NCBI GenBank assembly: GCA_025454925.1
Contig: JALONM010000022.1
Span: 1 to 49,832 of the forward strand
Direction: 5' to 3'
DNA length: 49,832 nt
From: Cytophagaceae bacterium
GTDB lineage: Bacteria > Bacteroidota > Bacteroidia > Cytophagales > Cytophagaceae
The position numbers and the translations under genes were made by a program. The notes under the pieces were generated by a model. That model was not told where the DNA came from. It did not search any database and saw nothing but the letters and a program-made list of their open reading frames with translations. Positions 1-49,832 of the stretch are shown one piece after another (the first letter of the stretch is position 1; each line of letters starts with the position of its first letter).

Positions 1-773
1 ACCGGTCCAACGCTGGCAATAATCGATGCACGACCTGAACCTAACAAACGAATGCCTTCTGCAATCATAAAAGATGGTAAAATGGTACTTAGCAATGCCA
101 TTAAAATGGAATAGCCATACACAGGAGCTGGAACCACCAAATCCTGTAGTGGATTTTGAACAAGAAAATGTATGCCGATGACAATGGTAGAAACAATCAT
201 GGAAATGGAAGTGTAGGTGATGGAGCCAATTTTGGGAATCAATTCGCCACTGCCAATCAGATATATGGCATACGTAAGGGCGCTCATGAAGACAAGAAAG
301 CTACCCAACCAAATTCCAGTGTTTTGTAAGTCAAGGTCTCCGGATAGATAGACCAATGCAATTCCACCATAGCAAAGCAAAAGCGAGTAGATTTCAACCC
401 GTTTGATTTTCTTTTTAAGAAAGATTGCTGAAAGAACAACTACCAGCGTGGGATACACAAATACGATGAGTCGCTCCAAACCTGCTGTAATATATTGCAG
501 GCCTGCAAAGTCAAAAGCGCTGGCCAGGTAATATCCCAAAATTCCCATCGTAATGATTTGTATCCATTCTTTTCGGGTGATGGCTTCAAACGAAGCACGG
601 TACCTGGGAAGTAGCAATATACCTGCATAAACGGGCAATGAAAAAAACATACGAAATACCAATAGGGTAGAGTAATCAACCGGATAGGCATAACACAATT
701 TTACAAAAATAGCTTTGGTTGAAAAGAGAAGCGCACCAACCAGTGCGAAAATAAATCCAGCAAATTTTTTCAT
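1..773 (-). CDS. EamA/DMT-family transporter (3' end missing at window edge)
   Basis: Reading from an ATG at 773 toward position 1 gives 257 residues without a stop. The first residues are MKKFAGFIFALVGALLFSTK, followed by long hydrophobic stretches alternating with short polar loops. This is the pattern of the drug/metabolite transporter superfamily (EamA repeats, normally 10 membrane helices in about 290-300 residues). The first EamA repeat and most of the second are visible, including the typical GLQYITAGLERL and GIRLLGSGRASIIASVGP stretches. The last 35-45 residues should lie outside the window. The substrate cannot be told from sequence; family members export amino acids, nucleosides or other metabolites across the inner membrane. 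The gene is separated from the upstream truncated nuclease gene by a hairpin terminator. No clear promoter box was found ahead of it. Confidence 0.85.
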   Translation of the reverse strand, partial: MKKFAGFIFALVGALLFSTKAIFVKLCYAYPVDYSTLLVFRMFFSLPVYAGILLLPRYRASFEAITRKEWIQIITMGILGYYLASAFDFAGLQYITAGLERLIVFVYPTLVVVLSAIFLKKKIKRVEIYSLLLCYGGIALVYLSGDLDLQNTGIWLGSFLVFMSALTYAIYLIGSGELIPKIGSITYTSISMIVSTIVIGIHFLVQNPLQDLVVPAPVYGYSILMALLSTILPSFMIAEGIRLLGSGRASIIASVGP

Positions 774-846
774 GAAATGGTATGTTCAATAAATATGCGT
801 AACCTAAATCCTCTTCCTTGCACAAAAGGGAAGGGGGTAAAACAAA

Positions 847-868
847 AAGTCCCGCAAGGGCGGGACTT
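847..868 (-). terminator. Rho-independent terminator
   Basis: A perfect 9-bp stem (AAGTCCCGC / GCGGGACTT) with a 4-base loop is followed, on the minus strand, by TTTGTTTT. It ends transcription coming from the truncated nuclease gene and insulates the EamA gene. Confidence 0.75.
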
Positions 869-1109
869 CAATGAAAGTATTTGTACTAATACAATTATTG
901 CAACGCCCGCCATCGCTTAACCGGAGCTAGCGGTAGCCAGGATGCTTTGCTTGTAGTTGTAGTATTTAGTTGTTTCATCTGTAAATACGGATAGAGTATA
1001 CTAGTGATACATTGTAATCTATCGAAGTTCAAAAGTACGGAATAGCTCTGAGAATAAAAATTTTTTGTAATGTATAATTTCACAGCATTCACATCGTATC
1101 CCGGCGCTT
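869..1109. other. Intergenic stretch, no gene seen
   Basis: Together with 774-846 this makes a gap of about 340 bases between the transporter and the truncated nuclease gene. A 74-codon minus-strand frame here shows no family features and is not in frame with the nuclease gene. It may be a scrambled remnant of the missing 3' half of that gene, but I could not recognise such residues. Confidence 0.4.
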
Positions 1110-1589
1110 CTACAACCAAACTAGATATTCAAGTTTAACCAACCGAGTGTTTAGGTATTCAAGGTGCGCACATCTTGTTCCTTTATCTGTTTTATCTTCT
1201 TCAAATATAAAATCCAGTATGGCAATGGTATATATGGCCTTCAGCTCGAAATCCCAATCTGCTCGTTTGGCCTGCTCACGAATGGGGAATGTGGCATAAT
1301 ACAGAGCCCGGTCTTTGAAAAAGTTCTGTTTTGATTTTTGAAGTTCTACAATAAATTTTTCACCACGTTCATTTTCACAATACAAATCAAAAATAGCTTT
1401 TCTATCTAATTCTGTTGTGCCTAAGTGCTCTGATTTAAGGTAGGTGATTTCTTTGATTTCGCCTTGCTCTTCTTTTAACAATTCATTTAAGAAATCAAGC
1501 AGAATATCCTTGTTGATTTCTTCCCCAAAAAGTTTTTTGAACCCGTAATCGGTAAATGGATTTATATATTTTTCAACGAATTCGGACAT
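1110..1589 (-). pseudogene. Truncated Rpn-family / PD-(D/E)XK nuclease (transposase-like) gene
   Basis: The product begins MSEFVEKYINPFTDYGFKKL, the hallmark N-terminus of the Rpn / PD-(D/E)XK nuclease family common in Bacteroidota. Full-length members have about 290-310 residues. The nuclease core is visible: the acidic residue of RKAIFDLYC and the later FIVELQKSK, where E and K fit the (D/E)XK part. The frame loses resemblance to the family after about residue 135 (DFIFEEDK) and stops at 159 residues, so the C-terminal half is missing. Family members act as recombination-promoting nucleases and are often seen decayed. I start at the second Met (1589), because an in-frame ATG at 1595 adds only two residues. 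It might still make a short nuclease, but a broken gene is more likely. Confidence 0.7.
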
Positions 1590-1726
1590 ATACAAATATA
1601 CAAAAGGAAAATAACGTTTGAAACCTTGCAGTATTGGCCATCAGATTGACTTTCTTCCATTGGAAATTTCGTTGGGGAGTTTGAATGAATTGAATTTGGC
1701 CGGCTTATCCGGCTATCGCTACAAGG

Positions 1727-1751
1727 CCCCGCATAAATGCGGGGGCTTTTT
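1727..1751 (+). terminator. Orphan plus-strand hairpin with U-tract
   Basis: CCCCGCAT-AA-ATGCGGGG forms a perfect 8-bp stem followed by GCTTTTT on the plus strand. No plus-strand gene lies directly upstream, so it may be the tail of a lost gene or a dispersed repeat. Confidence 0.5.
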
Positions 1752-1808
1752 GCTCTATCCGGGCCGGAGGGAGCATCGTATCTTACAAAGTTGGATAAAT
1801 GGCCAATG

Positions 1809-1835
1809 AAAAAGGCCCTTCCTTTGGGAGGGCCT
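1809..1835 (-). terminator. Terminator of ettA
   Basis: A 10-bp stem with one G-T wobble (AGGCCCTTCC / GGGAGGGCCT) and a 3-base loop sits about 90 bases past the ettA stop. On the minus strand it is followed by TTTTTC. Confidence 0.7.
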
Positions 1836-1922
1836 CTTCATGTGGCTTATGTTGAGAAAAGTTAAATGTGATTTCTCAAAAGAAAATTCCAATGAAATCT
1901 TCGTAAGCAAAAATGAAAAAAA

Positions 1923-3593
1923 TTATTCAACTAGCTTTTTGTAGCGTATGCGCTTAGGTTCGATTTCGCCAATTCGTTTCTTACGATTCTCTTCGTAATC
2001 GCTGTAGTTACCTTCAAACCAATATACCTGGGAGTCTCCTTCAAAAGCCAGGATGTGTGTGGCTACGCGATCGAGGAACCAGCGGTCGTGGGAAATAATA
2101 ACGGCACAGCCTCCAAAATTCTCCAAGGCCTCTTCGAGCGCGCGCAAAGTATTTACATCCAGATCGTTGGTAGGTTCATCGAGCAACAACAAATTGGCGC
2201 CCATTTTCAAGGTTATGGCAAGGTGCGCCCGGTTACGCTCTCCTCCGGAAAGTTGCCCCATTTTCTTTTCCTGGTCTGAACCAGCAAAATTAAACTTGCT
2301 CACATACGCACGCGAGTTCACCTGCTTGCCAGCCATCATCATGTTTTCAAGTCCGCCTGAAATCGTTTCAAAAACAGACTTGTCAGGATCCAGGTTGGTA
2401 TGTTCCTGGTCGAGGTATCCAATCACTACCGTTTCTCCCACTTCAAACGAGCCAGCATCAGGTTTGTCCAGTCCTGTGATTAATTTGAATAAAGTAGTTT
2501 TACCAGCTCCGTTGGGTCCGATAATACCTACGATGCCACCCTGAGGTAATGCAAACGATAAATTTTCATACAGAAGTTTATCGCCAAAAGCTTTCGATAC
2601 CCCTTTGCATTCAATTACCTTGGTTCCCAACCGAGGTCCGGGAGGGATGAATAGTTCAAGTTTATCTTCTTTCTGCTTTGTTTCTTCACCCAATAATTTT
2701 TCGTACGAAGCAATACGGGCCTTGGATTTAGCCTGTCTTGCTTTGGGTGCCATGCGCACCCATTCCAGCTCACGCTGCAATGTTTTTTGTCTTTTGGATT
2801 CCGTTTTTTCTTCCTGAGATAAACGATTTTGTTTTTGTTCCAACCAAGAAGAGTAATTTCCTTTCCATGGAATTCCCTCGCCACGGTCGAGTTCCAGAAT
2901 CCAACCGGCAACATTGTCAAGGAAGTATCGGTCGTGCGTTACTGCAATTACGGTTCCTTTGTATTGTTTCAGGTGTTGTTCCAGCCAATGCACCGATTCA
3001 GCATCCAAGTGGTTGGTAGGTTCATCGAGCAACAAAACATCCGGCTCTTGCAAGAGCAAACGGCAAAGCGCCACACGACGTTTTTCACCTCCGGATAGGT
3101 TAGCAATTTTGGATTCCGAGGGAGGACAACGCAAGGCATCCATGGCTCTGTCCAGCTTGGTATCTAATTCCCAGGCGTTCACATGATCCAATTTTTCCTG
3201 CACAGTGCCTTGTCGTTCGATGAGTTTATTCATTTCATCGTCGCTCATCGGCTCGGCAAACTTCATGTTTATCTCTTCAAATTCTTTAAGAAGATTCACC
3301 ACTTCCTGAACTCCCTCTTCTACAATTTCGCGAACTGTTTTCTCTGGATCCAGCTTGGGCTCCTGCTCCAATAATCCGATGGTGTATCCTCCCGAAAAGG
3401 CAATATCTCCAATGTAGTCTTTGTCTACACCGGCAATAATCCTAAGCAAGGTACTTTTTCCTGATCCATTCAATCCTAGCACTCCAATCTTGGCACCGTA
3501 AAAGAAGGACAGGTAAATATCTTTAATAATGGTTTTTTTAGGCGGAATGACTTTACTCACGCCCGACATGGAAAAAATAATGGTTTCGCTCAT
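1923..3593 (-). CDS. ettA: Energy-dependent translational throttle protein EttA (ABC-F ATPase)
   Basis: A 556-residue soluble protein with two ABC cassettes and no membrane segments, the length and layout of EttA. The first Walker A (GLNGSGKST) is at residues 40-48, followed by the signature LSGGEKRRV and Walker B LLLDEPTNHLDAESVHWLE. The second half has GPNGAGKTT, LSGGERNR and LLLDEPTNDLDVNTLRALEE. The DAESVHWLE and DVNTLRALEE stretches after the Walker B motifs are characteristic of EttA among ABC-F proteins. A charged linker (EEKTESKRQKTLQRELEW) between the cassettes matches the P-site tRNA interaction motif. EttA binds the ribosomal E site and gates the step into elongation according to ATP/ADP. 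It stands alone between its own -7 box and terminator. The name is firm from these motifs. Confidence 0.95.
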   Translation of the reverse strand: MSETIIFSMSGVSKVIPPKKTIIKDIYLSFFYGAKIGVLGLNGSGKSTLLRIIAGVDKDYIGDIAFSGGYTIGLLEQEPKLDPEKTVREIVEEGVQEVVNLLKEFEEINMKFAEPMSDDEMNKLIERQGTVQEKLDHVNAWELDTKLDRAMDALRCPPSESKIANLSGGEKRRVALCRLLLQEPDVLLLDEPTNHLDAESVHWLEQHLKQYKGTVIAVTHDRYFLDNVAGWILELDRGEGIPWKGNYSSWLEQKQNRLSQEEKTESKRQKTLQRELEWVRMAPKARQAKSKARIASYEKLLGEETKQKEDKLELFIPPGPRLGTKVIECKGVSKAFGDKLLYENLSFALPQGGIVGIIGPNGAGKTTLFKLITGLDKPDAGSFEVGETVVIGYLDQEHTNLDPDKSVFETISGGLENMMMAGKQVNSRAYVSKFNFAGSDQEKKMGQLSGGERNRAHLAITLKMGANLLLLDEPTNDLDVNTLRALEEALENFGGCAVIISHDRWFLDRVATHILAFEGDSQVYWFEGNYSDYEENRKKRIGEIEPKRIRYKKLVE

Positions 3594-3622
3594 AGATCGG
3601 AATACTTAAGGTATTGGGAGGG

Positions 3623-3630
3623 CAAATATA
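3623..3630 (-). promoter_or_regulatory. Bacteroidota -7 box of ettA
   Basis: On the minus strand this reads TATATTTG, an exact TAnnTTTG match, placed so that the leader to the ettA ATG (3593) would be about 25 bases. No clear TTTG -33 element is at the expected distance. Confidence 0.5.
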
Positions 3631-3654
3631 CGCATTTGAGCCAAGATATTGCTA

Positions 3655-3666
3655 GCCCAATTGGGC
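3655..3666. promoter_or_regulatory. 12-bp perfect palindrome upstream of the ettA -7 box
   Basis: GCCCAATTGGGC is a perfect palindrome about 25 bases upstream of the ettA -7 box. It is a possible dimeric-regulator site. There is no other support. Confidence 0.2.
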
Positions 3667-3864
3667 AAAAGACCTAGGTTGCGCAAGGTAAAAGCCCTCA
3701 GGTCTCCCGTCTTCCCTACATTGGATGTATTGAAACAAGAACAGGGCAGTGGTTGTCAAGTTTTGCCTTTTGCTCGAAAGTATGCGATGGTTTGGAGAAT
3801 AGAGGCTCACAATCCGTAGCTTCCCGTTTATTTTTCCACATTTCGGAAACTTTCAAAAGGAGAA

Positions 3865-3894
3865 TTTGTATAAAGAGATAAATTTTTATTTTTG
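3865..3894 (+). promoter_or_regulatory. Promoter of the DUF2795-ABC ATPase operon
   Basis: TTTG (3865-3868), an 18-base spacer and TATTTTTG (3887-3894) exactly match the Bacteroidota -33/-7 pattern. The predicted transcript starts near 3900, which rules out upstream in-frame ATGs and supports the start at 3920. Confidence 0.75.
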
Positions 3895-3919
3895 CGGAAA
3901 ATATAAAGCTGACAAAGCT

Positions 3920-4141
3920 ATGTACTGGACACTTGAACTTGCTTCGTTTCTCGAAGATGCCCCTTGGCCAGCCACCAAGGAAGAGCTAATTGACTTTGCC
4001 GTTAGAACCGGGGCTCCCATGGAGGTTGTTGAAAACCTTCAGGAACTCGAAGACGATGGGCAACCTTACGAAAGCATTGAAGAGATTTGGCCTGATTATC
4101 CGACTAAGGATGATTTCTTCTTCAATGAAGATGAATATTAA
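3920..4141 (+). CDS. DUF2795 domain-containing protein
   Basis: A 73-residue acidic protein beginning MYWTLELASFLEDAPWPATK. The core (PWPATKEELIDFAVRTGAPMEVVENL) matches the DUF2795 fold, in which a small helical domain carries a conserved P-A-T/S-K-x-E-L motif. The C-terminus is strongly acidic (KDDFFFNEDEY). No enzymatic function is known for the family. An in-frame ATG at 3866 lies inside the promoter, so 3920 is the better start. The stop codon shares one base with the start of the ABC ATPase gene (TAATG), so the two are probably translationally coupled. The same arrangement in related genomes would suggest a functional link; from this window alone that is inference. Confidence 0.85.
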   Translation: MYWTLELASFLEDAPWPATKEELIDFAVRTGAPMEVVENLQELEDDGQPYESIEEIWPDYPTKDDFFFNEDEY

Positions 4142-4812
4142 TGCCAGTGACCGGCTTGGAACTCAGGGTAAATTTTCCGGAGCAGCAATTGGCACCGGGA
4201 CTTTCACTTAAAGAAATTCAATTACACCTGCAGGCTACTCAATTCATGGCCCTTGTAGGTCGAAATGGCGCTGGTAAGTCCACTTTATTAAAAGCAATGA
4301 CCGGTCTCCTCCCTATCAGGGGGGAGATTTTTTTTTCGGCACCCCATGCCTTTCTTCCTCAGCATATGCCTGTTCCCTGGGCACTGCGCGCGCGCGATAT
4401 CGTAGCGATGGCCTGGAGCAATCCCAACGATTGGCAATCCGCAGAGGCTGCCAACGCCGCAGAAGATGTCCTTCATTCCTGGGGCTTATCGAATCTAGCT
4501 TTAAAAGAGTTTCATGTCTTATCCGGCGGTGAACGTCAATTGGTTTGGTTGGCACAAATAGAATTTCAGCAGTCTCCTATTGTCCTGTTGGATGAGCCTA
4601 CGCAGCACCTTGATGTATTTTATAGAAAGAAAGTATTTGATTGGATGGATGCTCAGGTACAATCGGGAAAAATTGTGGTTTGTGTTACACATGAAATTGA
4701 ATACCTGAAAAAAATGAAGGGTACTGTGCTTAATCTTTCTGATCCTAACCCACAACTTCAAGCACTTGAGCCCGCAATGGTGAATCAAATTATTACGCAG
4801 CTGGAATCCTGA
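4141..4812 (+). CDS. ABC transporter ATP-binding protein (siderophore/cobalamin-importer type)
   Basis: A 223-residue single ABC cassette. Walker A GRNGAGKST is at 40-48, the signature LSGGERQ at 127-133, Walker B IVLLDEPTQHLD at 147-158 and the H-loop His at 184. The sequence around Walker A, and Gln-His before the Asp of the D-loop, resemble FepC/BtuD-type ATPases of metal-chelate importers. No permease or binding-protein gene is nearby, so it either serves a permease encoded elsewhere or has another role. Its start overlaps the DUF2795 stop by one base. Only 14 bases separate its stop from the convergent ispD stop, and I see no hairpin there. Substrate is unknown. Confidence 0.85.
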   Translation: MPVTGLELRVNFPEQQLAPGLSLKEIQLHLQATQFMALVGRNGAGKSTLLKAMTGLLPIRGEIFFSAPHAFLPQHMPVPWALRARDIVAMAWSNPNDWQSAEAANAAEDVLHSWGLSNLALKEFHVLSGGERQLVWLAQIEFQQSPIVLLDEPTQHLDVFYRKKVFDWMDAQVQSGKIVVCVTHEIEYLKKMKGTVLNLSDPNPQLQALEPAMVNQIITQLES

Positions 4813-4826
4813 GGGGTATTGAATTT

Positions 4827-5495
4827 TCAGGTTAGAAGAATTTCGGCCAGTTTCAAATCTTCGGGAGTAGTAATTTTTAGATTGGAATAGGATCCTTCAA
4901 TCAAGTGAATGGGAAAGCCTGCATGCTCAGCTACACTGGCATCATCCGTAAAAAATGGAAGTTCTTCGGTTTTAAATGAAGTTAGAATCTGACTCAATAA
5001 AAAGGTTTGCGGAGTTTGAATAATACGTACCAGAGCGCGATCCAGCGCTTTATTACCACTCAATTCACATAATCTAACCGAATCTTTTGAGGCCACACTC
5101 GTAATGGCGTTTCCATATTTCAGCGCCGCGTCAAAGGAATTCAGAATTATAGAAGCAGCAATCAGAGGACGAACTCCATCGTGAATGGCCACTACACTTT
5201 CCTTCGAAGCATCAGAGATTGAAAGTAAACCCTTACGCACCGATTGAAAACGACTAGCTCCTCCTTCAATGATAGTATGTGGAATGGAAATGTGGTGCTG
5301 GGAGCAAAGCTCTTTCCAAGGTTGGATTTGAGCAGAAGGTAAAACAAGGCGAATGTCAATGGAGGCATCCGCCTTGTAAAATTGTTCTAGTGTATGGGCC
5401 AGTACAGGCTTACCTTGCAGGAGAAGAAACTGCTTGGGAATTTCACTTCCGAAGCGGGTTCCGCTTCCTCCGGCTACTATAACGGCGTACCGCAT
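4827..5495 (-). CDS. ispD: 2-C-methyl-D-erythritol 4-phosphate cytidylyltransferase
   Basis: A 222-residue protein, close to the usual 225-235. The nucleotide-binding loop VAGGSGTRFGSEIPKQF near residues 7-23 carries the catalytic Arg and Lys, and VAIHDGVRPL, TDDASVAE and a C-terminal NLKITTPEDL all match IspD. It transfers CMP from CTP to methylerythritol phosphate, the third step of the non-mevalonate isoprenoid pathway in the cytoplasm. It lies nine bases downstream of queA on the same strand and is probably read from the queA promoter. Confidence 0.95.
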   Translation of the reverse strand: MRYAVIVAGGSGTRFGSEIPKQFLLLQGKPVLAHTLEQFYKADASIDIRLVLPSAQIQPWKELCSQHHISIPHTIIEGGASRFQSVRKGLLSISDASKESVVAIHDGVRPLIAASIILNSFDAALKYGNAITSVASKDSVRLCELSGNKALDRALVRIIQTPQTFLLSQILTSFKTEELPFFTDDASVAEHAGFPIHLIEGSYSNLKITTPEDLKLAEILLT

Positions 5496-5504
5496 GATGG
5501 GATA

Positions 5505-6551
5505 TTACAAAATCAACATACAATCGCCATACGAGTAAAAGCGATATTTTTCTTTGATGGCTTGTTTGTATGCTTTCATTACCAAATCGTATCCTCCAAA
5601 CGCAGCAGTCATCATGAGCAAAGTAGATTCAGGCATGTGGAAGTTGGTAAGCAAAGAATTTCCAATTTTGAATTCATAAGGAGGAAAAATAAATTTATCC
5701 GTCCAGCCTTCGTATTGTTTTAATCTTCCATTGGCTGTCACTGCGGATTCAATAGAGCGCATGGAGGTAGTACCAATGGCACAAACTTTCTTTTTGCTGT
5801 CCAGGGCTTTATTTACACGTTCGGCAGTTTCCTTATGGATGATGAAATTCTCTGAATCCATTTTATGTTTGGTAAGATCTTCTACATCCACTGCACGGAA
5901 CGTTCCTAAGCCAACATGAAGCGTAATAGGCTTTATATCTACTCCTTTAATTTCCAAACGTTTGATAACTTGTTTGGTAAAATGTAAACCTGCAGTTGGA
6001 GCAGCTACCGCGCCCACATGCTCAGCAAAAATGGTTTGGTAACGCTCCCTGTCAGAAGGTTCTGCCTTCCGCTTAATGTATTTTGGAAGAGGTGTTTCTC
6101 CAAGAGAATCAATGGTTTTGTAAAAAGTCTCATCAGCCGGATCCACCAAGAAACGTATGGTTCTTCCGCGCGAGGTAGTATTGTCTACTACTTCGGCCAC
6201 CAGATCGCCGTTTCCGAAGTATAATTTATTGCCAACGCGTATTTTACGGGCGGGGTCAACCAAAACGTCCCAAAGATGCAGTTCCTGGTTTAGTTCACGA
6301 AGAAGAAAAACTTCAATCTTCGCACCAGTTTTCTCTTTATTTCCGTATAGTCGGGCAGGAAATACCTTGGTATTGTTCATGACCATCACATCCCCTTCGT
6401 CAAAATAATCGACGATGTCTTTGAAAATTCGGGATTCAATAGTGCCTGTTGCCCTGTCCAGAACCATCATCTTGGATTCATCACGATTGGTGGTAGGATA
6501 AAGGGAAACAAGTTCTTGAGGAAGTGCAAATTTAAATTCGGATAGTTTCAT
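5505..6551 (-). CDS. queA: S-adenosylmethionine:tRNA ribosyltransferase-isomerase
   Basis: A 348-residue protein of normal QueA length. Diagnostic stretches are [75 protein letters not shown] and [13 protein letters not shown]. QueA transfers and isomerises the ribosyl group of SAM onto preQ1-modified tRNA to make epoxyqueuosine, in the cytoplasm. A well-formed promoter precedes it with a leader of about 30 bases. The next gene is ispD, so a tRNA-modification gene and an isoprenoid gene share an operon. Confidence 0.95.
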
Positions 6552-6588
6552 ATGGGTCTAATATTACGGTATTATCCAGTTAGGGACG

Positions 6589-6618
6589 CAAATCTAATAA
6601 AAGCAAGTGGAATACAAA
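6589..6618 (-). promoter_or_regulatory. Promoter of queA-ispD
   Basis: On the minus strand, TTTG (6618-6615), an 18-base spacer and TAGATTTG (6596-6589) match the Bacteroidota -33/-7 consensus at both elements. The predicted start of transcription is near 6582. Confidence 0.8.
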
Positions 6619-6711
6619 GTGATTTTTTTTTACTATTTTATTACAATTGAATCAACGGGTAAGGTGTTTTAAATTGGTTTTTGCTAATTTTACAAACTAA
6701 ATACAAGTTAC

Positions 6712-7122
6712 ATGGACCAATATTTTTTTGAAACGGTATTATTAGTTGATGATAACGATACTGATAATTTCATTCATAAAAGAATTATTGAATTAGATGG
6801 TTTTTCGAAAAATGTAATTGTTAAAAATAGCGGTAAGAGTGCACTGGAATTCTTGGAAGAATATAAAGACAATGCAGAGCGGTTGCCTAATTTAATTTTT
6901 CTGGATATCAACATGCCTGTGGTGGATGGGTTTGTTTTTCTTTTTGAATTCGACTCCTTTCCAGACGATTTGAAAAACCGTTGTAAAATTGTTATTCTGT
7001 CGAGTTCTGATAATAAAAAAGATATTGATAGAATTGTCGATAATGAAAGTGTGATCCATTTCATTACCAAGCCTTTGTCTAAAGAAGCTTTAGTTGAGCT
7101 AAGGACAAAAATTAAATCCTGA
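6712..7122 (+). CDS. Stand-alone CheY-like response regulator
   Basis: A 136-residue single receiver domain. The acidic pair is D13-D14 (LLVDDNDTD), the phosphoacceptor D65 (LIFLDINMP), the switch Ser near 97-99 (VILSSSDN) and the conserved Lys K120 (FITKPLS). There is no output domain, so it must act through a partner protein, as CheY or Spo0F do. The DNDTDNFIHKRI start is typical of Bacteroidota receivers paired with histidine kinases encoded elsewhere. No kinase gene lies in this window. It is divergent from queA and precedes a small secreted-protein gene by 52 bases, with no clear promoter between them, so co-transcription is possible. Confidence 0.9.
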   Translation: MDQYFFETVLLVDDNDTDNFIHKRIIELDGFSKNVIVKNSGKSALEFLEEYKDNAERLPNLIFLDINMPVVDGFVFLFEFDSFPDDLKNRCKIVILSSSDNKKDIDRIVDNESVIHFITKPLSKEALVELRTKIKS

Positions 7123-7174
7123 AACATTTTTTTGTATTCATTCGTATACCACTCTACATCATTTTCCATGCGAA

Positions 7175-7600
7175 ATGAATAGAGGGTTTATCATATTTTT
7201 ATTGATGCTTGCTTCCTTAGTGAAAGCACAGTCGTTTGATTTCAATTTACTACATTCTGAAAGTGGAAAACGTTGGGTACCCAAAGTGGGGCCGGATGAG
7301 AACAGAGGTAGAAAAGAAGATTACGATGACTCGTTTATTTTTTACTCAAACGGAAAAATTGAGATTGACTTAGGCGCTGAAAAATCACAGATTTCTTCAG
7401 GGGCTAACAACGAGGACAAACCTTCTGGAAGAAGCGTCTGGACTGTTTCCGAGCGTACTATGAAGTGGGTTATTTATGTCAATGGTCAGGAGCGTGTATA
7501 TTATGCTGAATTAATTTATTTACGCGCTGACCGCATGCTGCTCTCTTTGCAGGAACCAGGAAACGAATTAAGACGTAACATTACGTTTGTTACGCAGTAA
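7175..7600 (+). CDS. Small secreted protein, lipocalin-like pattern
   Basis: A 141-residue protein with a signal peptide (MNRGFIIFLLMLASLVKAQ, cleavage expected after residue 19). The mature part has an early Trp (KRWVPK), then YDDSFIFYSNGKIEI, a SVWTVSE stretch, and strands ending in LIYLRADRMLLSL. A leading W, an acidic FxxNG turn, a central W and closing hydrophobic strands fit the small periplasmic lipocalin-like proteins of Bacteroidota. I do not recognise a named family. There are no cysteines for disulfides in the mature part. Function unknown. Confidence 0.7.
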   Translation: MNRGFIIFLLMLASLVKAQSFDFNLLHSESGKRWVPKVGPDENRGRKEDYDDSFIFYSNGKIEIDLGAEKSQISSGANNEDKPSGRSVWTVSERTMKWVIYVNGQERVYYAELIYLRADRMLLSLQEPGNELRRNITFVTQ

Positions 7601-7624
7601 ATTATCTCCATAAAAATCCTAATG

Positions 7625-7632
7625 TAGTTTTG
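7625..7632 (+). promoter_or_regulatory. Possible -7 box of the first giant gene
   Basis: TAGTTTTG is an exact TAnnTTTG match about 90 bases upstream of the preferred start codon. No TTTG element is at the right distance, so support is partial. Confidence 0.35.
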
Positions 7633-7722
7633 TTGATATTTTTTATCACTTTTTTGAAGTGAATCCTCAAACTATTTAATCCGGTCTACGTAAAAATGAA
7701 TATAACCATAGGTGTGTGTGCT

Positions 7723-10700
7723 ATGAAAAAGGTTTACAATTTGATTTGTTCAGTCGTTGTGTTGATGCTTTTAGTGGGAACTAACAAATTGTTAAAAGCA
7801 GAGGGAACGGAACAAATACAACCCGTTGAAGCGGAACCCTATTCTCTGTTAATCAACAGGAGTGGTGGTTTGAGTATTCCCTTCGCATCCTATACTCCCA
7901 ATACGCATGTCTATCAATCAGGTACATCACCAGCTGATTATAGATTAAGCATTCGGGTTTGTAATAATAATGAGAGAGTAAAGCTAGGCTTTTTTGGAAA
8001 TGAGCCCGGTACATTTTACAGAATCAAGAATCCTGCAGGTACCGTAGTATTTGGGCCTAACAAGGTTCCGTTCTTACTTACGGTTCGTGATGTAGCCAAT
8101 AATGCTGGTCGTTTTCAGATTCGCACGACAGCAAACCACAATCTTGCGGTAGGTGATAAAGTAACTATCTCGGGTGTAGTAGGCAATCCAGGCGTTAACG
8201 GAACATTCTTTGTCAACACCATTGTAAATGCTTCCAGATTTACCATAAATGTTCCTTTTGCAGGAGCCTATGTTTCCGGCGGGCAAGTGTTAGATGCTAA
8301 TGCAGGCCGCATTGATACATGGGCTCAGGCGATTGCTGGTCCTGCATCGGTAGTGGGGGCTTCCGGTTATTTTGATACTACATTTGTACCGGGTGTTGCT
8401 GGTGATTATTATATTGAATTCAACCGTGCAGATAGAAATAATTTTGCAAACAATCAAATCACTTTACGTTACTTTGATATTCAGGTAGTTTCGGCAGCTA
8501 ATGCAATGATCAACGGTCGATTGCATTCTAAGTCATGGTATTTGGCTAACGATGATGATCCTTTCAAAGGTTCATTTTATGTTTATTCAAATGATGGAAT
8601 CGTTACCAAAATTAACAACAGTCAAATTCAACCATATTGGTTTTCTATTTCGTGTAATGCAACAGGTGTCTCGAATACTGGTAATCCATCGGTAGATCGC
8701 ATGTCAGTAAATGGGCCACAGTTATATCCTTCTTATGAAATCTTTTTAAATGATCCCGATATAGCATGCTATCCAACAGGTACTTTCGGTCGATTAAATG
8801 TTAATCCTAGTGTTTCAGGATGTGGAGCGAATCGATGTTTGAATATCAATGTAGATAAATCCGGAAATATCATTATTCTTCTAGATCTTGGAGGATTGCC
8901 AAATGTGTTTGATGATCCTATGGATCGTCAGATTGCCTACTTTGTAACGCCAGCACAAGTAAATACCGACATTTGCGTTCCTTGGGATGGTTTGAATGGT
9001 CAAGGTAATCCGATTGTGGGTGGTTCTAATATCAACATACGTGTCGATTTTTTAAATGGTATAACACACCTTCCATTGTTTGATTGTGAAGATAACCGGA
9101 ATGGATTTATAATAACCTTGGAGCGGCCTGCAGGACCCGCGCCACGTGTATTTTGGGATGATTCCAATGTTTTGTCTGGAACTGCAACAGATGGTCTTAC
9201 GAACTCTGTAAACGGATGCGCTGCGCCTAGCGCTACAATTGGTTGTCATAGATGGAGAAATAGAGGTGATAATGCCTGTCCTCCATGTTCGGAGACTATT
9301 AACTCCTGGTGGTATGCCAATATTGATACTCGGTCCATTACTTATTTGAATCACGAAGTAGATGTAGATGCCAATACTTCTTTACCTGGAACTAGTATTG
9401 CGAACAATAGTTTTAAATCGTGTAAAACAAATGCCACGATTAGTTTGAATGGATCGTTCACCAGCGACGTTGCTGTTAGTGGTTTTTGGAGTAGAACCGG
9501 AAGCGGAACTTTTGCTAATGCCAATAGTCCTATAACTACTTATACTCCAAGTCCAGCTGATTTTGCAGCTGGCTCAGTAATATTATGGCTGAGTTCCAAT
9601 CCAACGGCACCTCCCAATAGTTGCCCGACAGAACGAGATTCCCTGAGAATAACATTTGTAGATGCTACAATAGCAAATGCAGGCACGGATGTATCCGTTT
9701 GTGCTAATAATTCCACCGCAGTTATTTCGGGAGCAAGCAGTTCTCCTGTGTCCTCTACCATTCTATGGTCCGGAGGAGCGGGTACTTACGTACCCAATAA
9801 TTCAACGTTGGCTCTAACCTACAATCCCACAGCGGCTGAAATTGCGGCTGGCTTTGTAGATCTTACCCTCCGAGTAAATCCAACTGATCCTACTTGCGCA
9901 TTTGCTACGGATGTAGTCCGGATTAACATTACATCAAGCCCAACGGCTAATGCCGGAGCCGATCAAACCACGTGTGCAAATAATTCTGTCGCCACCTTAT
10001 CAGGTTCAGTAGGAGCAGGCAGCACGGGAGCCTGGTCCTCAACTCCTGCTTGCGTAGGATGTTTCTCTAATCCTGCAAGTTTGACTTCTACCTATACTCC
10101 CTCAACGGCTAACATTACTGCAGGTACCGTTACCTTGACACTAACGGCCAGCAAGCCCGGTTGTACAAGTGTGACGGATAACATGGTACTTACGATTAAA
10201 CCGAGTCCAGTGGTAAATGCCGGACCTAATCAATTAAAATGTAGAAATAATAATGTAGCAACACTTGTTGGGTCCACCAGCAATAGTACTTCAACTTTTT
10301 GGACAAGCAGCAGTGGATGCAATAGTTGTTTTTCTTCCACCACTTCGCTTACACCTACTTATACACCTAATGCCACAGATCTTGCAAATGGTTCCGTAAC
10401 CTTAACATTAAATGGTGTGTCGGCAGGATGCTTGAATGCCACTTCCTCAATGACAATTACCTACACTGCTTCCCCAACGATCAACGCGGGTAGTGACAGG
10501 ATTGTTTGTCCTAACAATGCATGTTTAACTTATAATGTAACGACAACTGGCGCCACCGGAGTGATTTGGTCTGTGGGTACAGGAACCCACGTACCCAATA
10601 ACACATCAGCTTCAGGCTCTTATTGCTTGTCAGCAGCAGAGGTATCCAATGGCTTTGCAATTTTAGTTGTAAACACCACAGGGGTAGGGAATTGTAATCA

Positions 10701-13700
10701 GGAAGATGATACCATTTTTGTTTTCCTTGATCCAATGCCGACCGTAGATGCAGGGCTTGATAATACGGTATGTGCGAATAATCCTACCATTTCATTGGCT
10801 GGTAATGTTTCTAGTAATATTAGTAGTTTCTCGTGGTCTTCGCTCTCTGCATCAGGCCAGCAGGGAACATTTTCTAATTCCTCGTCTCTTACCTCCACCT
10901 ATACGTTATCTTCGGCAGAAGTTGCCGCAGGTAGCGTAACCTTGCGATTAACCGGAAATGCACCATCTTGTAATCCGGTATCCGATAATGTAGTAATTAC
11001 TGTAACTCCTTCTCCTAGTGTTAACGCAGGTGCCGATCAATCGAATATATGTTTCTCTCCTGGAACCATTTCATTGAATGGGTTTAGTTCAACTGGATCC
11101 GGAACCTGGTCTGGGGGAGCAGGAACATTTTCCAGTACAACTAACCTTAATGCAATCTATAATTCAACTGTTGCGGAGCGATCAGGTACAGTTACACTCA
11201 CATTAACCTCTTCCAATAATGGTAAATGTAATCCTGTAACGGACCAGGTTAGTTTCAATTTCCGTACTCCGCATACTGCCACTATATCAGCGATAGCTAA
11301 TTCGTGTGTCAATAATCCGAATATAACCTTGTCAGGTACAACTACCTCTACCGGAGGTCAATGGTCTGGAGGTACTGGAACATATTCACCGAATGCCAAT
11401 AATATTAACACAACATATATACCATCCGCTGCAGAGATCGCATCGGGTTCTGTAACCTTTACTTTAAGCCCAACAGGTACAGGTGGATGTCCGCCGGCAA
11501 CATCTAATGTTACCGTCAGTATTTTGCCTTCTCCTACCATTGTCATTAATGGAGGCACTCCAATATCTGTGTGTGCAGGAAGTCCTACTGGCACGTTAAC
11601 AGCAGTTCTTACAGGGGCTACGGGTGTAACGTGGTCAGGTGGAGCAGGTTCATTTTCAAGCACCACAGGTACCACTGTAACGTATACCGCAACGGCTGCT
11701 GAAGTAGCATCAGGAAGCGTTACTTTAACTGGAACCACAACAGGAAATGGTACTTGTAATCCTACATCCGCTACTGCTGTAATTAACTTTCAGCGTGTGC
11801 CTGTTATTAATGCAGGATCAGATATTGTATTGTGTGGAAATTCTTCCGTCGCAAATCTTTCCGCAACAGTAACGAATGCTACGGGTGTTAGCTGGACGCA
11901 TACTGGTACAGGTAGTTTAAGCAGTACCACTTCGTTAACTCCTACATATACACCTTCTGTGGCGGATAAATCCACCATCGTTACATTCACTGCCACTTCC
12001 ACAGGAAATGGGGTCTGCAGTGCAGTGAGTGATCAAATGCGACTGTCCTTTACTGTAGTACCAACCGCGGACGCTGGACCTGATATGACGGTGTGTGCCA
12101 ACGATTTTCCAACTCAGTTAAACGGAAAAGGTTCTCCTTCGACTTGGTCTGGAGGAGCAGGTGCTTACAGTGATCCAACGGATATGTCTGCTACTTACAC
12201 ACCAACCGCCGGGGAAGTGGGTACAACCATAACATTAACATTAACGACCAATCCATTTGGTGCATGTCCAGCTGTTTCAGATCAGATGAGGCTGACAATT
12301 GTCGCCGCTCCGATAGCTAATGCAGGAGCCGATCAAACTATCTGCGGAAACGTGTTTAATACCACTTTAGCAGGGTCTGTGACCGATGCTACCGGTTTAT
12401 TCTGGTATACGGACGCAACAGGTTCGTTCTCCAATGCACTTTCAGGAACCTCCACCTATGCTCCATCCCTTGCTGATAAAACCAATGGAACAGTAACACT
12501 TACATTGGTTACAACAGGCATGACAAATGATTGTCCGGCAGATTCCGATCAGGTTGTAATAACCATAACTCCAACCGTAACAGTATTTGCAGGTCCCGAT
12601 CAAACGCTTTGTAATAATGGATCGGCCATAGCCCTTACCAGTGGAGTTGTTACTGGAGCCAGCGGTGGTATTTGGACTCAAATGGGTGGTTCTGGAACCT
12701 TAAATAATGCCAGCAGTCTTACAACCGCTTCTTATACTCCTCATCCAGCGGATGTAAGTGTGACCTTTACGTTGACCACTACAGGAAATCCTGCAGGATG
12801 CGTGGCACTCACTGATCAGTTGGTTATCACCTTTACTGCTCCTCCTGTTGTTAATGCGGGGCCAGACCAAACGCTTTGTGCCAATGCGGCATCTGTAAGT
12901 CTTTCAGGTAGCGTTACCAATGCCTTAGGAGGAATTTGGACTACTACTAATGGAACAGGTGCCTTTTCACCTAACAGCACCAATATGAATACAACCTATG
13001 TGCCCGGAGCAGGGGAGTCGGGAGCCATTACCATTCGTCTGACTTCTTCTGGAAATGGGGTGTGTCCTGGAAATTACTTTGATGATATGATCATAAATCT
13101 AGCGCCTTCACCAACAGTTGACGCTGGAATAAATCAGGTAGTTTGTGCCAATAATCGCTTGGTTACCTTGAGTGGAATCGTGACGAATGCCACGGGCGGT
13201 AACTGGACAAGCTCTGGGGACGGTGTATTTGCTGCTGCTAGTTCCTTGAATACTACCTACATGCCTGGTACTGGCGATGTAAGCGCAGGTTCTGTAACGC
13301 TTACCTTAACAACAACGGGAACGGCTCCATGTGCTTCTAGAACAGATGTGATGGTCGTTCAGATTACACCTGCACCAACGATCAATGCTGGAGCCGATAG
13401 AAGTGTATGTGCCAATAATGTTACGCTTAGTTTATTGGGGACAGTTACCGTTGCCACTGGTGGCACTTGGTCTTCCTCGGGTGCTGGCGTATTTTCAGGT
13501 ACCTCTTCTAATGGCTTGGCGACGACCTATACGCCAAGTGCTGCAGAAATTGCAGCTGGAACCGCTACCTTAACAATAACCTCTACTGATAATGGACTTT
13601 GTTCGCCTGTATCTGATAACTTAATGTTGACCATAACACCTGCTCCTACCGTAAACGCTGGTCCTGATGTTACTATTTGTGCGGATAGTTTTTATGTGCA

Positions 13701-16700
13701 GCTAAACGCAACGTATACCGTTGCAACAAGGGGGATTTGGTCTACGTCAGGCACCGGAGGTTTCTTTAACTCGAATGCCACATTCGATACGGCTACTTAC
13801 GTTCCTAGCCCTGCCGATCGTAATGGCGGATTTGTGACGCTTACCTTTACCACTACACTACACGGTGCTTGTAATCCTGTTTCGGATTCTAAAGTAGTAA
13901 CCATCACTCCGGCACCTACAATCAATGCCGGGGCCGATCAGACTATTTGTTCAACTACCAATACCATTTCTGTCTCTGCAATTAAGAACACCGTGTCATC
14001 AGGTGTTCTATGGACCACCTCCGGTGCAGGTAATTTTGTATCCAACACAAGTACATCAACTACCTATAATGTAGCAGCTATTGATAAATCAGCAGGTGCT
14101 GTTATACTTACAGTGACCACTACTGGCAATGGGTCCTGCAGAGCCGTATCGGATCAGTTGACTGTTTTTGTCGTTCAACAACCAATTGTTAATGCAGGGG
14201 TTGATCAAACCGTTTGTTCGGATGTGATGGTGAGCGGAATTGCTCAAACCCCAACGGTTACTAATTATGCATCGGTATTATGGTCTGTAACTTCCGGTAC
14301 GGGTGTTTTTGGCCCAAGCAATACCACGCTTAATGCTACTTACTTCCCTACTGCGGGCGATACTACTGCTCGTTCTGTAACACTTCAGATTACTGCCATA
14401 GCCAATGCTCCTTGTGCGAACGTTTCAGATTCTAAAGTCATTACCCTAAGACCAGTTCCGGTAATTCATGCAGGAAGTGATATACAAGTTTGTAATGGAA
14501 GTAATGCAGCCTTATCGGGTGCTGTTACCAATGCCTCCGGTGGAGTATGGTCTTTAGTGGCTCCGGCATCCGGAACATTTGCTCCAAGTACTTCTGCCTT
14601 AAACGCATCCTATATCCCTTCTCCAGCAGATACTGTTGCTGGAAGTGTGCGTCTGGTGCTTACTTCTACCGGCATGGGTACTTGTAGCCCAGTTACAGAT
14701 ACAATGCGTATATCCTTTAGAAACAGACCTACCGTGGTGGCAATACCCAACTTCTCAGTTTGTGCAGATGCCGAGAGTTTCATGATTTCAGCTAATACAA
14801 CCAATGCAACAGGCGTTCAATGGACTTCCTCCGGAACAGGTGGTTTCACTTCCAGTACGTCCTTGTCAACGATGTATTTTGTTACTCCACAAGATTCCAT
14901 AAATGGTACAGTTTCTTTTACTGTTACGACCACTGGTACAAATCCTTGTACAGCAGTAAGTGATAATCTTACAGTATCGCTTACACCAGTGCCTACTATT
15001 GACGCAGGACCGGATGTAAATGTTTGTGTTAACGATACTGAAATAAGTTTAAACGCTTCTGTGTTGGTAGCAACTGGTGGATTCTGGACTACCACAGGCA
15101 CTGGGTCGTTTTCCAATTCAAGCATCCTCAATCCTGTTTATACATTCAATCCTGCTGAGAAAGTTGGACCTATTGTATTTAAAGTTACCTCTACGGATAA
15201 TGGCGCTTGCGCCGCTGCATCGGATACAATGACTGTTACATTTACTGTTGCCTCCGTTGTGAATGCTGGCTCGGATAGAACCCTTTGTACGACAGACCTT
15301 CCGGTGATGCTCAATGGTTCGGGATCAGCAGGTCAATGGTCCATTATCACTGGGGATGGGGTAATACAAAATGCTTTATCGGCAAGTACGCAATATGATT
15401 TGGGAACTACCGATAGTGCTATCGTGACCAATCCTATGATCCTTTCTCATGTGCTCACCTTCCGGTATACACCAACAGGTACTTGCGGTGGTATACCAGA
15501 CGATGTTACTATTACCTTAATTCAAGGGCCAAGTATTACCTTGAATCCGATCAGTAATATTTGTACGAATGTTAATGATATTAATATAACAGGATCTGCT
15601 TCCACAGCGGGTACCTGGGCAACAACAGGATCCGGTACATTTGCCAATAATAATATTCCTACCACGTATACCATGTCTGCTGCCGACAAGTCTTCAGGTT
15701 CTGTTATACTCACCTTTACGATACCTGCTGGAGGAGCTTGCAGGGCTTTCAGAGATACACTGGATATTACCATACATCCAACACCAACCATTACAGCAGG
15801 CCCAGATAAAGCGCTTTGTGCAAATGCTCTCGGCAATGTGACCCTGAATGGAGCACATACACTTTCTGGTACACGGCAATGGAATATCTTGAATGGTATG
15901 GGTAGTTTGAGTGCAACGAACATTGATCAACCAAATTACATTCCGGTTGCAGGTGATGTGGGTATTGCTCCGGTTCGTTTGGAATATACTATCGACAATG
16001 GTATATGCTCCGTGATTCGGGACGAAGTATTGATTGCTATCACAGCAGCACCAACTTTAACAATAGGAAATGATACGGCCATTTGTGCCGATATGAATCT
16101 GCCTCTGCAGGCAACATATACTGTTTCTACAGGAGGTATCTGGACTAGTTCAGGCACCGGAATCTTTACACCGGATAGCCAAACCGATAACCCAACGTAT
16201 ATTCCGTCTTCTGCAGATACCGCAGCTCACGCAGCCATTACACTTACTTTTACCACTACCGGAAACGGAATTTGTAACGCTGTATCAGATTCTAAAATTC
16301 TGAATCTTGCCATCAAGCCAATTGTATATGCAGGTATTGATGATTCGATTTGTTCGGCTGAGACGAGTGTTGCTTTGTCTGGCTCCGTGTTCCATGCACC
16401 GGGCGTAACTTGGGCAACTACTGGAACAGGAACTTTCTCCGCATCTAATGTGTTGGCGCCTACCTATTTCCCATCCACCGATGATATTAATAACGGAGGT
16501 GTAATATTTACGATTTCTACCACTGGCGTGGCAGAATGTTTACCTGTTCAAGATTTTAAATTGCTGATGATTGTACCTTCGCCGGTGGCAACCGTTAATG
16601 CAGGATTTGACCAGGTTATTTGTCGTGATGAAGGGTCCACTGGAATGACTGGATTTATTACCATAGCGACTGGTGCAAAATGGGATTGCCAGGGATCTCC

Positions 16701-19491
16701 TTGTTCCGGTACATTTATACCTAACGATGAGGATTTATTTGCTACCTATCTCCCATCTGCGATAGATACAGCTAATGGTTCGGTCATTTTACGATTGACA
16801 ACCACCACCGGCAATGGTATTTGTACACCAGCATTTGATGAAATGCTTCTTACGATTACTGATTTTCCAAGGCCTAATGCGGGCGCAGACTTTGCGGTTT
16901 GTTCAGATACTAGCTTCATTCAATTAAATGGTATCATTAATGCAGAACCATTATTGCAGCCAGCAGCCTACAAATGGGAATCTTCAGGTTCAGGAGTTTT
17001 CACACCTAACGCTTTTGTGGCGAATCCACAATACATTCCATCAGCGGCAGATAAAGCCAATGGATCGGTTGGGTTTACATTGAATTCTCTGAATAACGGT
17101 ACTTGTGATCCTAGGACAGATGCATTGGTAGTTACAATTACTACTCAGCCTACCATCAACGCTGGTTCGGATAGAGCTACCTGCGCCAATAGAGATAGCG
17201 TTACCATGATTGGTTCTATGACTGTGGCTACAACGGCTACCTGGACAAGTTCCGGAACGGGCTCCTTTGTTGCGACCAGTGCCAATGGATTAACCACTAC
17301 TTACAGGCCTTCTGCGGTTGATGATGCAAACGGAGCTGTAGTACTTACATTAACCACTACAGGAGGCTTGGGATTATGTAAATCCATATCGGATGCTTAT
17401 CTACTTACAATTAATCCGGCTCCAATTGTCAATGCAGGAGCAGACCAAACTATATGTGCGGATAATAATTCTGTGAATTTATCTGGTATCATTACGAATG
17501 CAACGGGTGGCTATTGGAGAGCCTTAGGTGTTCTTTCTACCGGTGGCAGTGGTACTTTCAGTCCGAATACTACGTCGTTGAATGCGATCTATGATCCATC
17601 TGATTCAGATACTACTAGACGTTTCGTGAGGTTAGTGTTGGAATCAACCGGAAATGGCTTATGTCGTGCAGAAGACGACACGATCGTACTTACCATAACT
17701 CCCGTTCCGGTGGTGAAGCCTACAGCAGCGGCGGTATGTCGCATTACCAATGGTTCTCAATTGACGAGTTCCGTAGTCAATGCTCTTGGTGGTATTTGGT
17801 CTACCTCTGGAACTGGAACTTTCTCTGCCAATGCTTCTGTCCTTAATGGAATTTATTATCCAAGTCAGGCAGATTCTGCGGCAGGAGGTGTCTTGCTTAC
17901 CTTAACGTCTACTGGAAATGGTTTATGTAATGCAGTGTCTAACACCTATAATCTCGTTATTCAGCCAGTTCCAATTGCCGTGGCCAGTCCTGATCAATAT
18001 GTATGCGCCGGAGTGCCTATTACGCTTACAGCTCAGCAATCATCAGACATTGGTTCCTACCAGTGGGTGCGATTGCCAGGAACCATTGTAGGTGGTAATG
18101 CTTCCTTAACAATAACCCCGGTAAGCAATGAGGTATACACGCTTACTGCTTTCCGACCGGATGGTTGTAATAGTGATAAGGATACAATCGTTGTTTCTAC
18201 CTTTAATATGCCAGCGTCAATTTCCTTGTCAGGAACCAATTGTTTGGCTGATAGCAATGTAATTACTGCTACTCCCGTTCCTGCATGGCCGCCAGTACCT
18301 GGTGTATATACTTGGACACAAAATGGAACTGTTATGGGTGGTCAAAGTGGTGTAGTGATTTTCCCAAATCAAACAGGTCAATATCAGATTACGTTTGCTG
18401 CAGGTGCGTGTGCCACTACTTCTAATTCGTTCACGATAAATCCATCGCCGATATTTGCAGGTATTGATAAAACCAACTGTGCAAATAATGCTACTGTATT
18501 AACAGCGCTTACACCGCTTGCAGGCTCTGGCTCCGGCTTTACTTATGTCTGGGATACGCACCCTACCATTACTAGTGGTTTAAATGGACAATCGGTTACC
18601 GTATTGTATACTGCAGTGTTCGATACAATCTCGTACAACGTTACCGTTGAAAATACTTTCGGTTGTGCCATTGAAGATTCTGTATACTTAATTACAGTGG
18701 AACAACCTGAATTGGCGGTGCAAAACGATACGGCTTGTACAGGGGATACTATTGTATTAAGCGCTGTTCCAACCAATTATAATATAGGTAATATTCCTCC
18801 TATCGAAGAATTCTTGCCTCGATATGTATGGACCAGAGATGGTATTGATTTGAATGTAAATAATGATACACTGGTCGTAACCTCCAGAGGCCGATACATA
18901 GTAAATGTTATAATTGGCGATTGTAACAACAACACCGATACTTCAGACGTCTTGTATAATGATAAACCAGTAATGTCTTTGCCTGATAATGCTAGGTTCT
19001 GCGATGTCACTGATAGTACGGTAACCTTAAATGCTGGAGTGACAGCAGAGCCGAACAAGACCTATTCCTATTTGTGGTCACCAACCGGTGAAACAACCGA
19101 AAGTATTGTGACTACAATTCCTGGATATCATTATGTGAATGTGACCGCAAATTTTGGAACGTTAAGTTGTGATTTTGATGACAGCGTATTTGTGAAAATA
19201 CAATGTTCGCCTCGAGTACATATACCAAACGTGTTTACACCAGGCGCTACAGGAGCCAATGGATTCTTCCAGGTGTTTGGTACACACTTCAAGAATTTTA
19301 AAATGTCTGTGTACAATCGCTGGGGTGAAGTAATCTACAGTACCGAAGATGCAGACTTCCTATGGGATGGTACTTATAAGGACGAGCCTGTTCCATCGGG
19401 TGTATATCCATACATCATCATTTATGAAGGAGACACGGAAGAGAATAAAGGCCCATATCGAATTGAAGGTGAAATACTCCTGATGCGTTAA
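7723..19491 (+). CDS. Giant T9SS type B surface protein with about 31 Ig-like repeats
   Basis: Starting at MKKVYNLICSVVVLMLLVG, a normal signal peptide, the product has 3,922 residues; an in-frame ATG at 7696 would put nine residues ahead of the signal. Residues about 123-190 look like a phage-type FCCH-like insert (HNLAVGDKVTISGVVGNPG). The rest of the first 640 residues forms a unique N-terminal head with several Cys and Trp (FWDDSN, SWWYAN). From about 645 to 3,420 there are about 31 Ig-like repeats of 75-100 residues. PKD-like/Ig-like domains follow, and the last ~95 residues (HIPNVFTPG, MSVYNRWGEVIY, WDGTYKDEPVPSGVY) are the gliding-motility-associated C-terminal domain (CHU_C, T9SS type B signal). 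The protein should cross the outer membrane by T9SS and act as an adhesin or surface fibre. The ligand is unknown. Confidence 0.9.
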   Translation: MKKVYNLICSVVVLMLLVGTNKLLKAEGTEQIQPVEAEPYSLLINRSGGLSIPFASYTPNTHVYQSGTSPADYRLSIRVCNNNERVKLGFFGNEPGTFYRIKNPAGTVVFGPNKVPFLLTVRDVANNAGRFQIRTTANHNLAVGDKVTISGVVGNPGVNGTFFVNTIVNASRFTINVPFAGAYVSGGQVLDANAGRIDTWAQAIAGPASVVGASGYFDTTFVPGVAGDYYIEFNRADRNNFANNQITLRYFDIQVVSAANAMINGRLHSKSWYLANDDDPFKGSFYVYSNDGIVTKINNSQIQPYWFSISCNATGVSNTGNPSVDRMSVNGPQLYPSYEIFLNDPDIACYPTGTFGRLNVNPSVSGCGANRCLNINVDKSGNIIILLDLGGLPNVFDDPMDRQIAYFVTPAQVNTDICVPWDGLNGQGNPIVGGSNINIRVDFLNGITHLPLFDCEDNRNGFIITLERPAGPAPRVFWDDSNVLSGTATDGLTNSVNGCAAPSATIGCHRWRNRGDNACPPCSETINSWWYANIDTRSITYLNHEVDVDANTSLPGTSIANNSFKSCKTNATISLNGSFTSDVAVSGFWSRTGSGTFANANSPITTYTPSPADFAAGSVILWLSSNPTAPPNSCPTERDSLRITFVDATIANAGTDVSVCANNSTAVISGASSSPVSSTILWSGGAGTYVPNNSTLALTYNPTAAEIAAGFVDLTLRVNPTDPTCAFATDVVRINITSSPTANAGADQTTCANNSVATLSGSVGAGSTGAWSSTPACVGCFSNPASLTSTYTPSTANITAGTVTLTLTASKPGCTSVTDNMVLTIKPSPVVNAGPNQLKCRNNNVATLVGSTSNSTSTFWTSSSGCNSCFSSTTSLTPTYTPNATDLANGSVTLTLNGVSAGCLNATSSMTITYTASPTINAGSDRIVCPNNACLTYNVTTTGATGVIWSVGTGTHVPNNTSASGSYCLSAAEVSNGFAILVVNTTGVGNCNQEDDTIFVFLDPMPTVDAGLDNTVCANNPTISLAGNVSSNISSFSWSSLSASGQQGTFSNSSSLTSTYTLSSAEVAAGSVTLRLTGNAPSCNPVSDNVVITVTPSPSVNAGADQSNICFSPGTISLNGFSSTGSGTWSGGAGTFSSTTNLNAIYNSTVAERSGTVTLTLTSSNNGKCNPVTDQVSFNFRTPHTATISAIANSCVNNPNITLSGTTTSTGGQWSGGTGTYSPNANNINTTYIPSAAEIASGSVTFTLSPTGTGGCPPATSNVTVSILPSPTIVINGGTPISVCAGSPTGTLTAVLTGATGVTWSGGAGSFSSTTGTTVTYTATAAEVASGSVTLTGTTTGNGTCNPTSATAVINFQRVPVINAGSDIVLCGNSSVANLSATVTNATGVSWTHTGTGSLSSTTSLTPTYTPSVADKSTIVTFTATSTGNGVCSAVSDQMRLSFTVVPTADAGPDMTVCANDFPTQLNGKGSPSTWSGGAGAYSDPTDMSATYTPTAGEVGTTITLTLTTNPFGACPAVSDQMRLTIVAAPIANAGADQTICGNVFNTTLAGSVTDATGLFWYTDATGSFSNALSGTSTYAPSLADKTNGTVTLTLVTTGMTNDCPADSDQVVITITPTVTVFAGPDQTLCNNGSAIALTSGVVTGASGGIWTQMGGSGTLNNASSLTTASYTPHPADVSVTFTLTTTGNPAGCVALTDQLVITFTAPPVVNAGPDQTLCANAASVSLSGSVTNALGGIWTTTNGTGAFSPNSTNMNTTYVPGAGESGAITIRLTSSGNGVCPGNYFDDMIINLAPSPTVDAGINQVVCANNRLVTLSGIVTNATGGNWTSSGDGVFAAASSLNTTYMPGTGDVSAGSVTLTLTTTGTAPCASRTDVMVVQITPAPTINAGADRSVCANNVTLSLLGTVTVATGGTWSSSGAGVFSGTSSNGLATTYTPSAAEIAAGTATLTITSTDNGLCSPVSDNLMLTITPAPTVNAGPDVTICADSFYVQLNATYTVATRGIWSTSGTGGFFNSNATFDTATYVPSPADRNGGFVTLTFTTTLHGACNPVSDSKVVTITPAPTINAGADQTICSTTNTISVSAIKNTVSSGVLWTTSGAGNFVSNTSTSTTYNVAAIDKSAGAVILTVTTTGNGSCRAVSDQLTVFVVQQPIVNAGVDQTVCSDVMVSGIAQTPTVTNYASVLWSVTSGTGVFGPSNTTLNATYFPTAGDTTARSVTLQITAIANAPCANVSDSKVITLRPVPVIHAGSDIQVCNGSNAALSGAVTNASGGVWSLVAPASGTFAPSTSALNASYIPSPADTVAGSVRLVLTSTGMGTCSPVTDTMRISFRNRPTVVAIPNFSVCADAESFMISANTTNATGVQWTSSGTGGFTSSTSLSTMYFVTPQDSINGTVSFTVTTTGTNPCTAVSDNLTVSLTPVPTIDAGPDVNVCVNDTEISLNASVLVATGGFWTTTGTGSFSNSSILNPVYTFNPAEKVGPIVFKVTSTDNGACAAASDTMTVTFTVASVVNAGSDRTLCTTDLPVMLNGSGSAGQWSIITGDGVIQNALSASTQYDLGTTDSAIVTNPMILSHVLTFRYTPTGTCGGIPDDVTITLIQGPSITLNPISNICTNVNDINITGSASTAGTWATTGSGTFANNNIPTTYTMSAADKSSGSVILTFTIPAGGACRAFRDTLDITIHPTPTITAGPDKALCANALGNVTLNGAHTLSGTRQWNILNGMGSLSATNIDQPNYIPVAGDVGIAPVRLEYTIDNGICSVIRDEVLIAITAAPTLTIGNDTAICADMNLPLQATYTVSTGGIWTSSGTGIFTPDSQTDNPTYIPSSADTAAHAAITLTFTTTGNGICNAVSDSKILNLAIKPIVYAGIDDSICSAETSVALSGSVFHAPGVTWATTGTGTFSASNVLAPTYFPSTDDINNGGVIFTISTTGVAECLPVQDFKLLMIVPSPVATVNAGFDQVICRDEGSTGMTGFITIATGAKWDCQGSPCSGTFIPNDEDLFATYLPSAIDTANGSVILRLTTTTGNGICTPAFDEMLLTITDFPRPNAGADFAVCSDTSFIQLNGIINAEPLLQPAAYKWESSGSGVFTPNAFVANPQYIPSAADKANGSVGFTLNSLNNGTCDPRTDALVVTITTQPTINAGSDRATCANRDSVTMIGSMTVATTATWTSSGTGSFVATSANGLTTTYRPSAVDDANGAVVLTLTTTGGLGLCKSISDAYLLTINPAPIVNAGADQTICADNNSVNLSGIITNATGGYWRALGVLSTGGSGTFSPNTTSLNAIYDPSDSDTTRRFVRLVLESTGNGLCRAEDDTIVLTITPVPVVKPTAAAVCRITNGSQLTSSVVNALGGIWSTSGTGTFSANASVLNGIYYPSQADSAAGGVLLTLTSTGNGLCNAVSNTYNLVIQPVPIAVASPDQYVCAGVPITLTAQQSSDIGSYQWVRLPGTIVGGNASLTITPVSNEVYTLTAFRPDGCNSDKDTIVVSTFNMPASISLSGTNCLADSNVITATPVPAWPPVPGVYTWTQNGTVMGGQSGVVIFPNQTGQYQITFAAGACATTSNSFTINPSPIFAGIDKTNCANNATVLTALTPLAGSGSGFTYVWDTHPTITSGLNGQSVTVLYTAVFDTISYNVTVENTFGCAIEDSVYLITVEQPELAVQNDTACTGDTIVLSAVPTNYNIGNIPPIEEFLPRYVWTRDGIDLNVNNDTLVVTSRGRYIVNVIIGDCNNNTDTSDVLYNDKPVMSLPDNARFCDVTDSTVTLNAGVTAEPNKTYSYLWSPTGETTESIVTTIPGYHYVNVTANFGTLSCDFDDSVFVKIQCSPRVHIPNVFTPGATGANGFFQVFGTHFKNFKMSVYNRWGEVIYSTEDADFLWDGTYKDEPVPSGVYPYIIIYEGDTEENKGPYRIEGEILLMR
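9660..17985 (+). repeat. Array of about 31 protein repeats (mean about 89 residues)
   Basis: The repeats start with a NAGxDxTVCANN-like segment. The middle has a W-T-S-S-G-T-G-x-F pattern and T-Y-x-P-S-x-A-D, and they end with VTLTLTTTGNGxC-xxVSD. Nearly all carry one Cys near the start and one near the end, suggesting one disulfide per domain. At DNA level the copies are well diverged, so the array is old. I counted the repeats by eye from the Cys-containing start motif. Confidence 0.8.
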
Positions 19492-19499
19492 GTCATAAA

Positions 19500-19557
19500 T
19501 GGATTATTGTAAACAAAAAGTCCTGACTAGGCGGGACTTTTTATTTACAATAATCCA
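19500..19557. terminator. Very long hairpin terminator after the giant gene
   Basis: Two nested arms, TGGATTATTGTAAA (19500-19513) with TTTACAATAATCCA (19544-19557) and AAAAAGTCC with GGACTTTTT, form a 24-position stem with one mismatch and a 10-base loop. It begins 8 bases past the stop codon. The A-rich and U-rich arms let it work in both directions. Confidence 0.8.
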
Positions 19558-19992
19558 TAGAATTCTTTACTATATTTATTGCTCAATGAAGAATTTAGTA
19601 AGGAGGCTTTATTTAAAAAAGCCCGAAATCCCGATAACGTAAATCATCGGCTTCGAAAATCCATGTATAGTATAGTAGGAATTTTTGCTAGAAAAAGATC
19701 GCTTGAAAATATATTAGCAACCTGATTTTTAATGAGCATCCGGACTTAGAAAATCACGGGCTTAGAAATGAATTTCTTTTATTCGATTCCTTCTGAAGCC
19801 CTTGATTTTATTAGTCGTTTTTCAATAGAAGAATTTCTATTGAAAAATTAGGGTTAAAATGGTATAGTAAAATTATTGCAAATGCAGGTCTACTGTACCA
19901 CTTGATTTATACCAGCCATCAAATCGAATTGTTTTCATAAAGCAAAAGAACTAAAGGTTAACTTTATATTTTACGAATTTAACGAGAGATGA
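19558..19992. other. Intergenic stretch with possible gene remnant and hairpin
   Basis: No complete gene. A 55-codon plus-strand frame (19561-19725) has gene-like composition (FSKEALFKKARNPDNV) but no start codon at its beginning. A tiny frame near 19768-19851 is similar. These could be remains of a decayed gene. A 13-bp perfect inverted repeat (TTTTTCAATAGAA / TTCTATTGAAAAA, 19818-19847, loop GAAT) may end transcription of the convergent CHAT gene, although no strong U-tract follows it. Confidence 0.35.
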
Positions 19993-22818
19993 TTACTGAA
20001 TTAATACGAATGCGCCCCAATAATAGGGGTCTTTGTATTGAGCTTTGAGCTCGGCCATCGCTGCTTTAAATGCTTTTTGCTTATCAGCGTTGCTGAGGTA
20101 AAATTTATAAAAGGAGGTCATTAGTTTTTGGGTAGTTTCATCATTTACCTTCCATAAGCTCATCATTAAGGCATCTACGCCGGCTACCAGAAAAGCACGT
20201 TGCAGACCATATACACCTTCCCCATTTTTAACCTCTCCTAATCCGGTTTCACAAGCACTGATGATAGCAATTTCAGTATGGTCCAAACTTAGGTTCATAA
20301 CTTCGTACGCAGTAAGGATGCCATGCTCCGAATCACCTTTGATAGCCGCCTCGGCATCGCTTAATAAAATACCGGAACGCAAAAGCGGATTGGTTTTTAA
20401 ATGTTCTGTGTGGATGCCCATGTTTTTACCTTCACTCTTCGTTTCTTTTAAAAAGAAACCGTGTGTGGCAATATGGAGAATTTGTGGGTTTTTTATTTTT
20501 TTTACATTGATCTCGGACGCGTCCGCATTGGTAAGAACATTTACATTGAATTGATTGCTGCTTAAATTCTTTTTAATCGTTTCAATTTCTGTCTTGGTTC
20601 CCGGTAGAGTACTTACTGAGCCATCTTTACCAAATGCCGGATTACCAATTAATACGGCTGTTTTAGCTACACTTTTTGTAATTAAGGTTTTGAGTCGAAC
20701 GACCTCTTTGGTATTACTCACTAGCGTTATATTCCGTTTGTCAACTAAATACGTGCCATCTTCCAGTTGAAGCGTATTTAAATTAATTTGATTATATATG
20801 CCATCCAAAGAAACAAAAATACTCACCTTGTTCCCTATTTTGTCGTCTATGGGTTTCCAAAATTGAAGGTATGAGTATTCGTCTTTTACTTTACTTCGAA
20901 TGCAGTTTTTGTAATAGGAGAAGTATTTTTTCTCTAATTGATTTCCATTTTTTAAAACAACCAATTCCGGTTTTTTCCATTCTTTTTGCAAGAGAATCGC
21001 AGCATAGAAAATGGAGTCTGATCCTTGTGCCCGGTATTGTGGCACTGTCACAAGTTCAATGGTTGCATCAGAAGCTGTAAGACTTTGTTGTATGTTTTGC
21101 CATGTGATTTCATTGAACTTGTAACCAGACCGAAAAAGATTAGATTTTTCTGAAAGCTTTTTCTCTTTGGCGTTCACCGCAATTTCCAGAGAGTCCAGAT
21201 TTATTCCTTGCTCTTTTAATTCTGCTTTAGAAAGAAGGTAATACCGTGCAATACTTTCTTTGTTATCCAGCCAGGAGGTATATTCATCTATAAGTTTAGC
21301 GTCTCCACTTGACAAGATCTGAGTCCTTATTTTATTGCCTGCATTCAATAACAAGGCTTTGGTGCTGAGTTGGTAATTATAAAGTTGTCCTACCCAATCA
21401 GGATTTTGACGGTATTGTTCCACTACAAAAGATGCATAGTGTTGAAAATGTGGTGCCATTTTACTCCAGAATTTTCCTTTTTCTGCTTCGCTAAGAGGAG
21501 CAAAAAAGGATTGTATTTGGTTCATATCTTGTTCCAATACTTCATTGAAGAGAGTATTGGCTTGTGCAAAGTTTCCTTGCTGCCAGGCTAGCAAGGCAAG
21601 ACTCTCTTTGTTGGCAAGCACATCAGCATGGTTTCCCCCCAGAAGTTTCAATCGTATTTCCAATGCTTTTTTAAGAGGAGTTTCTGCTTGTGGCAGCTTT
21701 CCCTGTTCCCTGTAAAAGTCGCCCAGGTTGTGTATCACTGCGGCATAAGAAGGATGTTCTGCCGTGAATTTCTTTTCATAAATTTCCGCCGCTTTTTTTA
21801 GTAAATTTTCTACCTCATTAAGTTTTCCCATTTCCCAGTACAATTCAGCTTGCAGATTTAATAAATGGGCATAATCCGGGTGTCCGGTTCCTAGTTTTCG
21901 TTCTTTAATTTTGATAGCTTTTTTATAAACTTCATCGGCTTTTTCATATTGTTTTAATTCCTTATACAATAATGCCTGATTAATCAGAAGGCGTTGATAA
22001 TTGGTTGATTTTTCTGTAAGAACTTCGGAGGCAATTGAAATTGACTCTTGAAGAGTTTTGTCGGCTTGTTCAAATCTACCCATTTCGGCATACAGCATCG
22101 CCAGATTGTTCAGTGCTATGGCATAGCCTGCTGATTTTTTTCCCGGATTTTCTGCGTTAAGACGCATGGACTCCATGAGGTTTTTTTCTGCTTCATCAAA
22201 TTTTCCCTGGTCTTTGTATAAAACACCGAGATTATTGACAGAGGCAGAGTATCCGATAGAATTCGCGCCTAAGGCCTTGCGAATGTTAAGTGCTTGCAGT
22301 GTATATCGTTCTGCTTCATGATAAGAGCCTTTGGTATGATATAGCAAACCTAGATTAGCCAACAGTTTATCATAAATGCGTTGTTCAGTGTAGTTTTGAT
22401 CAAGGGTAAGTTGCAGGGCTTTTTTAAATTCTTTTTCTGCCTGACCGAATTTATTGGAGGCATACAACATTTCTCCCAAATCGTTGTGTTGACTTATTTT
22501 CTCTAATTCAGTTTTTTCATTTTTATCCTTGAAAAGGTCTGAAATCATTTTTTGGTTTTGCAGCCAGCGTTCTTCGTTTTCAAACAAGCCTGCATTATCA
22601 CTCAGAGATACTGCATAGTTAAAACTGGTACTATCGAACTCAGCTTTGGCTTTCGCCATTTTCGATTGAATAATATCTTTGGGAGTGTCAGATAAAGTAT
22701 TTTTAAGAACACCGTTACCTGATAATGGATTGCTAATCTTAGGAAGCTTTGGAATTTGTGACCAAAGCAATTGTGAAAAAATCAGAAAGGGAAGAGCGAG
22801 CAGGGCAGTTTTTTTCAT
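19993..22818 (-). CDS. Secreted TPR-CHAT (caspase-like) protein
   Basis: A 941-residue protein with a signal peptide (MKKTALLALPFLIFSQLLWS, about 21 residues). Residues about 100-420 form a row of tetratricopeptide repeats of kinesin-light-chain type (GLLYHTKGSYHEAERYTLQA, NNLGVLYKDQGKFDEAEKNL and others). A helical linker follows. Residues about 640-941 are a CHAT domain with the caspase-type dyad: His786 in HIATHGFF and Cys856 in ISACETGLG. Further CHAT signatures are GVYGLQRAFLVAGV, SLWKVNDE and the C-terminal YYWGAFVLI. The family includes separase-like peptidases. Both catalytic residues are present, so activity is plausible; the substrate is unknown. The signal peptide is unusual for the best-known TPR-CHAT effectors, which are cytoplasmic. 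It follows a structured 5' leader. Confidence 0.9.
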   Translation of the reverse strand: MKKTALLALPFLIFSQLLWSQIPKLPKISNPLSGNGVLKNTLSDTPKDIIQSKMAKAKAEFDSTSFNYAVSLSDNAGLFENEERWLQNQKMISDLFKDKNEKTELEKISQHNDLGEMLYASNKFGQAEKEFKKALQLTLDQNYTEQRIYDKLLANLGLLYHTKGSYHEAERYTLQALNIRKALGANSIGYSASVNNLGVLYKDQGKFDEAEKNLMESMRLNAENPGKKSAGYAIALNNLAMLYAEMGRFEQADKTLQESISIASEVLTEKSTNYQRLLINQALLYKELKQYEKADEVYKKAIKIKERKLGTGHPDYAHLLNLQAELYWEMGKLNEVENLLKKAAEIYEKKFTAEHPSYAAVIHNLGDFYREQGKLPQAETPLKKALEIRLKLLGGNHADVLANKESLALLAWQQGNFAQANTLFNEVLEQDMNQIQSFFAPLSEAEKGKFWSKMAPHFQHYASFVVEQYRQNPDWVGQLYNYQLSTKALLLNAGNKIRTQILSSGDAKLIDEYTSWLDNKESIARYYLLSKAELKEQGINLDSLEIAVNAKEKKLSEKSNLFRSGYKFNEITWQNIQQSLTASDATIELVTVPQYRAQGSDSIFYAAILLQKEWKKPELVVLKNGNQLEKKYFSYYKNCIRSKVKDEYSYLQFWKPIDDKIGNKVSIFVSLDGIYNQINLNTLQLEDGTYLVDKRNITLVSNTKEVVRLKTLITKSVAKTAVLIGNPAFGKDGSVSTLPGTKTEIETIKKNLSSNQFNVNVLTNADASEINVKKIKNPQILHIATHGFFLKETKSEGKNMGIHTEHLKTNPLLRSGILLSDAEAAIKGDSEHGILTAYEVMNLSLDHTEIAIISACETGLGEVKNGEGVYGLQRAFLVAGVDALMMSLWKVNDETTQKLMTSFYKFYLSNADKQKAFKAAMAELKAQYKDPYYWGAFVLIQ

Positions 22819-22848
22819 AGATACCAGTTACATCATGTGTTGGTGACT

Positions 22849-22955
22849 GCTGAGCGAAGGAGATAAAGTAACCCTACATCATCGGGAATAGCAGGAAGCT
22901 CAACGCTATGTGTAATTACAGTTGCCGGCTCCCCTGGGTCTTACACCTGCTCAGC
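22849..22955 (-). ncRNA. Candidate structured 5' leader of the CHAT gene (riboswitch-like)
   Basis: In the minus-strand transcript a 107-base element is closed by a perfect 7-bp helix, GCTGAGC with GCTCAGC. Inside are GTGTAA/TTACAC (6 bp), TAGC/GCTA and CCC/GGG helices, that is a multi-branched fold. It starts shortly after the upstream terminator and ends about 30 bases before the CHAT ATG. The segment GGTGTAAGACCC...CCGGCAACTGTAA loosely recalls the conserved core of cobalamin riboswitches, but the GGGAA segment and a B12 box are not evident. I treat it as an unidentified structured leader. Confidence 0.4.
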
Positions 22956-22991
22956 GTAGATCAAGTTAGAGTTTTTTTTCTAAATGAAAAA

Positions 22992-23022
22992 ATGCCGCTC
23001 TTCTCTAAAGGAAGAACGGCAT
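22992..23022 (-). terminator. Terminator of the CotH gene
   Basis: On the minus strand a 12-bp stem (ATGCCGTTCTTC / GAAGAGCGGCAT, one wobble) with a 7-base loop is followed by TTTTTTC, about 20 bases past the CotH stop. Confidence 0.8.
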
Positions 23023-23043
23023 AGGAGCAGGCATGGGTTTGAA

Positions 23044-26000
23044 TTAAAGTTTGGTCAGGAGGAAGGTGTGCCACTCATCGTTAAACAATACTTTCAGAAT
23101 GTAGAATCCTGGTGAAAGGTCCTTGCCAAGCTCCCAAGAGGAAAGAGAGGAGTGACCATTCCAGCGTACTTTTCCGTTCAGTTCCAGTATTTCGGCATAC
23201 AACGGATCTTGCGACGATTGTTTAAGCTGACAAGACTCCAGGAAGGGATTCGGCGAAACGAATATATCCTTGTTTTCTTTGCTTCTGTAGACCACTTGCA
23301 CGGCAGTCCAATGAGCTGTTCCATCTTTGTCAACTTGTTTTATTCGGTAATAGCCTTTTCCATTCGGTGGGTTTTGATCAATTGCTGAATAAATAGTTTG
23401 GGAATTACTGTTGCCTTGGGCAGGGATAACATCTGGTAATTCATAGAATAACATGCCATCGGTCGAGCGTTCAACCACAAAACGTTCACTGTTCACCTCT
23501 TGCGTAGTTGCCCAATCAAGTCGCACCCAGGCTCCTTGATTGGTAGCCTGGAAATACGCGTAGTCTACAGGAAGAACGCAATTGATCGTACCCGTAACAG
23601 GCACTCGATCACAGGGGCCTGGTTTATTTGAAAATTCCCAATTGTAAAAGTACAGGTACCAATTATTGGTTTGAGTAGTCCAGGACGGAGAGCCACGCAC
23701 AATGCTGAGATACCCAGGTACTGTATATGGGAAATTCGAATTTTCATTATTCATCATCAGCGAACCGGTAGTGCCAACGGCATCCATAAAATATTCCTGT
23801 CCGCTGATATTGGCAGCGAGGTTGAATCCAAGGGCCAACCTTTGTTTTCCGGCAGAGGTAATGTTAAATGTTTTTGAATGTAACACACCCGTTCCTGCTG
23901 GATCCAGCACCCGGATTGTAACAGTCTGCGGACCATCGGTGTATACCGTTATGAAATTCAATTGTAGCGGGCTTGCTACAGTAAATTTTAGTTTGTAGGA
24001 ATAGTCGCTGTTGAACCATACATCTCCGAACGTTGTATCTTTGGGCCCAACCCTATTGGAATAAAAAGATGCATCTTGCACGTAAAAGGTGGTAGTGCTG
24101 CTGAGGTTAGGACTGTAGCTGCTTCCGCTGGCTATGGAAGCGCCTCCAGTAGGTGTGTTGTACCATTGGAAGGATCCTGATCCGGTTACGGAAAGATTAA
24201 GTACTCCAGCTCCACAACGTTCGGCATCTACTGGTACAGCAGCCACAGAACTTACCACTACTTGATCGGAAACAGGCGTACAAGTGCCTCCGGAAACATT
24301 TACCTGATAGGTTCCTGGTGTGTTAACCGGTATTTTACTACCCACCGCTCCTGGTATGGTTATGGAATTTCTTTGCCAAACAAATGTAACGCCTGAGGCT
24401 GAAAGTTGTGTATTCAAGGTGTCGATCATTGGAGAACACAAACTGACATCAGGACCTAAATTGACACTTAAGGCTGCGTTCACCCGCATAGCATCACTCT
24501 TGAAGCACCCTAATGAATCTACTAAAACGGAATAATTTCCTGTGGTTGTAATGGATAGAGTAGGAGTGGTGGCCAGTAATTTTACACCATCCTTAAACCA
24601 GGTAAATGTGCGATTGGGATGAGCTGTTAAGCCGGAAGAAACGATTAGTGGGCTTCCTGTAATACACAAAACAGCATCGGGGCCCAGGTTGGCAGGTAAG
24701 CATGGGCAGGGCACGTAAGAAGTTCCTGGAGATCCTAATTTGCATCCGGCAAACCACGAGGAACTTTGGTTGGGATTCAGACTGCAATCCTGTAATTCCA
24801 GCGTTGCACCGTATCCATCGGCAATAAGCGGCCAAGGTGCAACGTCGTCGTAGGTTATCGTATACACGGCTTCTCCTAACGTGTTATATAGCTCAATGCG
24901 CTCTCCTCCATTGCTTAAGTTGAATCCCAAGGGACCAATGAAATTGCTAACGGTTGGATGTACGGTTTGGAATTTCAATACATTGGATACTAACACCAGA
25001 TATTGTCCTGGTTGGAGGATCGTTCCATTCGGAATCGTATATTCATTGTAGATATTGCTGTCTTTTACTTTCCAACCGGATAAGTTTAAGGGTGCTGTGC
25101 CGGTGTTTTGTAATTCCAGCCAATCGCCGCTGTCGACAGAGGCACTGGAAGAATCGGCATTATAATTTATTTCTGAAACACAAAGCTTGGGAATATTTGT
25201 AGTAGTGCCGAAGTTGGCGGTAATTGTGCCATTGGCGGGAATGTTCATGGTAAGTACTGTATTGGTGGTAGAAGGCAAGCTTAATCCGGAACTCCAGTTT
25301 ACAAATTGATAGCCATCGTTCGGAATTACTTCTATTGTTACGGGTACCCCATTGAAGTAGACGCCTGTCCAGGGTAAAGAGCAAGGTGTGATGGTGTTTA
25401 TGCGAATCCTGCCAGCACCGGCTGGATTTACTTGCAGAGTTACATTCACCTGTCCGGATAATGCAAATTGTGCATTGATTTGTGTTCGAACCTGGGCCGG
25501 TCTTCCATCCATAAACGTTTCTATTCCGCTCACGGCTGTATTCCAGCCGGCAACATTAGCAGAGTTGTGTGGCCAGCGTGTAAAATGTCTGGTCATCTCT
25601 GTGTTTAGTTCGTTTTTGAGGGAGTTTAATACCGACTTGTAATTGTTAGCACTGTAGATCGTATTTATAAGATCTGCATATCGGGAAATAAAATAGTTTC
25701 TAAATGTAGTATTCGTTAATAATTTCTGGAAAAATGGAGAGTGTATGCTACGAGTATCTGTTAGCACTCGATTGAGTTCGTTGGTGGTAGCCGAAGAAAA
25801 ATTAAACAAGCCCAATCCAAAGTCTGTATCATGCAGAATAAATCTCCACTTTCCACCAACAGCTCTGGGTTGCCAGAATTTAATATTGTTGTGAGGCCAG
25901 TCCCAGTTGGTGTGATAGGTTTCGCTTATCAAATAGTCAACATAGTTTTTGATGTCAAGCATATTGTTTTGCAAATTGTCGTAATTCGCAGCAACTGTCA

Positions 26001-28023
26001 TGTTGTTATTGTTTACAAAGTCAACCATCTGAAGGAATTCAGTTGTAGAACCTTTTTTTGGTGTTCCATTAAATTCCCCGTAGTCAATTTCATCGTCGGT
26101 AAGGCCAAAGTTGTTTTCAAAATAGGTGTCGTCTACGCGTTCACGAAGATGATGTACTCCCCAGTATTGTCCATTGATGTAGACTAATACGGGGATGTAA
26201 GCTTCGAAATCACAGTGGTTGTCCACACAGGGCAACATGCTGTTGAGCGTACGTTGGTTAGTAGCGTCTCTCAGATGCGTGTAGTTGAAATCATTGCCTC
26301 CATTTCGTAAAGTAAAACTTTCGAATTGATCCAGTGTGCTTTTTTTGGGTTCGTTGTAAAAGCTGTACTCGAAAGTTTTTTTTCCATATTTATCTCCTGC
26401 CCTGATTTGCATACTTTTCATCTGCAAGGTGCGGGACCATCCTCCCAATATTTTTACTCCTGCATCCTGTTCAAACTGGAAGTTTTTCAATTTGTCGAAA
26501 TATTCGATATGGATTTCTCTTTCCCAGTCTTGCCAAAAATTTCTGCAACGGTAGGGCATATCCGGGCAAGCCGCAACGGTAGCGGCAGTTCCATCGACAT
26601 AAATCCCTGTATTGTTATCAAAGAAATTGGCGGGAGCTGTACTGATGGATACGACCCCCATGGTGGTGTTGTCGTTGATGAAATAGGAATTGGTTTCAAA
26701 ACCGCCTGGAAGAAAATTCGCCAGGAATGCTGCAGCCCTAACTACTCTCGTTGAAGGAATAGAAAGTGGTGCGGTATATACGGCGGAGCTTGCATTCGGT
26801 TTGGTTCCGTCTATAGTATACCGAATCGTAACTCCAGGTGTAATGGAAGACAAGCTTAATGTTTGTGTGCCCGTGTAATACCCGGCAGGGAGGGAAAAAA
26901 CAACCGGATTATTCAAGTATCCAAGGGATGGGGTGGAAGTGCCGTTGCTGGCATTGGGCGTAGCAGGTTGAAGGAATCTCCAGGTAAGACTGCCATTCGG
27001 AAAACGTCCATAGGTGTCGTCTACTTGCAAGCGAGGCACAGCAATACTACTCACCAGTGCGGGTGTAGGAGCGTTGTTGTATAATAAAATGGTTTCACCA
27101 CTTTCTTTGATGGAAAAGTTGGTGTGAAGATTCAGTCCAATGGAAGGCGCCACAAACCATCCTGGAACGGTTTGGTAGTTGATAGCGGCACTGCCAATGC
27201 CTGCGGTGAGGAATGGACGACAGGTCATATCGCTGGAGGCAGCGTCTCTATTATGCACCGAGATGGCCAGGACATTCGGACCGTCCACCAGAATGTTTTT
27301 ATATACAGAGGAGGGAATGATAAACTCATCCGGAGTTCCACCACTGTACATCACCGCCTCACGGTCAGAATCGGCAAACGTGTTGTACGAGGGAGCGCCT
27401 GAAACATTTCCGTTGGCAATCTCAATTCCATTGAGGTAAGCTACAAATCCATCGTCGTAGTCTACATGGAGTATGAGATATTGAATGTCGGCTGCAGAAA
27501 CTAAGTTGAATGTGTGACGTAGGTAAACGACAGAGGCTGGATTGGGTGTTACAATTGTAGCATCGTCGGCATCGCCATATCCTATTCCACCAGGACCCTG
27601 TGCCCAAGCGCCATCAGCAAAGCCCGTCGTGTTCCAATTGGTAGGAGTGCTGGCATTGGGGATCGTAAATCGCCATATATTATTCTCTTTAACAAGAGAT
27701 TCCCAATGGTCAACAAATTCTATTTTGTTTTTTCCTGAAGCATGTATCGTCAGGTATCCATTCGCAGGAATACTAATGTTCGGGAATGTCCACTTAGTCG
27801 GTACAGCGGGATCATCAGAAAGACGATAGCCTTGAAGGTTTACTGGACTTCCGATTGGATTATATAATTCAATCCAATCGTTGAAATCTCCGTCGTTGTC
27901 GGGGAAAACTGAAAAATTGTTGGAGCTCACTTCGTTGATCATTATCTGCTGTGCTTGCACAACAGAAAACGATAGTACACCGATGCTAAGCAACAAGAAG
28001 CAGAGTTTGAGGGCAGATACCAT
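23044..28023 (-). CDS. Large secreted CotH-kinase protein with lamin-tail domains and T9SS signal
   Basis: A 1,659-residue protein. Order of parts: signal peptide (1-24, ending VVQA); lamin-tail domain (about 25-105, INEVSSNNF, DWIELYNP); a beta-sandwich (about 110-275, VDYDDGFVAYLNG); a chitobiase C-terminal-like domain (about 375-450, IRYTIDGTKP); CotH kinase (about 495-860); an InlB B-repeat-like domain (about 862-940, GYQFVNWS); a second lamin-tail domain (about 943-1103); Ig-like segments; and a T9SS type A signal (last ~75, VSPNPFLES). The kinase core has NWDWPHNN (706-713) and HDTDFGLG (731-738), which fit the catalytic Asp and metal-binding Asp of CotH kinases. CotH proteins phosphorylate proteins on Ser. 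The protein should be exported to the cell surface. It lies downstream of the VTC-DUF4956 genes across a 350-base gap. Confidence 0.92.
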   Translation of the reverse strand: MVSALKLCFLLLSIGVLSFSVVQAQQIMINEVSSNNFSVFPDNDGDFNDWIELYNPIGSPVNLQGYRLSDDPAVPTKWTFPNISIPANGYLTIHASGKNKIEFVDHWESLVKENNIWRFTIPNASTPTNWNTTGFADGAWAQGPGGIGYGDADDATIVTPNPASVVYLRHTFNLVSAADIQYLILHVDYDDGFVAYLNGIEIANGNVSGAPSYNTFADSDREAVMYSGGTPDEFIIPSSVYKNILVDGPNVLAISVHNRDAASSDMTCRPFLTAGIGSAAINYQTVPGWFVAPSIGLNLHTNFSIKESGETILLYNNAPTPALVSSIAVPRLQVDDTYGRFPNGSLTWRFLQPATPNASNGTSTPSLGYLNNPVVFSLPAGYYTGTQTLSLSSITPGVTIRYTIDGTKPNASSAVYTAPLSIPSTRVVRAAAFLANFLPGGFETNSYFINDNTTMGVVSISTAPANFFDNNTGIYVDGTAATVAACPDMPYRCRNFWQDWEREIHIEYFDKLKNFQFEQDAGVKILGGWSRTLQMKSMQIRAGDKYGKKTFEYSFYNEPKKSTLDQFESFTLRNGGNDFNYTHLRDATNQRTLNSMLPCVDNHCDFEAYIPVLVYINGQYWGVHHLRERVDDTYFENNFGLTDDEIDYGEFNGTPKKGSTTEFLQMVDFVNNNNMTVAANYDNLQNNMLDIKNYVDYLISETYHTNWDWPHNNIKFWQPRAVGGKWRFILHDTDFGLGLFNFSSATTNELNRVLTDTRSIHSPFFQKLLTNTTFRNYFISRYADLINTIYSANNYKSVLNSLKNELNTEMTRHFTRWPHNSANVAGWNTAVSGIETFMDGRPAQVRTQINAQFALSGQVNVTLQVNPAGAGRIRINTITPCSLPWTGVYFNGVPVTIEVIPNDGYQFVNWSSGLSLPSTTNTVLTMNIPANGTITANFGTTTNIPKLCVSEINYNADSSSASVDSGDWLELQNTGTAPLNLSGWKVKDSNIYNEYTIPNGTILQPGQYLVLVSNVLKFQTVHPTVSNFIGPLGFNLSNGGERIELYNTLGEAVYTITYDDVAPWPLIADGYGATLELQDCSLNPNQSSSWFAGCKLGSPGTSYVPCPCLPANLGPDAVLCITGSPLIVSSGLTAHPNRTFTWFKDGVKLLATTPTLSITTTGNYSVLVDSLGCFKSDAMRVNAALSVNLGPDVSLCSPMIDTLNTQLSASGVTFVWQRNSITIPGAVGSKIPVNTPGTYQVNVSGGTCTPVSDQVVVSSVAAVPVDAERCGAGVLNLSVTGSGSFQWYNTPTGGASIASGSSYSPNLSSTTTFYVQDASFYSNRVGPKDTTFGDVWFNSDYSYKLKFTVASPLQLNFITVYTDGPQTVTIRVLDPAGTGVLHSKTFNITSAGKQRLALGFNLAANISGQEYFMDAVGTTGSLMMNNENSNFPYTVPGYLSIVRGSPSWTTQTNNWYLYFYNWEFSNKPGPCDRVPVTGTINCVLPVDYAYFQATNQGAWVRLDWATTQEVNSERFVVERSTDGMLFYELPDVIPAQGNSNSQTIYSAIDQNPPNGKGYYRIKQVDKDGTAHWTAVQVVYRSKENKDIFVSPNPFLESCQLKQSSQDPLYAEILELNGKVRWNGHSSLSSWELGKDLSPGFYILKVLFNDEWHTFLLTKL

Positions 28024-28372
28024 GATGCTTTAGTTTATCGTTAGAGTTTTGGGGAAATGCTTTTTTCTTATAAGTTGTTGTTAGAATGCATAACACATAG
28101 ATCCGTAGAAGTAGGAAGAACTAGCACTTTGGTAAAGAAGTGATTTAGTATATGGGATTTGTTAGATAGTACTGCTGAAAAATCCCATAATAAATGGAAG
28201 GAGGGTGGCTGCCAATGCAGAATTTGCAGGTAACTGAAAGGGCCTTTATGATAGAACCGAAAGCGCACAGGGAATGGTGCGAGGTATCGGTAGTTTTTCA
28301 GTAGGGACAATAAGAAAGCTATATGCCTTTGCATGATGTTTGGGGGAATACTACGTGATTACTTTTTTTTCT
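28024..28372. other. Intergenic gap between DUF2490 and CotH genes, with hairpin
   Basis: No gene is visible. A 10-bp perfect inverted repeat, TATGGGATTT (28151-28160) with AAATCCCATA (28180-28189), has a 19-base loop. It may be a leader structure of CotH or a weak operon-internal terminator. No TAnnTTTG box was found on the minus strand here, so CotH may depend partly on read-through. Confidence 0.4.
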
Positions 28373-29041
28373 CTATATCGTCAGATTAAAGGTGATACCA
28401 TAAATGTGATCTACAGAAAGACTCATCAGAAGTGCTTTCTGGAAAGTATAGTAAAATCCAATGGATTTTTTTTTGTCTATTTCGTAATCAATCCCTCCTG
28501 TTACACGGATTCTTGTGAGTCCCCGTTGGGCTGCATTGATTCTGTAGAAAAATTCGTTAGCAATACTGGGCACGGTTCTTTTGTTCCACTTGGGTTGTAT
28601 TTTCCATCGAAACCGTATCGTTTTCCTCACTTGATTCCAGTCTGCTTCGCGTCTGTAAGCGCCTATTTGTTCTTGATATCTGAGCCTCGCAATAAAAGTA
28701 ACCTTGGGTAGTATTTTCTTTTTAAAATTGAGATCGATAAATCCTCTGCTGAAGCCCATCATTTGATGGCGCACATTCCTGTTCCAACCTTTTCTAAAAT
28801 TCACTGAAGCACTGAATGGACCTTTGAATTTATATTGAGCTGAAAAGTCAGTAAAGAAACTATTAAAGTCGCCGAAGTTTTGATTGATGCGAATATTGGG
28901 AGAGGCAGCCAAGGAGAATTTTTTGGTGATTTTTTTCTCTAAGGTGAACTCTGCCCATAACGAAGCATCTTGTGTATTTTGAGCATTAGCAGTACACACA
29001 CAAGATAGAATCAAAAAAAAGGGTATAAGTTTTTTAAGCAT
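28373..29041 (-). CDS. DUF2490 family outer-membrane-type protein
   Basis: A 222-residue protein with a clean signal peptide (MLKKLIPFFLILSCVCTANAQ). An in-frame ATG at 29083 would put 14 residues ahead of it, so 29041 is the better start. The mature part alternates short amphipathic strands (SLWAEFTLEKKI, YKFKGPFSASVNFRKGWNRN, FIARLRYQEQ, YYTFQKALL) and ends in hydrophobic residues with an aromatic-rich last strand, GITFNLTI. This is the pattern of DUF2490, predicted small beta-barrels of the Bacteroidota outer membrane. Its start overlaps the end of the DUF4956 gene by 8 bases, implying coupled expression. Exact function is unknown; in this context it might be the outer-membrane partner of the polyphosphate genes. 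Confidence 0.85.
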   Translation of the reverse strand: MLKKLIPFFLILSCVCTANAQNTQDASLWAEFTLEKKITKKFSLAASPNIRINQNFGDFNSFFTDFSAQYKFKGPFSASVNFRKGWNRNVRHQMMGFSRGFIDLNFKKKILPKVTFIARLRYQEQIGAYRREADWNQVRKTIRFRWKIQPKWNKRTVPSIANEFFYRINAAQRGLTRIRVTGGIDYEIDKKKSIGFYYTFQKALLMSLSVDHIYGITFNLTI

Positions 29042-29774
29042 AGTAGTGTATCTCAAGTTGGGCTGCATCCCGAAGGAAATCAATCTTCACGATACTTACT
29101 TTGTAAATATTTAGTCCTGTTCTGTTTTTCAGGTCAGCAATTAACTCCGCATTGCGTTCAGGTTTAATCATTTCAATGTTTTCATACAATACATTTTTTG
29201 AGAATTGTCTTTTGAATAGAATGTTCCCGTCAAGTAAAAATGTGAATGCCACCACGATAAAGTAGATTACACCCAACACGAGATAATCCAGTTGTATAGC
29301 GCCAATAAGGCCGATGGCGATTACAATAAACAAGTAGGTCATATCTTTTGGCGAAATTCCCTCGGTGCGATAGCGTAGCATCGAGAATACGGCAAAGAGT
29401 CCAAAGGCTGCTCCCATCGACATTTTGATGTGATTCAAGGCAAATGTTAGTACAAAGATGACTATGTTGAAAATTACAAAAGTGAAGAGTATTTCTCTTT
29501 TTTGATAATTGGGGTAATAGATAAAGCCAATGATCATAAGGATGGCTAAGATATTCATCCCAAAACTGATAAAGAAATTGGAGTTGAGTTGGATCGTTTC
29601 TTCTTTGTCTTTGTCTTTGTCTTTGTTTTTATTTTTCTTTTTCTTTTTGTCGTCGTCTTCGTCATCAGCCAATTGAGCTATTTCGCTCCCGAAATCAGCA
29701 TGGGATGATTGAGAATAGGATTGAAAACTCAATGCAAAAAAGAGGAGTATGAAAATTTTATGAAGAATGTTCAT
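29034..29774 (-). CDS. DUF4956 polytopic membrane protein
   Basis: A 246-residue protein. Residues 1-22 look like a signal peptide or first membrane segment. Residues 36-59 are a striking Asp/Glu-Lys tract (ADDEDDDKKKKK, then KDKDKD). About four or five membrane helices lie between about 66 and 180. The family signature AFGLFAVFSMLRYRTEGISP sits in the middle. A soluble C-terminal domain of about 60 residues (ENIEMIKPERNAELIADLKN) follows. DUF4956 genes are often found next to VTC-type polyphosphate polymerase and CotH genes, as here (from memory of the families). The start overlaps the VTC stop by 17 bases. I infer a membrane anchor or channel for the VTC protein. Confidence 0.9.
   Translation of the reverse strand: MNILHKIFILLFFALSFQSYSQSSHADFGSEIAQLADDEDDDKKKKKNKNKDKDKDKEETIQLNSNFFISFGMNILAILMIIGFIYYPNYQKREILFTFVIFNIVIFVLTFALNHIKMSMGAAFGLFAVFSMLRYRTEGISPKDMTYLFIVIAIGLIGAIQLDYLVLGVIYFIVVAFTFLLDGNILFKRQFSKNVLYENIEMIKPERNAELIADLKNRTGLNIYKVSIVKIDFLRDAAQLEIHYYA
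29598..29669 (-). repeat. Acidic/lysine tract with hexanucleotide repeat
   Basis: This segment of the DUF4956 gene encodes residues 36-59. It contains an imperfect 6-base repeat (minus strand GACAAA, 29604-29627) giving Lys-Asp pairs, preceded by KKKKK and DDEDDD. Changes in copy number keep the frame, so length variation rather than on/off switching is expected. Confidence 0.7.
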
Positions 29775-30534
29775 GCTTTAATTTATTTAGGGACAGTAGA
29801 ACAGGTTTAAAGTTGTTGTGTTTTATTTCTGGATGAAGGCTGGAAATGCCTAAGCAATATTTACTTAAAGAGCCCTGACGAATGCCAATTTGCTTAGCTG
29901 CTTTAGTGAAAGGCGAAGGCATAAATTTGGCTTGCTTTAATTCGGCAATTACTACGAATCCATAGTCGGCTTGCTGATTGTTCCAGTCGAAGCGAAGTTG
30001 TAAGTCTATGGTAAGACGTTCTTTAAAGTCTTTGCTTACCAGTGTCATGCGTGAATAGTATACCCAAAGTTTAGCCAAAAGTTCACGTGCTTCAAATGGA
30101 GTTTTTTTCTGAATAAATGCTTGTGTTTCTGCAGTTCCATCCAAAGAGTCCAAAATATTGGCAGTAGTAATCCGCTCTTTTTTTGTTCGACCTTTGTTGT
30201 TTTTGAATTTAACCTCCAGGAAAGTGATGTTGGATTCCAGGTATTTTCTTGATCGGATTTTGTAGCGATTCAGTCCTTTGCTTTGGTGTCGCTGAAATAG
30301 ACGAAAATCATCGGTGTCGTAATATAAAGTGGCGTATTTGCTGAGACGCGCGCCGTTTACCTCTAATAGGTAATAATCGGGTTGCAACAATTCCAGCAAG
30401 GGAACCAGTTGTCGTGTATGAAATAAAAACTTGGTATCTGTGCGATCCATGAGTTTTACCGAATCCATTTGATTCAGGTCTATAGGCGAAAAGGTCCTTA
30501 AGACATCGTCAAGAGTTCCGGCTGCGCTCATCAT
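29758..30534 (-). CDS. VTC-domain polyphosphate polymerase
   Basis: A 258-residue soluble protein made of one VTC domain, the triphosphate-tunnel fold of the yeast vacuolar transporter chaperone catalytic subunit, which makes polyphosphate from ATP. Charged residues expected to line the tunnel are visible: K35 (DRTDTKF), YYDTDDF at 71-77, R90/K92/R94 (NRYKIRSRKY), E107 and K109 (FLEVKFKNNKGR), R162, R173 and D177 (ERLTIDLQLRF), E198 and K200 (VIAELKQ), K225 (SKYCLGI). No SPX or membrane part is fused; the next gene encodes a membrane protein instead. It shares one base with the upstream stop codon (TGATG) and overlaps the next gene by 17 bases. Two ATGs in a row open the frame. Confidence 0.92.
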   Translation of the reverse strand: MMSAAGTLDDVLRTFSPIDLNQMDSVKLMDRTDTKFLFHTRQLVPLLELLQPDYYLLEVNGARLSKYATLYYDTDDFRLFQRHQSKGLNRYKIRSRKYLESNITFLEVKFKNNKGRTKKERITTANILDSLDGTAETQAFIQKKTPFEARELLAKLWVYYSRMTLVSKDFKERLTIDLQLRFDWNNQQADYGFVVIAELKQAKFMPSPFTKAAKQIGIRQGSLSKYCLGISSLHPEIKHNNFKPVLLSLNKLKHEHSS

Positions 30535-31094
30535 CAGAATGTATATTGATAGGATTTCTTGGAAATCAGTTTACCTTTCCCATCAAAGGTTTGCTTCTCT
30601 TTTTTTAAACCCTTGTTGTCGTAGGTATACACCGATTTTTCCAGGACCTTGCCTGCTGCATCGTAGATGATTTCACTGCTTTTTTCGCCAAGGGCATTGT
30701 AGGAGGTAATTTCTTTTTTTACCAATGAGCCTTTTCCATCAAAGGTATGCTCTTCTGTTTTATTATTGGAGGAGTCATACTTGCGTGTTATTTTCTTTTT
30801 CAGGGATCCGTCAGAATCAAATACATTTTGTTCTACGATGTCATTATTTTTATTGTATTTGTACGTTTTTCTCTTTTCCAGTTTGCCATTTGTATATTCC
30901 TCTTCTTCCAGCAAATTTCCGGAGGCATCGAATTTATGAATCGTTTTTTTTGTTTCCTCTTCTCCATCCTCGCTTTCAACACTGGAGGTCGTGATTGATT
31001 TGATTTTATATTTTTTTACATCCTTTTCACTTTGCGCTGACACATTCCAGTGCAAGGAAATTCCGAATAACAGCAGGTATAACAATGGTTTCAT
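30534..31094 (-). CDS. Secreted YD/Rhs-like short-repeat protein
   Basis: A 186-residue protein with a signal peptide (MKPLLYLLLFGISLHWNVSA). The mature part is very rich in Lys and Glu. From about residue 50 it has five or six repeats of about 23 residues following KYDxxGNxxExxxYDxxGKLxxK (for example KFDASGNLLEEE, TFDGKGSLVKKE, TFDGKGKLISKK). This resembles YD/Rhs or MORN-type beta repeats, which bind carbohydrate or serve as scaffolds. It starts 3 bases after the lipoprotein stop and shares one base with the VTC start, so it belongs to the same operon. Function unknown; the basic repeats could bind an anionic polymer such as polyphosphate, which is speculation. Confidence 0.75.
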   Translation of the reverse strand: MKPLLYLLLFGISLHWNVSAQSEKDVKKYKIKSITTSSVESEDGEEETKKTIHKFDASGNLLEEEEYTNGKLEKRKTYKYNKNNDIVEQNVFDSDGSLKKKITRKYDSSNNKTEEHTFDGKGSLVKKEITSYNALGEKSSEIIYDAAGKVLEKSVYTYDNKGLKKEKQTFDGKGKLISKKSYQYTF

Positions 31095-31097
31095 GAC

Positions 31098-32123
31098 CTA
31101 GTCGTAAATAGTAATTTTAGGAACCGATACATTACTGTTATTAACAATAACGCTTCTCTTTTTTGCTATGGGGAATACAGACACCAACAGTTCATCGTCC
31201 GAATAGGCGTATACCTCGTAGGTACCATTCGGTACCCAGAATTGATAATTACCATTGTAAGTGGTGCGCGTACGGTCTCCAAATATGGTATCCGTTCCAT
31301 ACACAATATACACATCAATGTCTCCTGCGGGCTCCGCAGTAGTAATCGGAATACCAAAATTATCAATTTCAATAATTTCAATATTGCCTGTAATTGCGAA
31401 GAGTTTATTGTCCTCAAGTTTCACTACCAGATCGGGCATGGTTAGTCCAGATCCAGCGATGGTGGTGTCTTTAGAGATGATTACATCGTCGCCGTTTACA
31501 TCGCCTTGGAAGTTTTTATACTTGGTATATATTTTATAATTGCCACTTGGTAATGCGTTAAATTCGTATTCCCCATTGGTGTTGGTTGATACTTTTTCTA
31601 TGGCAGATGGATTTGCGAGGTTAACAGCAAAAACGTCGTGATCGGCAACATAGGCTTCGCTATTGATGGTCCTTCGGTCTAGGCCAATGTATTGGGCTTT
31701 AATTTTTCCTCGAATCCGGAAGAGCTTGCGTTCCTCTTCCACGATGCGAAGATCTTCCAGCTCTTTATCACCGGAAATCGTTACTTCCACAGAAACCGCA
31801 ACCTCGCCAGACGATGAAATACCAGCGGTGTCTTTGGAGTAGGTGAAGATGGTGTACGTTCCTTTGCGTAGAAAATTGAATTCGAACGATCCGTCGGCGC
31901 TGGTTGAAATTTTATCGCCATAACTATCGGCATCTCCATAAATGATAAATACGTCATGATCAGCCAGGTACCCTTCACCTGTTTTAAACGCCATATTTTC
32001 GTCGTAAAACAACGCGTATACTTTACCTTTGATGGAAAATTTGCCACCACGGCCTTCCTCTTTTTTACAACCTAAGACAAGGAGTAATAGAGGAATAAGG
32101 GAAAAATATAGACTTTTTCTCAC
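31098..32123 (-). CDS. Lipoprotein with three beta-sandwich repeats
   Basis: From the GTG at 32123 the product has 341 residues and begins as a lipoprotein signal (RKSLYFSLIPLLLLVLGC, Cys19 as lipid site). A TTG codon at 32150 in the same frame lies inside the promoter -7 box and cannot be the start. The mature part has three copies of a domain of about 100 residues. Each opens with FxIxGK(V/I), has a central DHDVFIIYG / DHDVFAVNL / DIDVYIVYG strand, and ends with FEFNFLRKGTYTIFTY-like strands. The last part resembles carboxypeptidase-regulatory-like (transthyretin-fold) domains. It is the first gene of the operon that leads to the VTC and DUF4956 genes, and should be anchored to the periplasmic face of a membrane or the surface. 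Confidence 0.8.
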   Translation of the reverse strand: MRKSLYFSLIPLLLLVLGCKKEEGRGGKFSIKGKVYALFYDENMAFKTGEGYLADHDVFIIYGDADSYGDKISTSADGSFEFNFLRKGTYTIFTYSKDTAGISSSGEVAVSVEVTISGDKELEDLRIVEEERKLFRIRGKIKAQYIGLDRRTINSEAYVADHDVFAVNLANPSAIEKVSTNTNGEYEFNALPSGNYKIYTKYKNFQGDVNGDDVIISKDTTIAGSGLTMPDLVVKLEDNKLFAITGNIEIIEIDNFGIPITTAEPAGDIDVYIVYGTDTIFGDRTRTTYNGNYQFWVPNGTYEVYAYSDDELLVSVFPIAKKRSVIVNNSNVSVPKITIYD

Positions 32124-32147
32124 AATAAGTTGTAGTATTTGGATATA

Positions 32148-32177
32148 CAAAATTAAAAAATTAACACAAACTTTAAA
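32148..32177 (-). promoter_or_regulatory. Promoter of the lipoprotein-VTC-DUF4956-DUF2490 operon
   Basis: On the minus strand TTTA (32177-32174), an 18-base spacer and TAATTTTG (32155-32148) give an exact -7 box and a 3-of-4 -33 element. The predicted start is near 32141, leaving a leader of about 18 bases to the GTG start codon. Confidence 0.65.
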
Positions 32178-32270
32178 GCCAGTTACTAACTAATTGATAC
32201 AATTTTTTATCAAAAGAAGCATACTTTGGTCATGTGTGCTCAATATTAGACAAATGTAAGGAATAAAAAA

Positions 32271-32294
32271 AGCCACCTCCTTTTAGAGGTGGCT
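32271..32294 (-). terminator. Terminator of the GH3 gene
   Basis: AGCCACCTC / GAGGTGGCT form a 9-bp stem with a 6-base loop, followed on the minus strand by TTTTTTTATT. It lies 40 bases past the GH3 stop and separates that gene from the downstream operon. Confidence 0.85.
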
Positions 32295-32333
32295 AATATT
32301 CAGTATCTTAATGAATTAAGAAAGCGCCTTGTT

Positions 32334-34634
32334 TTAGTTTTTATAGCGGAATATTTTTTTGAAGTCTCCGATCATAACTTCAAATTCGCCGTCTTCAGTA
32401 ACCGTTTTCAAATCCGCGTTCACAAAAGCCAAGTCGTCTTTGCTAAGTTCAAAATTAACGGATTTGGTTTCGCCAGCTTTCAATTCAATTTTATTGAATC
32501 CACGCAATCTTCTCTGAGGCGGTGTGATGCTAGCAAACAAATCGCGGGTATATACTTCCACCACTTCCTTGCCATCTCGGGTTCCGCTATTGGTTACATC
32601 TACACTTACCGTGATCTTATCATCTCCCTGAATTGAATCTTTGGAGAGTTTAAAATTGCTGTAAGTGAATTTTGTGTAGCTTAATCCAAATCCAAATGGG
32701 AATTGATATTTGTACCCAGTTTGAGAGAATATACCTGGAGTAAGTTCTTCGTCAATTTCAGAAAACTTGCAATCGTAGGTCATAATCATATTCGGATACA
32801 TAGGGTAGGTGTATGGTAATTTTCCATTTGGATTGTAATCGCCAAACAGCACATCAGCAATGGCCGCTCCGCCTTGGCTTCCAGGCCAGTATGCCTGCAG
32901 GATTCCTTTAACACCAGGAACGATGTCTTTGATAATGCGTGGACGTCCTTCGATGAGTACTAATATTACAGGTTTGCCAGTTGCTATGGCCGCTTTAGCA
33001 AGCGCAGTTTGGGCTGGATCCAGATTCAGGTCGAATATTGTACCTGGGGTTTCTGCATAAGCATCCTCACCTAAACACAAGATGATGTAGTCGCTGGCTT
33101 TGGCCTTTGCTGCAAGCGCTTTTGAGTCATAGTTGGCTGCGTCCTTATAGTTGGCATTTCCTAAAATGCTTACATTTTTGGCTCCCAATTTATCAGAAAT
33201 AGCTTGTGCAACGGTTTTGTAAGTGCTAGGGTATTTGCTGGCATCAGCCCCTTGCCAGGTGTATGACCAACAACCGTTCAAAGAGGTAATACTATTGGCG
33301 CCAGGACCTGCCACCAAAACTTTAGCAGTTTTGGCAAGAGGTAAAACAGGGGCACCTTTTACCGAGTCATTCTTCAGCAAGGTCATCGCTTCGCGAGCAG
33401 CTTCCAATGCCAGGGCAGAATATTCCGCTTTTCCAAAATTGGCTTTTGCGTCGGCTTCACCGTAAGGGTTATCCAATAATCCAAGGTTGGCTTTCAGCGT
33501 TAAGATTCTTCCTACTGCTTCATCAATACGCTCTTTGCTTACTTGATTTTCGTTCACTAGTTCAATCAAAAGTTTGTAGAAGGAGAAATCATGTGGTACC
33601 ATGCTCATGTCGACCCCTGCATTCACTGCAATCTTTACTGCTTCTTTAGGCGTTGCTGCAATTTTATGACGGGTATGCAAGCGTATGATGTCTTCCCAGT
33701 CAGACACAACTAAGCCTTGGAAGCCAAGTTCTGTGCGCAATACATCGGTCAGAAGGTATTTGTTCCCATGCACCGGAACTCCGTTGATTTCTCCGGAATT
33801 GATCATAATGGTGCTGGAACCTGCTTGAACGGCTGCCTTGAACTGAGGGAGGTAGTATTCGCGCAATTGTATTTCGGATATATAAGCGGGAGTTCTGTCT
33901 TTTCCAGTTGCAGGATTAGAGTACCCGATAAAGTGCTTCATGCAGGAAGCTACTGCAGTTTTATTTTTAAGGCCATCTTCTTCATATGCTTTGATAGTAG
34001 CCACGCCCATAGTCTTAACGATGAAAGGATCTTCGCCGAAGGTTTCTGGAAAGCGGGCCCAAACAGGATTGCGTCCAATGTCAAGCACCGGGTCAAAGTT
34101 CCAGCGGATTCCTGAAGCTCTCGTTTCCAAGGCCGTTACTTTCGCACCTTTTGCTACCAAGTCAGGATTCCGGGTGGCAGCCTCAGCTATATTATGAGGG
34201 AAAAGGGTTGAATTCTGAGTGAATGTTACTCCGTGAATAGCGTCAATACCATAAATCACAGGGATTTTATTAGGTGTTTTTTGTGCAGCATCTTGTATTT
34301 GTTTGATCATGGCATGCCACTGATCAACCGAATAGGCCGAAGGTACCGCATTTAGCAAGGATCCCACTTTATATTTTACTACGGCAGTATCCAAAAGGGC
34401 AGGGTCAATGGTTCCATCCTTACTTCCATATCCGTCCACCAATATCATATTGATGTTTACCTGTGTCATTTGGCCTACTTTTTCTTCCAATGACATTTTG
34501 GATAGTAGTTCTTTTACTTTGGGATCCACATCGGTGGAACCACCGGACTTCGATTGGCCTTCTTTGCCATTTTTCGAGCAAGAGCTCAGGATAGCTAAAA
34601 CAGCAACAGAAGCCAATAAAAATAATTTTTTCAT
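32334..34634 (-). CDS. bglX: Glycoside hydrolase family 3 beta-glucosidase (lipoprotein)
   Basis: A 766-residue protein of the length of periplasmic BglX-type enzymes. The signal has a lipobox ending in Cys19 (LAILSSC). The N-terminal TIM barrel contains IPVIYGIDAIHG, WNFDPVLDI, RFPETFGEDP, CMKHFIGYS and the nucleophile Asp312 in GLVVSDWEDI. The alpha/beta sandwich domain (VLVAGPGANS, ILCLGEDAYAETPG) and the fibronectin-III-like domain (about 660-766, TVSVDVTNSGTRDGKEVVEVY) complete the family layout. It removes terminal beta-linked glucose or xylose from oligosaccharides. It stands alone, with its own terminator; no SusC/SusD genes are nearby. The symbol is by family likeness, and substrate is not certain. 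Confidence 0.93.
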   Translation of the reverse strand: MKKLFLLASVAVLAILSSCSKNGKEGQSKSGGSTDVDPKVKELLSKMSLEEKVGQMTQVNINMILVDGYGSKDGTIDPALLDTAVVKYKVGSLLNAVPSAYSVDQWHAMIKQIQDAAQKTPNKIPVIYGIDAIHGVTFTQNSTLFPHNIAEAATRNPDLVAKGAKVTALETRASGIRWNFDPVLDIGRNPVWARFPETFGEDPFIVKTMGVATIKAYEEDGLKNKTAVASCMKHFIGYSNPATGKDRTPAYISEIQLREYYLPQFKAAVQAGSSTIMINSGEINGVPVHGNKYLLTDVLRTELGFQGLVVSDWEDIIRLHTRHKIAATPKEAVKIAVNAGVDMSMVPHDFSFYKLLIELVNENQVSKERIDEAVGRILTLKANLGLLDNPYGEADAKANFGKAEYSALALEAAREAMTLLKNDSVKGAPVLPLAKTAKVLVAGPGANSITSLNGCWSYTWQGADASKYPSTYKTVAQAISDKLGAKNVSILGNANYKDAANYDSKALAAKAKASDYIILCLGEDAYAETPGTIFDLNLDPAQTALAKAAIATGKPVILVLIEGRPRIIKDIVPGVKGILQAYWPGSQGGAAIADVLFGDYNPNGKLPYTYPMYPNMIMTYDCKFSEIDEELTPGIFSQTGYKYQFPFGFGLSYTKFTYSNFKLSKDSIQGDDKITVSVDVTNSGTRDGKEVVEVYTRDLFASITPPQRRLRGFNKIELKAGETKSVNFELSKDDLAFVNADLKTVTEDGEFEVMIGDFKKIFRYKN

Positions 34635-35018
34635 GACCTTTCTTTTACTTAATTGGTTAAAATGTTAAAAGAGTTTATGGTATTTCTTAGGGAAAAATTC
34701 CATGCCTCAATACTAGTAAAAAAAGTTTTTTTATACAAGTATAAATTTGATAATCAGTAAATTACTTTTTAAAATCCCATTTATAGGGCAGGGTCAATAT
34801 TGGTATTCTAATTCGTCTGGAGTTAGATTCTTTTAATACGGACAAGGAGCTTACGTATCGTGCGGGAACCATTTGGCATACCTTCTAATTACCAAAGAGA
34901 ATATTATAAATGCCTGTTTTAATTAGATATTGGAAGTCATTCCCGTTCCAATATCCTGATCAGCACCAACCATCATTTCATTAAACCGGATAAGGTGGCG
35001 CAACCCTTGCATACGCAC
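34635..35018. other. Intergenic stretch with inverted repeat and weak promoter box
   Basis: No gene is visible. TATACTTG (minus strand, 34743-34736) is a near match to the -7 consensus and may serve the GH3 gene, with a leader of about 95 bases. A 10-bp perfect inverted repeat, GATATTGGAA / TTCCAATATC (34926-34955), lies about 65 bases past the M48 stop and may act as its terminator, though without a U-tract. Confidence 0.4.
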
Positions 35019-36272
35019 TTAGTGGTTGTTATTATTCTCCAGCTTCCTTAATGCGCTCAATCGCTCAAGCAAAGGAGGGTGGGAATAATGAAATTTAACG
35101 TAGAGGGGATGAGGGGTAGGGTTGCTCAAATTTTTCTCAGAAAGTTTTTTTAAAGCATCGATTAATGGAGATGCCTGGTAAGTTTCTGCAGCATATCGAT
35201 CTGCCTCAAATTCATTTTTGCGAGACCAGGCATGTAGCAAAACTCCAAGTAATTCAGAAATTGGGCTGTATAATATGGCAAAGCCTACTAAGTTCAATGC
35301 CAGAATATGTTGATTTCCACCCAGTGCCAAGGAAACTTCATAGTTATAAAGCATCAGCGACAGTAAGTAAAGCATGGCACCAGTTTGAATAATTCCAATG
35401 GCCAAGTTTTGCCAGATATGACGTTTTTTAAAGTGACCAGTTTCGTGGGCCAACACCGCCACGAGCTCTTCTACACTATGGTTTTGTATCAAAGTATCGA
35501 ACAATACGATTTTTTTCTGTTTACCGAAGCCAGAGAAGAAGGCATTCGCTTTGGAGGATCTTTTAGAACCATCCATGACCATTACTTTCGATAAAGGGAA
35601 GTTGACCTTGCGTGCATAGTCCAGAATTGAAGTTTTCAATACTCCATCTTCCAGTGGTGTTAATTTATTAAACAGAGGAAGAAAAACGGAAGTATATAAG
35701 AAGTTAACAAGGAGTAACATCACAATGATCACTAACCAGAAATACCACCAAAAATTAACATCGAAGATTTTTACTAATTGAAAAAAGACAGTAGCCAATA
35801 ACCCACCAATGACCACGGTCATGAGCAGTGCCACAAGTTTGTCTTTTATGAATAAGCCAGGTGTGGTTCGATTAAATCCATGTTTTTCTTCGATCACAAA
35901 CGTTTTGTACCATTGAAAGGGGAGATTTAATAGATCTGAAATAATAAACACCGCACCAAAAAACAAAAGGAAATGAAATAGCGGTTGATTGGTTAAGGTT
36001 CCTACCCATTGATATAAAGGTCCAAGTAAGCCGAGGGAAAAAACAATCAAAGAAAGTAATAAACTAAAGGAAGAAGATATCCATTGAAACCTAGTATTGT
36101 CTTTTAGGTATAACTTTGATTTCTCGAAGCTTTCTTCCGTATAAATACCTTTTAAATCCTCCGGAAGTTGAGCCGGCTGATTAGCCAGATTGATCCGATC
36201 TATGATTACGTTTAACAGATAATCGGCGATCAACAGAATAATGAAAAGGAGCAAAAATGATTGAGCACTCAT
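35019..36272 (-). CDS. M48 family metalloprotease, Ste24/CAAX-type
   Basis: A 417-residue membrane protein, the size of Ste24 homologues. The zinc motif is HETGH at 276-280 (AVLAHETGHFKKRH). The third zinc ligand is in the NEFEADRYA stretch further on, and the family end motif SHPPLLERL is present. About seven hydrophobic segments are visible, with the GSKRSSKANAFFSGFGKQKKIVLFDTL stretch typical of Ste24-like enzymes just before the zinc site. The bacterial proteins are thought to handle membrane-protein quality control or process membrane peptides rather than prenylated proteins. It is divergent from the RNA methyltransferase gene. Confidence 0.93.
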   Translation of the reverse strand: MSAQSFLLLFIILLIADYLLNVIIDRINLANQPAQLPEDLKGIYTEESFEKSKLYLKDNTRFQWISSSFSLLLSLIVFSLGLLGPLYQWVGTLTNQPLFHFLLFFGAVFIISDLLNLPFQWYKTFVIEEKHGFNRTTPGLFIKDKLVALLMTVVIGGLLATVFFQLVKIFDVNFWWYFWLVIIVMLLLVNFLYTSVFLPLFNKLTPLEDGVLKTSILDYARKVNFPLSKVMVMDGSKRSSKANAFFSGFGKQKKIVLFDTLIQNHSVEELVAVLAHETGHFKKRHIWQNLAIGIIQTGAMLYLLSLMLYNYEVSLALGGNQHILALNLVGFAILYSPISELLGVLLHAWSRKNEFEADRYAAETYQASPLIDALKKLSEKNLSNPTPHPLYVKFHYSHPPLLERLSALRKLENNNNH

Positions 36273-36511
36273 TGGTTTTTGTTTTTATAAAAGCAAAAAA
36301 AGGTATTTTTGTTGAATTGTAAGAGTGTAATGCTCAAATAATTCCTTAAATGGGTGGGTAGTTGCTAACAATGCAATAACGATAGGAGTAATAGGCATTA
36401 CAACATCCTGAGCATTTTTGAAATTAGGTGCGAAGTGCTTCATGTTTTGATGGTTTTGGAGGAAGGAACAAAGAACCGCAGTAAATAACTTAAAAAAGGG
36501 AATAGGTGTGT

Positions 36512-36527
36512 CGATTGCAAACAATCG
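36512..36527. repeat. Small hairpin upstream of the methyltransferase gene
   Basis: CGATTG-CAAA-CAATCG is a perfect 6-bp hairpin 20 bases before the ATG of the methyltransferase gene. It may be part of the mRNA leader. The rest of the 275-base gap between the divergent M48 and methyltransferase genes shows nothing I can name. Confidence 0.3.
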
Positions 36528-36547
36528 GCTACAGGATCAGTTGGAAT

Positions 36548-37765
36548 ATGAAAAAGGAAATTCGCTTGCATCGGAATTTATGCAGCGCGGTGGTGGCCGC
36601 CTTAGGTGAAATTTTTTTGGAAGGTAAATATGCGGATAAAGCCATCGAGCGAATTTTGAAGTCGGATACTCGGTGGGGTTCCAGAGATCGAGGATTTGTA
36701 GCCGAATCGACCTACGAGATAGTTCGTCAATACCGGTATTGGTCTGCCGTTTGTGGATTAGAAGAGCCTAAGGATAGTGATTCTTTTTGGCAGTTGTTGG
36801 GTGCTATGCTGAGCCATCAAGGATTGAATCCCTTGCCCCAGTGGGATGAATGGAAGCACAGGACCTGGGAAAGGATGGATGAAAGTAATCCCGATTTATC
36901 GAAGCGTGCCGTTCAATATTCGGTGCCTGATTGGCTCGATGGGCTAGGCATGCAGGAATTACCAGACCGATGGGAGCTTGAGTTGAAAAGTCTTAATCAA
37001 CCGGCAGAAGTAGTGCTGCGTGCCAATACCTTGAAAATTTCAACTCGTGATTTACAGAAAGCATTAGAAAAGGAATCCATATTCACAAATTCCTTTGATA
37101 CTTATCCCGATGCGTTGGTATTGCAGCGCAGGGCAAATGTATTTTCGAGCAAATGCTTTAAAGAAGGATGGTTTGAAGTTCAGGATGCTTCTTCTCAATT
37201 AGTGGCGCCCTTTTTAGAAGTAAAACCTGGGATGCGTGTAATTGATGCTTGTGCCGGAGGAGGAGGGAAAGCCTTGCATCTGGCTGCTTTGATGCGAAAC
37301 AAAGGTCAATTGCTTGCCATGGATGTTGAAGAATGGAAATTAAAAAATTTAAAAGTACGTGCCCGGCGTGCAGGTGCTTCTATTATTGAAACGAGGCTTA
37401 TTGATAGTAGTAAAACTATTAAAAGATTGGAAGCTTCAGCCGATCGCTTGTTGTTGGATGTTCCTTGCAGTGGACTTGGTGTATTGAAGCGAAATCCGGA
37501 CGCCAAATGGAAGCTTTCTCCTTCGACGATTGATCAGGTAAAAAAAACTCAGAAAGAAATTTTGGAGCGATATTCAACCATGTTAAAGCCTGGTGGATTG
37601 ATGGTCTATGCTACCTGTAGTATTCTACCAGGTGAAAATTTGAAGCAATTAGAGCATTTTTTACATACACATCCGCATTTTACTAAGCTTCAGCATCAAA
37701 CCTGTTGGCCTTCAGAAACAGGGTTCGATGGCTTTTTCATGGCCCTGGTTAAAAGGGAATTGTAA
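36548..37765 (+). CDS. RsmB/NOP2/Sun-type RNA m5C methyltransferase
   Basis: Starting at MKKEIRLHRNLCSAVVAALG the product has 405 residues; an earlier in-frame ATG at 36506 precedes any family likeness. The N-terminal helical part (about 1-140) resembles NusB/RsmB-type RNA-binding regions. The SAM site is DACAGGGGKALHLAALM from residue 233. The two Cys expected for catalysis and product release are Cys307 (DVPCSGLG) and Cys357 (YATCSIL). The family methylates C5 of cytosine in rRNA or tRNA. The motif I glycine loop reads AGGGGK instead of the common AAPGGK, in line with a Bacteroidota subgroup. Whether the target is 16S rRNA C967, as for RsmB of E. coli, cannot be told. Confidence 0.88.
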   Translation: MKKEIRLHRNLCSAVVAALGEIFLEGKYADKAIERILKSDTRWGSRDRGFVAESTYEIVRQYRYWSAVCGLEEPKDSDSFWQLLGAMLSHQGLNPLPQWDEWKHRTWERMDESNPDLSKRAVQYSVPDWLDGLGMQELPDRWELELKSLNQPAEVVLRANTLKISTRDLQKALEKESIFTNSFDTYPDALVLQRRANVFSSKCFKEGWFEVQDASSQLVAPFLEVKPGMRVIDACAGGGGKALHLAALMRNKGQLLAMDVEEWKLKNLKVRARRAGASIIETRLIDSSKTIKRLEASADRLLLDVPCSGLGVLKRNPDAKWKLSPSTIDQVKKTQKEILERYSTMLKPGGLMVYATCSILPGENLKQLEHFLHTHPHFTKLQHQTCWPSETGFDGFFMALVKREL

Positions 37766-37833
37766 AGATTCCTCAACCAACTTAATTACGATACCGTATA
37801 CTCGGAAAGGGATTCCTTTTCTGCTAATTGTAT

Positions 37834-40800
37834 ATGATGCTTGCTAAAGAAGCGATTGAATCTTTATTACCACGAAGCATTCTTCTATTAGTGCTTGTTT
37901 TTGCAATACTTATTGCTCATTCCAATACTTATGCCCAGATCACTTATTATTCCAGGTCAAGCGGTGATTGGAACGATCCTGCTGTTTGGTCTACAGTTTC
38001 TTGCGGGGATCCTACTAATACAGGAACCTTTCCCAATCTTTTCGATAATGCTGTGGTTTGCAGTTCTCATACAATAACAATAAATGTCAATTCAAACATA
38101 AGTAATTTAACTATTCAATCAGGAGGGGCGGTTCTCTATACCAATTCTGCCTCCAGGTTGCTTAAAATTTTCACAAGTTTAGTAAACGATGGTACTTTTG
38201 GCTATACCTCCAATGCTGGCATTACTCATGCTTTAGAGCTTTCAGGAAGTCTTACCAATAATGGAATTTTTGATTTATTTGTTGATTCCAATGACGGAGT
38301 CAATCTTAATTTAAATGGGGGAGTACCTGCCACGGTCTCAGGAAGCGGAACCTTTGATATAAAAAATGTACTTTTAGCTAAAAACCCCTACACAACAATT
38401 ATAGATATAACAACTGCTGCATTTTATACCAATTTGGTTGCCAACGGCGGGACATGGAATCATAATAGCGGATTTTATATTCATAATAACAGTACTTCTT
38501 TCAATTTATTAAATACCGGCAATCATACAATTAATGAAAATTCTACGGTGGAAGTACGTGCAGGTACTATTTCTTTTGCCTCAGCTGCCAGCAGATTGAT
38601 TCTGGAAGGAAGACTAATAGTATCAGGAGGTAATGTAACAGTTGGAAGTTCTACTGGTGCGGCCCCTAATGGAATTAAATATTCCATGGCCACCACTCGT
38701 ACACCCAGTCTGACGGTAAGTTCCGGTACTTTATCTGTTTTCCAAGGGATTAATTATTCCAGCAATAGCACTCATCCGTTTTCATTTAATATGTCTGGGG
38801 GAAATGTGTTGTTGAATACTGGCTCTACTGCTACCTCCGTCGAAACCTTCCAAATCAACGATGTGGCGGGTAGTTCTTTTCAGATGACAGGTGGAACCAT
38901 CACGTTGCAAAACATCAATTCAGGTGGTCTCTCTGATTTTTCTATTTGCGGTTTGAGTGGAACAAATATCGTAACTGGTGGATCAGTGGTGTTTGGAAAT
39001 ACTTCTACACCAGCCAACAGTACGTTTAATTTTACTCCATTTGCATCGACAACCTTACCAAACCTGCGAGTGAGCGGCCCTGCTGCTTCTGCCTGTACCT
39101 TAAAACCTATCACCACCGGAGATATTCGATTGTTGAGTTTATATATCGAGGCCAATAAATTTTTTGATATCAGTCATAATGCTAATGCCGGAGATAATAG
39201 AACCTTGGTATTATCCTCCACGTTCGACGGCACTCATAGCTTTTTTGACGCCAACACGGGAGCTTCCGATTATTTTATTCCAAGACAAAGTACCGTGCAA
39301 ATATTAGGGACTTCCACCGTGAAAACAAAACCTTCTGGTAAGTTTTATAATTTATCTCCTGCGGCAAGTGGTCAAACAACCACGATGAACACAAGCATGC
39401 TGGTGCTCAATCAATGCGCCTTACAAGGTGGAACATTTACTTCCTCCGGAAGTCCAATCCTGCTGATACAAGGAGCTACTCCATTTGTCTTCAATGCCGG
39501 AAGTGTTATTTCAGTATATCAAATCACCTATAATCTTTCCGGAGGAACACAGTCAATTCCTGCCTATGATTACAGCTTAGTTGCGAATTCGGTGTTGGGC
39601 GGAAATAGCAGTACATTCAGTCTTACTGGCAATTCTACATTTATGAATTTTTATGCCAATGGAGATTTTGGTGCGTACAATAATATTATATTTAATACTC
39701 AAAACCACCAATTTACTGTAAACGGAGAGTTTAATGCAGGCTTTGCTACTACTACCGTTAATTTCGGATCATCTATTGTATACGTGGGGGGAATCTTTGG
39801 GATGGATATCGGCGGAAATGTAAACGCTCAAACCTCCACAATATCCGTCAATGGAAACTGGTCCAATCTAAATTCGATTCCCTTCAATCACGGTACTTCA
39901 ACTGTTATTTTCACTGGTGGAAATACCAGCATTAGTTATGGAACTTCCACCGAAACGTTTTATAATCTTGTGATCAACAAGACGACAGGAAATCTTACGC
40001 TCAATACACATGCTTCGGTGGCTAATCAATTGACTTTAACTTCCGGAATTATTATTTCAGCAAGTACCAGGAAATTAATATTTAACAACGGTGCTACCTA
40101 TTCAGGTGGGTCGGCTGCCTCGCACATCAGTGGACCTGCCCAGCGATTTGGACTAGGAAGTTTTATTTTTCCTATCGGAAAAGGTGGAACGTATCGACCC
40201 CTGGGTATAAATCCCTCTGGCTTAATCACCGATGCTTTCTTGGCAGAATATTTTAATGCCACTCCCAATCCAACCTATTTAACCACGAACAAAGAATCCT
40301 CTTTACAAACGATTAGTACATGTGAATATTGGAACTTAACCAGGCCCGCTGGTTCTGCTTCTACCCCGGTGACTTTGTATTATGGAAGTGGTAGTTGTAA
40401 TACACCTTTTTATACATCATTTCGTGTTGCACTGTGGAATGGAAGTCAATGGACCAATCAGGGAAGCGCTGTTCCAACGGGCGATGCTACTTCAGGAACG
40501 ATCACCAGCGCATCATCATTATCTACGGTAGGATATTTAACACTTTCCACTACCTCGATTGCTTCGAATTGGGTATGGGATACCAGCACGGCTCCTGGTA
40601 TACAATCAGGTGCAGGCACCTGGGGAATAGATGCTTACTGGACTCCTCGTGGAGGCGCCGGAACAACCTTGTATCCATGGCCAGGCGCTGGTAATAACGC
40701 ATGGTTTGAAGGAGCAGATGGAGTTTACTCCATTACGGTGAGCGGAAATCAATTAGTAGACAGTCTTAATTTCAGTAACACAGGTTATACGCTCAATGCA

Positions 40801-43800
40801 GGTACGTTGACCTTAGGCACGAATGCCATAATGGTAGCTGTAGGTAAAACGGCTACTATACATTCAGTGCTTGCGGGTACTAACGTGAAAAAAAATGGAA
40901 CGGGTGTTTTGCGAGTTGGGGGTCTGAATACCTATACAGGTTCCACCAACATTGAAGCAGGTACCTGGCAGCTCCTTGTGTCACAAGCAATACCCAATAC
41001 CAGTTCCGTTTCACTTTCAGGCTTGCTGGATTTAAATGGTTTTAATGAGACCATCGCCAGCCTTGCTGGCAGTGGAACGGTAGACAACGTGTCGGCTGGT
41101 GGAACGCCTTTACTAACGGTGGGTTCTATTGGTGGTGTCGTTGTTTTTTCAGGAATTTTGAAAAATACAACCGGAGTTTTGTCTATTACTACACAAGCTC
41201 CCATTAGCTGGACGCTTTCAGGAGCCAATGATTTTTCAGGAACATTCACCATCGGTCCTTTGTCACAGATTACTCTCACCAACAATCTAGCGTTGGGAAA
41301 TACCCTCGGTGGTACCGTCATGCAAGGAGGGGATAATGCACTTGGAGCCACAGTACTTACCTTGTCTTCTGTTAGTATAGCCGGGGAGAATATTACCATG
41401 ATCAGTGCTGCAACAGGAGATTTGAGAAATAGAATGGTGGCTGAAAATGGAGCGGTGAACTATTCAGGTGCGATTACGTTAAGCGGCGATGGCTTATCTC
41501 AACTCTTCTCCATGTCTCCTGCTGTATTTCAAGTGAATGGATCTATTACAGGAACTCTAGGAACGTTTGGATTAAGAGGAGACGGAATTGGTCATTTGTA
41601 TTCCTCCGTATCATTAGGCTCTGCTTTTTTCTTCAAAACCGATGCTAGTTCATGGAATGTTTATTCTGCTGTAAATACTTCTGGAAATTGCCGGTTATCG
41701 CACGGTACCTTAAGATTGTACGGAACCAATTTTATACCTCCTAATTTATTATTAATTGGTCAAGGTGGTGCCTTTTCAGCGACGTTGGATTTAAATGGAT
41801 ATAATCAGTCCGTTTCAGGAATAACCAGTACGAGTGGAACGTTGAGCCGAGATATTTTAAACAATGGAGCCACGGCAGCGACGCTCACCATCAATAATAC
41901 CAGCGATTATGTATATGAGTATTCCATATCCAACGGAACTAATGTAACCTCTCTCATTAAATCTGGTACAGCGGTTCAAACGCTGTCAGGAACTTCTGCA
42001 TATACCGGAGCGACTACCATTCAGGCAGGCACACTGAATGTTACAGGTTCTCTTACTTCCACTCCAATTACTATTCAGTCAGGAGGAACGCTCGCGGGTT
42101 CTGGCAGTACTTTAGGATCCATTGCACATCTCAATGGCGGAATTATTGCGCCTGGTAACGCGGGTCCTGGCACTCTAACTACTGGAACATTATCTATGAA
42201 TGCAAGTTCCATACTTTCCTTTGAATTAGGTACTGCCAGAGACAGAATTAACATCAATGGAAATTTGACGTTGGATGGATTATTGCAAATAACCAATCTG
42301 TCTGGATTTGGTGCAGGAACCTATACGCTGATCAACGCTACAGGAGCCATTGCCGATAATGGACTTTCAATCGCCTCGGCTCCGACTGGATATAATTATA
42401 CCATACAAGTTTCCGGTTCGAATGTAAATTTAGTTGTCACCGCATTTACAAGTTGGGTATGGGATACCAGCACGGCTCCGGGAATACAGCCGGGTAATGG
42501 CACCTGGGGGGTAGATGCCTACTGGACACAACGCGGTGGAACAGGTACCGCTTTGTATGCATGGCCTGGTGCTGGAAACAGTGCTTATTTTGAAGGTGCC
42601 GATGGAACCTACACCATTACTATTAGCGGCACACAGTCGGCAGACAGTTTGGTTTTTTCAAATTCAGGCTATACGCTTGCTTCTGGAACTCTGGCTAAAG
42701 GAAATGCTTTTATTTCAGTGGCTTCAGGAAAAACGGCAATTATAAACACTGTGATAAGCGGTACAGCCATTTCGAAAGTAAATACAGGTGCCTTGGAATT
42801 AAACGGATTGAATACCTATACTGGAAAAACGTCTGTTCTGGGTGGAGACTTGTATGTTAATTCGATTGCCAACGTCAGCGGTGGCGCAAGCGCGCTGGGA
42901 GCTCCGACAACGGTGGCGAATGGAACCATAGACATGGCTGCAAATACAAATTTATATTATACAGGGCCTGGAATTTCGACCGACAGAGTAGTGAATGGAA
43001 TTGGGAATACGGTGCATATCCGACATGTGGGTTCTGGCACCCTTACTAAAACAGGTGGTTTAACTTCCTCAAATTTTGATTTGACAATGCGCGGTGTCAA
43101 TAACATAGTGGAGAATGGATTAATTGCTCTAGGTTCAGGAAGATTGCATAAGACGGATAATAACACGCTTACACTTACCAATAACGCCAATAGCTTTTCG
43201 GGTGATTTACAAATATTGCGAGGGGTAGTAAGTGTTTCATCGGTTGCTAATATTGGAGTGGCTTCTCAGATAGGGGCAGGAGCTGCTATACAATTAGGGC
43301 AGAATGTGGCAGCATTTGGAACGTTGCGCTTTACTGGTAGTTCCGGAGGTTCCATGAATCGATCGATTAGTGTGGTAAGTGATGGTACAACGTCTGGCGG
43401 CGGAGTAATTGAAAACACAGTGGCTGGTCAACAATTGAGTTTGTCCGGCGCTATTTCAGCCTCTACAGCGGCTACGTTGGAGTTGACAGGTGCAGGAAAT
43501 GGGTTAATTTCCGGTGTCATCGGAGGCGCAAATCTTGCGGTGCTTAAGTCAGGAACAGGAATTTGGAAATTTACTGGCAGCAATAATTACAATGGCGCTA
43601 CCACTGTGAATGCGGGAACTTTAACCATCAACGGAACCATTACTTCTTCATCAACCATTGCTACCGGTGCCACCTTGGCTGGAACAGGAACGGTAGCTTC
43701 TCTGGTGGTGCAGAATGGAGGTATTCTGGCACCTGGTGATAATGGCGCAGGTTTATTATCCGCAGGTGCTACCACCTTGAATAGTTCCTCCATATTGAAT

Positions 43801-46800
43801 TTTGAACTAGGGTCTGCCAGCGATCGCCTGGCTGCCAGTGGAAACCTAGTATTGGACGGAACGATTAATGTAACTGCTCTCAGTGGCTTTGGAGCCGGCA
43901 CATATATTATTTTAACTTCCAGTGGTTCCATTACCAATAATGGTTTGACTGTGGGTTCTGTTCCTCCTGGGTATAATTATGCTGTTCAAGTCAGTGGGTC
44001 GAACGTTAATTTAGTGGTGACGATAAATTCTACGAATTGGGTATGGGATATAAGCACAGCGCCAGGTATACAACCTGGGAACGGCACCTGGGGTGTAGAT
44101 GCATTCTGGACTCCAAGAGGTGGGGCAGGAACACAATTATTCCCATGGCCTGGCGCAGGTAACAATGCTTGGTTTGAAGGAGCAGACGGTACGTATACCA
44201 TTTCCATCAGCGGTACCCAAAGTGTGGATAGTATTACCTTTTCTAATGCAGTTTACACCATAAGCGGCGCAGGCATCATTAATAAAGGTGTAGGCGTTAT
44301 TTCAGTAGCGGCAGGAAAAAATGCAGCCATCAATTCTGTGATAACCGGAACTTCTATGATTTTCAAAACAGGCACAGGAAATCTTGCTTTATCGGGAGCT
44401 AATACTTTTTCCGGTGGATTTACGCATCTCGCAGGAGATATTAATGTACAAAACAGTGCTGCCTTTGGAACTGGACCAGTCACTATTAATGGCCCCGGAA
44501 GATTTTATATGTCGAATGGTATAAACTGTGCCAATACCTTACATGTGCAGAGTTCAAACCCTGGTGCTGGGCAAGGTAATTTGATGGTAAGTACAGGAAC
44601 CGCAACATGGTCTGGTGCGATCAACATCAATGTAAATTCGGCTTCAGGAGGACATTGGGCGATCTTGGGTACCCTAAACCTAACAGGACCGCTGAATGTA
44701 GCGCCAGGAATGACCGCTAATCATCGCTTAGGGCTTGTCAGATATGGTGGCGGCGGATCAATCGGAGCAGGTTCCAATTTCGGGATTCATACCAGTACGG
44801 TTCAACTCAGTGCCAATAATGGCTTACCACCTAATATAGATTTTTATCAATACCAGAATACCACATCTACCGCATTCGACATGAATGGATTTAGTCAGAC
44901 TTTATCCATGATTAATTCAGTGGTAACTACAGGTAGTCACACTATCAACAACGCATCCGGCACGCAAAGTGTACTTACGCTGAGTGGCACTCAAGGAGTC
45001 AACGGAATATATAACGGCGCCATTACAGGGAATATAGCTCTGATAAAAAATGGTGCCACTACTCAAACATTGGCAGGAACGAATACCTACACAGGAACTA
45101 CGACCCTTAATGGAGGAATTACCTCCCTCAGCGGATCACTTACTGCCAGTGCAGTTACTGTAAATAACAGTGCAACGCTGGAAGGCACGGGCACCATAAG
45201 TTCTTCAGTTTCTGTCGCGGCAGGAGGAATTCTCTCCCCAGGCATTGGTGGTGCTGGCACGCTCTCTACGGGAGCGTTAACATTGGCCAATACCTCTGCA
45301 TTGAATTTTGATTTGGGTGCGATAGGTTCCAGTGATCGTATTGCCGTATCAGGAAATTTGATCCTCGATGGTACACTCCACTTAACTGCCATTACAGGCT
45401 TTCAGTTAGGTACCCATACAATCATGACCTACACAGGAACACTTACTAATAATACACTTACTATTGGCACACCAATTCCAGGATTTAATTGTGTTGTGCA
45501 GGCTTCTGGAGGAAATGTAAACCTTGTAATTACAGGTTCCATCACTTGGGATGCGTCGGCTGCTGCTGGTTTGCAGCCTGCCAGTGGTACATGGGGTATT
45601 AATAATTACTGGACGGCCCGTTCGGGCCCTGGGACATTACTAGTGAATTGGCCAGGTGCAGGCAATGCTTATTTTGAAGGTGCAAACGGTACGTATAATG
45701 TCACTGTCGATGGGACACAAAATGTAGATTCCATTGAATTTAATAATTCCGGATATACACTTTCCTCAGGAACTTTAAACTTCAACCTTACCAATGCTTC
45801 CATCACCACCAATGCCGACGCCAGCATTACTGGTTCTGTGGTAGCCTTGAACAACCTTTTCAAAAATGGGAATTCGAATTTAATATGGAATTCAGGCGCA
45901 CTTACCAACTCCATGCTGAAACTGATTGTTAATGCAGGCACACTTACCATTAACTCAGGTACCATTAATCTGAACGGTGCGGACGGTTTTGGAAAATCCC
46001 TAACCATGAATTCCAATATGGTCATGAATGGTGGAGAGCTCAATGCCAATAATATTGTTACACTAGGTTTTAATTTAGGAGCGTCCACGGTAAATACAAC
46101 CATTACCGGAGGGAATACCAGTGGACAGGAATTAGTAATTGGTTGGAACACGATCAGTAACCTTTCCATTTCAGGAGGGACTCACACGTATAGTTTGGCC
46201 GTGAAAAAACGCGATTCCAATGCTGGTACACTTACCTTGTCTGGAACTGCTACTATGATCACTCCAGAATTAAAGTCTCAGGTGAATTCGAATACGGATA
46301 TTTTCAATGTATTTATTTCTTCCGGGGCAACCTTACAAACAGGAAGAATCTTTTTGGCCTTAGGCGGAACAGCACAAACCAACGTTGGTCCACATAACTT
46401 TTTTGTCGAGTCTAATGGCGGTACGTTTGTAGCTACCAACAATGCATTGCCGTTGTTTGACTCGGTTCCTTCCATAGGAACCTCTGCCAGGAATTTTGAA
46501 TTTAGGGTCAACACAGGTGGTGTTTTTGTTAATTCCAACGGTCTTACCATTCGTTCGTATAATCCATGGCGTCATTTAACAACGCTCGGAGCTACGCTTG
46601 ATGGAGGCTTGACAAAAATCGGAGCAGGCACTCTGCAATTCTTCCGTTCGAATACCTATACGGGTCCAACTACGATTACTCAAGGAACAATTGCTCTGAA
46701 AGCTGCGGAGGTGCTGGAGAATACAAGTCAGGTAATTTTAAATGGTGGAGAGCTGAGTGCAGAATTTAATGAAACCTGTGGATCAATAATTGTGCAGGAG

Positions 46801-49800
46801 AACTCTTCGATTTATTTAAATTCCGGAACTCATACATTGTCTTTCGCCGCCAGCAATGCCAACTCTTGGACCTCCGGTAAATTACTCACCATTTACGATT
46901 GGTTGGGTGGTTATAACGGGACTTCGGCAGGAATATCGAATCCGAAAATTTTTGTAGGAAGTTCGGCGGATCTTTCTGCTGCCAAGCTGTTGCAGATCCG
47001 ATTCTTCCGGGCTAGTAATTCCACCTATTACCCTGCCATGCAATTATCAACCGGTGAAATTGTACCATTTATGCCTAGAGGGGGACAAATCGCTACGTCT
47101 GCAACGGTGTGTTCTGGCAGTAATTCGGGTATATTGACTTTAAGCAATTTTGATGGAGTGGTATTGAACTGGGAATCTTCTACCGATGATTTTGTTACTT
47201 CTACTACGATTGCTAATACCACGAATACCCTTACCTACACCAATCTTACGGCAGCAACAAAGTACAGAGCTGTAGTCCAATATGGAACTTATCCGTCCGT
47301 GCTTTCTGATACCGTCCTGATTTCAATAAATCCTGCCACAGTTGGTGGAACCGTCTCATCTTCTGCATTTGTTTGCGAAAATGTGAATGCCGGTACGCTC
47401 ACATTGTCAGGTCATACAGGTGCCATACTCCGGTGGGAATCATCGCTGGATAATTTTGCTACGGCAGGAAATATTATTGCGAATACAACAACCAGTCTTT
47501 CCTATTCAAATATTACCACTACCACGTCGTACAGGGCTGTCCTTCAATCGGGAGTATGTCCGGCAGCCAATTCCAGTGTAGCAGTAATTACTACTGAAAG
47601 CATTCCTTCCGCACCTACCGGAACTCCCGGGGCACGATGCAATGTGGGTGCCGTAAATCTTTCCGCCAGCGGATCTCCATTTGGATATCGCTGGTACGAT
47701 GCTTCCACCGGTGGTACCTTGCTGGGTTCTGCTGCTACGTTTACAACTCCTTCCATTAGTAGCTCCACTACCTATTACGTTGCCTCTGTTACTGCCAATG
47801 GTTGCGAAAGTAGCACTCGAACAGCCGTAATTGCCAATGTAAATTTCTTCCTGGATGTTTCTATGGTTCCATTGACGGGCTTGGTGAGTATGTATTATTT
47901 CAATGGCGATGCCAGCGATTGGTCAGGGAATGGTAATCATGGGGTATTACAAAATGGTCCGATACTAGGGCCCGATCGTTTTGGTAATGCTAATGTGGTC
48001 TATCAGTTGAATGGAACTAATCAATATATTTCTACTACTACCCTATATGTAGATCCACAAGTATTCTCGATTGGAATGTGGTTCAGAACCAATACAAACC
48101 AGGGAGGTACTCTGTTGACATTTGCCAACAATCAAACGGGTGTGGCCACTGGAAGCCACGATAGGAAAATTTACATGTCCAACGATGGTCGCTTACATTT
48201 TGGAGTGTATAATATGGCTCCTCAAATTATTAGTACTGAGGGAGCATACAATGACAATGAATGGCATTTTGTCTCAGCTTCTTTGTCGGCTTCCGGTATG
48301 AAATTATATGTGGATGGCTTTCTGGAAAATTCTAATCCGGCTATCACCACCGCAGAACCTTATGCAGGCTATTGGCGCATCGGAGCCTTTGACCTGGGTA
48401 CCTGGCCCAATGAGCCAACCAGTGATTTCTTTGCAGGTTCGGTTGATAATACCTACATCTACAATAGAGAAATTTCAGATGCAGAGGTCTATCGATTATA
48501 CAACAATCCGTTTAGCGCAGGTTTTAACAACCCGGTCTGTTCTCTCGGATCCAATTTGAATTTAGTCGCTGATACCTGGACAGGTGCCACGTATTCCTGG
48601 TCTGGTCCGAATGGGTTTTCCTCCTCGCTCCAGAATCCAAGTATTCCCGCCATTACAGCAGCCAATTTGGGAGTATATACATTGTTGATTGACCAAGGTG
48701 GATGTGTGGCAACTACGAAGGTGCTGGTTAGAATATATCCGGCCTCTGCCGGTGGTACAGTATCAGGAGCAACTTCTGTTTGTACTGGTACTAATGGCGG
48801 AACGCTTACTTTGTCAGGGAAGCTGGGCAGAGTGAACGGATGGGAATATTCATTGGATAATTTTGCTACTTCCGGAGTAGCTGTCACCAATACAACAACA
48901 TCGCTTTCATACTCTAATCTTGTAGCTACAACCTCTTATAGAGCAGTGGTTCAGAACGGAGGTTGTCCTGTTGCTAACTCCTCTGTATCCACCATTACAG
49001 TAGCTCCCTTATCCGCAGCCGGTGCTATTAGCGGAGCGACTTCTGTTTGTACTGGCACCAACGCCGGAAATCTGGTATTGTCTGGCAATACAGGAGGGGT
49101 TACTGGTTGGGAGTATTCTCTGGATAATTTTGCTACTGCAGGTGTACCCATTTCGAATACCACAAGCACCTTGGCTTATTTAAATTTAACGCAAACTACT
49201 TCTTATAGAGCGATCGTTCAGTCTGGAGCATGTGCTCCTGTTACTAGTGCTTCAGTGACCATGACGGTGAATCCGAATCTTCCGGCTTCGGTATCGATCG
49301 CTGCCGACCAGAATCCGATTTGCACCGGCACGAATGTTACCTTCACGGCTACACCCACGAATGGAGGCGTTACTCCAACGTATCAGTGGAAATTGAACGG
49401 CACGAATGTAGGCACGAATGCTACTACGTATTCCAACAATAGTTTAACCAACGGCGATGTGGTGACGCTGGAAATGACGTCCAATGCGACCTGCGCAACA
49501 GGCAGTCCGGCGACTTCCAATGCGGTGACCATGACGGTGAATCCGAATCTTCCGGCTTCGGTATCGATCGCTGCCGACCAGAATCCGATTTGCACCGGCA
49601 CGAATGTTACCTTCACGGCTACCCCTACGAATGGAGGCGGTACTCCAACGTATCAGTGGAAATTGAACGGTACGAATGTAGGAACCAATGCTACTACGTA
49701 TTCTAACAATAGTTTAACCAACGGCGATGTGGTGACGCTGGAAATGACGTCCAATGCGACCTGCGCAACGGGCAGTCCGGCGACATCCAATGCGGTGACC

Positions 49801-49832
49801 ATGACGGTGAATCCGAATCTTCCGGCTTCGGT
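37834..49832 (+). CDS. Second giant surface protein: beta-helix modules, Ig repeats, LamG (3' end missing)
   Basis: One open frame of at least 3,999 codons with no stop before the window edge. The signal peptide (MMLAKEAIESLLPRSILLLV..., cleavage near TYAQ, about residue 35) is followed by an SGDWNDPAVWS segment typical of large T9SS surface proteins. Residues about 90-900 form a beta-helix-like region rich in Ser, Thr, Asn and Gly. From residue 913 there are four modules of 500-630 residues, each opening with WVWDTSTAPGIQ-like text and containing autotransporter-associated strand repeats (LNTYTGxTxIxAGTL). Ig-like repeats follow from about 3,090. A LamG/concanavalin-like domain lies at about 3,350-3,560 (MYYFNGDASDWSGNGNHG, LYVDGFLEN). 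Near-identical Ig repeats reach the edge. The C-terminal secretion signal should lie outside; T9SS export is expected. Likely a fibre-like adhesin. The first of two ATGs was used. Confidence 0.9.
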   Translation, partial: MMLAKEAIESLLPRSILLLVLVFAILIAHSNTYAQITYYSRSSGDWNDPAVWSTVSCGDPTNTGTFPNLFDNAVVCSSHTITINVNSNISNLTIQSGGAVLYTNSASRLLKIFTSLVNDGTFGYTSNAGITHALELSGSLTNNGIFDLFVDSNDGVNLNLNGGVPATVSGSGTFDIKNVLLAKNPYTTIIDITTAAFYTNLVANGGTWNHNSGFYIHNNSTSFNLLNTGNHTINENSTVEVRAGTISFASAASRLILEGRLIVSGGNVTVGSSTGAAPNGIKYSMATTRTPSLTVSSGTLSVFQGINYSSNSTHPFSFNMSGGNVLLNTGSTATSVETFQINDVAGSSFQMTGGTITLQNINSGGLSDFSICGLSGTNIVTGGSVVFGNTSTPANSTFNFTPFASTTLPNLRVSGPAASACTLKPITTGDIRLLSLYIEANKFFDISHNANAGDNRTLVLSSTFDGTHSFFDANTGASDYFIPRQSTVQILGTSTVKTKPSGKFYNLSPAASGQTTTMNTSMLVLNQCALQGGTFTSSGSPILLIQGATPFVFNAGSVISVYQITYNLSGGTQSIPAYDYSLVANSVLGGNSSTFSLTGNSTFMNFYANGDFGAYNNIIFNTQNHQFTVNGEFNAGFATTTVNFGSSIVYVGGIFGMDIGGNVNAQTSTISVNGNWSNLNSIPFNHGTSTVIFTGGNTSISYGTSTETFYNLVINKTTGNLTLNTHASVANQLTLTSGIIISASTRKLIFNNGATYSGGSAASHISGPAQRFGLGSFIFPIGKGGTYRPLGINPSGLITDAFLAEYFNATPNPTYLTTNKESSLQTISTCEYWNLTRPAGSASTPVTLYYGSGSCNTPFYTSFRVALWNGSQWTNQGSAVPTGDATSGTITSASSLSTVGYLTLSTTSIASNWVWDTSTAPGIQSGAGTWGIDAYWTPRGGAGTTLYPWPGAGNNAWFEGADGVYSITVSGNQLVDSLNFSNTGYTLNAGTLTLGTNAIMVAVGKTATIHSVLAGTNVKKNGTGVLRVGGLNTYTGSTNIEAGTWQLLVSQAIPNTSSVSLSGLLDLNGFNETIASLAGSGTVDNVSAGGTPLLTVGSIGGVVVFSGILKNTTGVLSITTQAPISWTLSGANDFSGTFTIGPLSQITLTNNLALGNTLGGTVMQGGDNALGATVLTLSSVSIAGENITMISAATGDLRNRMVAENGAVNYSGAITLSGDGLSQLFSMSPAVFQVNGSITGTLGTFGLRGDGIGHLYSSVSLGSAFFFKTDASSWNVYSAVNTSGNCRLSHGTLRLYGTNFIPPNLLLIGQGGAFSATLDLNGYNQSVSGITSTSGTLSRDILNNGATAATLTINNTSDYVYEYSISNGTNVTSLIKSGTAVQTLSGTSAYTGATTIQAGTLNVTGSLTSTPITIQSGGTLAGSGSTLGSIAHLNGGIIAPGNAGPGTLTTGTLSMNASSILSFELGTARDRININGNLTLDGLLQITNLSGFGAGTYTLINATGAIADNGLSIASAPTGYNYTIQVSGSNVNLVVTAFTSWVWDTSTAPGIQPGNGTWGVDAYWTQRGGTGTALYAWPGAGNSAYFEGADGTYTITISGTQSADSLVFSNSGYTLASGTLAKGNAFISVASGKTAIINTVISGTAISKVNTGALELNGLNTYTGKTSVLGGDLYVNSIANVSGGASALGAPTTVANGTIDMAANTNLYYTGPGISTDRVVNGIGNTVHIRHVGSGTLTKTGGLTSSNFDLTMRGVNNIVENGLIALGSGRLHKTDNNTLTLTNNANSFSGDLQILRGVVSVSSVANIGVASQIGAGAAIQLGQNVAAFGTLRFTGSSGGSMNRSISVVSDGTTSGGGVIENTVAGQQLSLSGAISASTAATLELTGAGNGLISGVIGGANLAVLKSGTGIWKFTGSNNYNGATTVNAGTLTINGTITSSSTIATGATLAGTGTVASLVVQNGGILAPGDNGAGLLSAGATTLNSSSILNFELGSASDRLAASGNLVLDGTINVTALSGFGAGTYIILTSSGSITNNGLTVGSVPPGYNYAVQVSGSNVNLVVTINSTNWVWDISTAPGIQPGNGTWGVDAFWTPRGGAGTQLFPWPGAGNNAWFEGADGTYTISISGTQSVDSITFSNAVYTISGAGIINKGVGVISVAAGKNAAINSVITGTSMIFKTGTGNLALSGANTFSGGFTHLAGDINVQNSAAFGTGPVTINGPGRFYMSNGINCANTLHVQSSNPGAGQGNLMVSTGTATWSGAININVNSASGGHWAILGTLNLTGPLNVAPGMTANHRLGLVRYGGGGSIGAGSNFGIHTSTVQLSANNGLPPNIDFYQYQNTTSTAFDMNGFSQTLSMINSVVTTGSHTINNASGTQSVLTLSGTQGVNGIYNGAITGNIALIKNGATTQTLAGTNTYTGTTTLNGGITSLSGSLTASAVTVNNSATLEGTGTISSSVSVAAGGILSPGIGGAGTLSTGALTLANTSALNFDLGAIGSSDRIAVSGNLILDGTLHLTAITGFQLGTHTIMTYTGTLTNNTLTIGTPIPGFNCVVQASGGNVNLVITGSITWDASAAAGLQPASGTWGINNYWTARSGPGTLLVNWPGAGNAYFEGANGTYNVTVDGTQNVDSIEFNNSGYTLSSGTLNFNLTNASITTNADASITGSVVALNNLFKNGNSNLIWNSGALTNSMLKLIVNAGTLTINSGTINLNGADGFGKSLTMNSNMVMNGGELNANNIVTLGFNLGASTVNTTITGGNTSGQELVIGWNTISNLSISGGTHTYSLAVKKRDSNAGTLTLSGTATMITPELKSQVNSNTDIFNVFISSGATLQTGRIFLALGGTAQTNVGPHNFFVESNGGTFVATNNALPLFDSVPSIGTSARNFEFRVNTGGVFVNSNGLTIRSYNPWRHLTTLGATLDGGLTKIGAGTLQFFRSNTYTGPTTITQGTIALKAAEVLENTSQVILNGGELSAEFNETCGSIIVQENSSIYLNSGTHTLSFAASNANSWTSGKLLTIYDWLGGYNGTSAGISNPKIFVGSSADLSAAKLLQIRFFRASNSTYYPAMQLSTGEIVPFMPRGGQIATSATVCSGSNSGILTLSNFDGVVLNWESSTDDFVTSTTIANTTNTLTYTNLTAATKYRAVVQYGTYPSVLSDTVLISINPATVGGTVSSSAFVCENVNAGTLTLSGHTGAILRWESSLDNFATAGNIIANTTTSLSYSNITTTTSYRAVLQSGVCPAANSSVAVITTESIPSAPTGTPGARCNVGAVNLSASGSPFGYRWYDASTGGTLLGSAATFTTPSISSSTTYYVASVTANGCESSTRTAVIANVNFFLDVSMVPLTGLVSMYYFNGDASDWSGNGNHGVLQNGPILGPDRFGNANVVYQLNGTNQYISTTTLYVDPQVFSIGMWFRTNTNQGGTLLTFANNQTGVATGSHDRKIYMSNDGRLHFGVYNMAPQIISTEGAYNDNEWHFVSASLSASGMKLYVDGFLENSNPAITTAEPYAGYWRIGAFDLGTWPNEPTSDFFAGSVDNTYIYNREISDAEVYRLYNNPFSAGFNNPVCSLGSNLNLVADTWTGATYSWSGPNGFSSSLQNPSIPAITAANLGVYTLLIDQGGCVATTKVLVRIYPASAGGTVSGATSVCTGTNGGTLTLSGKLGRVNGWEYSLDNFATSGVAVTNTTTSLSYSNLVATTSYRAVVQNGGCPVANSSVSTITVAPLSAAGAISGATSVCTGTNAGNLVLSGNTGGVTGWEYSLDNFATAGVPISNTTSTLAYLNLTQTTSYRAIVQSGACAPVTSASVTMTVNPNLPASVSIAADQNPICTGTNVTFTATPTNGGVTPTYQWKLNGTNVGTNATTYSNNSLTNGDVVTLEMTSNATCATGSPATSNAVTMTVNPNLPASVSIAADQNPICTGTNVTFTATPTNGGGTPTYQWKLNGTNVGTNATTYSNNSLTNGDVVTLEMTSNATCATGSPATSNAVTMTVNPNLPAS
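40570..47100 (+). repeat. Four large beta-helix modules in the second giant protein
   Basis: Modules start at W codons 40570, 42454, 44038 and 45547, so they are 1,884, 1,584, 1,509 and about 1,550 bases long. Each begins with W-x-W-D-x-S-T-A-P-G-I-Q (shortened in the fourth) and G-x-D-A-Y/F-W-T, then WPGAGN-AxFEGADGTYT. The first three then show one or more NTYTG repeats. Modules ending near 42450, 44036 and 45537 close with a G-F-G-A-G-T-Y-like turn and a SGSNVNLVVT-like strand. Divergence between modules is moderate. Confidence 0.8.
49261..49832 (+). repeat. 270-bp near-identical tandem repeats running off the window
   Basis: Units start at 49261, 49531 and 49801 (the last one cut at the edge). 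By eye, the two complete units differ at 9 of 270 positions, mostly third codon positions. Each encodes a 90-residue Ig-like domain (MTVNPNLPASVSIAADQNPI, two Cys). The DNA looks more GC-rich than the preceding 11 kb of the same gene. Confidence 0.9.

Follow-up and report, generated by a model that had tools for sequence, protein, structure and literature searches.

Polyphosphate in bacteria is usually credited to intracellular PPK enzymes. In the window (the whole stretch of DNA analysed, 49,832 nucleotides of a Cytophagaceae contig), a gene for a protein with the tunnel domain of the yeast VTC polymerase stands among genes for a membrane protein and several envelope proteins, which raises the question whether polyphosphate might be made here for use outside the cytoplasm.

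Organization and conservation of the locus

Five consecutive genes run along the minus strand from 32150 to 28373. They encode a lipoprotein-like protein of 350 aa (TTR; 31098..32150, with a TTG start and a lipobox-like LVLGC), an exported Lys-rich protein of 186 aa with RHS/MORN-like repeats (RPT; 30534..31094), a VTC-domain (triphosphate tunnel) protein of 258 aa (29758..30534; Pfam PF09359), a DUF4956 membrane protein (29034..29774; Pfam PF16316 and a structural model) and a DUF2490 outer-membrane beta-barrel (28373..29041; Pfam PF10677 and a model), whose ATG at 29041 opens a signal peptide, the ORF list having an earlier TTG. The initial annotation had described five minus-strand genes with three overlaps and a single gap, and its coordinates agree with ours to the base: TTR and RPT are 3 bases apart (31095-31097), and the overlaps are 1 base for RPT/VTC, 17 for VTC/DUF4956 and 8 for DUF4956/DUF2490. 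Terminator-like hairpins are predicted on the same strand upstream of the cluster (32271..32294) and, weakly, behind DUF2490 (28264..28281), with none between the two; this evidence is weak because two sites were found against 4.3 expected in shuffled sequences. A putative single promoter for all five genes is plausible. The next gene on this strand, 349 bases downstream and outside the span of the initial annotation, is perhaps a separate transcript and encodes a CotH-domain kinase-like protein of 1659 aa with LTD domains (23044..28023, minus strand; PF08757, E 4.4e-35, 122.2 bits against a cut-off of 23.8) and a type A T9SS sorting domain (27.2 bits, cut-off 23); its CotH domain matched no chain among solved structures.

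VTC is present in 43 of 247 Bacteroidota genomes and DUF4956 in every one of these 43, while DUF4956 occurs in 68 of the 247, 25 of them without VTC; with kinship ignored, the probability of such nesting by chance is 1e-30. The VTC gene lies directly 5' of DUF4956 at 44 of 46 fetched places and at 68 of 73 named loci, and on plasmids of Bacillota and Actinomycetota VTC is directly followed by DUF4956 in 6/6 records, with CotH within the fetched flank in four of the six. At one locus (L157) both domains share one open frame; an apparent 774-aa VTC fusion at another (L080) was rejected as a gene-calling artefact. Given the co-occurrence and order counts (43/43 genomes, 44/46 places, 68/73 loci), the grouping is not due to chance, and the five-gene group is a genuine unit of wide conservation. 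The neighbourhood thus extends well beyond this genome, and the pairing of VTC with DUF4956 that the initial annotation had proposed is kept across phyla. Among named loci that have 2.2 kb or more of upstream sequence, a TTR relative is found upstream of VTC in 32 of 66 and an RPT relative in 36 of 66. CotH is a frequent neighbour of VTC loci in three phyla, lying within 9 kb at 17 of 46 fetched places and at 36 of the 58 named loci that have 4.5 kb or more of upstream sequence. Columns of R, E, D, N and D are conserved among CotH proteins, and we take them to be kinase-like. One further protein, L107_6, is hinted to be a CotH relative, at 44% only.

The VTC and DUF4956 proteins

The VTC protein matches PF09359 over residues 31-234 (E 1.5e-28, 100.4 bits against a cut-off of 23) and has no other Pfam domain above cut-off. 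Its sequence alone gave no useful match in the PDB, and a profile of window-type VTC relatives retrieved only Vtc2 (E 0.005); alignment to yeast Vtc4 needed a wide profile of VTC relatives, narrower queries falling short. In this alignment K35, R94, R96, K109, R162, R173, E198 and K225 correspond to Vtc4 K200, R264, R266, K281, R361, R373, E426 and K458, and each is identical in 36/36 aligned VTC proteins; K455 is not conserved, so that eight of nine Vtc4 active-site residues are kept in total. K200, K281, R361, R373 and K455 are also counted among the Vtc4 active-site residues. R264, R266 and E426 are described as active-site residues in passages of PMC9911596, and K458 in passages of PMC4641920. 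Of the four positions of the phosphatase acidic patch (PMC4641920, PMC9911596), three were assigned: K200 of the window protein (Lys in 36/36) occupies a Glu position, two residues after the metal-binding Glu, and is Lys in Vtc4 too; R31 (R in 34/36) is basic as in Vtc4; position 33 has an acidic residue (E or D) in 36/36 against T198 in Vtc4. The eight conserved residues support a Vtc4-like active site, in keeping with the initial annotation. As PPK1 is also present in 41 of the 43 VTC genomes, VTC would be an additional enzyme.

The window protein shares with the yeast VTC complex (Vtc1/Vtc3/Vtc4) the Vtc4-type tunnel domain and the same active-site residues, but it has neither SPX domain nor membrane segment (Pfam, 258 aa). 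The yeast complex works with a membrane part, and basic residues are proposed as a chain guide (passages of PMC9911596); the proposed partner here is the MgtC-like DUF4956 protein. For this protein (PF16316, E 1e-48, 165.7 bits against a cut-off of 30.6) the model gives a helix resembling a signal peptide, a linker rich in Lys and Asp, five helices of membrane type and, at the C-terminus, a soluble alpha/beta domain; the protein is polytopic in this model, as had been annotated. A Lys-rich stretch directly precedes helix 1 in the window protein and in 8 long-tailed relatives listed, and a conserved RxRT motif lies where helix 3 presumably ends on the cytoplasmic side.

In profile-profile comparison DUF4956 matched MgtC colinearly with 97.0-97.5% over 193-197 columns (all 59 sequences, or 32 of the other type), against less than 1% for four control sets of membrane proteins, three of which hold only 4 or 6 sequences; the window-type subset alone reached 37% over 46 columns. 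No match was obtained with eleven MgtC relatives of greater length after trimming to 200 aa (1-3%). The cut-off of Pfam MgtC/SapB (PF02308; 31.4 bits) was unmet in 6/6 DUF4956 proteins scanned (best 29.3), and the window protein gave no row for this family. On profile comparison, DUF4956 is a distant MgtC relative, resembling MgtC/SapB in its five membrane-type helices and C-terminal soluble domain and differing from it in its sub-cut-off Pfam scores, its own RxRT motif and its pairing with VTC. The MgtC link and the HlyD alternative described below are additions to the initial annotation. Foldseek returned no row for DUF4956 at E up to 0.001; ACT-domain chains were among its top rows at E 0.2-0.6 only, and VIA-align matched residues 185-246 to small folds other than ACT (Z about 5). 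For the membrane part, the ALMT anion channel was the top VIA row (Z 6.6, rmsd 5.1) and was not trusted.

Two types of envelope partner

TTR carries CarboxypepD_reg-type (transthyretin-like) repeats in three stretches (E 4.6e-12). In RPT both repeat assignments are weak (RHS_repeat at 22.1 bits against a cut-off of 22, MORN_2 under its cut-off); RPT proteins contain on average 17% Lys (39 proteins, that of the window included). The DUF2490 protein (PF10677, E 1.3e-18) has a net charge of +22 without its first 22 residues, and the mean charge is +11.1 in 53 operon copies against +4.7 in 19 others; the second DUF2490 protein of the same genome is strongly basic too (+17). Structurally the model is most like two acidic-sugar porins, KdgM (Z 16.6, rmsd 2.2) and NanC (Z 16.2), with autotransporter barrels less than 1 Z from the KdgM score; ranked by E-value, Foldseek places VDAC/Tom40 on top with TM-scores near 0.2. 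Barrel shape and basic character are thus alike in KdgM/NanC and DUF2490, but identity is only 8-13%, Pfam KdgM gives no row for the window protein up to E 1, and DSSP counts 11 strands against the 12-strand KdgM fold. The barrel of the initial annotation is borne out by the model, which supports a basic, probably KdgM-like barrel of porin type.

In other lineages an HlyD-type adaptor takes the place of DUF2490. At the 46 fetched VTC places, HlyD alone is found at 27, DUF2490 alone at 14, both at none and neither at five; among 80 named loci one exception (L126) has both within 2.6 kb. This alternation follows the two DUF4956 clades and may thus reflect few independent events. Except for one short protein (L061), the HlyD calls have lengths and scores like full adaptors, but among 35 adaptors Pfam reports HlyD_3 in only 19 and HlyD_D23 in only 16 at E 0.01 or better. 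OEP scores above its Pfam cut-off at L084 and at L113, the latter without VTC; in the window operon Pfam finds neither an HlyD adaptor nor an OEP gene.

Proposed polyphosphate export and its alternatives

Parts of this arrangement have been published. CotH, polyphosphate polymerase and DUF4956 adjoin Pel operons in Gram-positives, as told in passages of PMC7112168, and the three-gene arrangement SIR_1592-1594 of S. intermedius is, in the available text of PMC12345266, not found elsewhere than beside Pel. That text gives SIR_1592 an MgtC membrane domain and an ACT domain; we infer it to be the DUF4956 protein, a name absent from these passages. The Pel triad comprises the same three contiguous families as here, where they belong to a Gram-negative envelope and are joined by DUF2490, a lipoprotein and a Lys-rich repeat protein. 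However, PelG is above cut-off in none of the 43 VTC genomes (two weak rows lie below it) and has no match in the genome of the window; the VTC-DUF4956 pair is common without Pel. In B. thetaiotaomicron, DUF4956 stands with DUF2490 in one row of an iron table (BT3498-99; part of PMC10434189). In C. perfringens NELoc-2 (CP4_0460-0465), each of two VTC genes has a membrane protein of 222-226 aa behind it, with CotH coming next (PMC2879425); these membrane proteins, annotated there as tubulin/FtsZ GTPase, might be DUF4956 proteins. Among the papers listed by our literature searches, which had subscription papers and preprints outside their scope, none was about polyphosphate export in Bacteroidota, and the search aimed at that subject gave no paper at all. 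The newness claimed in the initial annotation thus stands only in part, the Pel-associated triad and the DUF4956-DUF2490 pair having been published.

The reading we favour, at about even odds, is a unit dedicated to polyphosphate synthesis and export, its product, direction, contacts and purpose being read from the genes. Cytoplasmic VTC would convert ATP to polyphosphate, as its Vtc4-like active site suggests, and DUF4956 would dock VTC and carry the chain, as it grows, across the inner membrane, like the membrane parts of yeast Vtc1/Vtc3/Vtc4, with the RxRT motif of helix 3 as the likely chain entry. In Gram-negative relatives the chain would be handed on by an HlyD-type adaptor or, as here, by a DUF2490 module of basic barrel, transthyretin-like lipoprotein and Lys-rich repeat protein; it is the alternation and the charge that suggest two such modules. 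Once it has reached the outer membrane or passed it, the polymer might serve the envelope together with the secreted CotH kinase. The envelope polyphosphate reading of the initial annotation is supported in part: in its gene unit, DUF4956 topology, active site and barrel, while polyphosphate as the product, its passage across either membrane and a VTC-DUF4956 contact stay conditional. Export is further favoured by the nesting of VTC within DUF4956 genomes (43/43), the gene order, the plasmid loci, the single frame of L157, the co-presence of PPK1, the alternation of HlyD and DUF2490, the porin matches and charge of DUF2490 and the Lys-rich stretch before DUF4956 helix 1. Counting against it are the 25 of 68 DUF4956 genomes without VTC, the lack of a Foldseek match and the limited MgtC match of the window type, the clade-bound alternation with its exception L126, the 5/46 places with neither module and the partial Pfam support for HlyD, as well as the basic second DUF2490, the autotransporter scores, the VDAC/Tom40 rows, the loss of K455, the acidic position 33 and the S. 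intermedius mutants: Pel rose when the MgtC/ACT protein was removed, and no loss of aggregation is told for the polymerase mutant in the available part of PMC12345266.

It is rather unlikely, in our view, that polyphosphate stays in the cytoplasm, where the MgtC-like DUF4956 would regulate it or the ATP synthase and the envelope genes would be a stress-responsive set and no conduit. The MgtC relationship speaks for this, since in Salmonella both ATP synthase and the uptake of phosphate are targets of MgtC (as described in PMC12345266), yet the company of HlyD, DUF2490 and secreted CotH in several phyla, and a second synthase beside PPK1, would be left unexplained. A role in tuning or modifying a surface exopolysaccharide, as with Pel in streptococci, we consider unlikely. 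Besides the triad at Pel operons (PMC7112168, in part), it can draw on the aggregation and Pel changes upon removal of SIR_1592 and SIR_1594 (passages of PMC12345266), on a Pseudobutyrivibrio triad among glycosyltransferase, acyltransferase and pyruvyltransferase genes and on a three-member glycosyltransferase-like cluster seen by eye among the neighbours; however, PelG is missing as given above, Pfam names no glycan gene among the five of the operon, and no larger glycan cluster was seen by eye among the 22 neighbour clusters listed.

We hold it quite improbable that secreted CotH kinases draw their phosphate from exported polyphosphate (or ATP). CotH is known to use ATP, and it lies within 9 kb at only 17/46 and 36/58 places. 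In favour are the frequent adjacency in three phyla, the kept R, E, D, N and D columns and the T9SS sorting domain of the window protein; the ATP source for CotH coat phosphorylation is called unanswered in a passage of PMC7821199. Equally improbable to us is that the VTC protein does not polymerise phosphate but works as a triphosphatase or in some other tunnel-enzyme role: tunnel enzymes have many activities (part of PMC4641920), and the acidic position 33 and the lost K455 depart from Vtc4, but the eight identical residues and the Lys at the acidic-patch position argue against it. Very unlikely, finally, is the widest reading, that polyphosphate made by VTC is pushed out by DUF4956, crosses the outer membrane through adaptor or basic porin and feeds phosphorylation by secreted CotH kinases outside the cell, where ATP is missing, and by extension that MgtC-type proteins are a family first passing phosphate polymers or nucleotides.

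The export reading, if right, would set beside PPK a yeast-like second polymerase, almost always accompanied by one membrane protein and often by an adaptor or porin, as a concrete candidate route for surface polyphosphate. MgtC-type proteins would gain a testable transport role, and the phosphate source of secreted CotH kinases a possible answer. The printed impression of these genes as bound to Pel is corrected by the many VTC genomes without Pel.

Gene cluster and its conservation

Five genes on the minus strand, spanning 32150 to 28373, are packed so that neighbours overlap by 1, 17 and 8 bases, apart from a single 3-base gap; this arrangement, proposed in the initial annotation, was borne out by the ORF coordinates, and Pfam upheld the family assignments. 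Their order, 5' to 3', is a lipoprotein with three transthyretin-like repeats, a Lys-rich repeat protein, a VTC protein, the membrane protein DUF4956 and the predicted barrel DUF2490. Weak terminator-like sites are located ahead of the first gene and after DUF2490 (one each). Beyond the cluster, after 349 bases, comes a same-strand gene whose CotH-domain product also carries lamin-tail domains and a T9SS sorting domain. Elsewhere in the window, positions 7696-19491 encode a 3931-aa protein whose numerous repeats appear Ig-like by eye.

The neighbourhood is conserved beyond this genome. A set of 247 genomes from the phylum contains 68 with DUF4956 and 43 with VTC, and every one of the 43 also has DUF4956. 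Treating the genomes as independent, contrary to fact, gives this overlap a chance of 1e-30. CotH was found in 96 and DUF2490 in 84 genomes of the same set. Of the 14 named control genomes, Bacteroides ihuae, Corynebacterium glutamicum and Methanosarcina acetivorans were the ones matched by VTC and also the ones matched by DUF4956. We fetched 46 of the 48 VTC places, omitting the window itself and a 54-residue fragment (G022:C160). At 44 of these, VTC is the gene immediately 5' of a same-strand DUF4956; at the two exceptions, loci L084 and L092, the fetched stretch contains both genes. CotH lies within 9 kb of the pair at 17 of the 46 places.

We also fetched 14 DUF4956 places without adjoining VTC, 13 from the 25 VTC-less genomes and one (L119) representing the second DUF4956 of a VTC genome. 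At the VTC-less loci L107 (5429-9442) and L108, the gene after DUF4956 encodes a CotH-like protein (44% by profile), and in L107 the next one a protein resembling a metallophosphoesterase by eye; at L110 and L111 a short DUF4956 (185 aa) stands beside an opposite-strand 625-aa protein that by eye is PEP/pyruvate-binding-domain-like.

A second, named collection was searched with the window-type DUF4956 alignment, and the loci are biased to this type because the best 80 of 576 confirmed loci were taken. Among these best 80, VTC is adjacent in 68 of 73 loci with at least 900 bases upstream, and DUF2490 in 65 of 76 with at least 900 bases downstream. Where the upstream flank reaches 4.5 kb or more (58 loci), CotH occurs within 9 kb in 36, the upstream transthyretin-like gene in 27, the repeat gene in 31, all five genes in 18, and all five plus CotH in 15. 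Titles among the best 80 include Runella, Emticicia, Lacihabitans, Flectobacillus, Larkinella, Paludibacter and many metagenome bins; bins labelled Bifidobacterium, Sphingomonadales and Alphaproteobacteria may be mis-binned. Outside the phylum, a VTC gene is present on six plasmid records (Nonomuraea, Paenibacillus, Acetoanaerobium, Planococcus, Pseudobutyrivibrio, Enterococcus), with DUF4956 directly after it in all six and CotH within the fetched flank in four; the annotated order is CotH, polymerase, DUF4956 in Pseudobutyrivibrio and polymerase, DUF4956, CotH in Planococcus. At a contig edge (RFVQ01000126.1; locus L157, 1-894) the C-terminal part of VTC and DUF4956 share one stop-free open frame, either a natural fusion or a sequencing error. 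A Candidatus Methanoperedens contig (L171) carries window-type VTC and DUF4956, which represents either transfer to an archaeon or contamination.

Predicted polymerase and proposed membrane partner

A profile built from 36 VTC proteins, the window's among them, matched yeast Vtc4 at E 6.4e-21. Through this alignment, with profile positions tied to window residues by motifs, Vtc4 K200, R264, R266, K281, R361, R373, E426 and K458 pair with K35, R94, R96, K109, R162, R173, E198 and K225 of the window protein, each identical in 36/36 proteins; Vtc4 K455 is not conserved in this set. Tunnel phosphatases are described (PMC4641920) as having an acidic-patch Glu two residues past a metal-binding Glu, in place of which Vtc4 and all 36 VTC proteins have Lys (K200 in the window protein). 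Counting against a polymerase, position 33 is acidic in 36/36 (D in the window) versus T198 in Vtc4. Judged from these residues, polymerase is the likelier predicted activity of this VTC. PPK1 is also encoded in 41 of the 43 VTC genomes, including that of the window.

In the DUF4956 model (pLDDT 83, pTM 0.69), a signal-peptide-like helix and a linker precede five membrane-type helices, and the chain ends in a C-terminal beta-alpha-beta-beta domain. Compared by profile with 14 MgtC proteins, all 59 DUF4956 proteins scored 97.0% over 197 columns, the 32 of the other type 97.5% over 193 columns and the 27 of the window type alone 37%; four control sets of membrane proteins remained below 1%, and comparison with 11 longer MgtC relatives gave 1 to 3%. 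In a scan of six further DUF4956 proteins, Pfam's MgtC model matched each one at E 1.2e-6 to 0.074, in every case below its cut-off, and an MgtC search weakly matched two DUF4956 genes. ACT-domain chains, from the regulatory parts of acetohydroxyacid synthase and aspartate kinase, were frequent among the top Foldseek rows at weak E-values (0.2 to 0.6), and VIA-align rows for the C-terminal domain were other small folds. A streptococcal protein described as MgtC plus ACT (PMC12345266) is, we take it, a DUF4956 relative.

R134 is identical in 76/76 DUF4956 proteins and R136 is R in 72 of them; in the model both lie at the end of helix 3 and would be cytoplasmic if the C-terminal domain is. A Lys-rich stretch right ahead of helix 1 is shared by the window protein and eight hand-picked long-tailed relatives and is absent from the two short-tailed relatives inspected. 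The Lys/Asp-rich linker of the window protein (29595-29666) presumably resembles the acidic Ser/Lys-rich stretches carrying polyphosphate in yeast.

Alternative envelope modules

For the window DUF2490 model (pLDDT 92), the best VIA-align match was KdgM (Z 16.6, rmsd 2.2), followed by NanC (16.2) and then an oligogalacturonate porin (15.8), and autotransporter barrels scored within 1 Z of KdgM; by Foldseek E-value, VDAC/Tom40 barrels came first with TM-scores near 0.2, and KdgM ranked 17. PMC4827864 includes DUF2490 among putative porin families. Mean net charge is +11.1 in 53 operon copies (window +22) versus +4.7 in 19 copies elsewhere, which are mostly strong, hand-picked Pfam matches (Mann-Whitney 2e-5, kinship ignored). 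The genome's other DUF2490 copy (+17) is found at L201 (G000:C122, 1025-6167), about 2.2 kb from a second CotH on the opposite strand. With residues assigned to the two faces by strand parity only, without coordinates, 16 Lys/Arg and 8 Asp/Glu fall among the 72 residues on the polar side of the window barrel, compared with 7 and 2 among the 73 on the lipid side.

Across much of the remaining phylum, an HlyD-type adaptor stands in the place of DUF2490. A same-strand adaptor within 2.6 kb of DUF4956 was detected at 27 of the 46 VTC places and DUF2490 at 14, with both together at none and neither at five. Apart from one of 233 aa (L061), the 35 adaptors, eight of which come from VTC-less places, range from 326 to 407 aa. 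At E 0.01 Pfam matched HlyD_3 in 19 and HlyD_D23 in 16, leaving about half of the adaptors without a Pfam name. The sole locus with both modules among the best 80 of 576 named loci is L126 (9253-12600), where VTC, DUF4956 and DUF2490 are followed by a same-strand HlyD-type gene within 2.6 kb. OEP proteins above the Pfam cut-off are encoded at L084 (CotH, DUF4956, HlyD, OEP, VTC) and L113 (HlyD, DUF4956, OEP, without VTC); two further OEP-like proteins scanned were below the cut-off or unmatched. HlyD adaptors work with inner-membrane exporters; of the indirect evidence for export of something by DUF4956, this is the strongest. The HlyD/DUF2490 split coincides with the division of DUF4956 into two clades, and the number of exchanges behind it may be small.

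Proposed pathway and relation to Pel loci

The initial annotation envisaged polyphosphate made by VTC passing through DUF4956 into the periplasm. This interpretation is partly supported. The analysis establishes the gene unit, its conservation, the active-site residues, the modelled folds, the charge and the alternation of modules; the polyphosphate product, a VTC-DUF4956 contact, the export direction and the purpose we infer. VTC would synthesise polyphosphate, DUF4956 would carry it across the inner membrane, and handling of the polymer in the envelope would fall to HlyD or else to the DUF2490 barrel together with the lipoprotein and the Lys-rich partner, with CotH kinases acting at the cell surface. 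Conserved columns of 57 CotH domains from these loci, window included, hold R in 54, E in 54, D in 54, N in 53 and D in 56, five residues that we take to be kinase-like. The ATP source for coat phosphorylation by CotH has been called unanswered (PMC7821199); in its boldest form, our proposal is that polyphosphate would be the phosphate donor of secreted CotH.

Related loci have been described. In Streptococcus intermedius, removal of SIR_1594 (CotH) and SIR_1592 (MgtC plus ACT) lowered aggregation and altered Pel, with less in one mutant and more in the other, and all four accessory mutants, the polymerase mutant among them, still aggregated (PMC12345266). The authors of that paper did not find the three-gene arrangement outside Pel loci; in contrast, VTC-DUF4956 occurs here in 43 genomes, none of which has PelG above the cut-off. 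Further papers report two VTC genes plus CotH in a disease-linked locus of Clostridium perfringens (PMC2879425) and list DUF4956 and DUF2490 as BT3498-99 in an iron table of Bacteroides thetaiotaomicron (PMC10434189). The novelty initially claimed for the system is narrowed by Gram-positive Pel operons, which are reported to be adjoined by CotH, polyphosphate polymerase, DUF4956 and DUF4832 (PMC7112168). What is new here is that the VTC-DUF4956-CotH neighbourhood also exists in a Gram-negative form, free of Pel and equipped with envelope components of its own.
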